From the NCBI GenBank assembly GCA_025617745.1, contig CM046853.1, positions 52,353,021-52,417,020 on the forward strand: a stretch of DNA of 64,000 nt, read 5' to 3'. This DNA comes from Heliocidaris erythrogramma (Eukaryota > Echinodermata > Echinoidea > Camarodonta > Echinometridae). The translations under genes and the position numbers were made by a program. Shown here piece after piece: positions 1 through 64,000 of the stretch. Positions within the stretch are counted from its first letter, which is position 1. The number at the start of each line of letters is the position of its first letter. The notes under the pieces are model-generated. The model saw only the letters and a list, made by a program, of their open reading frames with translations. It was not told the DNA's origin and made no database searches.

Positions 1-3000
1 ATGACCAGATGAACGATCGGAGGTAGCTCTTCCAAAACCTTTTTATCACAACTCTTCTAATTCATTGTCTGTCCTTTGGGAATGTATCTCAGTGGGATGG
101 TCTAGTGATAATGGAACACATATTAGACATGGAGTAGCAGCATCTCGAGACTCCTTCGTGGTTCGTTGGGGTCAATACTCTCAATCCTTGTAACCCTATG
201 CACTCACTCACACAACGGAAGAATAATGATATCGGCTGTTTTAATGACGTTGCAAGTTTACCACAAAAAACTGTTCACGTGTACTATGATATCACAAAAG
301 GTACATACCTTCTAAAACTATATAAGAAGAACAAAAAAAAAAGGAGTTATTCTTTAAGAATTCATATGGGTCCCTTTATTATTCGAGTATGCCTACATCA
401 ATTTAAAGAATTGCAATTGAAGCCTTTTATGGGGTGTATCACGAAGATCTAGAGTCCCCTATCATTTTGTGCCACATTATGAAAGAAGAAGTAATATATA
501 ACTTTCTTTACATTTTGTCATTTTGTACATGATCCTACTTCAATCAATACTATTATTCCCGTATTTCTTCTATAACTCTTGAAGACGAGACCAAACGTCA
601 TCAGTATAGGCTAATATTATCATCGTCATCGTCGTCACCTCTCTCGCCAATCTCTTTCCAGTGTGATTTTCATCTTTTCTTTTCTCCACAAATCCTTTCC
701 CAAACAAAATAAAATATTCAGGAAGGTATCCAGAAACGTATCCAGAAATCACAAAATGGGAGGGGGGCGGAATCTTCTCTAGACCATTATGTGTCGTAGG
801 CCCAGTGCAAGTTTTATCGATGTTTTCCCCAAGCCTCTAGAGGAGCGTACCGGCTTCATGTAACGCTTATACACCGGGAGCCATTTCAAACAATGTTCTC
901 GTTCAAATTATACAGAACCGTCACATTTTATAGATCAAATACCATTCTTTCTGGAGGGAGTGCATGGGCTCTTCGTTTTGTCAATGCTAATTCTTCCCAA
1001 CATCAAACATACACAATACCAAACATTCACGAACCAATACAATCTTCCTCGCCTATATATAAAAAGCTTTGTCACTTAGCCCAACATGGAACCATTCATT
1101 TCATTTCACCTCGTCAGACAACCGTACCCCTTGCTGAGGGGAAAGGAGTCCACCGAGTAATGAGTGGTACGCCACAAGTCAAAGGTTACAGTTCATACTC
1201 CGAGAATGAGACGATTTATCTCTTGAATGTTAGGATGGAATGCTCTATTTTCAATCATTCCTTTAAACCGCAATAGGTTTGGTAGAGAATGTCATGTTAC
1301 ATACAGGATTATTTGCTACCATATGGCTATATAGGACAACAGAGCCTTAAAGATAATCTTGAGTTGAAATTCATTGTAACAAAAATTAGCTAACATCATA
1401 ATATAATTATAGCAATGGTGATCATGTGTTCTTGTACATCATACTAGGTTCTTTTAAATCGTTGACAGAATCACATAATATTTGAATTTTAAAAACACAA
1501 ACGCGGATTGTATTGCCTACTGTATTCCCGACAGACTCGTTTTACACACTATTTTTCGTTTTACTTATTACTCAATAATTATTAATAACGTTCTTTCAAA
1601 TAATTATGTTTGTCAGGTAAGATAATTTACCAGTGACAGTATCGTTAAATTCGGCATGTATTTTTGTAATTTCTGGAACTTATGTTATCCCTAATTAGTT
1701 ATGCCTATGTTTCACAATTTAATTGCATGACATTCTAGAAATGAACATTCAGCTCCAAAGGTTTTCTACTCTCAAATACATCAATGACTCGGATAAATGT
1801 CACTTTTTCGTCGGTATCTTAGATAGTAGAAGAAACATATCAGGAAGAGATGACTCAACAATAAAGATTCTGAAGATGCTTATGAGACAGGATAGGCGGT
1901 ATTTCGTTTGTCCGAGTAAACATAAAAGTGTCCCCGCATATTAAATTAAATTAAAACAAAAATAATAACGTTAAAACGAAACTCTAAAGTGTGTGACTAA
2001 TATATCATGAAATAATTTAGTTGATACGTGCAAAAATGTGATCAACAACACTGAGCCCCATTCGCCAGAAACTACAAACTTTAGACCCTCTGTATATCAA
2101 CTTGTTTACAATATTACGCATCACATTCGATCGAAACATTCATGTATAGTAAATTGAGAGGCCTTTTCTCAGCTTGTGGGTCCGTTGCCTTGGCAACGAG
2201 AGCACTGAGTAACAACATGATGAATAAACACTGACGCCATGTACTTATACTTGCTACAGCTAGAAACCTCTTTTTTTAATACTGCTGCTTAATCAAGATG
2301 AAGTTGGGCACTGGATGGACGCAATACGGTTCTTGCACGTTACAAAGACAGAAACAGGCCATGCTTGTAGCGTTCACATTTCAATCGTATTATCACGACA
2401 AAGGATTTGATTGTATTATAATTATCACAGCATAACATGCAGAGATTAATCTATATTGAGGAGTGTCGTACGAAAATGTTGGAGACTACAGAAGCGAAAC
2501 ATCAAACAATATCAATCCATTTAACTAATCAAACTTAATCATTTTTATTGTTGTTTTGGTTTTGATTTCGGTACAAATTATCAAATGTTGCTGTAATGCT
2601 GAATTTACAGCCAAACACTGAAGGTTAGTAGTGCAGTTTGGATATCTGTAGTGAACTGAATTGTAAATGCCGGAGCACTGTACTTTTCCGTACTGGCCTA
2701 TATACCTATCTTCAGCAGAAAGTTATTTACACCATATTTACCAAATACAATACCCTGAATCCAGATTTGTTTTCGTAATCTAATCAGAGATATATATACC
2801 ATCCTTGTAATTCCAGTGACATCTGACATTGTCAGAATATTGAAATGATATATCATTTTTAATTATGTTAGACCTACACAGGACAAAATGCTACACTGGT
2901 CCCGCAGAAAGGCTACTAATCTACCAATTACTAAATCCCCAAACCAGATTTTTGTAAAATTATCAGTAATATACTGTACTTGTAATACTCAAGTGACATC

Positions 3001-6000
3001 TGCCAATATCAGAATACTGGAATAATTTATCATTTAAATTATGTTAGACCTGCACAGGAAATGACATGCTACACGGGTCGCGCAGTACAGGTTCACGGAG
3101 ATTATCCTCAAGTTCATGCAATAGTGAACTTTCCGCAGTTGGAAAAAATAAATACTTTCCAAGATTAACTACCACTTATTCAAAGATTTCGGAGGGGGGG
3201 GGGTGGTTAGTGGTTGGCAGTACTTATTTATAGGCAAACCTGATCGCAGTAAACAGAGCGTTGAAAAGTTACAGATGTTTGCTATTCTGAGCGTCCAAGA
3301 CGTCAACAGATATTGAAAAGGGGATTCAAAACTGAAAGTGCATGCGCGCCGAATTGAGTACCTAAAGACATAACTCCACCAAAGACTTTCTATGGCTTGC
3401 GAATGGCGTGCCGGCCACGATGGATTTGCTAACTGCGATATGATAATCTTAATAACTCACGACAGAACTATTCTTTTTCATTATCCAGGACGAGTACTGT
3501 GTCATCTCAAAAGAACCCTGGCTGATCTAAGTAGCATGACGTTGTACCTTATGAAGACATATTACAGATTTCACACAAACTAGGACTTGGAAGCCGCGTG
3601 TTCTCAGATATGCATGTAATGGCGTACCGCCCTTTCCATACCCTTCCTATGATATATATATATTATATACATCACGGCTTGTGTGTAATTTGAGTAATTA
3701 ACTTATTTTGATGCCAAACGATTTTACTTGATGGCATTTCGTCACAACCTGCAGTCATGGAAAAAAATTATTAGACCAAGATTGGTTACTGATAGTGTTA
3801 TTTTTGTGGTAAGAAGGAAATAAAATATCATAAAAGCAAGGTATAATTGCTGGAATTTGGTATTCATTCAATGAAATAAAAAGACAAATCATTTTTATAA
3901 TTCTGTATGCATATTATAGTACCCTGATTACAGAAACTTAGTCTAATCATTTTTTCCAGGGCTGTATATTCTTAATATGTATTTACCAGTGATTTAATCT
4001 TGACGGAAGTCCCAACACTCATTATTTTAACATAATGTGTGTCAGGGTTGTGACCAAGACCGAGATATTACAAAAAAAACCGAGACAGAGACTGGTACAT
4101 GATTGTATTCCATGATATTCAAAAAGCAGGTCTTTAGTTCTACTGAAAATAGATGGGGCATCGGTATCATTACGTTAACAGACACGTGTCGGAACTGAAC
4201 TTTGAAAGATAAACGCGATGACGAAAAAACAAATAATATGGGAACTGATACCATCATTATTGTTTATTTGAAGTACATGAATATGAAACCTCATAAAAAC
4301 CCATTTTAAATGTTATTCTTCTGCCAAAAATCATCATTGAGCAATCAAAATTACAACTATCATGAGCCCGATCATGAGTCATGACCTTCTGACACAACTC
4401 ACACATACAAGGGTTATGTATACTGTTCATCATGTCGTTGCAATAAAGATCTGATATCTTGCTTTTGATAATCACAAAACGGGAATTCGTGTGTGCGATT
4501 GGCGATGTTTGCCGTCAGATCTTCGGTCAATATTTGTATACTAAACAAGGAGCACAATTATGCAGACGACATAGATTAATGAATGACGTGTAGAGGAGCA
4601 CACAGAAGCTGGACAGGTATACAATAATGAGATAAATCGAACTGCTGCTTATAAAAGTGGTAGGGGACAGAAATCCCACCTATTCGTGTTTGTCAAAATT
4701 AACAATGCTTTCAGATATATGTACGATCATTCAGATCAGCATGTTGGTTTAGTTTCGTTTGAAACTTTCTATTTTAGCACGATCATGAGTTTCGTATGTA
4801 ATGTATTCTGATACATTCATCCTGACTTTGCTTTTCAGCTATAGAGCTTAGACACAAATTGAAAGATAAATGTACAAAACAAAAATTTCGACAAATTGAA
4901 TCACTGTTATAATAATCATGAAGAAACCAGTTATTAGAACATTATCCTCAGCTTTAAAGCTAGGAAATTACTACTGTAACGAATTTATTTCTATTATTTC
5001 TTGACCTTTGAAATGTTCTGGAGAACGAGAAAAAAAAGTGGGTTGCATATTAGTTGCAGCTGCATGAAATATTCCTTATAGAACACTGCAATTCCACATA
5101 ATATTTCCCAGCTAATCCTAATAGGATTTTGTGAAAATACTCACATACTTATATTTCCTCTTGTCTAACATAATACAGTACACAAGGACGATTTCTCATT
5201 GTCTCAATCTGAATTGTCCTTGATGACCAAACAGAAATCTTTTAAATTTGAGGGCAAACAAATTGAAAATAAACCGTTTTTTTTTTTAAAGTTACGTGCT
5301 TGACAGAAGTTCGTTTCCCTTGGAAAACATGGCGGGTATTAAATTCTAATTTGTTGTAGTATACCAAAAGATTGCCACCAGAGGCTAAATACAAGATTTT
5401 TTTTCTCTTTTTTCACTTTTGGTGAGACGACAGCATCTCAGTTTTGTGCAGTAGGTCAGACAGAGTTATAACATAACAATCATATTCTCGTTCTGTTATT
5501 TAAAATGCGTGTTGCTTACTAACTACTTCAATCGTGGATTTGCTTTATACGCCTCTGCGCACTGAAATCCATTAACCCTGTCAGATTACGTATTTAAACT
5601 GTTAACATGCTGGAGAATATTTTATTTCTGATACCTAACTTATTCAAAGCGGCAATTGCCTTTTCACAATTTTCTTACAATATTGGAGAAATAAATGCTT
5701 GGTTTGTATTAAGTTAAACAAATCTTACAAAGTGGAAAATGTATCTTTTGTTAAAGAGTTCAGTATGTCAAACATTCTTTTAGGATAAATATCTGTATTT
5801 CCATGTCGATTCGGAAATCTGAACAGTTCAACAAAAAAGAAACACGAATTTTACCATAATTATCTATATCATAATATTACCAAACATTTCGAATAAAAGC
5901 TTCTAAAATGTCCATTCGGACTTTAAGATCAGACGGCGAGCGGACTGGAATATCTATAAGTGAATAATTCGGTCAGAAATTGGAATGATCAAACTAAATA

Positions 6001-8539
6001 TGAATAATCCTGTGCGTTCCATTTACAAACCAAACAAATTCCATGTCAAAAGAAAACTCTGATCGAAATATCTAAAATCCAATTTGTCGAGAGCGCACAT
6101 CTATATTTGAAATGAAAAGAAACTTGATTTCATATTTCGTGATTTATTTACAGAAACGATTTTGACCTCGCTACGATAGACGGATTTGTTAAACAAGCCA
6201 CGGAAATAATTTCTGCCATCTTGATTTATGACCAATGCACTTTCTCGTGCCGCCATCGGATGAGGGCATGTAAAATGCCGGAGGACCAAAGGAAGTAAAG
6301 GGAGAGGTCTCAGAGGAGTCCTTATTTACCCCCATCCGGTCCCATTCCCATTTGGTCTTGTCCCTCCTTTTGATCTTGATCGTGTTTGTCAAATCCAGGT
6401 CTCTCTGACCATTATCACATCCAGGGACTTTTAATTCAGGAGCCAAGACCCACGGTGCCGTTTTATGGGGACAAATTGATTTCTTTTCAAATCTCGTATA
6501 TTCAGCACCGTGTCTGGGTGTTAAGATATTGTTAGTAATAAAATATTCTAGGAAAATACCAGTCCGTTCTCTTAAAGTGGCATTAAACTTGTAAAACCTG
6601 AACAGCGCCATCTTACAGAGACTGCTAAATTAAGATTATAATTTGAATATTAATTGCATTTTATTTTGAATTTTGAAAACAGCTTGTTTGGATAAAAGGC
6701 AGATTTCATATTTCAAACTATTATTTTTGACTTTGCATAATGTGGAAAATTGCCAACAGGTACATTCTAAGCTTCTACAAACTAGAATGAGACATGATGG
6801 GAAAAAGGCACAGACACTTTTCAAATCCTGTTAAAAGATGGTGCTATTTGGGAGCTTCAGTTTACTGTCACTTTAAAGCAGATCCCCAAAGTTTCATAAA
6901 CTAGTCAGAAGGGTGTTATAATTTTCAACAAAGTTGTATGATTTTTTTTCCACCTTGACTTTACCGCTGGTATTTTTGATAATGCTGATTTACAATGACT
7001 AATATTTGTAATGATCAAGAGTATAGTGTGGATGGGACAGGTTAATTTATAAATGTACTGGATATGATAATCTAAGATAATGATTATGAAGTACGTCAAG
7101 CAATGGCATTTTTTTACACCCGACGGAGAACAAAACAGAGACCCGTCGATATCAAAATCGACGCAATTTGCTCTCTCAACTGGCTCCACAAGACATTACG
7201 AGAAACTAAAAATGATAACAATACTTGTTTTAATAAAATAGACTCATTTTTAAGGGATCTTACAATAACAAAATACTTACTTTTTATGATAATGGAATTT
7301 CTTTTATAATTCTCTTTTAGTCCTTTTCATTTTCTCCTCCTCGTCGAAACTGAAAGCTAGCATTCAAGGTTTACCAATAAACGAATGTCATAAGATTCTT
7401 AGAAAGCTCATATCGAACAATATTCAAGTATCTATTCAATAAGTGATAGGTACAATCGAAAAGTAGAAAATTATTGATGATGCATTTTGCCTTTAACACA
7501 ACACAACCAAAAACATAATCAAGAGAAAATACTATACCGGTACATGAACTTGCTGACCTGAACTGCGAATCTATTCTTTTTCTTCATTTCAATTTCTATT
7601 TTGTTTTGCTACCGTAACTCTAAACTAAAACCAAATGGAATCTCGTAAACATATTATTATCATGAGCTTGTTTCAATCTGCCATATCAAGATCATTTTCT
7701 ACTTTCATCGTTTGTGAGTTAATGACACCATACTGGGAGGTAGCGGTAGGCGCACCTGGTGGTCCCAAGTTCGAAGCGATCCCGACCAATCTTAAACAAT
7801 GAAAATAATATTCGTGTGCCTTTGGGCAAGAATGGGATATATACGATGGGTTTTGTAAACAGCAGGGTGATCGATTTGATTGACAAGTGTGTGTCCAGGA
7901 TAAAGGCAGATCCGGGATATATAGTAGAAAGGGGTACAATGGAAAATCACAAGGAAAATACATGTAGTAGTGTTCGGAATTTGGGGTGCCATTTTACCCT
8001 TTTATTTTTAGGTCGATAATCTTAAGAAAAAAAAACTGGGGCATATTTTACGGGTTGTGCCACATGGGTTTCAAAGGGGAGGGGGCACGACCTGGTGATG
8101 CCCCCGCCCCAAATCTCCAGTTGCAATGGAATGGAAGACAGGGCGGGAGGGGGTTCAAATATTGATGAGGGATACTTTGGATTGGGTAATTTTGGGGCGA
8201 GATTATTAGGCATGGCACTGGATGGTTGGTGTCCATGCATATCACCTGTGTTTAAATGATTTTTTTTTTCATTATTATTTCATTTGATGTCAATGGGCTA
8301 GAGCCGCGAAGTAATAACTAGAAATGTGCATTCCTCGTGCCGCGCAATGCGAAATGTATCCCCCGGCGCTGGCAGCGATTTGAAGGAGAGACAAAGACCC
8401 TCCCCCATCCCCTCCCCAAACAAAAGGATGGTGTAGAAATTGCCGCCAGTGGCCCGGAATATTGTCAACACCAGGAGCAGCATTACCAAAACGATTTGTG
8501 TAGATTAGAGTATAATGCATTTTTATAGAAAATTCGAAA
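1..8539. other. Intergenic or intronic AT-rich DNA, no gene recognised
   Basis: Scattered short open frames here have no recognisable family features, no coherent splice sites and no coding bias. The longest are near 893-1276 (plus) and 6189-6611 (minus). A G-run lies at 3195-3203. I see no RNA gene. Confidence 0.5.
2752..3091. repeat. Imperfect tandem duplication (two copies, about 182-bp period)
   Basis: 2752-2911 and 2936-3091 share the same order of landmarks: AAnCCAGATTTnTGT, 'CAGTGACATCTG'-like, ATATCATTT, AATTATGTTAGACCT and a CACAGGA...GCTACACnGGTC ending in CGCAG. Divergence is moderate, so the duplication is not recent. Confidence 0.6.
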
Positions 8540-9654
8540 GAAATATGACCTCAGAGCACACATAAGACATCCACTAAAATATGACCTTTGATCCTATGAA
8601 AGACGGAACACTAGAGGCAGCATCACCAAAAACTGTAGAGGTGTAATCTATAATGGACCTACATACAAAATTTGAATGAAATCCGTCAAGAAATGCAGAA
8701 GTAAGAGTGCACAAAAGGGACAAATGAGCTTTGACCCTATAAAGGACGGAACAATGAGGGCAGCATCACCAAACAGTAAAGATGTGTAGATTATACCAAG
8801 ATACATCTCCATACAAAATTTGAAAGAAATCCATCAAGAAATGTGGCCTGCAGAGTGAACTCACGCCATCCCTTGAAGTATGACCTTTGACCCTATAAAA
8901 GATGGGACACTGGTGGCAGCATCACCAAAAACTACAGGTTTTTAGATTACACCAAGGGACACCTTCATGCAAAATTTGAACGAAATCCGTCAAGAAATGC
9001 AGAAGTAAGAGTGCAAGAAATGGAAAAATGACCTTTGACCCTATAAAGGACGGAACAATGAGGGCAGCATCACGAAAAATTAAACATGTGTAGATTATAC
9101 CAAGATACATCTCCATACAAAATTTGAACAAAATCCATTGAGAAATGTGGCCTGCAGAGTGCACTCACATGTCCTGAAGTATGACCTTTGACCCTATAAA
9201 AGACGGGACACTGGTGGCAGCATCACCAAACACTATAGGTTTTTAAATTACACCAAGAGACACCTTCATGTAAAATTTGAACAAAATCCGTTGAGAAATG
9301 TGACCGCCAGAGCGCACACAAGAGTACACACAAGACATCTATCAAAATATGACCTTTGACCCTATAAAAGACGGAACACTGGGGGCAGCATCACCAAAAT
9401 CTATAGGGTTCCAGATTTTACCAAGAGACACCTTCATACAAAATTTGAACAAAATCCGTTGAGAAATGTGACCGCTAGAGCGCACACAAACTTTCCCCAA
9501 AAATATGGCCTTTTACCCTATAAAAGACGGAACACTGGGGGCAGCATCACCAGAAACTATAGGGGTCCAGATTTTACCAAGATACACGTCCATAGGAAGT
9601 CTGAAAGAAATTCGTCGAGAAATGTGACCGCTAGAGCGCACACAAGAATGTGAC

Positions 9655-9685
<31 letters not shown>

Positions 9686-9690
9686 AACGC
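8540..9690. repeat. Tandem array, about 150-170 bp period, with DR1-like and TATA-like motifs, ending in a CGG trinucleotide run
   Basis: About seven diverged units share TGACCTTTGACCCTATAAAA, then GACGGAACACTG, GGCAGCATCACCAAA, an ATTACACCAAGA-type segment, CAAAATTTGAA and GAAATCCGT. Clear unit starts are near 8584, 8729, 8881, 9030, 9181, 9350 and 9507. TGACCTTTGACCC read on the minus strand is two AGGTCA-type half-sites with one spacer. The array ends at a CGG/GCG run (about 9654-9684) followed by GCTGCTGAATCC. No coding frame continues through it. Probably a transposon-derived tandem repeat. Confidence 0.8.
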
Positions 9691-10059
9691 TGCTGAATCC
9701 AAAGTATCCTCCGGCATACTGCCGGGGGATACAACTAAAAAGGGCCAGATTTCGTATATCGAAGCAATAACGGATAAATAATGTAATTTTTGAAAATATT
9801 CTTCAATTTGTCGGTTGCATTTCAAGATGATAAAAACAATGCATCGCTTTTGATTCAGTGTTTAAAAAACCGCATATTCAAGGTTGCAAAATGCGTACCG
9901 ACATACCGACAGGCTCTTTTAAAACTTAAGTTATGCTGCATGTAGCATTGAGTAATGGATAAAATGAGGATGTAAATCCATGAACAGAGCATGTCCTGTA
10001 TACAAGGAATCTTGCCTGGTGATTCAAATTGCATTAGAGGACAACCGAGGTCCTCAGAG

Positions 10060-10690
10060 AGGTTGCTATGGTTACATATGCGAGCGTGCCTTGGGACACA
10101 GCGGTACACCCATTATGTCATGGCGTTTTAAACTTTCCCTTCTAAGGAATATGTAAACGTGAACGATAAAGACGACATAAAGGTAAAATCTACTGGATTT
10201 GGTCATTTCAAAACTTATTCTGCACTTCATTCTATAAACTTACAGCGCAACTATTCCTATGGAAATATGTTTTTACAGAAAGTTTCTCTTGCTATGGTTA
10301 CATCTGCAAGCTTGCCTTGGGACACAGCGGTTCATCCATTATGTCATGGCGTTTTGAACTTTCCCTTCAACGGAATATGTAAACATGAACGATAAAGACA
10401 ACATAAATGTAAAATCTACGCGATATGGTCATTTCATAACCTATTCAGCACTTCATCCTATAAACTTACAGCACAACTTTACCTTTGAAAATATGTTTTA
10501 CAGCAAGTTTATGTTGGTATGGTTACATCTGCACACGTGCCTTGGGACACAGCAGTGCATCCATTACGTCATGGCGTTTTAAACTTTCCCTTCCACGGAA
10601 TATATGACGATAACGACGACATTGTATAATACACATGATTCTGTACTTTCAAAACTTATTCAGCACTTCATTCTTTAAGCACAGGCAGAT
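10060..10690. repeat. 226-bp tandem repeat, about 2.7 copies
   Basis: Copies begin near 10084, 10310 and 10536 with GTGCCTTGGGACACAGCGGT-like sequence. Each contains CATTATGTCATGGCGTTTT, ACTTTCCCTTC, a GGAATAT...GATAA segment and CAGCACTTCATnCTATAAAC. Units are about 85-90% similar by eye. The three short open frames inside are frame coincidences shared by the repeats. Confidence 0.8.
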
Positions 10691-10699
10691 ATCATGTCT

Positions 10700-12062
10700 T
10701 TTGAAAGTTTTTTGGGATAGTTCATGACATAATAAAAGGGTTGTGCCTATAATGCTTTGCCCATGCACAGTAGAAAAAATGACAGGAGTATAATATAAAA
10801 AAATCTTGACTCCTGTACTATTTTTTTACATTAATAAACGTTGGTATAGCAAATAACAATGAAAGTGATAAATAATATATAGCTTATAAACGAATGACAT
10901 TGCGTATCATGACTTTACGGGACCCATATCTTGTATATCTTGACATATACAATATTACAAGCGAAATGAATCAAACCATTTCAAGTACTGACTTTGGAAC
11001 TAATTGATTCCAATAATTTAAGACCTTCATGCACAGGGGTCGTTATAGTATACTTTAACAATAGCTCAATATCCAACAAGTATCACATAGTCTCGAATCA
11101 CGTCAAATAAAACTCGGTAAATCTTGTGTAACATGGAACAAAACCCACAAAACTTGGTTTTTGGCGAAGTGCAAACTACGATAATGTTTACTTACACTAG
11201 AAGCAAGTGAAAGACTACACCACCAAGCAATGTATTTAGGCTTCGGGGAAATCGTGAACTAGTTCTCCGATCTATTAAAAAGAATATCACCATTTTTTAT
11301 TCATTTTCCCCCACATTATAGCTTCGGGGAGAAAAACCTACTTATGAGTAATTCAATTTGATGCTTCACGTTAGGGAAGAGAAATTTATGGAGTAAAATT
11401 TTCGTCGATGAAAAGTATGCCAACGTGCAGGAATTTTGATACCAATTCTATACTTTACCTACAAACATAACTTTTAGCAATTCCAAGTCAATTCGCATTT
11501 TGCCTTATTTAATAAATTGAAGAGTTATTTTGAGAGGAAAAGGGGGCTGCGTAAACTGCATCACTGCGTTAATTACGTACGAATATATACGAATAAGAAG
11601 GAATATTATGCTCCAAAACCATTTGAACTATATCTCAAAGAAAATGAATTAAATGTTCATCCAAATTTACAACATCACCTTTAATTTTATGTTTAAAAGC
11701 AAACCATCGATCGTGGTGATGTGACACAAATTATGACACCCCTCCCCCCAAAAAAATAAAAAATAAAAAAGGTCGCTTGAGTGGCGTTACGAGTAAAGAT
11801 CCTTTCCATATTATTAATAACATTCCGCTGCTTAATTCTCCAGTATTCTTCAGTTCTTAGAACATAGATAAAAGAAATTTTGACTTACGTATAATCTTCT
11901 AGACTGGCAGGATACCAACCAAATTCCAACCCACTCCTTCGAAAACTCAGGCACAAACTGAAAGTCGTTACTGTCCCGCAACGCTGACAATATTGCACCC
12001 AGTCGAGCAAACAATAATGAGCAACCCGAACAATGTTTGTGAATATTGAACAAACATAAATA
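10700..12062. other. AT-rich non-coding stretch
   Basis: I see no gene, RNA or clear mobile element here, only short A- and C-runs near 11742-11765. Confidence 0.4.
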
Positions 12063-12096
12063 ATTGCCTCTTTGTTATTACGCCCTTCTATTTTTC

Positions 12097-12322
12097 TGCT
12101 CTCTCTCTCTCACTCTCTCTCTCTCACACACACACACAAGACACACACACTCTCTCTTTCTCTCTCTCAATCACGTTCTCTATCTTCTCTGCCCATCTCT
12201 TTTTTCATATTGTGTGAGGCACATCAATACTCCCTTTCTGTCTGTACTTTATCTATCTTGTTCTCCCTCCCTCTCTCTTATTCTTTCTCTCTTTCTATCT
12301 CTCTCTATCGTACCCTTCTCCC

Positions 12323-12358
<36 letters not shown>
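12097..12358. repeat. CT-rich microsatellite tract with CA and poly-C blocks
   Basis: Long (CT)n runs are interrupted by a (CA)n block (12125-12150) and a C-run (12320-12333). The Ser/Leu-rich open frames across it are low-complexity translations. Confidence 0.95.
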
Positions 12359-12429
12359 AGATTCGACCAATAGAAAGACAGCATTCTCTTCCCATCGGGA
12401 AATTAGTCTTTTCGGTTTTCGATTATGAT

Positions 12430-14347
12430 GTTCATGAAAACTGACAAATTTTAGAGATTAACGAGGAACCAGGTTTTCCTGCATGTACCATAAGATAGCT
12501 CTTTATAATAAAATGTCTACATGATACCTCCTGGGGAGGTTTAACATGGTGAAGAGGAGTACAGTATATAGACAACTGTGCGCAGATGGATAGTTTACTA
12601 AAATATTGTAGAAAGGAAACGATAGGTACGGAATGGGATTCAAAAAATCATTGGGGGAGACTATTAAGTAGAAATAGAAAGCGCATCATAAAGTTACTAT
12701 AGTAAAAATAACTGTAAAACTACATGTTTTGGGCCCCTTGAAATTACAAGTTATTGCCGTTATTTCAATTTTACAGTCCTTTTCCTGTAAAACAACAGCA
12801 AGTTTGTTGGTTTACCGGAAATCAGGATACATTTACAATCCCCCGACATAAACCACTGTTTAAATAAAACATTTTCTCATGTTTAAACCGCGGTCTATAC
12901 ACTGTGGAAAAACGGGCATTCCCGGCATCCTGACTGCCAGGAATGTCCCGTGAAAAAACGGCAATTGTTTTTTTTTACAGTGTAATGTACTTATAACTTA
13001 TTAAATAATAAAATAGTAATAAAGACACTGCTGCACTAATCAACAGGCTTAAATGATACATCCATCATGAACATACACTGTCAAAACAATTTTGGTAAAT
13101 ATTATGTGTCCAACCAACTTTGGGGGCAAGTTTGTGCCCAACTTGAGCAATGCTTTGTCCAAACACTGTTGACCAAAAGTTGGTGGGACAAACTTTTACC
13201 CAACACTTTTGTTTGCAGTGTAGGCGCTGTTGTCTGACCTCATCCTCGGCACTATTCGCAAATGTTGAAGAAATTAAACTATAGGCCTACACATAATACA
13301 ATCGCGGATGCACCCCAATCCTTGAGTGGCAAGATTAAAAACATAATAAAAAATAAAAAAATTAATGCACGAAGAAGGGAAATATAAATGATCTAAAGAA
13401 CCCCGCCTGCATGAGGTGTTGTTTGTTAACCCTCAATTGATAGAAATAGAATTAATGAAATTTGTTGTCAGTCGGGAAGGTGACTCTTATTATCGAATCT
13501 CCCCCATCCCCCTTAATGCGTATCCCATTCTTCTTACACCAAAGAAAGCATCCTCCAAGACCCTTCTCTACACACCTATGTCGTCACTTGGGACCAGGGT
13601 CTTGTCCCCGCTTTCTCGAAAGAAGGACCGAAAGTGTAACGCCATGCATTACCCTCCATGACGAATGTTCTCGTATTAATAAGAATCAACAGAAGGAATT
13701 TCTTTGTTGAAACCAAATTCTAAAATTCTTTGCTTGATGGCCTACATTTTTGCATCTTGTGGCTTTTTCCCCTTTCAAAAAAAAAAATGACTGTGCTGGT
13801 GTTATGCAGGAGCACGCGAAAGCTCAGACCGACATTCTGCTTTGCGGTTGTATTTTGTGTTTTGATAGTTCTCTCCTTTCACCACCTTACTATGTTTCAT
13901 TTTTTATATTTTCAAGACTAGAAGAGAGAAAGAAACAAAGACAATAACAACAATACGTTCACTTGCTCGCTACGAATGAGTGTTGCTCAAGATTCTTACT
14001 TTCTTTCCAAAGCTAAGCACAGTGGCGAAGATGTGATATGCAATTTTATTCACGGGGGGGGGGGGGGGGGGGCTATTGTTATTCCCCCCCCCCCCCGATG
14101 AAAAGAATTTCCTGCATATTTCCGCCAGGGCATATTTATGACTTGAAGTTAATGTGGAACTTACTAAGGCTATATCAGGAATAGCATTGTATTTCGTATT
14201 TCGCTTTGACTCAGTAAAGGAACATGTTGCTTGTTTGTTATTTTTTTTAAGGTAAATACAACAGGGAAAAGGCTGAGAATATAGGAAACAGGCAAAAAGG
14301 AAAGAAAAATCCGATGCACCCCCACCCCCCCCCCCCCCCGAATATTT

Positions 14348-14386
<39 letters not shown>

Positions 14387-14490
14387 TTCCGGTCAGCCCT
14401 CCTAGCAAACTCCCTCAGTACGGGGCGCGGTAGGAACAATTTCTTTTCCCCGATGTGTTTTCCCCTTTCTGTTCTCCGATAATGTTATTC
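12430..14490. other. Non-coding region with MITE-like repeats and a G-run/C-run hairpin
   Basis: Around 12900-12982 and 13077-13223 are short segments bounded by ACACTG and CAGTGT inverted ends, which look like MITEs. At 14054-14097 a run of about 18 G is followed 11 bases later by about 14 C, able to form a hairpin. A second C-run lies at 14322-14339 and a (GT)n microsatellite at 14352-14385. No gene seen. Confidence 0.5.
14352..14385. repeat. (GT)n microsatellite
   Basis: About 17 uninterrupted GT dinucleotides lie next to a poly-T and a C-run. Confidence 0.98.
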
Positions 14491-14809
14491 CTGTGGAGTG
14501 TATGGATTTTAGGGCCACGTCCCCCCTGTGGCCCCTCAATCCGCCACTACATCCACTGAATTCCGCGTCCGTTTATCATCTGGCTCTTTCATGGGTCGAT
14601 TCAGGATTTTGTAAATGGGGGGGGGGGGACACAATAATGTATCCAGAAAAATTAAGGGGCATATTTTGTTGTGGTGTTTCAAAAGGGAGGGGTGGTTGTG
14701 CCCCCCCCCCCCCACACATCTCCTAAATCCGCCACTACCGTTTTATCATCTGGCTCATTTATTTATTCCAGGATAGTCGCTGTCGTAAATAGGGATAGGA
14801 TCATGCAAA

Positions 14810-15190
14810 ATGCAATCGTGGCGTGAACTGGATGTGGGAGGTCACACGCACGTAATGGGATTGGATCGGAAAGTCAAGGGTAAGTTTTTACGAAAATAGA
14901 GATCTAGGAGCACAGTCTTGATCTGTCTGACCCGTATCCAACATCTATTTGGGTTTTCCTTGGCACGACGTGGGTATCGTTTTACAAGTTCCAGACTTGG
15001 AGAAGTTTATTTGTGTTTCGCCTTCTTGGGAAGTTCAGTATCATATTGAAGAGAGAATGCAGTTTTTATCTACTCTGTAAGGTCATGATGTGCACAGAAA
15101 TAAATTCACTCTTACCAGCCTTTCACTTTAAAACGATGAATTTCTAATGCTTCTTCCATTCCAGATGACAGAATACAAACCAGAGTATGA
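14810..15190 (+). CDS. Candidate two-exon short coding region of unknown function
   Basis: On the plus strand, an ATG at 14810 opens 23 codons (MQSWRELDVGGHTHVMGLD, then RKVK) to a strong donor (AAGG|GTAAGT) at 14879/14880, phase 1. A polypyrimidine-preceded acceptor (TTCCATTCCAG) lies at 15164/15165. Splicing to it adds eight codons and reaches TGA at 15188-15190, giving about 31 residues. Alternatively that acceptor leads a terminal exon read in another phase (MTEYKPEYDKMV, stop at 15201-15203). The first-exon peptide looks protein-like but is not recognised. Low confidence; it could be a remnant of a larger gene or a splice-site coincidence. Confidence 0.25.
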
Positions 15191-15199
15191 CAAGATGGT

Positions 15200-16097
15200 T
15201 TAAATCATATTGTTCGATTTTCTCCTCGCAAAATTTCACACTTATACTTTATTGCATCTTTTATTATATATCACAATGTTTTTCTCTTCTCATCCTTATA
15301 ACATCATCCCAGTTGCATTAATCATGCATGCTTCTAAAATCGTATTTTCTAAATATCTTGTAACAAGTTTGATCAAACTTTTGATCAAACACAACACAGT
15401 TCAGGAAAGTTCCATCAAAATTCTATCCATTGGTTTCATCCTTCGACCCGGTAAGCTCGCATACTCTTCCCAGTATTTTGGAGAAGCGTCAATAATATTT
15501 TTGACAATACAGTTATGTATCCCCTGCAGGCACAGTAACCCTCGGGGGTATTTCTCCCCTGATTTAAAGAGTCAAGCCCATTAAAGTGGCACATCTATCG
15601 ATTGAATGACATTATGTGGATAATACCTTAACTTTGATGTCATAACAAGTCATTAGTTCTCACCCTGAAGGAAGACAACCTTGATGATGTGATCAGGGCA
15701 TTGTAACCCTTAGACAAAATGGCTCGAATTCATTTTAAAAAGTTTAAGCCATCAATCATCAAACGCAACGGGAGGGGCCAAAATTACTTGAAATTCTTCA
15801 TATTCTTCTTTTCTTTCCTTCCTTTTTGTGTCTACTTAGTATCAGGTGAGTAGCAGAATATTTTCTTCAATGAACTTTTGCACTCTCGAAAAGTTACGCA
15901 AAATGTGCAATCCAAAATGTAGGCCTCCATAATTGTGAAGAAAAAAAAGATCCATGGTATGCCAACCTAAAAAACACCCGGATGTAATATCATCATGCAA
16001 ATAGTATTTTTAGGGGAAATAACATGTTAGAATCGTGGAATTGACACATGGCTCATGAAAAAGGACAATAATAATACATATAACATATGCATGTATC

Positions 16098-16157
<60 letters not shown>

Positions 16158-19100
16158 TTTTAACTGATATAATAATGTTCATCAAAGGCTAGCCAGTTAT
16201 TCGCAGTAGGAATATTTACCTGTATATGGTACTAGACTAACACCAAAATGTCAAAGAGCTTCATACTCGCTCTCTATCATGCTACTCGACAGAGTACCTT
16301 GTCATCTATAAAACATGTTAAAAAACTTCACTTTGACAGTATAGTGGATGACTCACCATAATGCACACATGGCTTATGGTCGGAGGAGACCCAATAATTC
16401 TATTGTGGTAAGCACACGATAATGTATTGTGCGTTAAAATGTGCCATGAATGGGGCAGCAACACCCACTTGGGGGGCATACCTTTACCCTTTCCAATACC
16501 AAAGTCTATTTCAAGGCGAATTGCTCATCTTTCTAGAGGAGGCACAGTCAATTTGTAATACGATGTCGCTCCCAGATATTACAATTGTGCTTACTTATTT
16601 GTATAGAAAAAAAGTATCATTCACTCTGCATAAATGGCTAGAGGAAAAACTGAAAGCACGCACATCCGTGAACATGAGAATAGTATAGGTTGGGTAGATG
16701 CATTTTGTGACAACCCAACGAGGCAGCTGGGGGAAAAAAAAAAATCTGCTACCAACAGTCATGTATGATATGGAAGGTATTTAGTGCAGGTGCAAAGATC
16801 CATAATCATCCAGGCCTAAAGCCATGATCACAGAAAATCATAATATATTTACTGTAATTTTTGCACTCGCAAGCATTCATATTCCCATATAAGCCTATGG
16901 ATTAAGTAATGAACGGAGATCATATCAAGCGTTTTCAAGTTTAGAGTCCAAAGTTATACCGCGTATACTTTTCTGCAGTAAATGCATACTGATTAAAGAG
17001 GTCGTGCATCCTGTAACATGTAAGCCATAATGAACCAAATTTCACAGTTTTGACACTAGTATCGAGAAAGATGGGTAAATTAATAAAGAAAAGTGACTCA
17101 ATATAAACGAATTATTACTTTCAAATCGCTCTTACAACCTTGATTGTGGCAGAGCTGAATTCTTGGGTGAGTTCAGTAGGAATTGCGGTTCAAGGGCAAT
17201 AGTAGCGAACGTTGATCTGATCTCCATGATCATCATGAGCTCATCATGGAAGAGTACCTATTACCACGAACAGCAATGGCAAAAGTTACAATATTGAGGG
17301 AGTTGGGTGTGATGTTTATCTTTCAGATAGACAAAATCCTAAAAAACTATACGTAAAATCTATTTCTTCTTAAAAATGAGTTTGTATTAATATCTAGATT
17401 TCATACAAAGACAAAGGGAAACCAGAGTATAATTCAAATCTCAAATCTACTTCTACATGACCACTGGGACTTCAATTTTGGTCATCGATTATCTGCTTTT
17501 TGTACTCCGAGTAAGCAAAAATAGAATCTGTCAAATTTATTCTTGTTCTTATCAGAAGTGGACTGAACATCTAACACATGTTTTAAAAGAAACCAAACTA
17601 CCTATAATATAGGGGCTTACCAAAAGGCACTTTCGAAGTTGAATATGTATTTTATTCTTTCTTTGCCTCTGAAGTATGGCAGAAAACTAGTAAGAGAAAA
17701 TACTTCATCAAAACAGGAATTTAACGAAGGAAAATCATTAATGATAAACAGGAAATGTTTGGTTTGGTGTGGTTGCAGTAAGAAATCGAGGAAAGATTTG
17801 GGTAGCAAAAAAAAAGGAAGGATGTGCACTAAATTGAAAAAAGACGAAGGGAAAAGGAAGCGAAGCAAACTAAAAGAAAGAATCCAGTCAGAACACGGCA
17901 AGTTGAGAACATTATGCTTCCCCATTTCAAACGGGCGAAGTGTGATGGGATGAAAAGTCAAATATTTCAGTCAACCCCTGTCCAACTAAACTTTCCGACT
18001 ATGCCTGTGGTCTTGAACTTTTTCCCCATCTCTTCAATGAGCTAGACGAAAATTAAACTCTGGGTGCCACGCGAGGTCAAATTCACGTCACTAAGCAGAC
18101 TGGTCTCGAGAGAAACAGAAAGAGAATCCCTTCAGTCACAGAAAATCTCGAGAAAATAGCCTCCATGTTATAATAAAGTTCATTTTCAGGTGCAGTCCAC
18201 GTGTGAACTTTGGGGTTGGTGTTCAATTGTCGTGCCTGTGCGGTTGGGCAAATAGGTGCTAGGTAACAAAAGGATATCATATAGACACACGAAGCACACA
18301 CAAAAGTCATTATTATTTCAATATAAGCAAGTTATGATATCAGACGTCATTTTCATGGTAACTTGGTAAGAGTCATCCCTTTGAGTATACGATTTTCAGA
18401 ACATGAAAAATGGGGCGCGTTTAATGCTAAGTCATGGGTAGTATATCCATGGACCAGGTAAGTGATGAATAATCGAAGACAGAGATGACAAATCAAAAGG
18501 GTAACAATTTTGCTATTGAACAAAGCAAAATGGGTCACAATTTGTATGTGGAAGATAGAGACAAATGGAGATTTTTTTTTTTTTTTGGGGGGGGGGGTCT
18601 AGAGATTTATGTGGAAAATATCACAAGATGACAATCTGGGAAAAGGAAAAGGATAACTAATTATAGAGGAGAAAAAGAAATGAAATTATGTTGAGGAGAA
18701 GTTAAGAGAAATACTAGTGTAATAGCTATATAGCATGTACACTGGACATGCAGCACTTGAAGCCCGTGAGGCAGGGATGGGGGCTTCAGAGTGGAGTTCA
18801 GGATGGTGACTTCTCAATACAGTCATTGTATAACGGGCAAGATGATGGGATGGCACTACAAGCCACAGAACAATCTGAGAATGACTGAATGAGGAAAACA
18901 TCCGAATGGCTTACCACCGACGCCATCTTGCATACCTCGGCAAGAATCGAATTTCATCGGGTGAACATGGTAAAGGTATTTTCTATCGTTGCATACAGGT
19001 ACACATGTATGAACAAAGACACTCAAGTCCATAATTTTCTTTCCCCAAAATTATAACATTCAGTATAATCACTGCTTATTATTTGATACTGGACTACTGT

Positions 19101-19500
19101 TCATTCAGTTTCATTTGTTGACGATTAGCCTCAGGCCTATATAGTCTACAATTAACTTTTTCCTTGGCTTATTTTCACTAACTAAACTTGTTTGGAATTA
19201 TCAAGAAAAGGAACTTTGAAAAGTTATACATACATTATAGCCACAATATTTCACAAGACAAAATGATACAGACCTATCATAAGAAAATGTATTAATGTGT
19301 AAATAAATGTCGGCCTACATCACCTATTAAAGATATCGCACATGATCGCAATACCTTTCTTCGCATATAGCCTCGGTTTGGATAGATGAGAAAAGGCGTT
19401 TCCTTTCCTAGAACAAAGGCAGCCCTGAGTCTGTACCTAGATTGGATTGTCTGATTTAAACTACTTATTCAGCTGTCAGTATAAGCTACTCATTTGACAT
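15200..19500. other. AT-rich non-coding region
   Basis: It contains an (AT)n microsatellite and a T-run/G-run near 18573-18598. Open frames around 17617-17961 exist on both strands of a purine-rich patch and show no family signature. A near-consensus YY1-type AAGATGGCG on the minus strand (about 18919-18927) is followed by a GTAAGC donor-like site. It may mark a small 5' exon, but nothing supports a gene beyond it. Confidence 0.4.
16098..16155. repeat. (AT)n microsatellite
   Basis: An almost uninterrupted TA/AT dinucleotide run of about 58 bases, with one phase slip. Confidence 0.98.
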
Positions 19501-19592
19501 TTTCACAGTGAACATTTCAAATATTTGGGAACCGGCATTTTTGTAGTGCCTAGTGGATGTGAATGTGGTTTCCGAAGTTGGACGATACTCAC

Positions 19593-19730
19593 CATTTGAT
19601 CTCTAAGAATACGTAGATTTAGGTCCATTTTACTGGCATGGTATTTCATCTTATTGTAGCTATCAGGATTTTCATCTCCACTATCAACATAGACCGGGGT
19701 CCCCGATCCAGAGCCCTTCCCTTGCTCCAT
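19593..19730 (-). CDS. Candidate first coding exon of an unrecognised protein
   Basis: The minus strand has an ATG in good context (ACCATGG) at 19730, followed by 46 codons and a consensus donor (CAAATG|GTGAGTA) with the exon ending in phase 0. The peptide starts MEQGKGSGSGTPVYVDSGDE and ends MDLNLRILRDQM, a polar, helix-prone sequence unlike random translation of the AT-rich surroundings. I do not recognise the family. Downstream exons on the minus strand below 19500 were looked for. A weak candidate acceptor (CCTCATTCAG) with a short open stretch lies near 18850-18885, but the linkage is not convincing. It could be a genuine small coiled-coil protein gene or chance. Confidence 0.4.
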
Positions 19731-20477
19731 GGTATAAAATAAAACTCCTCAGCAGACAACTAATGCATGAAACAGTATCGATAGTAAACAATCCGTTCCA
19801 AATGCCAGAGCGGTGCGGAGTTTCGAATCAAGACGCCGGAAAATATGGCTACAATTTCGGCAACTTGAGTCTGCTGTCCGTGTTTCTAAATCAGGTTCTA
19901 TATCAGTACATTTCCTTCCTCGTCTTGTTATGTTTCGCTTTGTATTTCCTTTAGAAAATTGGATGGAGTTAAATTATTATATAGAGCTTGGTAGACAGGC
20001 GCTTTCTTTGCACTGACTCAAATATTAAGGTTACTACGTAATCTGCATTTCGACTTGCTTGGCGAACTCACTACAGCAGAATGACCTCTAGTCGGTCTCT
20101 CGAACGCACTGCGTGAGTGTACTGTGTACACAATCATGCACTGAGTGGAGTTAGCAGACGACAGTATAGAGATGGCGTGCCAAGGGCGCTTTTTCGTGGT
20201 TTATATTTTGTAGTCTAGAGAAAAGAGACTTGTAAGGAAGATGGTATTTTGATTTAGAACGATGATAAGAGAGAGCGGATAATTTTTCAAATTTTAAATG
20301 GAAAGGCGACGTTGTTTATAATTATCAATCATTAGATTTGGGGATGGGGAGGGGGAGGGGAGAGGAATCCAACAAATATCAACTGGAATTTTAAAAGGGG
20401 CTTCTAAAAGATACAGGAGCTTTAAAATCCATGAGCGCATGTGTACCCTGACTTTTTCTGAGGATGGGTTGTAACTG

Positions 20478-20815
20478 AATCCGGGAGGGGGGGGGTCTCA
20501 TTGAGGATTGTTCCGCATTCGCGTCCATGAAAACGAGTAAAAATGGTTGTTTTTCACCACCAGACGGCTAATCCGGGGATCTCGTTTAGGGTATCAATAA
20601 CATGAAAAATTATGAAAAAAATTTGAAGGGTAAGGGCCAAGAAGAACCAATCCACGAATAGTGTGTACAGTACTATGTAAGATTTTTTTAATCCCGAAAA
20701 TCCCTGTTAAGGATCTAACATTCAGAACATTTTCACGGTATCAAAAACCTATGGACTTAAAATCCTCGTTTAGGGTGCTTTTCCGTCATGGACGCGGATG
20801 CCCCTCCCCCCGGGA
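20478..20815. mobile_element. Foldback MITE-like element
   Basis: The left end has CCGGGAGGGGGG followed by GCATTCGCGTCCATGA. The right end is its imperfect inverse (TCATGGACGCGGATGC, then CCCCTCCCCCCGGG). The body is non-coding, and inner segments such as CTCGTTTAGGGT recur. No target duplication was identified. Confidence 0.5.
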
Positions 20816-20829
20816 ACTGAATGGATGAT

Positions 20830-22440
20830 TTCATTCTCCGATCTGTATTGTCTTTACACACTTGTAAAAATAAATGTCAATATCTTGAAAGAAAAAGTGT
20901 AAAACAGATGATGAAATTAAAAAATGATATTAAGCGAAAGCATTTTTTTTTAAACCGAGAATGGTCATTATACTCGTAGTTATCGTCAAAAAACAGGGTT
21001 AAAAGAAAGGAAAGATCATATACTTCAAATTAAAGTTCATTCCATCATCTTATGTAGGGGCGGCAAACGGAATTCAAAGGGAAACAGCAAGAGAACCCCT
21101 TTCGACCTATATGACTGGAATAATTTGTGTTACCAACACAATCAACAATAATTTGTCTTTTCTTTTCGGAGAACAAAATACAAACTGCACCTTTTTTTAT
21201 CCCATTAATCTTAGGCGACCCACTGCGGCTATCACAAGCCGGACTTATATTGTCAGCAATTAACAAAAAAATAACTAAACACACACACACACGCACACAC
21301 ACAATAACATTTTTAAAAACCGCCTCAATCGTCAAAGGAAAATACATATGGGTATAAACATATTGCAATAAACATTCACGTTCATTCTGTTATTCTGTAC
21401 GTTTAATACAGTTCACCATGTCCTATTTATTCTCATATGGAATATGAATTTGCACACTCGCTTACTAAATAGGGTCTGAATTGATAATCTACGTCGTTGA
21501 TGAGCACATGCATGGATCATTGTGGTAATGGTGACTTAAAGATCAATTTCATTTTCCAAGGAGCATGCGTAGAAGAGACCACTTTACCAGTCCATCAACA
21601 CCTTAGATGACTGGCATGTGACTAATTATAGAAATGATGACCAATGAACTTTTAAGAAGTGACACCATTCTTTCAAAAGGTCGGTCCGCGTGCTTACAAA
21701 GTTAGATGTTGAAGTACCAAAGCCAAAGGGGAACCAAAAATAACCGCAATCTGAAGCTGTGTTGATTAAAATAGTGATTTATTTGTAAGTGTTGTCATTT
21801 TTATCAACCAGATGTAAATACAACATGCTTATGGTACCAGATAATGTTATCAAGTATAGTGGACTGCGCATTCAGTGAACATTCAGTGAATCATTTCATT
21901 GGTACAGGCCTCCATAATTATTTCTACAGATAATTCGTACATACTAAGCCAGTAAGCCAGAAAGAAAAAAACTCCTATCAGAGTCATTTTGAGGTTCAAA
22001 TTTTCAATCATTACTTTTTTCATCTTCGATTTATTCAAATTCTACCCTCATTTGTACTATTTAACTCTCAGTCCATGTCTGATCTTCCTTGATTTGAGTT
22101 CACTTGAAGCAAGGCTTCTTTACTTTGAATGTACAAATAAATTTCAGTTCCTTAAGATGTTAAAAATGAAATGATCGGAGTTTTCTTTCTTGCTGCGTAT
22201 AGGAATGTTGCCGGTGATTTGCTTTTAAATGAAAATCGTAGAGGTTTAAAAGAATATTGCAATTACCTATGAGTTTTACAAGCCCCTTGGATATCAAGTG
22301 ACATAATAGGGTTCTCAAAACGTTTCATGAATCATCATAAAATACAAACCAATCTCTAAAAGTTTTAGTGATTCATTGGGTTCATTCAGGTAGTTATCCC
22401 CCCCCCCCCCCCACCAAAAAAAAAAAAAAAAACTGATGAA
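20830..22440. other. Non-coding AT-rich region
   Basis: It holds a short (CA)n tract near 21278-21302, and C- and A-runs at 22399-22431. No gene recognised. Confidence 0.4.
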
Positions 22441-22448
22441 GAAAAAAG

Positions 22449-22473
22449 AAGAAGAAGAAGAAGAAGAAGAAGT
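22449..22473. repeat. (GAA)n microsatellite
   Basis: Seven or more GAA units sit immediately left of the hAT-like element. A longer GAA run (23297-23330) lies just right of it. Confidence 0.95.
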
Positions 22474-22481
22474 AGGAGGAA

Positions 22482-23267
22482 CAGTGGCGTAATACGGGGG
22501 GCAGAGGGGCACGTGCCCCGGGCGGCACTTGAAGCGGGCGCAAAACACAAAAGAGAGAAAGAAAAGGGGGAGAAATATAAAAAAAAATATGGTCTTTGAG
22601 AGTTAATTGTACCCAGTCAAGGACAAAATGCGTAAGAAATTATGTTTTATAGGGTTTGAAATGCGGACATTTTCTAAAGCTCGGTCGCTTTGCTCCCTCG
22701 CATAATTATGTTCAAGATCTAGCTATTTTGCACCCCCAATGCGTTTTTAAAGTGTTAACCATTAATTGACTCTAGCTGATTTGCCCTCCTCCCCCCCCCC
22801 CCCCCCCCCCGCATAAGGCAGGAGCCTGTTAAATTTTGCGCCCCCAGATCGGATATAAGTGCATAAAAAGCACTTTTAAAGTATAGAACATTCGATAGAA
22901 ATCATAAATTTGCCTTGCAATTGCCTTACTAAATTCTTTTGAATTTCTTCTGGGTTAAAAAAACAAACCTAATGCTAGGTCGATGTATTCATTGGATTTT
23001 TTTTTGTAAGTGTAAAATACATAAGAAAATTCAATTTGAGGGGTGAAAAGGAAAAAGACAATCTGTCACTCGGTCGCGTTGCTCCCTCGCTTATACAATA
23101 GCTCATAAAATTTTGGGCTAACAACTCCGGGTTATGTGCATCAAACTCATTTTCACGTAGCGCCATCATTTCTAAATTAAAAACGCTCATTAATCTGAGT
23201 TTGGGCATTGGGGAGGCGCATATTTGATAGTTTGCCCCGGGCGCCAGAATACCTAGATACGCCACTG
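22482..23267. mobile_element. hAT-like non-autonomous element with near-perfect 8-bp target duplication
   Basis: Terminal inverted repeats begin CAGTGGCGTA at the left and end TACGCCACTG at the right. Flanks are AGGAGGAA (22474-22481) and AGGAGGAG (23268-23275), an 8-bp duplication with one mismatch, as expected for the hAT superfamily. Inner sub-terminal sequences also pair (GTGCCCCGGGC with GCCCCGGGCGC). No transposase frame is present. The insertion lies in a GAA microsatellite environment. Confidence 0.75.
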
Positions 23268-23579
23268 AGGAGGAGCACTATGGGGGGCATAGCAAAAAGA
23301 AGAAGAAGAAGAAGAAGAAGAAGAAGAAGAAATAAATAAATATATAATAATAATGATTATAAAATAAAATAAATAAATTAGAAATTTAAAAAAAATTCCT
23401 GTGCCCCCAAGTGCCTCCATGAAATATCAAGGCCCATCAGCAATTTAGTGATCACCCCCATTATGCCCCCAGTGACAAAAAAATGTGTAAATTAACTGCC
23501 CCCTCCCTTCTGAAAAATCATGCCTACGTCGCTGAGAAGAAGAAGAAGAATAAAGCACTCAAAGCATGGGCATAGATAC

Positions 23580-23675
23580 GCATAATTATCCATTGTTAGT
23601 GGGGGATGATCTATTCATCATCCCCCCCCCCCCCCCACTAACAATAGTAAGTGTGTTCGTATCTACGCCACTGAC
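23580..23675. mobile_element. Short palindromic repeat with GCCACTG end
   Basis: ATAGATACGCATAATTATCC, then ATTGTTAGTGGGGGATGAT, is mirrored by ATCATCC with a C-run, then ACTAACAAT and ATCTACGCCACTG. This is a near-complete palindrome and looks like a truncated member of the CAGTGGCG MITE family. Confidence 0.5.
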
Positions 23676-23679
23676 TCAA

Positions 23680-25280
23680 AGTACTTTATTGTTTTCTCCA
23701 TATGATATATAGAAGTTATGATCTAAACTACGCTGTTAGAGGCTGTGGTATGAAAGTTTGGCACATTTTCAATTGGCGCTGAACTTGTTTAATCTCAGGA
23801 AATATTTTTTACAGTATCACAAATCATCACTCGTACCCTACCATTTTCTTTTCTTCTGTAAATATTATTTCCATTACTATATCGTATCGATGGAATAATT
23901 TGTAGTCTCTCCTATCATTTAAAGGCATTTGAAAATAATGAATTAAAAGAATATTTGATGTATAGATGTTTAAAAAAAAGAGGGGAAACATTGTAAATAA
24001 AATAAAGGTGCACACTGTTTCTAAAAGAAAAAACTAGGCTATGAATGATTGAATGGTGAAAACATGATTAATTTTAATTTTAAATCAGTATTTATTAATT
24101 TGCTTGCTCAATAGATTAGTGCAAGGCAAGCACATAATACTGTGCCAATTGTCGTCATGTATGTTGGGATGCCATAGGTCTGCCAACAGGCATTCCTGAC
24201 ATTCCGATCGTTGTTTTCCGAAGAGCAAACATCGTCGGAATTGTGACGTCACAATTTGTGAACCCCTGCAGTTGGCGCTGTTTGAAGTACCCACTTTTTG
24301 ATCACCCCTTTTCGATCACCCGCTGTTGTGAAAGGCGTGCATAATCATAACCATGATAACACAAAAAAGGATTATGATTATGAACATTATGGGACTTAAA
24401 TAAACAGTAGCTTAATTTCATTTTCTTGTGAGCCCGGATAGGAAAACCTAACGCTACAAAAAACCTATCACTACCCCCCCCCCCACCCCCCCCCGCTTTA
24501 CTCAACACCAAAATGACAGTCGCTGCATGTGTACATAAGATTCTTTTGAAATCCACGGAAAATAAAGATTAATTTCGACCATCCGCAGACATTTGGCAGG
24601 CCACTGTATAAACAGTTCAGTCTAAAATTAGAGATGTTGTGGTCATGTGGTGTCAGGATCCGCGATATTCAATGTAAAGGGATGTTTTGTAACATGACTT
24701 TGCTGATTTGCAGAAAAGGTTATGGGTCTTCTTTGAAAAGAAAAAAAAATGTATTCTTTACCCAAAAAAAAAGCCTTTTGATGAGATGCTGAAAGTATCT
24801 TTTTTTATTTTATGCATTGTATATAGGGGAATAGGGCGGCTTTGGAAATTTTGGAACGATCATCGCCCTACCTCGCGAGAGTTACAAACAGAAGGCCGCA
24901 TAGTTTGGTAATTATGTGGCAGATTACAGATTTGACATGCTTAAAAGAATGGGTAAATTTTTTTGTAATTTCACTACGAATGTGGGATTTGTATTTGTAA
25001 TGTTTGTAGGTTGTATTTTTCATATATTTTTTAGCATTATTTTATTATTTTTTGGCCTATCAAAGTTTTTCTTTACAGAACAGAAATCGAGCAGGATTTG
25101 GGGCCTAAACATGTAAATTTAGCAATTTTTAAAATTATTATAGCTACGCCGTTCTACTAGGCTCGAGGAACTGCTTCTCGTTATTTTGAATAATTATTGA
25201 AATAAAAATCATTACTTAAGTCTAGTATCAATGCAATATCATTATGTCCTATCTAGATGATGGAGACAAAAACAAGACCA
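23680..25280. other. Non-coding AT-rich region
   Basis: It contains a C-run at 24474-24494 and T-rich stretches. No coherent gene, splice pairs or RNA gene recognised. Confidence 0.4.
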
Positions 25281-25418
25281 GGGGAGCATTTCATCAAGCG
25301 TTTTGTTAGTGATTTTTACCGATAAATTTGCTCTAAGCCAATCAGATGCAAGGATTTCAGTAGCTTATAGCAGTTGTCGGTAAAAATCACTGACAAAACG
25401 CTTGATAAAACGCTCCCC
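25281..25418. mobile_element. 138-bp palindromic MITE, copy 1
   Basis: GGGGAGCATTTCATCAAGCG is mirrored by CGCTTGATAAAACGCTCCCC. The inner arms AGTGATTTTTACCGA and TCGGTAAAAATCACT also pair. The loop contains 'CCAATCAGATGCA' and 'TCAGTAGCTTATA', the inverse orientation of the copy at 49727. Both copies are exactly 138 bp. Confidence 0.85.
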
Positions 25419-25499
25419 TGTATTAAGGAACTTCAATCAACAAAAATGTATAGAATCAACATTCTTAAGGCCAGGATATCCATTTTTTTAAATTTTTTT

Positions 25500-25760
25500 T
25501 GGAGGGGGGGGCATTCGATATAAGATTGACAAGTTGTTTTCCTTTTTGAAAAATATCCTTCCCTTTAGGCGGGGAATTAAATCGAAAGATATTTGTGGAT
25601 TTTCCCTTATACAGAAAGTAAAAATCAGATACAGGGTAGAGAAGAGTGGGGGGGGGGGGAACAAAAGGAGACGGAAAGAAGGAGAGAAAGAGAGAAGAGG
25701 AAGAGCGGTAGAATGAAAGGGGAGGGAGGGAGAGGACCGTGGATTGGGGGGAGGGGTAGG
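25500..25760. repeat. Purine-rich low-complexity stretch
   Basis: G- and GA-rich blocks at 25502-25510, 25646-25660 and 25670-25760. The Gly/Arg/Glu-rich open frames are low-complexity artefacts. Confidence 0.7.
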
Positions 25761-25872
25761 GCGATTGCACGATGTACATCATACTTTTTTATACAAAATG
25801 ATTGAATTACCACTGTATACGTGTTACTATAGTGTACGGTATGTTCATGTGCTCAAATCATACAACCTGATT

Positions 25873-26455
25873 GTTAAAGGGCAATCCAACTTGGTGACAA
25901 GTTGATTTGTATGAAAGCAGAAAAATAAGAAAAACAGCATCGTAAAAGTTTGAGAGAAATCGGACAAGAAATAAGAAAGTTATGAATATTTGAAAAATGA
26001 GATCACTACAGTATGCGAATATCAAATTGGCAATTTGGTGAGTCCATTGTGACATACTTATGGACAACTCTCCCGTTTGTCGTACACAAAAATATCATTA
26101 ATTTGCGGTTTTCTCCGAAGCGCTTTACCCTCGGGGCAGCGCTCAAAATATATTGGAGATCGCATATATTGTTATAGGTCTTCAAGAAAGAAAGAAAAAA
26201 TCCTACTGAGTGATACATTTTGGGAAAAAAAAATCAGTTTAGTCATTTTGTGTATTGGAGCGAATGGGGGAGTTGTCAGCAAAGTACATCACAGTGATGT
26301 TACCTGTTCGGCCAATTTGAAATTCCCATATTATAGTGATTACAACTTTCAAAAATTCATAACTTTCTTATTGTTTGTACCGATTTCGTCAAACTTTCAC
26401 CAATCTGATTCTCTGATTTTTCCTCTTTCATTCAGAGCAACTTGCCATTAAGATT
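25873..26455. mobile_element. Foldback repeat with diverged inverted arms
   Basis: The left arm (AAGGGCAATCCAACTTG, then GAAAGCAGAAAAATAAG, then AAGTTTGAGAGAAATCGG, then AAGAAAGTTATGAATATTTG) is mirrored imperfectly by the right arm (CAAAAATTCATAACTTTCTT, then CCGATTTCGTCAAACTTTCA, then GATTTTTCCTCTTTCATTC). The arms span about 150 bp and are diverged. No coding content. Confidence 0.65.
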
Positions 26456-26459
26456 GAAC

Positions 26460-28300
26460 ATGGTTAAAATGTTGTGTTGAACATAAAATATACACCACTA
26501 CTTACCTACAGAAAAAAAGCACACGGTAAGTTACATAACAATGAAAAAAAATAGATAAGATTCCAATGAATACACCATGACAAGTATTCCATGGCATTGG
26601 CGGACGGGCACATAGTTTTGAGAGGGGGCTGAGGCATCTTGTCCGAATGTCGACTTTTCACTGTAAAAGTGTCACTTCGTCACCAAAATAACTCTAGATG
26701 AAACGATAAAATATACTTCGGGCTTCTTGCTACCGAATATGAGGTGATTTATTGACCAAATGATTTTCAAAATACTAGGGGGCTGCAGCTGAAGCCACCG
26801 CCTATGAAGTTGCCACTTAGAACCTCATCTCTTAAAATATGTCATCTGAAAACTTCAGAATAATTAAAGTTCGAATAGTACCGTCGATACGCATGCTGAT
26901 TAAAGAAGATTCCCCAGTAGACCGACACCGGTACTCGGGATTTAAGGAAGTACCTCCAAACATGTTTTTGACCATTTTCATCCTTTCTTTTTACTTATCT
27001 TTCTTAGTAAATTAGAGGATGCGGATATTAGATACTGTTGATGTACCTTGCTTTTAATCAGTGGTCTAGACCGCAGGAACTATTCACCGCATGGTCTCTC
27101 GTTCAACGAAAAAAAAATACATGTCAGAAAATCTTACACAAGAGGTAATCACGAAAATCAATATGTCAGAATTTAGTTTATGTTAAAAATTATATACACA
27201 ATTCTAAAGGGCTGTTTATTTTGTTTTGGATCAACAAGCAAATAAGAGGTCAAAGTAATGATTTAGATCAATTTGGTGATTGATAACTTGGCTTTCGTAT
27301 TTGTAACTTGTAAAACAATTAACACAGTGGATTTCACATTCAGCTTTTAAGTAGTCTATATCATATCAGGCTTGTATCATCCCTGGTGGTGTTCCATGAA
27401 GCTGTTCGTAAAGTTACGCATGACTTTACAAATGACTTAAATATGACAAGCCAAATGGGATGCTCAATCATTTTTAACTGCATCAACTAAAGTTGAACTG
27501 TGCAAATGTAGATAATATTCTAATTATAACAAACATTTTTCATGCAAAGTATAATTTTTGCCATGATTTTAATTGAGATTATTGGAAATTCAGTCACACT
27601 TTGTTAAAACATGAGGAAAAACTTTTGGCATCTAACCTGGCACTTCATATTCAAGTCGTTCGTAAAGTCGTGGGTAACGCCCACCCCCCAAGCCATAAAA
27701 GAGAAAAGGAGAGAGAGAGAGAAGGGAAGAGAGAAAGAGAGATAGAAAGAGAAAGAGAGAGAGAGAGAGAAAGAGTGGGGAACAATTTTAAAAAAAAGAG
27801 ACTATTTTAACTTCCATATCTTTTGTCTCCAACTTCGTGTCTCTCTCTCTTCCTCACTCTCTCGTTCCCTCTTCCGTCTCCCTCGCTTTCCTTCTCCGTC
27901 TCTCTCCCCATCTCCCTCCCTATGTCTTCCCCTAGAGGAGCTCCTCTCTTCTCACTCTCAAACACAACTACATGTATGTTCCAATGATTTACAGGAAGGC
28001 ACTGACAATATTACAGTCTAGCAACTGCTAGTTTCTTTGCATTAAAAGTTTCATTGTTATCAAACATATAGAACAAAATGTGTAGATATTTTCACCAGTG
28101 ATAACATAAAGAAACCCACCAGATTTCAATAGCGTCTTAAATATTTTACTACAAAATGTTTAATATCGCATGTCACTATTATTTACATTAAATTTACAAT
28201 GTAATGACCTTTTCAAGCAAATGATGTTACCAACTTAACCGCCCCCCCCCCTAAAAAATACATGACACAGAGGGAGCTTGTCAAAGTACATCTAGCAAGA
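26460..28300. other. Non-coding AT-rich region with GA/CT tracts
   Basis: A GA-rich run (27705-27776) is followed by a CT-rich run (27839-27960), so the transcript could fold purine against pyrimidine strands. No gene recognised. Confidence 0.5.
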
Positions 28301-28313
28301 CAATTGACTTCTA

Positions 28314-28482
28314 CAGTGGAAACTCACTACGAGGACGTTGGGACCATTAAAATTACCTTGTTATATCAGGAATCTCCTTATATCAGGGTTAAAAAAACAA
28401 AAACACAAGAGACCTGCGACCAGCAAAATCTTGTTATAATCAGGAATCTTGTTGTATCGGAGCTCTTTACGAGTTTCCACTG
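28314..28482. mobile_element. 169-bp Tc1/mariner-like MITE flanked by TA
   Basis: Ends CAGTGGAAACTC and GAGTTTCCACTG are perfect inverted repeats, each bordered by TA (28312-28313 and 28483-28484). Inner segments also pair (CTTGTTATATCAGGAATC with CTTGTTATAATCAGGAATC as direct repeats). Too short to encode a transposase. Confidence 0.8.
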
Positions 28483-28639
28483 TAATTTATGTTTGTGACT
28501 GCACTCTTGTATACCTTCCTCCTTCCAATGTGAACAAGATGAATGAGACCACGTCTCCTATATCCCTCCGCCTAAATTCAGTTAATGGCTCAAACTGTTC
28601 TTGAAATATTGAGATAACCAGAATAGAAAGCCTCTAATT

Positions 28640-29145
28640 ACATGTTAATTGACCTCTTTGACATTTGACCTTACACCTTATAACCCAAAAGTCTGATCAA
28701 TTTATCTCCTCCTAGTCAGGAATACAAAATAGAGATATGGTGATAAAGGTAAACAAACATTAATTTCACATACACCTGTATAATGACCTCTGTGACCTGT
28801 CACCTTTGACCTACATGAACAAATGTCTAATCAGTTGGTCTCACTATGGGGATGCATACTAGTAGCAAGTTTGAAGTTCATACCTCAAATGGTTCTTTAG
28901 ATATCGTGTTAACAAGGCTAACACCTGCAATTTCAGAAAATGACCTGTGACCTTTGACCTACATATCCCAAAATCTAATCAGATGGTCTTCCTATGATGA
29001 TAAATACTAGTACCAAGTTTGAATTTCATACCTCATGTGGTTCTTGAGTAATAGCGAGAACGAGAAAGCGGGACGGACGGACAGACAGACGGACAACCCG
29101 AAAACATAATGCCTGCACCACCTTCGGTGGACGGAGGCATAAAAA
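28640..29145. repeat. Dispersed repeat with TGACCT motifs and a 3' hairpin
   Basis: Three or four related sub-blocks carry TGACCT(n)TTTGACCT, then CAAAATCTAATCAG, GGTC and AAGTTTGAATTTCATACCTC. The block ends with GGACGGACGGACAGACAGAC, CCCGAAAACATAATGCCTG and a CACCACCTTCGGTGG hairpin. The organisation recalls a family common in marine invertebrate genomes, from memory. Confidence 0.6.
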
Positions 29146-29677
29146 CATACTTGTGCATGATAGTGAATAATAGGCTGTACTGTGAAATGTATCATTTTTA
29201 AATATCATGTTTTCGAAGTACGTTCAGGTACATGAATTATGATTCTATGTAAAGCACTTATTTCCTTTGGCAATGAAATGTACTTTTATTTACGTACGAT
29301 CTTATTAATAATCGTCATGTTCAACCTGAGCTCAAGACCAATTGTGCTAATGACATTGAATAATGTATCAATCTTAAATGAACTAGTCCCTATTAATGAG
29401 AAGGTTGAGTTCTGGGAACGGTGAAAAATATTTTGTGAGCTTTCTCATTCCTTTTATGTCAGTTTGGAAGAACATTATTAGGAGAAATATCCCCTGAAAC
29501 GGATTGCTCTTCAAATGCCCTCATATTCGAAATATGACGAGAAAAGTTTGCAAAGATTTCATGCATGTGAAATTTCCAGTTTACTGTCTTCATAGCTTGG
29601 TAACATTTGTACAGGTTATGCTAATATTGTGCAAAAATGATGCAAATATCCAGTTTAAAGGTAAATTACTACATGTA

Positions 29678-31338
29678 CAGTTAACAACAAAATTATTCAT
29701 ACCCCTTGGAAAATTCTAGTTTTTTGCATTTTTCCTACAAATGAATGGTTAACTGAATTTAATTGCACATCACATGAATACATTTAGTTATCATCTGCAA
29801 ATGAATGCTGTTTCTGGTTTCACCTCATTTGCATAACAATAGAAAAGGTGAATTATCCAAACTGGGTGATGTTCAAAATTATTCATACCCTTGGTGATCT
29901 ATTGACTTTGTCAATCAGTATGAATTCAGTCCTTGTGATTAATGCTCGTAACACTTTCTTCACACTGTCACAATGCTTCTGGAGGTCTCTACTGAGATAT
30001 CAGGCCAATACCTGGTCTCCAATGGCCCAATCTCCTTGAGGATGTTGTCCACACATGCCATCACCTTGTCTTCAGGGGATCCGATGGAGTTAAAGCAGAT
30101 TTTGTGTTTGCAGGTGGTGTAGTTTTAGACGTCATGAGGATAGGACTATGATATTGATATTTTCGTTAATATTCCTTACATTTTAATGACAATTCTGTAT
30201 CTAAGTTGAAACAAAGCACTCTTCCTGGAGAGACTTCCCTAGAGGGATTCACAGTTGCACTGTCAAGGGAAGGTATTTCCTGATACTTTTGTTCCATTAT
30301 GTTTAGGGAGGCCATGGTAGTTGTCTAAAGGTTGGATGGTGCCAATTTTATCAGTTTATTCAGTTACACTGATTGACACATTTTTGATATGGACACCTGC
30401 AAGTGGGTACTCTAGTGAAGCTTAAAATACTGATCTTTATGTTCCAGTGCACTGTCAGACTGGTAGCATTTTGTGCACTGCAGCTGGTAACATGGAGGGC
30501 ATATGGTATAAATTTGGTTTACATTCATTTTGATATCAAGGATTGTAGCTTTCATACCAAAGATACAAGGAATATACCATATGAAGATTGATATACAGTA
30601 ACAGTCAATGTAGGATGTGTATGGTACTCAAAGGTTACATACTGTTATTCATGGTGACCTGACGTTAGAGTCATGAAATGACTTTAATATCACCAACATG
30701 GCCTTCCTGAGCACTCTGATTAAGATTGGGGCCAATGAATAAAGGTGAACCCTCCCAGAGGCAGTGCAAAAGGGAAGGGCTCCTCAGGAATGGTGCTTTG
30801 CATCATAAGTAGATACAGAAGTTTCATTAAAATGCATGGAATAAATGACCGAAAATTTCAATATCATAGTCCTGTCATCATGAAGTCGATAACTGCATCA
30901 CCTGTAGGACACGAAATCTAATGAACTCCCTGAAGGTCAGGTGAAGGCATGTGTGGACACATCCTCAAGGAGATTGAGCCATTGGACAACAGGTACTGAC
31001 CTGATATCCCAGCAGAGACCCCTCCGGAAGCCTTGTGACGGTGTATTAAATATAATAAAGTGAATTACAAGCATTAATCACAAGGATCGGATTCATACTG
31101 ATTGACAAAGTCAATAAATCACCAAGGGTATGAATAATTTTGAACATCGCCCAGTTTGGATAACTCAACTTTTCTATTGTTATGCAAATGAGGTGAAACA
31201 GGAAACGGCATTCATTTGCAGATGTTAACTAAATGTATTTAAGTGATGTGCAAGTAACTTCATTTAACCATTCATTTTTAGGAAAAATGCAAAAAACTAG
31301 AATTTTCCAAGGGGTATGAATAATTTTGTTGTTAACTG
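29678..31338. mobile_element. Tc1/mariner-like foldback element (1.66 kb, very long inverted arms)
   Basis: Terminal CAGTTAACAACAAAATTATT and its inverse at 31319-31338 are identical over at least 20 bases and flanked by TA on both sides. The inverted homology continues inward for about 600 bp per arm: CATTTGCATAACAATAGAAA with its inverse, GACTTTGTCAATCAGTATGA with its inverse, and a CAATCTCCTTGAGGATG segment with its inverse. A unique centre of about 450 bp remains. No transposase frame is intact. Confidence 0.85.
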
Positions 31339-32106
31339 TATGTTGGTACATGGTCATTTTAAATCGAAGAGTTAGTGATCTCTTAATGATCTGTGACTTG
31401 GGGCAATGTGATGCTACATTTTGCATGAGCAATGTATTCTTCAAAGTTATTCAATATCATATAAAAATATTAGAGTCATTTAATTAATCCATAATGGATA
31501 TATGTATTAATTGTAAACTACACCATTAAATACCTATGTAAGAATATGAATAGCCAATAAAGGTAGAAAAATATCAACATCTTTTCTGCTGTCATTCTAA
31601 CACACTGGAATTAATATTGATTTGGTTTCCTCCATCACAGCATCGTGCTACCAATCTTGTACGCCACATGGACTGTAACAATGCTACTATGCTGTATATA
31701 ATATACACCATATATCATATGCAGCAATGTCTCTATTTGCTTCAAAATATTGACCCTGGCTTTAGTTCCAGTAGCTCTTAATCAGCACACCATGCGTTGC
31801 AGGAATGCATTGCATCCATTCACTTTACCTGGGTCAAGAGAGACAACTATGGAAAAAATGCTCCACTTAAAAACATTCACATTTGTGAGGGATTTTTATC
31901 TTCCAGCTTTTCTGGATATCAAGATTATCAACCACGATACTATGGCATAACAAGGTTCAGGGGTAGTTCTGTCTCGGTGATGATAAGTGCTGAATTTGAT
32001 TTCCTGAGGACCTCTCACAGTTCTCTACATTCCCTCCTTGAGTTCAAGAGTTGGTGTATCAGCAGAACGTCCTATTCAGGAATGGGAGCCTTGAGTCTCA
32101 ATCTCT
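31339..32106 (-). other. CENPP: Probable 3' UTR and downstream flank of CENP-P
   Basis: This follows the CENP-P stop on the minus strand. The 31740-32106 part is less AT-rich than the rest. A possible ATTAAA polyadenylation hexamer on the minus strand lies near 31480. The two plus-strand open frames here (31750-31950 and 31797-32114) look like shadows of UTR sequence. Confidence 0.4.
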
Positions 32107-35100
32107 TTAGTTGAGAGCAACAGCTTTCAAGAAAGTGTCTAAAGCTTTCTCCACTCCCAGCGTATCCACCATATTCTTGAACTCTTCAGGAGCTCTGTTC
32201 AGCGTCTTGCTGGTGTCCAACTTGGCGACTAAAAAGATAAAAAGAATTCATTTGCTTTTGTAAAATTTACCTTTGGCAATCATCAAAATACAGAGATTTG
32301 TTAATTGAAAACAATTATGAAAAACAGTAGGATAGGATTTGAAACTACAGTAGGAGTTTGTAAAACCATCATAACAATTTTATAAAATGATGACGTAGAT
32401 CCTAATCAAATGGTTGGTTTTTAGTGGCCATGTGACGAGTCATTTATTTTTCCCCACACGTAAATTGCTCAAGACCTCAACTGAAGAAATGCAAGAGCTG
32501 TTGAGGGGAGCTGATGCTGTTAGTACAAAGACGAATATTAAGTTTGGCTATGCGAAATTCGAAATTATTTGGCTTGAAATAAACTGAATTATTTTAAATT
32601 GCAACTGACAGACCTCGCCTGGACGTTTTGTGTACTTTTTATTCAAGTCTCCGTTGCGAAGGTGATCAGGTATGGTGTATACAGAGACACTTTTTGGACC
32701 AACAAAACTTTGATATCTGTGACAGGGCCAACATTCTCATAAAGTGAGAGAATTTTAAAAGCTGTCATGATTTAGCTCCAGAAAGAAGACAAAGGGATCT
32801 ATCAAGCACAAAACTGCCATCTCAGCGAGTGACATGCAAAACCCTACTAAGCTTGATTGTGATACGCCTGCTGGATTACAGAACAAAGTCTTAGCTGATG
32901 TTATGATACTTCTGTAATTGTGGCTGGGAAAATCTTCAAGAACTGAAACCAGATGATTTTCTAGTTGAGGCAGATGACGAATGGCTTTGATACAACAGTA
33001 AGAGAGATCAGTTGACAAAGAATAATTGTGAAATGATGGTGTTATGTCGAACAGCGGAGTGATGTACGAAATACCGGGAAGTCCCTCAAGGTATCATGCA
33101 GTACGTATCAGAGCTGAACAAAGATTGCCCATTATGGTAAAAACCCAAAACAAAGAAGCCAAAAGATGGTGACTGCTGGTATAGCAATGTTCCAGTAGGT
33201 AAAAACACTAGGAAATAAGATGAAACAAAATTTCCAAGAAAGCAGAATGCACCAAACTGTACACTAGATCTAACCACTATTTCAGTCAGGGAGTCCATGG
33301 CCACTACAGTGAGCATGCATTCACTAAAGAATTCGTCGCGGATTTTACGAACCGGCACACAATGGAAGACGGTGCGGAAACTGTTTTCGAGATAATCGCA
33401 TTTTAAGTTTTCAGCAATTTTAAGCCTCAAGTTTCGTATGTTACTGTGCTCGGATACTTTAAAAAAATTACATGTGATGAGTACAAATTCCATATTTTCA
33501 GGATATATTGCTAATTTCACAAATAACTCATTATTTCTATGAAATATCCACCCTTGAAAAAGAGTGCCAGTTCGTGAAATCCATCTATTTTCTGAACGCG
33601 CATTTGTTGTGTACTGTACGCAGATTTCACGAACCGGCACAAATAAAGAGTGCCAGTTCGTGAAAGCCATTTCGCTAATGCGCGCACAATGCGCGCATAG
33701 TATTCTACGTGTTAACGAACCGGCACTCTATCATGTCTTCCAATTTATGATGTGTAATATTATCATGAAGCTGTTGCTACAAGATCTTTTATTTCGGGGG
33801 GGGGGGGCAAAATTTACAGACAAAATAATTATAATTGCTACCAACTCTATTTTCATGGGATTTATGTATCGAAGTTCCTCTTGATTCAGGGACAAAGGGG
33901 ACATCGTTTTCGCTTTGTATAAATATTAAATTTTCCCCTTCTTTCCTTCCTCTTTCTCTGTTTTTCTCATTTTTATTTCATTTTAATAGTAGGCCAAATT
34001 AAGACAGACCATTCACTTTTTAGGTAAACAAAGCATTACATTCTCAAATCATCAAGAACTTTACTTTTCATTCTTGTCATGCCATCTTCTCTCCAGCTTT
34101 AATCATATTTTCTGCAAAGATCACATTTCTCTCTCTCTCTGGCCCCCCCCCCCCCCGAGTTCCATTCTTCTCCCTCTCTCTCTCTCTCTCACTCTCTCTC
34201 CGCCTTCCTCTATCTTTCTCTCATCTTACAGAATAACCCATTGTCTATTTTCACAATTGGGTCTTTTGCTCCTTTTGGTTTTTTTTCCTGGCACATGACC
34301 CTTTTATATGAGATTGTCTTAGATAGTCAACATACTAATTTCCAATTCCTTTTTTTTTCCAAACGCCTTATTAGTCAATTGACAATCAGGAAAATTAATT
34401 TAACAAGTTTATTTACACTTATTTCCACATCAACTGCATAACAAATTAATTAAACTTTAGAAAAGAAAAATAATTCACTTCTCAATCAATTAGAGCAACG
34501 TTTAAGATGCCTTCAAAATTCACCTGTGATAAATTCATTACAGAAAAGTTTGAGATCCAATAAATACAAATAATGATTCCACAATGCAAATAGGAAAAAA
34601 AATTGTTATTAGTTATAAATACAATAATTCTATTTTTGAAAATTCATCAATAAAAGTGTGAATTCATTCAGGTAGTTTTAAAATCACTTGATTCAAAATG
34701 TCATGCATAATAGGCAAGAATGAAGCATGTTAAGTGCATAAATATCCATATCAAATTGAATCCACATTGAAATTCATAATATTCGATTACGACTACAACT
34801 GATTGGAATGCAATTTCATAAGCTTTAGCGACAATAATTCAGTATACCAATATTATGTTTAACCTAATGTAAATTCACCCAAAGTTTAGGGGGAGGATAT
34901 CCAAATACCTTTAGACCTTTGATAGAATTCTGAAACTGATTATATACAATTTTATTGCTCACTCACACGGCAGATTATCACAATTTTTGATAAATCGTAT
35001 TAAACTACAAAGTTGCTTTAAGGTTTTAAGATTTTTTTAAAGTTGTATTTTGAAAATAAATATGGAAATGTATCTGAATACACTTTTGTCTGTCAGAATA

Positions 35101-38100
35101 TTTTGTTCCCATAACTACCAGCCTTAAATGTATGATTCCAATTTCAAGGTAACAATATTAAAAACATCGATAAGCAATAACGACATGACCAGAATTTTAC
35201 GAAGATTTGTCGCACAGCTGTATCCCCCCCCCCCCCCCCCCCCACGTGCAATGGTGTAAGTGGGAAACATGAAAGTATTCATTGTGCTACCACTGACCAA
35301 CGGTTTCCTAATAGGAAGTATTCACAAAGCCCCACTGATAAAGGCCTTTAACACATAACATGTCACAGAAAGCGTCAGCATACATCTTGAAAAACAATCA
35401 GGAATTCCTGAAAAATCAGGAAAACATACATCCCTGCACAGGATTATTTTCATCAACTTGCGCACCTGCAAATGTGCATTGAAACCTGCAGATCTGGACA
35501 GAGAAGAAAGAATACAATAGCCTCGGATGAAAACTTTGCTTCACAATCAACTCGGAGGAGAGCATCAAAATGTAAGTGGACTAGAACTCCACGAGTACAC
35601 AGGCATCCTCAGAGGGAATATTTCATTGTAGTGATGTGCAACCAACCCCATAAGTGGTACAAGCTATACCTGGATAAAACAATAGTTTTAATATTACCTC
35701 ATTACTGTCCTGTTCACCATCAAATAATAAATTCTGTAAATATAAATATGAAGTAATTCTGAGGGAATAATTGTGATTGTTTATTTCATATTTTCTCTAA
35801 AACCTGGCTTTTCTCATTGTAATATTGATATTGTTATTTATTCTATAGATGTAACTTAAGCATTTAAGAAATTTCTTAGCTTCTGTAATACAAAGGTCAT
35901 AAAGAAAACTAATTATTACGATTGTTGAATTTAATTATATGAATGTGCAAAATTGCAGCATTAGTGTGCAAAGGGTTAAAGGAAAGACTCGTTAATTAAG
36001 CGTCTCATTCATGGGGCAAATTTTCGTAGAACTCTACAAGTTCTCTCTGCATGATTAGGGGATAGTTCCCTGAGCACAAACTTAACAGATCTTCATATTT
36101 CCCCGAAGCAAGCCTTGGTCTGGAAGAATACAAGACAGCCGGGGTACCAATATCAGCACAGGATACACTATCACTCTTGGCTGAACGAAGATTTCGAGAA
36201 TTACCCATTGTCAGAATACTGAGTTCGTCTTGAGTGTGGAATGCTTGAAAGCAATGGTGCTATCCTGACCCTTATCTACGCGGACCTGTTTAATCTTTGT
36301 CCAATCGATGATTGTGCCATCGTCTGCCTCCTTGTTTCTGAGGACACCAAGCGACTGACCATACGATTTCCAGTCACGGATTTCATGTGTTTGCACATGG
36401 TGCACGGCATAAGGCTTTGAGTGCCTTGCATCTTCAATGATGCTTGCCACTTGGCATGGGTGGTAGATGTTCTCTCGGCTTGAAATCCTTTTCTCTATAG
36501 CTGAGTGCATGCTATCCCCCTCTGACTGGCCATGGCTAGTCTCAAAGTAATGGACAGTGATTGTGCGGATGTTCTTTGATTTACTGAGAAAGAACTTAAA
36601 CATGGCAGGCAACACAGAATTTTTGTTCTGCCCTACGCACCCATCACAGTAGAAATCGACAGAGACTTTGTTTCCCCCATCAAGCTTCTCTAAATAATGT
36701 AGAAGATACGAGGATACCTCGCAAGATCCACGTCGTGTTAAGGTTTCGTTAGACAGATAACAAAAGCCTTCATGTGAAGCGAGATCATATATGGTGAAAT
36801 TATAACACGCCAGCCGGCGCTTATAGAAGATCTCCCCACGATTGGACTTCGGGAGATATATATTCTGTTGGAGGTCAAATACGGAGGCATTATGTGTTGG
36901 ATCTACCTCCGCACGTTTCTTTGACTCCTGTTTCAGAGTCCTCACCTTACCAATTTCTTCCCGGTGTTTCATGTATTTTTGGTGCAATTTTCTTTTATCT
37001 CCTTCATTTGCCTGGAGATAAGTCTCACAAAGCCCACATTTGTCTTTCTTGGGACGATGGATCTTGATATTCTCTTCTCTCATTACTTTCTTGTATAGGG
37101 AGAAGGAGCCACCCCCAGGAGATTCTTTTTTGTACATTCTGTACATCCTACTTCTTGTTAATTCGTGTGACACATAAGTGCACTTCGAAGTCTTTCTGCA
37201 ATAATGCGACTCCACTCTGGGAAATCGCCTGAGGTGCTCGAAGATTTTGCGCCTCTTGTAGTGTTGGGGTTTTTGTACACCCCCTCTTTTTTCCCCTTCT
37301 AGCACACCCGACTGCCTGTTTTTCTTGGAGAGGACAGTTCTCACCTGACGATATGCAATTCCAAGGGCATAAAGGAATGTCTTTCGGCAGACCTCTATAA
37401 CTGTTCCTGGGATAGTAGGATTTGGCAAAGTGTACTTTTTTTTACTACGTCTTGCTTGTCCTGTCTGGTGTACATGCCGCGCAATGTATTCTCTTTGCAG
37501 TTTGAGATTTGCCATTCCATAGAATTCTTCTCTAATGCATTTCAAAGCAGCATTGTTAAACAGTGCACAAGCTTTCTTATGGCTACACTTGATGCCTGCA
37601 CATTTTTCCTTTTCAACATTTTGCCTACCTTCTACATATTTATTAGATTTTTCAGAGTAATAAGATAACCCCCTGTTTCGATTGTATTTTACAGCCAGGT
37701 TTCTTGTCTTGGGACGGTGTGGAACTGGATTGTTGTCTTCATCGAACAAAGGCATAGTGTCATCCCCTACTGATTCATCTATGACGAAATCTTCTGGGTT
37801 CTCATCATCTGGCTCCCGCCGTTGAAAAGCTTGCATGCCCCTTTGTAACTCTACATATAACAATGAAAACAAAAATGGAAAAAGCTACATGAAGGACAGA
37901 AACTGCAAGCAAATTTTTATGCCATGAAAAAGACCCAAGAGATAAGAACCTTCAATACTCTATACTTTTAATTACAGATGGATAATTAATTTTTTGGCTA
38001 CTGGGGATTCCATAATTCAGTAGTCAGTGGGTTAAAAAACAAGCAAGTCATGCTAAAGAATACTTTTATGAGGAAATTTACCCCCTTCTGATTCAGAGCT

Positions 38101-41100
38101 AGTGGACATTTCTTCCTCCTCCTCCTCCGACTCTTCTGACTTGTCATCATCAGTTCTCGTTGATGTGGCATCTGGAAGACAATGATAATCAAAAAGAACA
38201 AAAAGGTTAGATTACATACAGTGTAATATAAATCCAACCCGCTGCACCTTTGTTTCATCCATATTCTAACATAGAAATTATTTTTCCAAGTGTTAGGCTT
38301 CGGAAGTGGATATACATGTAAATGTAAGGTTCAGTTAACAGCAGAAACAGCAATGTGAATATCCCCCGCCCCCCCCCCCCTTTAAAATCAAAGACTGATA
38401 GGAATAAAAAGTACATTTACAATGAAGTTCTTCTAAAATGGTATCATACTGAAAGAGCCCTGATAGCAGAAAGTGGTAAAAATTGCGTGATATTTACGTC
38501 GTGGTTTTCGTCTTTTTTACGTCCTGTAATTACGTCAATAAGACGACAACTTGCACCAACGCAAGACGTCAAGAGGACGTCTTATTTTGACGTCATCTGT
38601 ACACTGCAAAAACTGAAGTGCTGAGCACTTTTTGAGGGCATGCATAGGGACTGCACTCAGAGTGCTATTGAATGCACACAGCGTGCTATTTCAGCACTTT
38701 CATGGGAGCTGGACCGGCTCCTTAAACTGCTAAGCATTCATTAAAAAATGATTTGGGCGAGCTTCGAACCAGGGTCCGCTGATCGAGAATTGCTGGCAAT
38801 ACCGCTAGACTAACTCACATTGTACGATTTAGAGCAGATCATATTGTTACATAGTGAATTTACGACACCACATAGTTCATGTTATCTACTTGACTACCAT
38901 TACTAAACAGGATAGCAAGAAACATTTGTTAGTCCATCGGTAACGTCAGCGCCTCTCAATCAGCGGAACCTGGTTCGAGGCTCGCCACGCTCACATTTTT
39001 TTTTGCTGGTAAATTAGCACACTACAAGTGCTATAAACAGCATTTCAGATGCAGTCACTATACATGCCCCTAAAATTAGCACTTTCTTACAGTTTTTACA
39101 ATGTACAAGACGTAGAGATGACGTCAGAATAAGACGTCCTCTTGACGTCTTGCGTTCGTGCGAGTTGTCGTCTTATTGTCGTAATTACAGGACGTAAAAA
39201 AGACGAAAACCACGACGTAAATATCACGTCATTTTTCAACACTTTCTGCTATCAGGGAGATGATATTGAGTAAGGATACTAATCTTAGGTAATCATTGAT
39301 TTAAATTGTAATGAGATTTCTTTTAATCATGAAGCAGTATTCTGTTTGTCATCACTGCACGACGGAAAAAATGCAATAACCAACAAAATAAAATTGACTC
39401 ACTTGTGTGCGGTTGCATTGCTTTTTCATCAGGTATGTCTGCATACTCCAGCTCTTTATTGGGGATGCTGTAAATATCATCCCATGTCAGGGCAAAATCC
39501 AAAGGAACAGCAGATAGGACTGAAATAAATACAAATAACAATTCACTGTCTTGCACAAAATATAAAGATAATAACACAGATTTTAATGCAAAAAAAATTA
39601 GCTCACTCAATCTGACATCTTTCTTAAGGATGCTTTATTAAAACTGTGTTATATTTGCAGTGGTATATTTTTATCAACTTCACAAAGGAAACCAGCTAAA
39701 ATACTTATAAATACCAGAATGGGCTTAACAAAATGTTTCAAGGAACATGAGAATTGATGAATGTAAATATGTCTAAATATTTCTAAGTAACCAATAACGG
39801 AAATGAAACTCACGTTCAAAACAAGCGGAACTACCTCCAGGTTGGTCGACATCCAGTAATGCAATCTGAGCCTCATGAATTGGCCTGCGTGCATGTTCAC
39901 TACTGACTCCTTGACCTTTGTTAGCTTTAACTCCCTGAAGTTGGTCGGCTGTAAAGGTTTAAGAATAAAAAATGTGGAAAGCATATTTGATTAAGAGAAA
40001 ACTTTAACAGAATACAGTTTACTTTTTTTGATAGCATTTTATTGTTATACCATAGAAAAGCCCAATGACATTACTAGTATAAGCTATTACTACATTCTAT
40101 ACGGTACTCACATTCAAGAGAATCATGACCAGTGTATCAAGAATAACATAAAGAACTGGCAGTTCTGATTCTGCAGAATAGTCATATGTATATTATCGTT
40201 TGTTTAGTTTACCTTAGTATTCTTGTCAAAATCCCTAGCAAAGATAAGAAGTTATTATTAGAGCTTGAAGTAATAGTATTTCAGAGTGTTAAATTTTCAT
40301 GTACATACCAAGCAACGCTAACGGGACATCATCCTCAGGTTGGTTGACATCCAGTAATGCAATCTGAGCCTCCTGAATTGGCCTGCGTGCATGTTCACTA
40401 CTGACTCCTTGACCTTTGTTAGCTTTAACTCCCTGAAGTTGGTCGGCTGTAAAGGTTTAAGAATAAAAAATGTGGAAAGCATATTTGATTAAGAGAAAAC
40501 TTTAACAGAATACAGTTTATTTTTTTGATAGCATTTTATTGTTATACCATAGAAAAGCCCAATGACATTACTAGTATAAGCTATTACTACATTCTATACG
40601 GTACTCACATTCAAGAGAATCATGACCAGTGTATCAAGAATAACATAAAGAACTGGCAGTTCTGATTCTGCAGAATAGTCATATGTATATTATCGTTTGT
40701 TTAGTTTACCTTAGTATTCTTGTCAAAATCCCTAACAAAGATAAGAAGTTATTATTAGAGCTTGAAGTAATAGTATTTCAGAGTGTTAAATTTTCATGTA
40801 CATACCAAGCAACGCTAACGGGACATCATCCTCAGGTTGGTTGACATCCAGTAATGCAATCTGAGCCTCATGAATTGGCCTGCGTGCATGTTCACTACTG
40901 ACTCCTTGACCTTTGTTAGCTTTAACTCCCTGAAGTTGGTCGGCTGTAAAGGTTTAAGAATAAAAAATGTGGAAAGCATATTTGATTAAGAGAAAACTTT
41001 AACAGAATACAGTTTATTTTTTTGATAGCATTTTATTGTTATAGAATAGAAAAGCCCAATGACATTACTAGTATAAGCTATTACTACATTCTATACGGTA

Positions 41101-44100
41101 CTCACATTCAAGAGAATCATGACCAGTGTATCAAGAATAACATAAAGAACTGGCAGTTCTGATTCTGCAGAATAGTCATATGTATATTATCGTTTGTTTA
41201 GTTTACCTTAGTATTCTTGTCAAAATCCCTAGCAAAGATAAGAAGTTATTATTAGAGCTTGAAGTAATAGTATTTCAGAGTGTTAAATTTTCATGTACAT
41301 ACCAAGCAACGCTAACGGGACATCATCCTCATCGTCAGGTTGGTTGACATCCAGTAATGCAATCTGAGCCTCATGAATTGGCCTGCGTGCATGTTCACTA
41401 CTGACTCCTTGACCTTTGTTAGCTTTAACTCCCTGAAGTTGGTCGGCTGTAAAGGTTTAAGAATAAAAAATGTGGAAAGCATATTTGATTAAGAGAAAAC
41501 TTTAACAGAATACAGTTTATTTTTTGATAGCATTTTATTGTTATACCATAGAAAAGCCCAATGACATTACTAGTATAAGCTATTACTACATTCTATACGG
41601 TACTCACATTCAAGAGAATCATGACCAGTGTATCAAGAATAACATAAAGAACTGGCAGTTCTGATTCTGCAGAATAGTCATATGTATATTATCGTTTGTT
41701 TAGTTTACCTTAGTATTCTTGTCAAAATCCCTAGCAAAGATAAGAAGTTATTATTAGAGCTTGAAGTAATAGTATTTCAGAGTGTTAAATTTTCATGTAC
41801 ATACCAAGCAACGCTAACGGGACATCATCCTCAGGTTGGTTGACATCCAGTAATGCAATCTGAGCCTCCTGAATTGGCCTGCGTGCATGTTCACTACTGA
41901 CTCCTTGACCTTTGTTAGCTTTAACTCCCTGAAGTTGGTCGGCTGTAAAGGTTTAAGAATAAAAAATGTGGAAAGCATATTTGATTAAGAGAAAACTTTA
42001 ACAGAATACAGTTTATTTTTTTGATAGCATTTTATTGTTATACCATAGAAAAGCCCAATGACATTACTAGTATAAGCTATTACTACATTCTATACGGTAC
42101 TCACATTCAAGAGAATCATGACCAGTGTATCAAGAATAACATAAAGAACTGGCAGTTCTGATTCTGCAGAATAGTCATATATATATTATCGTTTGTTTAG
42201 TTTACCTTAGTATTCTTGTCAAAATCCCTAGCAAAGATAAGAAGTTATTATTAGAGCTTGAAGTAATAGTATTTCAGAGTGTTAAATTTTCATGTACATA
42301 CCAAGCAACGCTAACGGGACATCATCCTCATCGTCAGGTTGGTTGACATCCAGTAATGCAATCTGAGCCTCATGAATTGGCCTGCGTGCATGTTCACTAC
42401 TGACTCCTTGACCTTTGTTAGCTTTAACTCCCTGAAGTTGGTCGGCTGTAAAGGTTTAAGAATAAAAAATGTGGAAAGCATATTTGATTAAGAGAAAACT
42501 TTAACAGAATACAGTTTATTTTTTGATAGCATTTTATTGTTATACCATAGAAAAGCCCAATGACATTACTAGTATAAGCTATTACTACATTCTATACGGT
42601 ACTCACATTCAAGAGAATCATGACCAGTGTATCAAGAATAACATAAAGAACTGGCAGTTCTGATTCTGCAGAATAGTCATATGTATATTATCGTTTGTTT
42701 AGTTTACCTTAGTATTCTTGTCAAAATCCCTAGCAAAGATAAGAAGTTATTATTAGAGCTTGAAGTAATAGTATTTCAGAGTGTTAAATTTTCATGTACA
42801 TACCAAGCAACGCTAACGGGACATCATCCTCAGGTTGGTTGACATCCAGTAATGCAATCTGAGCCTCCTGAATTGGCCTGCGTGCATGTTCACTACTGAC
42901 TCCTTGACCTTTGTTAGCTTTAACTCCCTGAAGTTGGTCGGCTGTAAAGGTTTAAGAATAAAAAATGTGGAAAGCATATTTGATTAAGAGAAAACTTTAA
43001 CAGAATACAGTTTATTTTTTTGATAGCATTTTATTGTTATACCATAGAAAAGCCCAATGACATTACTAGTATAAGCTATTACTACATTCTATACGGTACT
43101 CACATTCAAGAGAATCATGACCAGTGTATCAAGAATAACATAAAGAACTGGCAGTTCTGATTCTGCAGAATAGTCATATATATATTATCGTTTGTTTAGT
43201 TTACCTTAGTATTCTTGTCAAAATCCCTAGCAAAGATAAGAAGTTATTATTAGAGCTTGAAGTAATAGTATTTCAGAGTGTTAAATTTTCATGTACATAC
43301 CAAGCAACGCTAACGGGACATCATCCTCATCGTCAGGTTGGTTGACATCCAGTAATGCAATCTGAGCCTCATGAATTGGCCTGCGTGCATGTTCACTACT
43401 GACTCCTTGACCTTTGTTAGCTTTAACTCCCTGAAGTTGGTCGGCTGTAAAGGTTTAAGAATAAAAAATGTGGAAAGCATATTTGATTAAGAGAAAACTT
43501 TAACAGAATACAGTTTATTTTTTGATAGCATTTTATTGTTATACCATAGAAAAGCCCAATGACATTACTAGTATAAGCTATTACTACATTCTATACGGTA
43601 CTCACATTCAAGAGAATCATGACCAGTGTATCAAGAATAACATAAAGAACTGGCAGTTCTGATTCTGCAGAATAGTCATATATATATTATCGTTTGTTTA
43701 GTTTACCTTAGTATTCTTGTCAAAATCCCTAGCAAAGATAAGAAGTTATTATTAGAGCTTGAAGTAATAGTATTTCAGAGTGTTAAATTTTCATGTACAT
43801 ACCAAGCAACGCTAACGGGACATCATCCTCATCGTCAGGTTGGTTGACATCCAGTAATGCAATCTGAGCCTCCTGAATTGGCCTGCGTGCATGTTCACTA
43901 CTGACTCCTTGACCTTTGTTAGCTTTAACTCCCTGAAGTTGGTCGGCTGTAAAGGTTTAAGAATAAAAAATGTGGAAAGCATATTTGATTAAGAGAAAAC
44001 TTTAACAGAATACAGTTTATTTTTTGATAGCATTTTATTGTTATACCATAGAAAAGCCCAATGACATTACTAGTATAAGCTATTACTACATTCTATACGG

Positions 44101-47100
44101 TACGCACATTCAAGAGAATCATCACCAGTGACGATGTCGATTATTTTCCCCGCCCACCAAGTGTGTCTGCCCCTCATGCGCACTCTTGTGCCTTTTTTTA
44201 TGTGTTTTTGTTTTGAAGTTATCTGGAGATCTTTCAAATTGACGATATTGACACTTCCATTTCTTTTCCATTTAACCAGAACATCTGGCTGGACTGTAAT
44301 GGAAATGGACAAGTGGAGAGAATAGTAAAAAATAGTAAAACAATGTAAAACTTCCAACAACAACAAAATGCATAAGTCTATTTGTTCGTTCATGCTCTTG
44401 CATTTATGTACAGTGCAGAGAGAAAAGAATCTCTTATTATGGGCCTTATAAGATTATTATTATAAATAGTTGAGGTAGTAGTAGTACTAGTAGTAGTAGT
44501 GGTAGTAGTAGTAGTAGTAGTAGTAATAGTACCAGTAGAAGTAGTAGTAGTAGTAATAGCAGTAGTAAAAGTATAAGTCTTAAAAAACAATATCACAAAA
44601 TTGTATTTAATTTCATCGTACTGAAAATTGTCAATTTTACAAGAGAAAAAAAAGATATTCCTGAAACTATATATATATGCAAGTACAGTGTATGTTTGAT
44701 GCTGATTACTTTTCATGTTATCATTTAATGAATACTTAGATGACCAAACATATGTATTAAAGAAGGCCCTAAGCTATAGAGACAGACTAAGCCAATGACA
44801 GACATTACCGTTCTTCTCCATCTCCACTATGCAGTAGTCACCCAGTCACTGTGAAAGAAAGAAATAAATGAACCATGTTCACATCTAATGTAGATGATAG
44901 ATCAGAGGCGGTGCCAGATGATGGGAGGGGCAAGATGACATACTAAATTCATTGAAGTTTCAAATGCATAATAGGGGTGTCATGTACAATTGCAAGCCTC
45001 AGGCCTTTCTTTTACCACTTCTTTTACTCTCTCTTCTCTCTCCTTTCTCACTTTTTTTTCAGTTGTCACCTGAAAATTCACAGGGGGTGGGCGGCTCCTG
45101 CATCCTCATCTAGCGCTACCCCTGATGTACATGTAGATTAAACTATGAACACATTGACTCTACTTTATCGAAAGAAAGACTTTCTATAATGCAGTTAATT
45201 TTAAGCAAACATGTTATGAAAGATATCTGAATCCATTGAAGACTGACATGCATAAAAAGATAGAGATAGACCTCTATTAAATACAGTTGCTTTATCTTTG
45301 TATTTATTTATCAATATCCCAATTCAGATAATTTTTTTACAAAATTGCTGCATGCAGGACGGGAATGATTTTCATTAAAGACATTAAAATATCTTTACTT
45401 AGATCTAAACTATAGTATAGATTTAACATTTTTAAAATTGTTTTTGAACTGCATCCCACTGACACTTTAACCCATATTAACGTCCAGACTAAACATTAGA
45501 CTAGGCTCATTTATTATGTATCAATTATTTTAAGCGGCAATGTTGTTTGTCTACTACAACTTTACAAAGAATATGTAGACTCTATAAAAAAAATTGAAAA
45601 CATTTCAGATTTACTTAGTGCCGATTGGCAATCGTTTCAGTAAAAAATTGCCCCAAAGACAATAGACAATACATCTAACATAACAGTTAGGATAGACCTA
45701 CGTTAGATTCTACTTTTACGTGGGTACCGAGTTCAGTTTGAACAGTTCAGTTCAGTCTTATTAATATTGCAGCCTAAGCCCGCTTAGCTTAAGGCTAAGC
45801 TAAACTGCATGATTAAATTACAATTTAAAAACATTCACTATTTACAATAACATCATAACATATAATATATATACAAAACACAATAAGAAACAGACATAAA
45901 TAATTACGTACAGTACTTAAATACACTCAGATTGATTAGGCCTAACCTAGACTAGAGCCTGGCAGAATAAACAGGCTAGACTATCACTAGGGTCTAGGCC
46001 TAAACACTCCAGAGTCAACATCAAAATTGCTAAAAGGCGTTAGGCTTATTAAATAACTGAGAGGTTTATTAAGAGTTCAAAGGATATCTATAGTAGATGT
46101 ACTAGAGTTGTCTAATTAAGGCCTAACATTAGGCCTAGTAAGTAGTAGTAGTAACTAGGCTGGGGTTGAAACAGTTCGTTATTATCACTAAAAATAGTAA
46201 TTGTTGTAAGAAATAAAGCGTTATACCATTGCTATAACTATAAGCCTTTGAGTTTGAGTACGTCCTGAAAATTAGTACCACAGATAGACTACCATTAAAA
46301 CACGGCTAGCCGTACGTTTACGGGCCAACTTCGGGAGAGTTGGGGGAAGAGAAGAAAACCCAACATACATGGCAACGTATGGGTCTACATCATCTTTTAC
46401 TAAGTTTTAGGGAGATTTTTTTTCTTCTTGTTTGCTTTGATGCAACAAAATTCATCATTATGCAAAGAATATTACATTAGCCTAACTATACCACATTTAA
46501 AAATGACTTTGTACTTACTTTAGAATGATTCTAAAACAGGCAACGAATCCTGTGCCAGTTCGTAAAAACTCTCCGATTTTTCCGTTTGCTGGTAGCGTAC
46601 TGGTACATGGTACACACCAGCACACTGTCTGCGCTACCTGCATGCCTATATATAGCCTACATAAGTACCGGTACGTATTAGTATAAGTTCGGATTTCACG
46701 AACCGACACAAATAATTTGTGCCAGTTCGTGAGAGCTTCATTTTGCACGCGCAAGCAGTGCTATGGATTTCACGAACTGGCATTCTCTACGAGTGCCGGT
46801 TCGTGATGTCCGAATTTCGCAAAAACGCGATTTTTGGACACTGATTACTTTTTACAATACCTGTATCTCAAAAAATATCAAATATCATGAACTGAAATTG
46901 GGTGAAAATGTAGATTTTGATATGGTCTTTCATAATATGTAAAAATCTCAAAACTCAAAATTTACACGTAAAATGGTATTTGTGCCGGTTCGTGATGTCG
47001 GCGACGAATTACTGTAACTAGCCATGAGCGAAAGAAACATATGACTTCACACCTTGAAAGTCGGTACCAGTTATGGATCCTGATCCTGGACCATGTCCAA

Positions 47101-50100
47101 GCAGGCCTAATCTTGCCTAATCCATGCACATGACAAGGCAGACACTGGAAATCATTCCTAATAGCCAACAAAATGCACTTTTAAATCGTGACTCAGATAA
47201 TGTACATGTTAATATGAATTCCCATCAACAACTTTCTTATTCGCTATCGCAGGAAAAGATACATCAAGACATTGTGATGACTCCAAATACTACACTAAGT
47301 AATGTTCCGGACAGGACTCTGTGCATATGTGTTGGACTTCAACTGTTTCAGCTCTTTCACCTTCCATCTGCTGTTTTCAAGTTGCACTTTTGGAAGACAA
47401 ATTTTTGATTTGGACCTTGATGGTTCTATGCCTAGATCTACCTTTAGATCTAGACTAACATTACTTCTAGTCTATGTGTGTTTTTCAAGTTGGAGTTTCA
47501 CACTGACTTGCATGTTTCCTGATGGATGTTCCTGTTCATGAAAATAATGTATGTAAACATGAAAAAACTTTCCCCATTATCATTTTTCTCCATTTAACTT
47601 TTAACTTGTTATGAAATTTTGGAATCTAGATATGTTAGCTCTAACAGTTAGATGTAAGATCGATATATAGATCTAAAGCTAGACTATCTGAGATCTAAAG
47701 TTACCTTTGAGATGAGAGTGTTTATCAAACGACAAGGATCCACGTCATTTTATAAAACAAATTATACACATCATATCTTCGGTTCTGTTTATACAGTGCC
47801 AACACAGTGCAAAGCCTGTTCCAAAGGTACCTAGTGTGGGTAATTCTTACTCATGTCCTCACTGATATATATTATTCTACATTGAAATGACTAACCTTCT
47901 TTGGCTGATTTAACAGATAAGCTGACGTCTGGTGCACATCTGCCTGATCCGGCTACATCTATCCTCCATGTGATGGTGTAGATAATGCTGAAAGATATCA
48001 AAACCGAATATACAATCATCGCCATGATATAGATATGATAATAATAACCCTAATCAGAGAGTATATATAAAGTTGATTCTGTTGTTTTTAAAACAAAATG
48101 AACTTCAGGCTGACGATGGAGTTTGCACGACTACGAAACATGTACCATTCCTTAAAATGCTATGTTTTCTTTGTTGTTTTTATTTTGAAACTGTTATCGT
48201 GTCGTTCTTTTGGAAATAACCCTAATGTAGTACGAAGATACACAAAATGTACATGGTACTGTTGAGTCACGAAAAGTCTAACATGGAATGAGAGAATAAG
48301 AGTTGAAAGGATAAAGACAGATGTGTTCAAGATCTACAGGTTCTAAAACAGTCACTGCAACAACAAAACAGTATGGGTTTTCTTTGGAGCCTTTTTTCAG
48401 CAAAATTTCATTGTAATCACAGAGGAATGTATGTTCAAACAAAATACAAGTAAAATGCATTATCTATACAAATACAATGCCATCATGTAGTTAAATAATG
48501 ATAATATGCATCGGGCTTATACAGTTGTTTACACATAAAAATTCTAGAAATCATGAAGTGATATCTATAATAGAAATCATGCAGTGATATATATATTTGC
48601 AGCTTTATTTGCTCGCAATATCATATGAAAAATGTATGTTTCTACTATCAAGTAGCATACCACTGTAATAAAAAGATCTAGAGTCAAATAATAGCAGTAA
48701 TATTACACTTGATGAAATTGTGCATAAAATACCTGAATACTATGCTGTTCACCAATATGCATACAAAAAGCTTGATAATTAGGGCACTGAATGCAGTGAT
48801 GATGTGAAAGGGAGAAATTATTCAATGAGTGCTAATATAGAACCTGCAATGTCCCAAACAAGATGACTTAACTTTGGGGCTGTTGACAGGGGAAAACTTA
48901 CCCACTTTGCTGAGGACACATAATCTGAAGGATTGTTCCGTCTTGGCCTCCTGGTAGGCTCACTGTCTCTGGATATTCTTTCTGTAATGTGAAAACATCA
49001 TAAATAAATAAGGAAGAGTCTGAAGAAACTCTTGCTATAGCTATTTTCTAATAACTGTAGATTAAGATACCATTGACCAGGAATGATGGAGGTTGATAAA
49101 ATACCATAAAGCCAGAAACTTTCATGATCTGTAAACAACAGTTAGTTTCACAGCAAGAAACTTTTACGAATTGCAAAAAAATTCAGTGTTATGTCAGTTG
49201 TGAAATCAATTATTCCACGGCATGAAACTTTTGCGAATGTGAACCCCTCTCAACGTTTGTGAACATTTCATTTGGGTGAAAGTTTCTGATTTTAAAGTCT
49301 ACAGGACCGTAATCTTAGAATAACTTAAGTCTAGAGATTCTCTAGTGAAACAGTACCAGTTACTCCTGGCTTTTAATACTTTGTTGTTTTACTATCAGTC
49401 TATAATAGAATTTGTTAGTGTTTTACAGCCTCAAGTCTGATGAGTTGTTTGTTCAAAGTCAAAAAGATATTGTTCAAGGTTCAATTTTTATTGATCAGTC
49501 TATTTTACTATCAGTCTATTATAATAGAATTTGTTGGTGTTTTACAAGCTCCTGTCTAATAAGTTGTCTGTTGAGAGCCAGTAGGGCATTAGCTTTAACA
49601 TCCAGTTAACAGCAGATGTTATGTGCGCTATATAAAAGGGCAAGCCCAGGCTATTTTGTCTCCTACGTTACAGACCATACTAAAATTTTATTAAGTTAAT
49701 ACATGTAGCCCCACTAGAGCTTAGATGGGGAGCGTTTCATCAAGCGTTTTGTCAGTGATTTTTACTGACAACTGTTATAAGCTACTGAAATCATTGCATC
49801 TGATTGGCTGAGAGCAAAATTGTCAGTAAAAATCACTGACAAAACGCTTGATGAAATGCTCCCCAGGCCAAATATGGAATAAACTGACAGATTTGACATC
49901 AATGTACATGTATGTTCATAACTCCACAATACTTGGTAATGTATGGGACACAAAATGACCAAATTCCTCAGACTTTCAAACAGTAGCATCTGATGAAGGA
50001 CAGCTAGGTTACCATGAAATGTGAGAAGATCCTGACCCTGTGTTGGTACCACCTGGCGTAGTCTGCATAACCCCTCAGAAACGGCTGCAGGTCACACCCT

Positions 50101-53100
50101 TTCTCAGCCTCGGACAGAAAGGTCACCATTTCACCCAGGCAGCAGGGGTCTACTTCCAAGTCAAGCTTCCGAATAACGGCCTTCCTTGCCTCTGGGATGC
50201 TCTCCTGCTCATTGAGAAGGTCTGCAGCTTTTGCTCGTTCCTGAGCAGTTTGTTTCACCTGTTGAAAGGGTATTAAAACAAATTGCAGTTACCTTGGATT
50301 TTACGAAAAAATACACTGTATTACATTACATAAGACATGTCCATCATGGACACATAATATAAAACTGATAATTGATGAAAGGGTAGGGGAATAGGGCTTT
50401 AGGCAAATGGTATGAGAAGCAACATAGATACTTATGTTTCTGTCGTGAATTACAAATGAACAATACATTTGCTCTGACATTTGCTCCGGCGACATTTACT
50501 TCAGGCTTTCCTTTGCCAAAGACATAGGGATAGGGCTGCACTAAGGATTTAAAGTAAGGTTTAGAGTTAGAGTTCCTCAGGTATAGTGTTTAGTCCAGGG
50601 TTGAAGTTTGTTGGTGTAGGATATTGGTTGTACGACACATGCTTCAGGAATGCGGTCAATATCCTACACAAAAACCGAATTCCTAAACTTTAACCCCGTA
50701 CCAAACACTACACTACACCTAACCCTAACCAGATTGGAACCTTAACCGTAATCCTATATATTTGACGAAATAAAGCCCTGAGCCATTGTCACCATTAGGG
50801 CTGGGACTAAAATCTGGGAAATCGGGTCGGGCCTGAGAGCTGCGGGGCCTGAGAGCTGCGGGTCCCGGGTCAAAAAACTGGAACCCGTTGCCCGAAAATA
50901 CAAAGTTTTTAATATGTGGGACTGATCATGAGGAATGAGTTCTGAAACATTAAAAGTGGCTTAAAACCCATTTAATTCGTAATTGTTACAAGTGATATCA
51001 GTAATCAATAGCAATTAATCATCAAACACTTACTAAAATCTTCCTGTATGATGTTTATTTTCCATCATTTTGGACTTTAATTGTCCGTTTCCCCACCAGA
51101 TTTTATGCTTACGATCTACAGAGCACTACATGTGTATAGCTGAATCACAGTCTTGAGATTTATAGTGGTCCAGCGCCCTCTAAGTTCAAATACCATATAG
51201 TTAGTTTTTTACTTTTTCGGAAACCAAAAGAGGTAAAACAAACTTTGAAAGTCGAAAACCTGGAATTAAATTCTATCATTCTTGTAAGGATTTGAATTTA
51301 TTATTTATTTTACTGTTGTTTACCACTTGTAGTACTTGTCTAATGATGTAGTTGAACTCATTTTGTTGACATTTTAATGACAATTCTTACTCTTAAGAAA
51401 ATAACTGTAATCAGTCCCATGTGTTTAAAATCATGTCATATTTTTTTTCACGGCTACAGGAAACCATGAATCGTAGACTTTTTGTCCACTTTATATACCT
51501 TTTAGGGGTTAAAAATTTGTTTACTGATTTTCGGGTAACCGGGTTCCCGCCCGAAAATTAGGTCGGGTTCCCGAAATTCCCACCCCTAGTCGCCATTCAG
51601 AGTACCAGATATTGACCTTGGAGCAATTGCAGCCAGAGCATGCGTCGTACAACCGACTTACCAATGTCTCCTCCACTTCAAAGGATGCAGCAAACCTGAG
51701 CCCGGAGCATGTTCCTTCAAGTCTCTGCAACCTGATGGTACATCGTGGGTCGTTACTGGTTACTTGTGTGGTAGCGTCCGTCAGCTGGACACCACTAAGA
51801 CTTGATTGCATCTCATGCTTCAGGTAGAAGATACAGAGAACAGAACAAATTAAGATCATTATTTTTTTTTTTGTATTCTCTTTTGCACCCACAATAAAGC
51901 CGAGTTGTTCACAGCAGACTTTACATCATAACATCAAAGAACTGACATTGACAGACATATTCTTTTATAAATTTGATTCCATTTAACATAAAGTGTCCAG
52001 ATAGAAACTACGATTTTAGTCTTATGAGGGGCAATTCTCATTTTATACCTGATGTAGCAATTTAACCCCTACCGTGCCATCCATTCTGTACATTCCCCCC
52101 TTGTCTGGCCACCCAAAAAAGGCAAAGTCAGACTTTAACCTTCATGCATGTTTATCACCATTTTATCATACCTTCTCTTCATCCTACACAATTAATTTCT
52201 ACACAAAATATATTCTCTAATATATCCTTTCAATGAAAACATTAAAAGTAATTCATTTTTCCACCCCTAAATTCACAAACTAAATGATTTAAAAATCTTA
52301 CTTTTTTGGGTCAAAACTCTTATTTTCTTCTTTGTTCATACATGTAAACCCTATTGACCCATTTCAGAGCACGTATAATAGGAATGTTCCATTCAGGAAA
52401 AATAGGGGTGTTGCATTAGCAAGTTCATTGGACCAATCCAAGTGAAAAATAGGGGTTCTGTCAGAAATGTACGGAGGGGCTAGCATTACAAAAAATAAGA
52501 AGAATAAATAATTAGGATGATACCATGTATCCCTACAAAATATACCTATTGTACAGTTTTACAGTCCATTTTGAAAATGCATTCAAATTGATAACCATTC
52601 AGGGAGGTATTACAGGGAGATAATCTCAGCTGAGAGCTTTCTATTCATAGTGTCTGGACTTGAACTTGTCTTTTCTTTGACAAAAAGTCTTTGCAGAACC
52701 CTGCCTCTTTGTCCTATTACATAACGCTCCTTTGTTCCATTTCCTGTCGTAGAAATGCCTATAGGATGGAGTTTTTGTATTATAAGCCCAGGATACTTTC
52801 TTTTATGTATTTACTACATTGTGATCACAGCTTGTATACAAGTAGGAGAGTGGGATTATAATGTACATTCCAAGTTATATATATATAGTATGAAGGCTGG
52901 CTGTATAATTTGACGTCTGCTTGATTTAGCGTTTCGGTTTTCGCCGGTGCACGATGCTACGTTCGATAGCGCTAGCAAATGGAAGCGGTAAATATACAGC
53001 GCACGTAAAGGACCTTTGCTGGGCCCAGCGAAGTGTAATGCATTCTGGGATATGTTTTCCGCGCGCGCGAGCTCAAGAAAGTTATCGTAGTACATTATGC

Positions 53101-54384
53101 CTCCGTGATCTGACTTTCTACCAAGAATTCATGTTTTCGCACTAAATTCGAATGTAACCCCATATCAAACTGACTCGAAATCGTAAGTTTATAAAACAAT
53201 GAAGCTTTTCATGTATTTAGAAAACTACAATATTTTGGCAATAATTTGACATTTGATGTTAAATGTGATGATACTTGGCGGGTGGCAGATGCCGCCCACG
53301 GCCAGCTGTAAGGATAACTCCCGGGCGGATATAACCGCCCACGGCCCGCTAGGGGTTAAGTCTGCATCTAAACAGCAAAGTAGCAGCAGAATTTACACAT
53401 CAGCAAAATGAGCCAAGTCACAAATCTCACTATTGACAAATTCATGCACTTCATACTTCCAAATCATGAAATAAAAAGAAGCCTGTGAGTGAGTACAAGA
53501 GTGAAATAAAAGCCACTTACCATACTGAGCATGTCTTGTTCTTCACTCTTCATTTTCAGTACATTCCTGATAAACAAAGAATGACAAACACAAAGATTTA
53601 ATGTCATGAAAATTTGAAATTCTATTCAAATAAACATTCAGGGTAGAACATAATATCTCAAATATTCCTTCTGGTCTCTGGACCCTACATTTTTGAAAGA
53701 TCACGCGTTTTATGGTTAACACCTTTGCGGAGCTCACACATGATTTAGGGAGGAAAGAAAATGGGCAAAGATGACTGCAATTGCACTATATATATCATAG
53801 AGCCGCCACAGATAGAATTCTATTTACATTGATATTTTTCAACCGCGATCCCCCCACCCCCCTTCCCAAGAAAATGAGCTAGGACTTTTCATGCAGGATA
53901 TAATTCTTTAATATGATTGAACTAAAAGAGAAAAATATTCACGAGGTCATTCACGAGGTCATTCCTAAAGATCAGGCTTTTTGATATAGCTCGGAATGAA
54001 GGCTATTTTATATTAAAGAAAATATGATCGATCTGGACTTAACAGCAAATAGAAAGGACTATTTTAGGACGATATACTCAGGTACATAGACAATTTTCAT
54101 TTTCACATTCACGATTCTACCCATCTCAGGCTCACCCTTCCTTTTTTTATATTACAATGTACCTTAGCAAATCTAATGTTGCACTTGGAATCATCAGAGC
54201 AGCCATGTTTTCTCCTTCAAGGTCATCTTCAAGGTCGTTGACCTCCTCTTGTAAGATTTTTGCTTCTGCCATGTAGGCCTCCTGCATGCTCTTTAGCTCC
54301 TTCATGGAGAACCTGGACCCGGCAAATGAAGCACTAGATGATGCTCCTTTGCCTTTTTCTCCTGCATCTTCTAATTCTGGTAAC
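32107..54384 (-). CDS. CENPP: Centromere protein P (CENP-P), seven recognisable coding exons; 5' end unresolved
   Basis: CENP-P is a subunit of the CENP-O/P/Q/U/R module of the constitutive centromere-associated network and folds as paired RWD domains. Minus-strand exons are 54163-54384, 53521-53566, 51662-51817, 50013-50258, 48902-48981, 47896-47987 and 32107-32228 (stop TAA). Each has AG/GT borders and all phases agree, giving about 320 residues; vertebrate CENP-P is about 290. The first exon has an acidic coiled-coil stretch (MAEAKILQEEVNDLEDDL). Recognisable family segments are CTIRLQRLEGTCSGLRF, then LDLEVDPCCLGEMVTFLSEA with a YARWYQHR segment, then KEYPETVSLPGG, YTITWRIDV and a C-terminal helix (TLGVEKALDTFLKAVALN). 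The start is uncertain: in-frame ATGs lie in the first listed exon, and an upstream exon is possible. The last intron (32229-47895) is 15.7 kb and houses another gene. Identity rests on remembered family similarity across several exons. Confidence 0.87.
32229..35990 (-). other. CENPP: CENP-P last intron, 3' part
   Basis: Intron sequence between the last CENP-P exon and the nested gene. It contains a cluster of GTGCCRGTTCGTGA-type motifs (33347-33725), a G-run at 33798-33807, CT-rich low complexity (34130-34220) and a C-run at 35224-35243. The open frame across 33086-33670 spans the motif cluster and has no family features. A plus-strand open stretch around 35472-35690 looks mildly protein-like but is unrecognised. 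Confidence 0.5.
33340..33730. repeat. Cluster of inverted GTGCCRGTTCGTGA motifs, left of nested gene
   Basis: The motif or its complement occurs near 33347, 33567, 33627, 33649 and 33712. One pair reads TTTCACGAACCGGCACAAAT, then AAAGA, then GTGCCAGTTCGTGAAA, a palindrome. A related cluster lies at 46552-46998 on the other side of the nested gene. Confidence 0.7.
36005..36208 (-). pseudogene. Out-of-frame C-terminal continuation of the nested transposase-like gene
   Basis: The large exon ends at a TGA at 36211-36213. A different minus-strand frame is open from about 36231 down to the TAA at 36005-36007. It encodes YSSRPRLASGKYEDLLSLC and later LVEFYENLPHE. Related transposase-like proteins, as I recall them, end with the same kind of segment (a 'Kx(Y/K)xDL..LC...YHxFYxxLP' tail). 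So this is best read as the natural C-terminus displaced by a single-base deletion or equivalent frameshift near 36225-36235. Alternatives are an assembly error, a real recent truncation, or a small unseen intron. No acceptor or donor pair was evident. Confidence 0.5.
36211..44821 (-). CDS. Nested multi-exon gene: Tudor-like N-terminus, nine repeat exons, transposase-like RNase H-fold C-terminus (DUF7869-like)
   Basis: Predicted exons on the minus strand: 44809-44848 (ATG at 44821-44819, encoding MEKN), 44108-44293, eight repeat exons (listed in the array entry), 39814-39948, 39403-39519, 38082-38171 and 36211-37850. All junctions have AG/GT borders and phase 1, giving about 1,102 residues. 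Exon 2 looks like a small Tudor or chromo-barrel-like fold (VLVKWKRNGSVNIV, then WWAGKIID). The 38082 exon is a Glu-rich run. The last exon has Cys/His clusters (CAGIKCSHKKAC; KDKCGLCE), then an RNase H-like core: FDLQQNIYLP, FYKRRLACYNFTIYD, FYCDGCVGQNKN and HYFETSHGQSEGDSMHSAIEK, with plausible acidic residues in FDLQQ, CDG and AIE. This resembles transposase-like proteins that are multicopy in invertebrate genomes. The DUF7869 label is from memory. The gene could be a DNA transposon gene or a domesticated one. Confidence 0.7.
38458..39257. mobile_element. 800-bp foldback element inside a nested-gene intron
   Basis: The left end CCCTGATAGCAGAAAGTG is mirrored by ACTTTCTGCTATCAGGG. The inverted arms extend about 170 bp and are very rich in ACGTC (GACGTC and TGACGTCA sites). 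An inner pair of diverged sequences (around 38620-38720 and 39015-39115, with AGTGCT and CAGCACTTT-like motifs) is also inverted. It lies between exons 39403-39519 and 38082-38171. No coding capacity. Confidence 0.75.
39841..44130 (-). repeat. Tandem array of about 500-bp exon-bearing units (8 full copies plus a diverged partial copy)
   Basis: Eight units repeat at 497 or 502 bp. Each contains one complete exon between a TTTACAG acceptor and a GTATGT donor: 40309-40446, 40806-40943, 41303-41446, 41805-41942, 42302-42445, 42804-42941, 43301-43444 and 43803-43946. A shorter copy with a different 3' half lies at 39814-39948. Exons are 138 or 144 bp, differing by a 6-bp in-frame ATCGTC insertion. 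All are phase 1-1, so each adds 46 or 48 residues. The peptide begins DQLQGVKANKGQGVSSEHA, continues with a Q/H-variable EAQIALLDVNQP segment, and ends in an acidic DDVPLALL motif. Intron sequence is nearly identical between units, with only scattered substitutions, so amplification or homogenisation is recent. Unit joints fall at 'ACCAGTG', inside a remnant of the Tudor-like exon. Confidence 0.95.
44474..44575. repeat. (TAG)n-rich microsatellite
   Basis: About 30 TAG/TAGT-type trinucleotides with interruptions lie in the intron between the first two nested-gene exons. The Thr-rich open frame on the minus strand is its translation. Confidence 0.95.
44830..47895 (-). other. CENPP: CENP-P last intron, 5' part, upstream of nested gene
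   Basis: It contains a short MITE-like segment at 44902-45124 (TCAGAGGCGGTGCCAGATGA mirrored imperfectly by TCATCTAGCGCTACCCCTGA) and the right-hand GTGCCRGTTCGTGA cluster. The promoter of the nested gene should lie here but cannot be placed. No further CENP-P exon was found. Confidence 0.5.
46552..46998. repeat. Cluster of inverted GTGCCRGTTCGTGA motifs, right of nested gene
   Basis: Occurrences near 46552, 46693, 46719, 46768, 46792 and 46983. The palindrome TTTCACGAACCGACACAAAT, then AATTT, then GTGCCAGTTCGTGA parallels the one at 33627-33662 in the same orientation. Confidence 0.7.
49727..49864. mobile_element. 138-bp palindromic MITE, copy 2 (CENP-P intron)
   Basis: GGGGAGCGTTTCATCAAGCG is mirrored by CGCTTGATGAAATGCTCCCC. 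Inner arms GTCAGTGATTTTTACTGAC and GTCAGTAAAAATCACTGAC pair, around a loop with TTATAAGCTACTGAAATCAT and CTGATTGGCTGAGAGCA. It lies 149 bases downstream, in transcription order, of CENP-P exon 50013-50258. Confidence 0.88.
50796..51588. mobile_element. hAT-like non-autonomous element (CENP-P intron)
   Basis: The left end TAGGGCTGGGACTAAAATCT and the right end GAAATTCCCACCCCTA are imperfect inverse ends, with sub-terminal GGGTCGGGCC matched by GGTCGGGTTCC-type sequence. Flanks GTCACCAT (50788-50795) and GTCGCCAT (51589-51596) form an 8-bp target duplication with one mismatch. No transposase frame. Confidence 0.65.
52066..53355. mobile_element. TTAA-bounded piggyBac-like element (CENP-P intron)
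   Basis: Ends CCCCTACCGTGCC and GGCCCGCTAGGGG are inverted with two mismatches. Each is preceded or followed by TTAA (52062-52065 and 53356-53359), the piggyBac target. The right end has an extra hairpin of GGCGG/CCGCC motifs (53278-53345). No transposase frame is present. Superfamily assignment rests on the ends only. Confidence 0.55.
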
Positions 54385-57300
54385 CTGTTATGAAGAAATG
54401 TGTTTTCTTTGCAATTATTTTTAGACTAGATACATAAATTGAAACTTAAAAGTGCCAAATTGTATGTCTTCTTGTAAAAATATGCAGTTTGAGACACTTG
54501 GAAGAAGTTACTCTGTAAATCTATTACATCTGTTACAGGGTAGATGTGGGTTTCAGGAACTTCTAATAGCTTGAAAGAAAGAAAGTTGGGTTTTTTTATA
54601 ATGGATCTTGATCTGGTTACAATTAGTTCTAGAATAGTAATACTAATCTTTATACTTTATGATTTTTGTTGCAACCTTATTTCTGTAAAAACAAGAATTT
54701 TGTGAATTTCACAAGGGGGTGCAGACTCACAAAAGTAAAAAGTTTAATGTCACAAAATATAATAAAGAGCACATTGCAAGTCTATTGAGTTCTACTACAA
54801 AAGGGTGGTGACTAAAACTTTTTGTTAAATTTTCATTTGTCATGAAAGTTTCTATATGTACGGTACATATACAGATGTAGATCTAGTCTGTGCTAATGCA
54901 CTTTCGTATCCATGCACATATGCATATCGAGTACCCTACCCCTACCCCTATGCGCATGGATACGAAAGTGCATTAGCGCCGATCTAGTCTAGAGTCTACT
55001 AGTCAAAAAGTAAATCAGTCAAGGGAAATTTCAAATTATTTGGTGTTCTCTGTCTCCTAAAGTATGAGCTGAGGGAAATTGAGAAGACAACATAATCATG
55101 ACTATTTACAAAATGTATTATGTTACGTTTTTGTTACAAAATTCCTCATAGGCTGGATCTACCAGATGTTCGTTTAAGAAAAAAAACATGCACACGCACA
55201 TGTTGGTATTAATGAGCCAAACACCATTTAAACATACATGTAGGCCCTACATTACAATAAAAAAAGAGCAATGTAGAAAAAATGTCATGCTCAATGGCAT
55301 AAGACTAAGAGCCGTGCCTGGCCGGGGATCAATTCAAACCCACGATCTTCCAGTCAAGTGTAGTATATGACAATTCAAGGAGGTTCTAACTTCTACCATT
55401 TATTTTTGTCTAACCAAAGTGTTTGCCCCCAAAAGGCAAGCCAAAAACTGAAAAAGATGAACATCTTTACTACTTTAGGCCTAGTTTACCCTTGGCCTTG
55501 GAGAGCTAACCCGAAATTATGAAGCGGATGCATCTCTGACTCTGAAGAAAACATTTTCACAGCCCAAACAGTTTATTTAACTTGAAAGTTGGAATTTGAA
55601 TTAAAATTGAAGGAGTCAGAACATTGTCATCGGCTGCAAGGGCAGTGCGACTGTATCTAGATTGCGACGATTTCGACGTCCGACAGCGACAGAGCGAGGC
55701 CGACGTTGATCCAACCACACTCCACAGCGGTAGCCTAGGTCCAGCTAGCCCACAGGGTCCCGCAAGAAAATCTGGACAGTCCCCTGCTCCTGCTTGCTTG
55801 CAGCTGTTCCCGGAAGTCGTTTCTATCCTTTAAATTAAGCATTATAAGCCGAAGAACAGATGAGGAACAAAAATCATGAATTTCTGAGCAGTCTAGTGAG
55901 TGATACACGCATTCTCCACATGGATGTATGACTAAGATAAGATTCACAATGTGAGAATATTGGAAATTGATTTTTGACTGTTCGGGTACAAAAATTGCGC
56001 GGTTTAGGATTAGTCTTTAGTCAAGACTAACATTAAAAGTAAAAAGATACTTAAATGGCCCTCCTAACTTCCTAAGCATACCACTATATAAATTAAAACA
56101 AGAATATAGATTCAGTGTCTTTAGAGAACATTTTCATACAGATTTCAATTTACATTTATGAAAAGGAAACAAACAGTTTATTACTGAGACATATATTCTT
56201 GAGTGAATTTATACTCTCTATAAAATAAACAGAGAATACTACCCGGGTTCAAGACTATTTTCAAGGGAACGCGGGGATTTCCCAAGGCAGACTACCAGCT
56301 GTCACAAACAAACTCCAAGTACAGTAAAAACAAAATAAATGAATGATAATGAAAAACAAAAGTTCTAGGCAGGGAACCCTATCCCTTCCCCTTGGAAAGG
56401 AAATAATAGACAAATAGACAAATGAGTAAAATAACCTGTCGTCCTGGCGGCCCCACTATTATGATTAAAAATTGAAGATTTTTAATAAAACTTGTAGGAG
56501 AAATATAAACATTTTATTACCATTCAAAATTCCCTAATGTGTGTTTTTATACTTTTTTTACAACAAGGAAATACCTCACAGCATCATGATAGAGATCCAA
56601 ATAGATAGCAATATCCAAAATACCACCATTATAATTTTTCTGATTCTCCTGACTTCTTTTAATTGATTTAATAGCCTTTGTTTTTGCTCGCAGGCAAGTG
56701 ATTTACGGAGTGGATAACGATCTTTAAATAAGATGAAGATATTTACCAATGACATTAATTTATGAGCACGATATTTGTGGAAAATCATTAAATGAAACGT
56801 GTAGTAAATATGAGCAAAATTACATTTCTCCCTTGAATGAAGATGGCGTGTACCATTTCTCTTGAAATGTTGATAGTGGCCCAGTACATGTTATAAATCC
56901 TTTTACCTCCTTCCTAATTCTTTCAATACTCCTTTTGATGGTATATGGTAACATAAAAAATGGTTATGACCTTTACTTTCACTAGTATCATTCAGCAAAA
57001 GTTAGGGGGTGTCTTCACCAGTATCGTTCCTCTCGCCCCCAATTTTTTTTTTTTTTTGTTCAACAAAAATTTCTTTTATTTAACTGCGTTGTTTAAGAAC
57101 ACTTATCATTTGGGTCGTGGGTGTATAGGCACAATTTCACAAAAAGGGGGCGGGGTAACCTCACCCCACCCCGTCTTCTCCTCATACGCCTGTGAGTTGG
57201 TTATAGGATGAATACCTCCCTCTGAGGACCAAACTTTACAACTAAAAGTTAGCCTATATGTTACACCCCATCTGGTGATGATTTTTGACCCTTGTTCATG

Positions 57301-58260
57301 AATGTCTGGATCCACTCATCAAAGTATAGAGCCATCGGTCTTGTTGATTACTAAATGAATAAATAACTCATAAACCAAACACGATTAATAATAAAAGCAT
57401 CAACAAACACATTTCAAGGATAACGGATGTCCCCCGCGACCCCGCCCCTAGTCCAGATACTGGCCGATTTTAATTCTTAATCGTCCGTTTCCCCCACACA
57501 CTCACACGCCATTGATTCACATACTCCACTCACCGCGCAAAGCCGCTGATCGCGCGATTATCTGTACTCCCCGAAAAAAATCGTATTTAGGATCGACAAA
57601 TTTGCGTAAGTCACTCGCCCTCAACGTCCGCTTGGTCTGCTTGCTGCGTGGATTATTCAATACAGTCCAGTAGGTGGACTACCCCGCCCCTTGAAAGTCC
57701 AAAATATCCGGATAGCATAAAGTCGTAGGCCTATTATAAACACATACTACTAGTATGTAATTTTTGTATTCCAATGTGCCAGATGAAGCGGTCACTTTTT
57801 CATAATGTGGATCCGCCTATGTGAAGCAGACACTGATCTTTTTTATAATTATGTTTTTAATGACGAATCATCAAGGATCACGATATATACAAACAATTTT
57901 TACATGATTAGAATACAAAATCAATAAGGTAGAATAACAGCAAAATAGTGAATTGAACAAAAGCGAAGTTCCGAGTCCGAAAAGGATGGCCAGTGATACA
58001 GACCTTAGTTTATGATATTGATACATATTATTTAGATTACTGGACAGCATGACATGGAAAACTGTGCAAACAGTTAACGTAGAGGGCAGTGATTCTCAAC
58101 CCGCAGAAGAGCCATCCATGGAGAGCACTGACCCGGTACCGCAGCAGAATACCACTGAACTTTCAGTGCAGAATACAGATTTTGGAACAATGGGTGAAAT
58201 GCTTGGAGGCTCGGCATACTGGCATACTGGTGGGATGGGGAGTGGCTTTGGGGCTGCAGT
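54385..58260. other. Region upstream of recognised CENP-P exons
   Basis: It holds the CpG-rich patch at 55620-55850 and a SINE-like tail at 55280-55375. A palindromic pair lies near 54888-54978 (AGTCTGTGCTAATGCACTTT mirrored by AAAGTGCATTAGCGCCGATC). A T-run is at 57040-57058, and a second CpG-containing patch at 57420-57640. CENP-P 5' exons may lie here but none could be defined. Confidence 0.4.
55620..55850 (-). promoter_or_regulatory. GC/CpG-rich patch upstream of CENP-P, candidate promoter or 5' non-coding exon
   Basis: A compact CpG-containing patch stands out from AT-rich flanks, 1.3 kb upstream of the first recognised CENP-P exon. It holds an ETS-type CCGGAAGT core at 55810-55817 and several CGACG/GACGT motifs. 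No start codon followed by a coherent frame and donor was found in it on the minus strand. A non-coding first exon or core promoter is therefore the more likely reading. This is inference only. Confidence 0.25.
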
Positions 58261-58292
58261 CCCCCCCCCCCCCCCCCAAAAAAAAAAAAAAA

Positions 58293-58331
<39 letters not shown>

Positions 58332-58345
58332 AATAAATAAATAAT
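58261..58345. repeat. C-run, A-run and (AAT)/(AAAT) microsatellite
   Basis: About 17 C, then about 17 A, then ATA/AATA repeats directly adjoin a SINE-like sequence on its left. Confidence 0.95.
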
Positions 58346-58690
58346 AATAATAGCTGTTTCTTATAAAGCGCCTTACCAGTTAGAACGTAACCGACCAAAG
58401 CGCTTACAGTATTATTATCCCGGTCACTGGATTCAATTGCGATTCTGCACATTAGAGTGTACATTCTCCACTCCTCTGGGGAGCACTCCAGCCAGTCGCC
58501 TGTTTCCAAGCGCGCACATGCTGATCCAACCACAATGACGTTCGCATCCTACCGGGTACCTATTTAACACCTGGGTGGAGAGGAGCAATGTAGATAAAAT
58601 GCCTTGCTCAAGAGCATAAGTGCCGTGCCGGGGTTCGAACCCACGACCTTTGCATTCCCAGTCGAGTGATTAAAACCACCCGACTACGAT
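58346..58690. repeat. SINE-like dispersed repeat with tRNA-related B-box
   Basis: Sequence TTATAAAGCGCCTTACCAG, then CCAAAGCGCTTACAGTATTA, runs to GCCGTGCCGGGGTTCGAACC, which contains the B-box-like GGTTCGAACCC, and then CCCAGTCGAGTGATTAAAACC. No cloverleaf can be completed, so this is not a functional tRNA gene. A diverged relative of its 3' part lies at 55280-55375. Confidence 0.65.
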
Positions 58691-58697
58691 ACCTCTA

Positions 58698-58715
58698 AAT
58701 AATAATAATAATAAA

Positions 58716-58775
<60 letters not shown>

Positions 58776-58832
58776 AATAATAAATAAATAAATAAATAAA
58801 TACATAATAATAATAATAAATAAATAAATAAT
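58698..58832. repeat. (AAT)/(AAAT)n microsatellite
   Basis: AATA and AATAAATA repeats run over about 135 bases; Ile/Tyr/Leu-rich open frames on the minus strand are its translation. Confidence 0.97.
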
Positions 58833-58839
58833 AAAAAGG

Positions 58840-59690
58840 GAAAAGAAATAAAAAGGGGGAAAAAAGGAAAGAAAAAAAGGAAAGGTAAACAGAAAAGACA
58901 TCCTTATTATTGATCTCTGGCTACGAAAACGCATCTTTGTGATAACAGTAGGACGTCTTTTACAATATAAAAATGGCTGAGTTTTCTCATCCCCCTTTTA
59001 TATACATTTTATACTTATATTTTGCATGTAAAATATATAGTTATCACAATTTTATTACTCGGAGGGGAACTTTGACCAAGCTAGCCCCCTTCACATTAAG
59101 CTTATACACTATCATGAAATTTCTGTCAAAACCAAGGGACGACTTAGTGAAATATGATGTGAAATATTACAGCAAGCAGGGGTGTAATTCGGGGGGGGGG
59201 GGGGTGGACTGGGTGACACGTCCCCCGAAAAACTAATAAGTTAAGGCTATATAGCACACCATTTAGTCTCCGAAGTGGTATTCAAAGTGGAAAATCCTCT
59301 CAACTCGGTCGATCCGCTTCACTTGAAATTTAATTTTAAAAAATCTATAAACAGGTATTACATAAGAAAAACTGAATTTGATCTGACTATCCCAATAAGA
59401 GAAGAGAGAAAAGGGTGCGGGATATTAAGCTCAGACTTTGATTTAACTGTGTGAATAAAAGTGGTCTTAAATGCAAAATTTAAAACTACAAAAACTTAAT
59501 ATTTTCCAGTTCCGTCGCTACGCGACCTCGCGAATAATTATAATAAGCAAAATCTTCAGTCTTTTTATTTGTGGGAGGGGCGGGGATACCCCCCCCCCCC
59601 TCCTTCAAAGGATCAATATCCTAGTATTGTACGTATATTGCGTTCCTGGCGCTTCAGAAAATATTTCAATTCTTACTGGCTCCCCCTCAA
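58840..59690. other. Non-coding region
   Basis: A G-run at 59190-59204 and a C-run at 59590-59600 appear in MITE-like contexts. No gene recognised. Confidence 0.4.
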
Positions 59691-59702
59691 AATAGTTGGT
59701 TC

Positions 59703-60371
59703 CAGGGGCGGATCCAGGATTGAGTAAAAGAGGGGGCACAAAAATGAAAGTTTGTCAAAAGGTAGACCCGTATTTTTTTGGTCTCGCCAGCTTCTCGAAA
59801 AGTCAGCGGGGGGGGGGGGGGGGGGGGGGGGACAAAAAAAAAAATTCGCCAAAGCTTCAAAAATCGCTCAGTAAGGGGTTATGGGAGCCCAGTTTTCCTC
59901 CATAATAAGCCACTTCGGAGATGCAATCTGAGCATGAGCAGATAAAGGTCATCTGTACCAAATTCTAAAACCCACTGACACTAATATTCGATATGTGCTT
60001 ATGAATGTCATGTAATCATTATTCAATTATGCACTAATGGTGCATTCCATGATATCCAGGTGGAAGTATTCTTTTTAAAGGGGAAACAAAAGCTATTCAT
60101 GAGGCACCTCTATCACTCCCAGAGTTATTTTTTGGAAGTGCACATAAAGGGACCCTCCATGTCTAAAATATCTGTGGATATTTGGGGTCATATGTACTAT
60201 GCGCTAACCCCGAACTGGCTTATTCCCTGACAAGCAAAAAAAAAAAAAAAAAAAAAGGGGGCACAATCGAGAAAATGGCGGATCGTCTATGGTCAAAATT
60301 CATACTTCTCTTCCAAAAGGGGGGGGGGGGGCACGGGCCGGCTGTGCCCCCCCCCCCTGGATCCGCCACTG
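59703..60371. mobile_element. hAT-like non-autonomous element with perfect 8-bp target duplication
   Basis: Left end CAGGGGCGGATCCAGG and right end CCTGGATCCGCCACTG are inverted repeats. GTTGGTTC flanks both sides exactly (59695-59702 and 60372-60379). The interior holds a G-run of about 22 (59808-59830), an A-run, a G-run at 60320-60330 and a C-run at 60347-60357. No transposase frame. Confidence 0.85.
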
Positions 60372-60379
60372 GTTGGTTC

Positions 60380-61899
60380 ATTACTCCACTGCTCGGAGCT
60401 GAATGCTGACCTTACCGAAACTCGTAATGGTAGGGTGTGGACTACTGGACTTCCGCCATAAAGTTATTTCTTCTTTTTTTTCTGCTGGTAGCGACTAATA
60501 CGAGGCGCTATTTTAATTTTTAATCTATACCAGTATTATGTTTAGATTATCGGACATACTTCCACTAACATGTACTTTGATAAATGGTCTTCTGAGAGAG
60601 TGAGAGGTAATAATTCTCTCTCTTTGATCACGCAAAGCACGTCCAAAAGTTCTATCATTCTATAAAACTGTCTGCAAGGTCAAAAAGTTTGATACCAGTA
60701 CATCATGTTATACACAAAATTATGATGATTAAGAACAACAACAACCTACGAATGGAACTTATAGTGAAACAGGAAGTAAATGTGAATTAGAAACATTAAT
60801 GGCCTTGGTTTCATCATTTTTGTCTCGTCTAAACCCAAGATGCACAGTATAGGCACTGTAAATTAATTGTCGAGTTTTCACTGATATCTCGAGCGACAAA
60901 GACGGTAATGTTTACATGATATTTTTTGTTTAAGAATGACCGTTTGCTTTAAATAGATCGATGATACCGTGACGTGATCATCAATGAAAGGCTGAATTTG
61001 AAAGAAGTAACGAAACTTGGTATCATTACAACTTTCGATTCGTCTCTTGTTGATCTATGATTTGATGCCAGTGCAGAATGAAAAGCGTTTGTAAACGTTT
61101 GTAGTTTTAACTTTTCAATACTAATAGAACCATTGATTTGAAAACTTTGCACCACACACATTGACATAAAATATACGGTAATTCGAAAAAACACCTTGCC
61201 CTCATCCATGGTGCAAAACAGCAATGTTCTGTTGGTCACCAAAAAGATCATTATACCATTCTTGTGGCGGTTCCATATTATCAGGCTAATTATCGTTAGG
61301 CCTACCTCGGTGAAACTCTCTAAATAAGACAATACAATAGGGCCTGGGAAAGATGGGAAAGAGGAAAATGAGGAGAGAGGTTATATTTTGAGATTGTATC
61401 AGATAAAGCATGAATCAACTTTCTCGTACATGTCGTCAGGGTCCTAGGTTTATGGATCTCTATCCATATACCTACGACAGTGGCGGATTTAAAAGGGGGC
61501 ACAACCAGCCAGTACTACCTTTAAAACCCCAATTTGCAAATTTTATATACACATCCAAAAATTGCCCCTTAATTGTGTAATCTTTTTCAGAATCCGCCCA
61601 TGGGTGGAGAGACATTCGTGCTAAAGGTACGCGATTGAAAAAGAGTACCATTTGAGCTGTGGCAGGGGAATTCCCTTTCTTTTTTGAACGCCAGCTGATT
61701 GCAGACTGTAATCATAGTTTTTAAGTATCGCGGGAAATGTTTTGGGTATACACATTTGTACACCTAAATCCAAAATAAGGATAACATTCTCTAAGCCGCT
61801 GGTAAGCACACACGCGTTCGCTACACACCATAGGATACACACAAACTCTGCGCACAAAGGAAGATCAGCTCGGCGCATTATTGAGTGAGAGTTGTGTGA
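60380..61899. other. Intergenic region upstream of NUAK
   Basis: A short MITE remnant lies around 61480-61603, with CAGTGGCGGATTTAAAAG at the left and CAGAATCCGCCCATG at the right. Otherwise no gene or RNA is recognised. Confidence 0.4.
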
Positions 61900-62305
61900 T
61901 GAACAAGCCATTTGCGTCGAAAACAGCGCCAGCGGAGAAGCTTGTTTGCATACCCATAAAAATCAAGCATCGCTAGTACTATAATTAGTATTGGATTGAA
62001 TGTATCAATGTTATCGAGTAATATTTATGACTTGTAAGCTGCATGAGCTGAGCCCAGTCGCAGGCAACTTTACAACCGAACCGAGACTCCATCTGTGCAT
62101 CATAATCTTCAACTCGAATTTGGTTTGGTGTTGCCGGAGCAGCAGCACTGCTCTTCACTCATCCAGGAGCTCCGGCCCGTACTGAGACAGGTGGCATTCA
62201 AATGTGCATGGTTTAAAAATACGGCTGTAAAACCTTGGAAGATTTCAGCTACTTTTTGATATCATATCAGACTTTAGCAAAGTTTGTTCGTTATTTGGAA
62301 CGAAA
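61900..62305 (+). promoter_or_regulatory. Probable NUAK 5' UTR / proximal promoter region
   Basis: This stretch directly upstream of the NUAK start codon is richer in GC than its flanks, for example around 61920-61945 and 62100-62190. It contains no competing exon that I can recognise. The transcription start site cannot be placed from sequence alone. Confidence 0.3.
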
Positions 62306-62557
62306 ATGACGGGAGACTGCCCTGTAAAAGCCGCGATGGAGGAGTCGGATGGGAACAGCCTTTCAAACTCCCGGTCTTCTTCTGGAGCCGATACCGCGAC
62401 AACCCCAGTCGCCGCCGCCGCAAGTGCTGGCATGGCTGGAGTGAAACACCACCGACATCGACATAAGCTGAAACACAGATACCGCTTTGAAAAGACTCTA
62501 GGAAAGGGCACATATGGCAAAGTGAAACTTGCTACAGAAATCAGCACTGGTAATCAG
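62306..62557 (+). CDS. NUAK: NUAK family SNF1-like kinase, first coding exon (partial gene)
   Basis: The exon encodes 84 residues from ATG at 62306 to a consensus donor (CAG|GTAAGTG) at 62557/62558, ending in phase 0. Residues 1-45 are a Ser/Ala-rich low-complexity leader typical of NUAK N-termini. Then follow [19 protein letters not shown] and the glycine-rich ATP-binding loop [13 protein letters not shown]. The basic HRHKLKHRY block directly before the kinase domain, combined with GKGTYGKV, is diagnostic of NUAK1/NUAK2 rather than AMPK or MARK. NUAKs are LKB1-activated Ser/Thr kinases that act in myosin-phosphatase regulation, cell adhesion and polarity. The catalytic lysine (VAIK), catalytic loop and activation loop would be in exons beyond 64000. 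Whether this is a single pro-orthologue of NUAK1 and NUAK2 cannot be told here. Confidence 0.88.
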
Positions 62558-64000
62558 GTAAGTGTTTATCTTATTTCCTGTGTGTCTCAAAATTGATGTG
62601 CCATTTTTTATGTTTATTTTTTTTTTACTTTGACTCTTTGAGTTTAGTTTGAAGTTTGAGTTTTAACATTTTTTGTTGATCATACAGTTCATGTACTGTA
62701 TGTACATATCATGAACTTATTCCAGGAATGTGTTTTATCATATCATTTCTAAATTTAAAGCCCTTTCCAGTTTTCCTTAATCAATTAATTCTGTAATTTA
62801 GATTAAGACTTAAGTGGTTAATTGTTCATTCATTTTGAATCACTTGAATTAAAACTTCCAACAGTAGACTGTAGATTATGATGTATGTTTTTTGATAAGA
62901 TATAGCTTACAAATATGTAGTAGGGAGGGGGGAATTATTTGTATAGTTTGCAGTATTTTGTGAATTTGGGAGGAAGAGGTTTCATTGACTTGTCTGGCTT
63001 AATATTCAATAGGTTAACACAAATTTCCAGCCTGTTAAAAATGGGTGTTTTTAAGGGAGACTCTAAGAACATTTGGTCATTGAACTATTAAGATATTGTA
63101 GGAATAGAAGGAAATGAGAACCCCAAAAGACAGAGAAGGTGAACAAAAGAGAAGAACAAACAGTGATTTTTCTTGTCAGGTCAGTCAGTTTTTCAGGATT
63201 TACAAAGGACAGACCCTCCTCTGACTAATGTAATCCAGGCCATTCCAGGGACTGTACTAGAGCATGACTTTCTTTGTTAAATCTCGCTAAATCCCTCTAA
63301 TAGTGTCAAACATATTGACTAATTGTACCAGTATAGGGAAAAAAGCCTTGTCAGTCCATGGATATACTGGCCATTTACAATGGATGGCTTGTTATGCCTG
63401 ATGGTCTTATAAAAGGGACGTTACATGTATAAATCAATTAAAATGATGATTTGATATTGTAAGTATGTATAATTCCACTGTAACATATCAAATTGTGATT
63501 GTGACTTGTTTATCAGTAATACATGAAATTTCATTATCTCATTCAGGGGCAATTTAGACAAATTCTCAATATCCCCTTTTTCTGACCCAAACCCTGGATG
63601 GGGAAGGGGGAGGGGAAGTTAAGCTTCCACATGAAGCCCAAAGGATTTGTCCACTGACATTTTGCCAAAACTGGCCATGCCATCATGACTTACAATGCTG
63701 TATTGTAGGCTTAATGTCTTTGAACTGCAGTCAGAGCTGGGGGAAGTAGGATGGGGGGGGGGGGGGGGGGGCACAAAAAGAGGCGAATTGATAAGCAATA
63801 CCCCAGTCACACCCCAAATCAACTTGACCCTGACATATGATTGATTTGATGAGATCTTGGTCAATTTTGGGTAATGTCATCTTTTTTTATTATCTGTTTA
63901 ATGACAGTCTGGGCCCTGTTTCATAAAACTTGTCATCATTGACAAGTTGCAATAACTGTTATAAGCTACTGAAATCCGTGGATCTGATTGGCTGAGAGCA
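62558..64000 (+). other. NUAK: NUAK intron 1 (5' part)
   Basis: AT-rich intron sequence follows the GTAAGTG donor. It contains a poly-G run near 63752-63771. From about 63911 to the window end it carries the left half of a palindromic MITE related to those at 25281 and 49727, including the shared 'CTGATTGGCTGAGAGCA'. No further kinase exon was seen. Confidence 0.6.

Follow-up and report, generated by a model that had tools for sequence, protein, structure and literature searches.

A Copy-Number-Variable Exon Array as a Predicted Linker Within a Transposase-Like Gene Carried by a DNA Transposon of Heliocidaris erythrogramma

In the passages we draw on, kringle IV type 2 of human LPA is described as 1 to about 40 units of 5.6 kb, each containing two exons and varying in number between alleles (PMC11462820), and the number of internal tandem repeats in genes of human segmental duplications is described as altering protein length, mostly in frame (PMC2812944). 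Among DNA transposons, the Tetris foldback element of Drosophila virilis is reported to contain tandem repeats internally, which occur in longer arrays as well (PMC4079207). The section on Sola2 elements lists AT-rich 4-bp target-site duplications (AWWT; ATAT, AAAT, and ATTT), short imperfect inverted ends, and, in Dictyostelium fasciculatum, an 888-amino-acid transposase (PMC3627910).

We analyzed a 64,000-nucleotide stretch of the Heliocidaris erythrogramma genome (the window; assembly GCA_025617745.1, contig CM046853.1, positions 52,353,021 to 52,417,020), and consider it highly probable that the exon array it contains forms a linker of variable copy number within a transposase-like gene carried by a cut-and-paste DNA transposon. 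Like the LPA repeats, the array consists of near-identical tandem units of exon and intron that keep the frame (inclusion here being predicted). LPA, however, is a host gene whose kringle domains are folded, whose units have two exons each, and whose unit number varies between alleles, whereas here a transposon gene carries one short exon per 0.5-kb unit, and the observed variation distinguishes different insertions and also the two copies of one duplicated site. The segmental-duplication genes share the dependence of protein length (here predicted) on repeat number, but are host genes with shorter units, the coding ones reaching 228 bp in Table 2 of that report (PMC2812944). Tetris is likewise a DNA transposon with internal tandem repeats, but it is described as apparently nonautonomous, with repeats lying within its inverted ends, whereas the present repeat is an exon of a transposase-like gene. 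A tentative resemblance to Sola2 lies in the short imperfect inverted ends and, for most sites, the 4-bp AT-rich duplications; the duplications ATCT (one of five sites here) and ACAT (a relative, C11) depart from AWWT, and the Sola2 section of PMC3627910 mentions no linker exon array. Among the matches listed in a literature search covering titles and the starts of abstracts, no title dealt with an exon array in a transposase gene.

The initial annotation had missed the setting of the array, which proved to be no single host gene but a multicopy 13.7-kb DNA transposon (33334 to 47006; 13,673 bp, gene on the minus strand), with imperfect inverted ends starting CGTCG and a 4-bp target-site duplication, AATT, flanking both ends (33330 to 33333 and 47007 to 47010). 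The inverted ends match at 26 of 30 nt including the duplicated AATT and at 22 of 26 nt outside it, in keeping with the short imperfect terminal inverted repeats of Sola2-type elements. Besides these repeats, the low-coordinate end (33334 to 33726) carries five copies of TTCACGAACYGGCAC and the high-coordinate end (46552 to 47006) carries six; these 11 were the only matches in the window with up to two mismatches, compared to 0.11 expected from shuffles. The outer ends were proposed from the window alone and coincide with the limits of homology to five further insertions in the same 1.06-Gb genome, which have the same ends and 4-bp duplications, so that the terminal inverted repeats and target-site duplications characteristic of cut-and-paste DNA transposons are present at several insertions. 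The six insertions occupy five distinct sites (AATT, ATAT, AAAT, ATCT twice, and AATT), four of which fit the AWWT pattern of Sola2, while ATCT does not.

Outside the array, the predicted gene begins with a first coding exon (ATGGAGAAGAACG; 44809 to 44821) placed by its frame and donor, and the 81 nt around it are identical in all six copies. It is followed by an exon (44108 to 44293) that we presume to be Tudor-like from its sequence pattern, the last ~22 nt of which are former intron when judged against an older copy, C6. Downstream of the array lie a linker exon (39403 to 39519) and an acidic Ser/Glu-rich linker exon (38082 to 38171), both phase 1-1 and associated with stretches of 146 and 116 nt, respectively, that are identical in all six copies. 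The core exon (36211 to 37850), open for 545 codons, was annotated as transposase-like, a designation borne out, barely above the cut-off, by a match to DUF7869 (Pfam PF25273; 27.1 bits versus a cut-off of 26, residues 390 to 505 of a 557-amino-acid reading frame). Its catalytic residues we take to be D-D-D. In the window copy, a frame break near the C terminus separates the core from a C-terminal part in another frame (36005 to 36259), for which a short intron was rejected as the cause because no donor and acceptor of the right phase were found by eye. Core and C terminus share one open frame of 614 codons in two of the six copies, and the other four cores are frame-broken.

The Tudor-like exon had no Pfam match above cut-off and a best PDB E value of 0.4, nothing of note, which leaves the chromatin-reader-like fold first suggested for it putative, though a similar domain occurs in four of the five relatives examined. 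Queries with the core returned nothing of note in PDB and no relatives in IMG/VR or GTDB contigs (pattern-based) or phages. One repeat unit had no NCBIfam match; three repeats in a row matched Cel124_C (E value of 8e-7, above cut-off), which is probably a repeat artifact. Rfam at gathering cut-offs had no match in 33000 to 47400, and the tRNA search found none. In the titles and abstract openings covered, no paper on DUF7869 was found, and GQNKN gave five chance matches.

Nine repeat exons lie on the minus strand between 39814 and 43946, in the order 43803 to 43946 (144 nt), 43301 to 43444 (144 nt), 42804 to 42941 (138 nt), 42302 to 42445 (144 nt), 41805 to 41942 (138 nt), 41303 to 41446 (144 nt), 40806 to 40943 (138 nt), 40309 to 40446 (138 nt), and 39814 to 39948 (135 nt). 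As initially proposed, the units are splice-competent, every exon being phase 1-1 with an open coding frame, a TTTACAG acceptor, and a donor (GTATGT at eight exons and GTGAGT at the ninth), and their lengths total 1,263 nt, or the 421 added residues first estimated, with inclusion predicted. The acidic DDVPLALL tail of the repeat peptide was likewise supported. The description of the ninth exon as diverged held for its last 24 nt, which encode a unique tail, GGSSACFE; its body is 98% identical to unit 1 across 111 nt, and this terminal form occurs once, in last position, in all six copies. TRF called the array as a single tandem repeat (39838 to 44130; minus strand, period 497, 8.6 copies, 98% match, units of 497/502 bp). 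Because repeat homology begins within the Tudor-like exon (44130) and ends within exon nine (39838), both array edges lie inside exons. Unit 2 is identical to unit 4 (503 nt) and unit 3 to unit 5 (496 nt), an exact recurrence of a two-unit block. In unit 1, GC content is 0.49 in the exon and 0.29 in the intron. A codon-usage test of the repeat exon was weak: its score was equaled or exceeded in 1.6% of background windows and in 8.5% of stop-free ones, and an alternative frame of this exon came close to it.

Copy number is variable, as had been anticipated: the window copy has 9 exons and the five other insertions have 9, 7, 4, 3, and 2, counts that come from one assembly and give array lengths as assembled. 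Two insertions share one site (ATCT), yet have 4 and 2 exons; they lie in a segmental duplication on one contig, with flanks 98.2% identical over 6.1 kb and 97.4% identical over 2.3 kb, so their arrays diverged after insertion. Since repeat number differs between the element's copies in one genome, the predicted protein stretch is one that lengthens and shortens like an accordion, and the predicted linker changes by whole exons from one to another of the six insertions of this transposon. The copies thereby offer a ready-made series in which to ask how exon arrays arise, how their pace compares with point mutation, and whether linker length affects a transposase. Copies were compared through the 25 longest matching rows per locus, leaving out rows of 60 nt or less and rows within the array. 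Downstream of the gene, 33916 to 35747 matches the window copy at only 91 to 92% in four of the other five insertions, so the six copies are heterogeneous, with recombination or subfamilies playing a part.

Older copy C6 suggests how two neighboring exons made the repeating exon. In that copy the Tudor-like exon continues, by eye, with DDEDEDHVPLA, followed by the donor and intron that follow every array unit; C6 is itself decayed, and the origin account is built on this one older copy. Simple tandem exon duplication was not retained because, apart from 13- to 14-nt matches, the rest of the window offers no source for the sequence that separates the units; this sequence resembles the Tudor-like exon's tail and intron as seen in C6. 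The comparison suggests that the unit was born by tandem duplication, with one breakpoint in the Tudor-like exon's tail and the other in the following exon. The duplicated segment would have started in the acidic tail, crossed intron 1, and reached into the body of that following exon, and its junction would have created a chimeric phase 1-1 exon, body plus the acidic DDVPLALL tail. A later deletion would then have joined the Tudor-like exon to what had been intron, giving it a new donor. Amplification would follow by unequal exchange between homologous units, adding or removing units, sometimes two at once, and the frame would survive such changes because each unit has one symmetric exon. Unequal exchange would thus leave insertions differing as observed, with one terminal exon preceded by 1 to 8 that bear the tail, and the filler is missing after the last unit, as such exchange predicts. 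With all units spliced, the transposase would gain some 90 to 420 residues, placed between its Tudor-like domain and its core.

Five of dozens of more distant relatives were fetched with upstream sequence: C11 (56%), C10 (59%), C15 (55%), a second C11 locus (47%), and C17 (46%). Four had tandem repeats in the linker, two of them with several exons ending in a similar tail, and four had a domain like the Tudor-like exon (best tblastn E values per relative between 0.002 and 6e-9, with a single 9-kb stretch searched in each case). C10 had no Tudor-like domain, and TRF found only units of up to 26 nt in its 9 kb. The 56% C11 relative shares the layout and has a 4-bp duplication, ACAT; its repeat body is unrelated. 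In C11a, C11b, and C17 (more weakly in C15c), the cores of which are only 46 to 56% identical, the Tudor-like domain is succeeded by an acidic-PL stretch, which also closes repeat exons in three lineages (that of the present element, C11a, and C15c). Across the five fetched loci, the pattern [DE]-x-[VIL]-P-L-[AS]-x-[LF] had 13 sense matches versus 1 antisense; several of the 13 are copies of one repeat and thus not independent, and one is not at an exon end. Very tentatively, the linker between a conserved chromatin-reader-like domain and the catalytic core may, in this transposase lineage, be a standing hot spot of repeat growth, in which exon arrays or in-frame minisatellites arose repeatedly and multiplied the acidic-PL peptide or a linker repeat, making array length a rapidly evolving means of adjusting the interaction of the transposase with chromatin, a host factor, or itself.

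Variation among units bears on whether the array has any protein consequence. Across 28 units from six elements, with terminal exons left out, as were C6 and C9, two diverged copies, and with gaps not scored as substitutions, substitutions occurred in 5 of 144 exon columns and 13 of 360 intron columns, equal rates that confirm the initial annotation's view that intron is as conserved as exon. All five exon substitutions were non-synonymous; no sign of constraint on the units was visible, though five substitutions is few, and copy number in young copies appears to drift without detectable constraint on units. Divergence was 0.43% within elements versus 0.50% between them, and 468 of 5,000 label shuffles gave a difference as large; units were thus not clearly more alike within elements, which lends no support to homogenization inside each element. 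Equal variation in exon and intron is compatible with satellite-like DNA expansion, the units being mostly skipped or the gene dead, a serious possibility to which we give somewhat less than an even chance. Also in its favor are a stop in C13 unit 5 and a frame break in C12 exon 9 (2 of 34 exons), the four broken cores, and the precedent of tandem arrays within DNA transposons such as Tetris, as described in PMC4079207. On the other side, all 34 exons of the six copies retain an acceptor and a donor, 33 retain phase, and the repeat exons of another lineage remain in phase 1, each with a length that is a multiple of three (237, 96, and four of 327 nt), one of these six having lost its donor. 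At the opposite pole, each unit's acidic [DE]-x-[VIL]-P-L-[AS]-x-[LF] peptide would bind a partner, either a host factor or another transposase subunit, as part of a selected multivalent module whose length tunes binding. Recurrence of the acidic-PL stretch in relatives with such divergent cores, its place at the ends of repeat exons in three lineages, and the sense-strand excess of the pattern point this way, but the module is unlikely given the young units, which show no selection signal and whose few exon substitutions all change the protein, and given that the two copies with open cores have short arrays (4 and 2 exons) while three of the four broken ones have long arrays (9, 9, and 7; the fourth has 3; n = 6).

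The remaining explanations carry far less weight than a copy-number-variable linker in a transposon gene. Many introns and a separate Tudor-like domain might indicate a domesticated host gene with a coding repeat beside unrelated transposon ends, but gene and ends recur together as a unit of 10.8 to 15.8 kb at six places with 4-bp direct duplications at its edges; the ends and the five further insertions largely refute this explanation, which is the least credible of those considered. Inflated or collapsed copy numbers in the assembly are very improbable: all counts derive from a single assembly, and frame breaks could include sequencing indels, but the arrays, which differ in length and in their unit variants, have distinct flanking sequences, and a relative carries a separate array. 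Single use of units through mutually exclusive splicing is similarly hard to credit, as the units are 98 to 100% identical, and such a choice is not forced, since several units together keep the frame.

Two smaller features lie within the introns of the gene. Each of the eight internal introns of the array contains a 59-nt AG...GT segment, which would cause loss of frame if spliced in. An 800-bp MITE-like inverted-repeat insert with 125-nt arms (38458 to 39257) occupies another intron and is covered by matches to the five other copies.

The window gene, on the minus strand, sits in a DNA transposon (33334 to 47006), as settled by a search of its own 1.06-Gb genome. The same endpoint recurred in five further insertions (C12, C13, C15a, C15b, and C2, named by contig), with direct 4-bp duplications (ATAT, AAAT, ATCT, ATCT, and AATT) at those sites and AATT at the window copy. 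Within the window, the 15-nt motif TTCACGAACYGGCAC had 11 matches at ≤2 mismatches, compared to 0.11 expected from shuffles: five in 33344 to 33726, six in 46552 to 46996, and none elsewhere. The 30-nt segments at the two extremes (33330 and 47010) are imperfect inverted copies of each other, agreeing at 26 of 30 positions; beyond them agreement falls abruptly to 7 of 20. In 40 random 1-kb pairs used as a null, best matches ranged from 19 to 24, with a single exception at 29; the inverted arms by themselves would therefore not be conclusive evidence of a transposon. The two ATCT copies have common flanks and lie 0.44 Mb apart on one contig (C15, at 29.71 Mb and 30.15 Mb); they are a single insertion within a segmental duplication. 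When the 5' portion of the gene was the query, the matches listed included all six young copies and two diverged older copies (C6 and C9), and the remaining matches listed were confined to the array-repeated portion or a GTA microsatellite. The C9 copy (C9:11707294-11709254) is old and rearranged, with Tudor-like and exon pieces on the strand opposite the core pieces and one transposon end recognizable.

The gene model opens with a short coding exon, followed by a Tudor-like exon (named for its sequence pattern) and the nine repeat exons; a linker exon and an acidic Ser/Glu-rich exon then lead to a long core exon that matches DUF7869. We infer its splicing from exon borders, phase, and composition (GC content of 0.49 in exons versus 0.29 in introns). 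Because every predicted intron is phase 1, repeating or skipping an internal exon would leave the frame intact. The core exon is open for 545 codons, and the C-terminal part, in frame with the core in two other copies, is in a different frame here; either the window copy's core is broken before this part or the assembly may carry an indel there. An intron of the gene also holds an 800-bp element (38458 to 39257) whose inverted arms are 125 nt long (94%). The alignments to the other five copies span this element, indicating that it was carried along with the transposon; in four of them the right arm is matched twice.

The initial annotation described a tandem exon array adding about 421 residues. 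Tandem Repeats Finder places this array at 39838 to 44130 (period 497, 8.6 copies, 98% match), and the nine minus-strand exons, at 144, 144, 138, 144, 138, 144, 138, 138, and 135 nt, total 1,263 nt, in agreement with that figure. All nine are phase 1 at entry and exit and have GT-AG borders. The proposed DDVPLALL peptide end holds for eight exons; the ninth, described as diverged, has a different tail and donor and the same body as the others. Among the eight tail-bearing units, the sole exon length difference is six bases. Units 2 and 4 are identical in both exon and intron, as are units 3 and 5, pointing to duplication of a two-unit block as a whole. Each of the eight internal introns contains a 59-nt AG...GT stretch, use of which would break the frame.

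Array length varies among the six copies, which contain 9 (window), 9, 7, 4, 3, and 2 exons, yet each has exactly one terminal exon, always in last place. The window copy and C12 are 99.85 to 100% identical in two compared stretches, yet the order of their unit variants differs. Within the duplicated C15 insertion, one copy has 4 exons and the other has 2, showing that arrays change after insertion; in the second, 2-exon copy, the intron separating the Tudor-like exon from the first repeat exon is also enlarged by ~5.5 kb of additional DNA. Unit number would change by unequal exchange between units: in every copy the inter-unit stretch is missing from the last unit, as such exchange predicts. 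This accordion mechanism is well supported; a function for array length is a possibility.

Across 28 units of the six elements, substitutions affected 5 of the 144 columns in the exon and 13 of the 360 in the intron, bearing out the earlier remark that introns are as conserved as exons. All five exon substitutions are protein-changing, one of them creating a stop; the number is too small for a test of its own. Units differed by 0.43% within elements versus 0.50% between, a difference reached in 468 of 5,000 label shuffles. Given this substitution pattern and no clear excess of likeness within over between elements, the young arrays appear to be nearly neutral. Where the initial annotation offered "recent or homogenized," recent amplification is favored over homogenization.

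The decayed C6 copy, whose layout looks older than that of the young copies, suggests how the unit arose. Its Tudor-like exon continues past the young-copy end into DDEDEDHVPLA and a GTATGT donor (by eye), and the intron that follows is, at 89% identity across 507 columns, the one found after every array unit. On this one older copy, the unit is best explained by a tandem duplication whose two breakpoints lay in the tail of the Tudor-like exon and in the body of the next exon. The repeat exon would then be a chimera of a linker body and the acidic tail of the Tudor exon, and a later deletion in the young copies would have attached once-intronic sequence to the Tudor-like exon. A copy of the sequence now joined to the young Tudor-like exon, with its donor, is present in every array intron; the 59-nt AG...GT stretches may thus be a by-product of the unit's history.

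A core search of the same genome returned dozens of loci among the matches listed, mostly at 22 to 61% identity, and upstream regions were examined for five: C11 (56%), C10, C15 (55%), C11 (47%), and C17. A Tudor-like exon is present in four of the five, each with tandem repeats in the interval from that exon to the core; for comparison, the window outside its array has three other places with units of >30 nt by Tandem Repeats Finder, an unmatched control. The C10 relative had no Tudor-like domain in 9 kb, and its tandem units were all ≤26 nt. C11 (56%) has a 452-bp array (96% identity) with six exons of 237, 96, and four times 327 nt, all divisible by three, one of which is missing its GT donor. 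Their tails read EMDIPLSLF or EMVIPLSLF, similar to the DMDIPLSSF ending its own Tudor exon, and a terminal exon without such a tail follows (by eye). The exon bodies are 11-residue repeats, unlike those of the window copy. The ends of this element begin CGTCG, as in the window copy, with ACAT at both flanks. In C15 (55%), four predicted exons end in DIPLAEL or DIPLADL, two of them containing 36-nt repeats, and a 148/304-bp tandem repeat, closed in all three sense frames, lies downstream of the Tudor-like exon and ahead of the later repeat exons (2047 to 3530 of L032, the stretch fetched at 6.44 Mb). C17 has 17 copies of a 69-nt repeat with one frame open, upstream of its DUF7869 core (7583 to 8773 of the fetched stretch L034), and C11 (47%) has three copies of a 96-nt repeat in an open frame. 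The acidic-PL tail in relatives argues against neutrality on a longer time scale.

LPA KIV-2 is a coding VNTR with introns (PMC11462820); the array works alike, here in a transposase-like gene. No title among the matches listed in a literature search, whose coverage mostly excluded subscription papers, concerned a transposase gene with an array of exons. Compared on ends and duplications, the transposon is like Sola2 (PMC3627910) in having short ends and 4-bp AT-rich duplications, although one of its five duplication sites does not fit; on this comparison we leave it outside Sola2.

In the two compared stretches (44140 to 46030 and 35760 to 38450), each of the five other copies is 98.8 to 100% identical to the window copy. 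Downstream of the gene (33916 to 35747), C13, C15a, C15b, and C2 are about 91 to 92% identical to it, with ~100 nt missing or gained at the edges and about 96% identity at the adjoining end. C12 is the sole one of the five at 99.6% throughout. The copies thus fall into two types, the window copy with C12 and the remaining four, by either subfamily divergence or recombination. Elsewhere, the window contains a diverged ~150-bp tandem repeat (8467 to 9647; 5 to 7 copies, 71 to 79% alike), a 226-bp tandem repeat (10062 to 10678; 2.4 copies, 88% match), a large inverted repeat (29676 to 31340; 84% over 582 columns, arms ~0.5 kb apart), and a hairpin-like element (49726 to 49865) with 46-nt arms that are 98% complementary and 48 nt between them.
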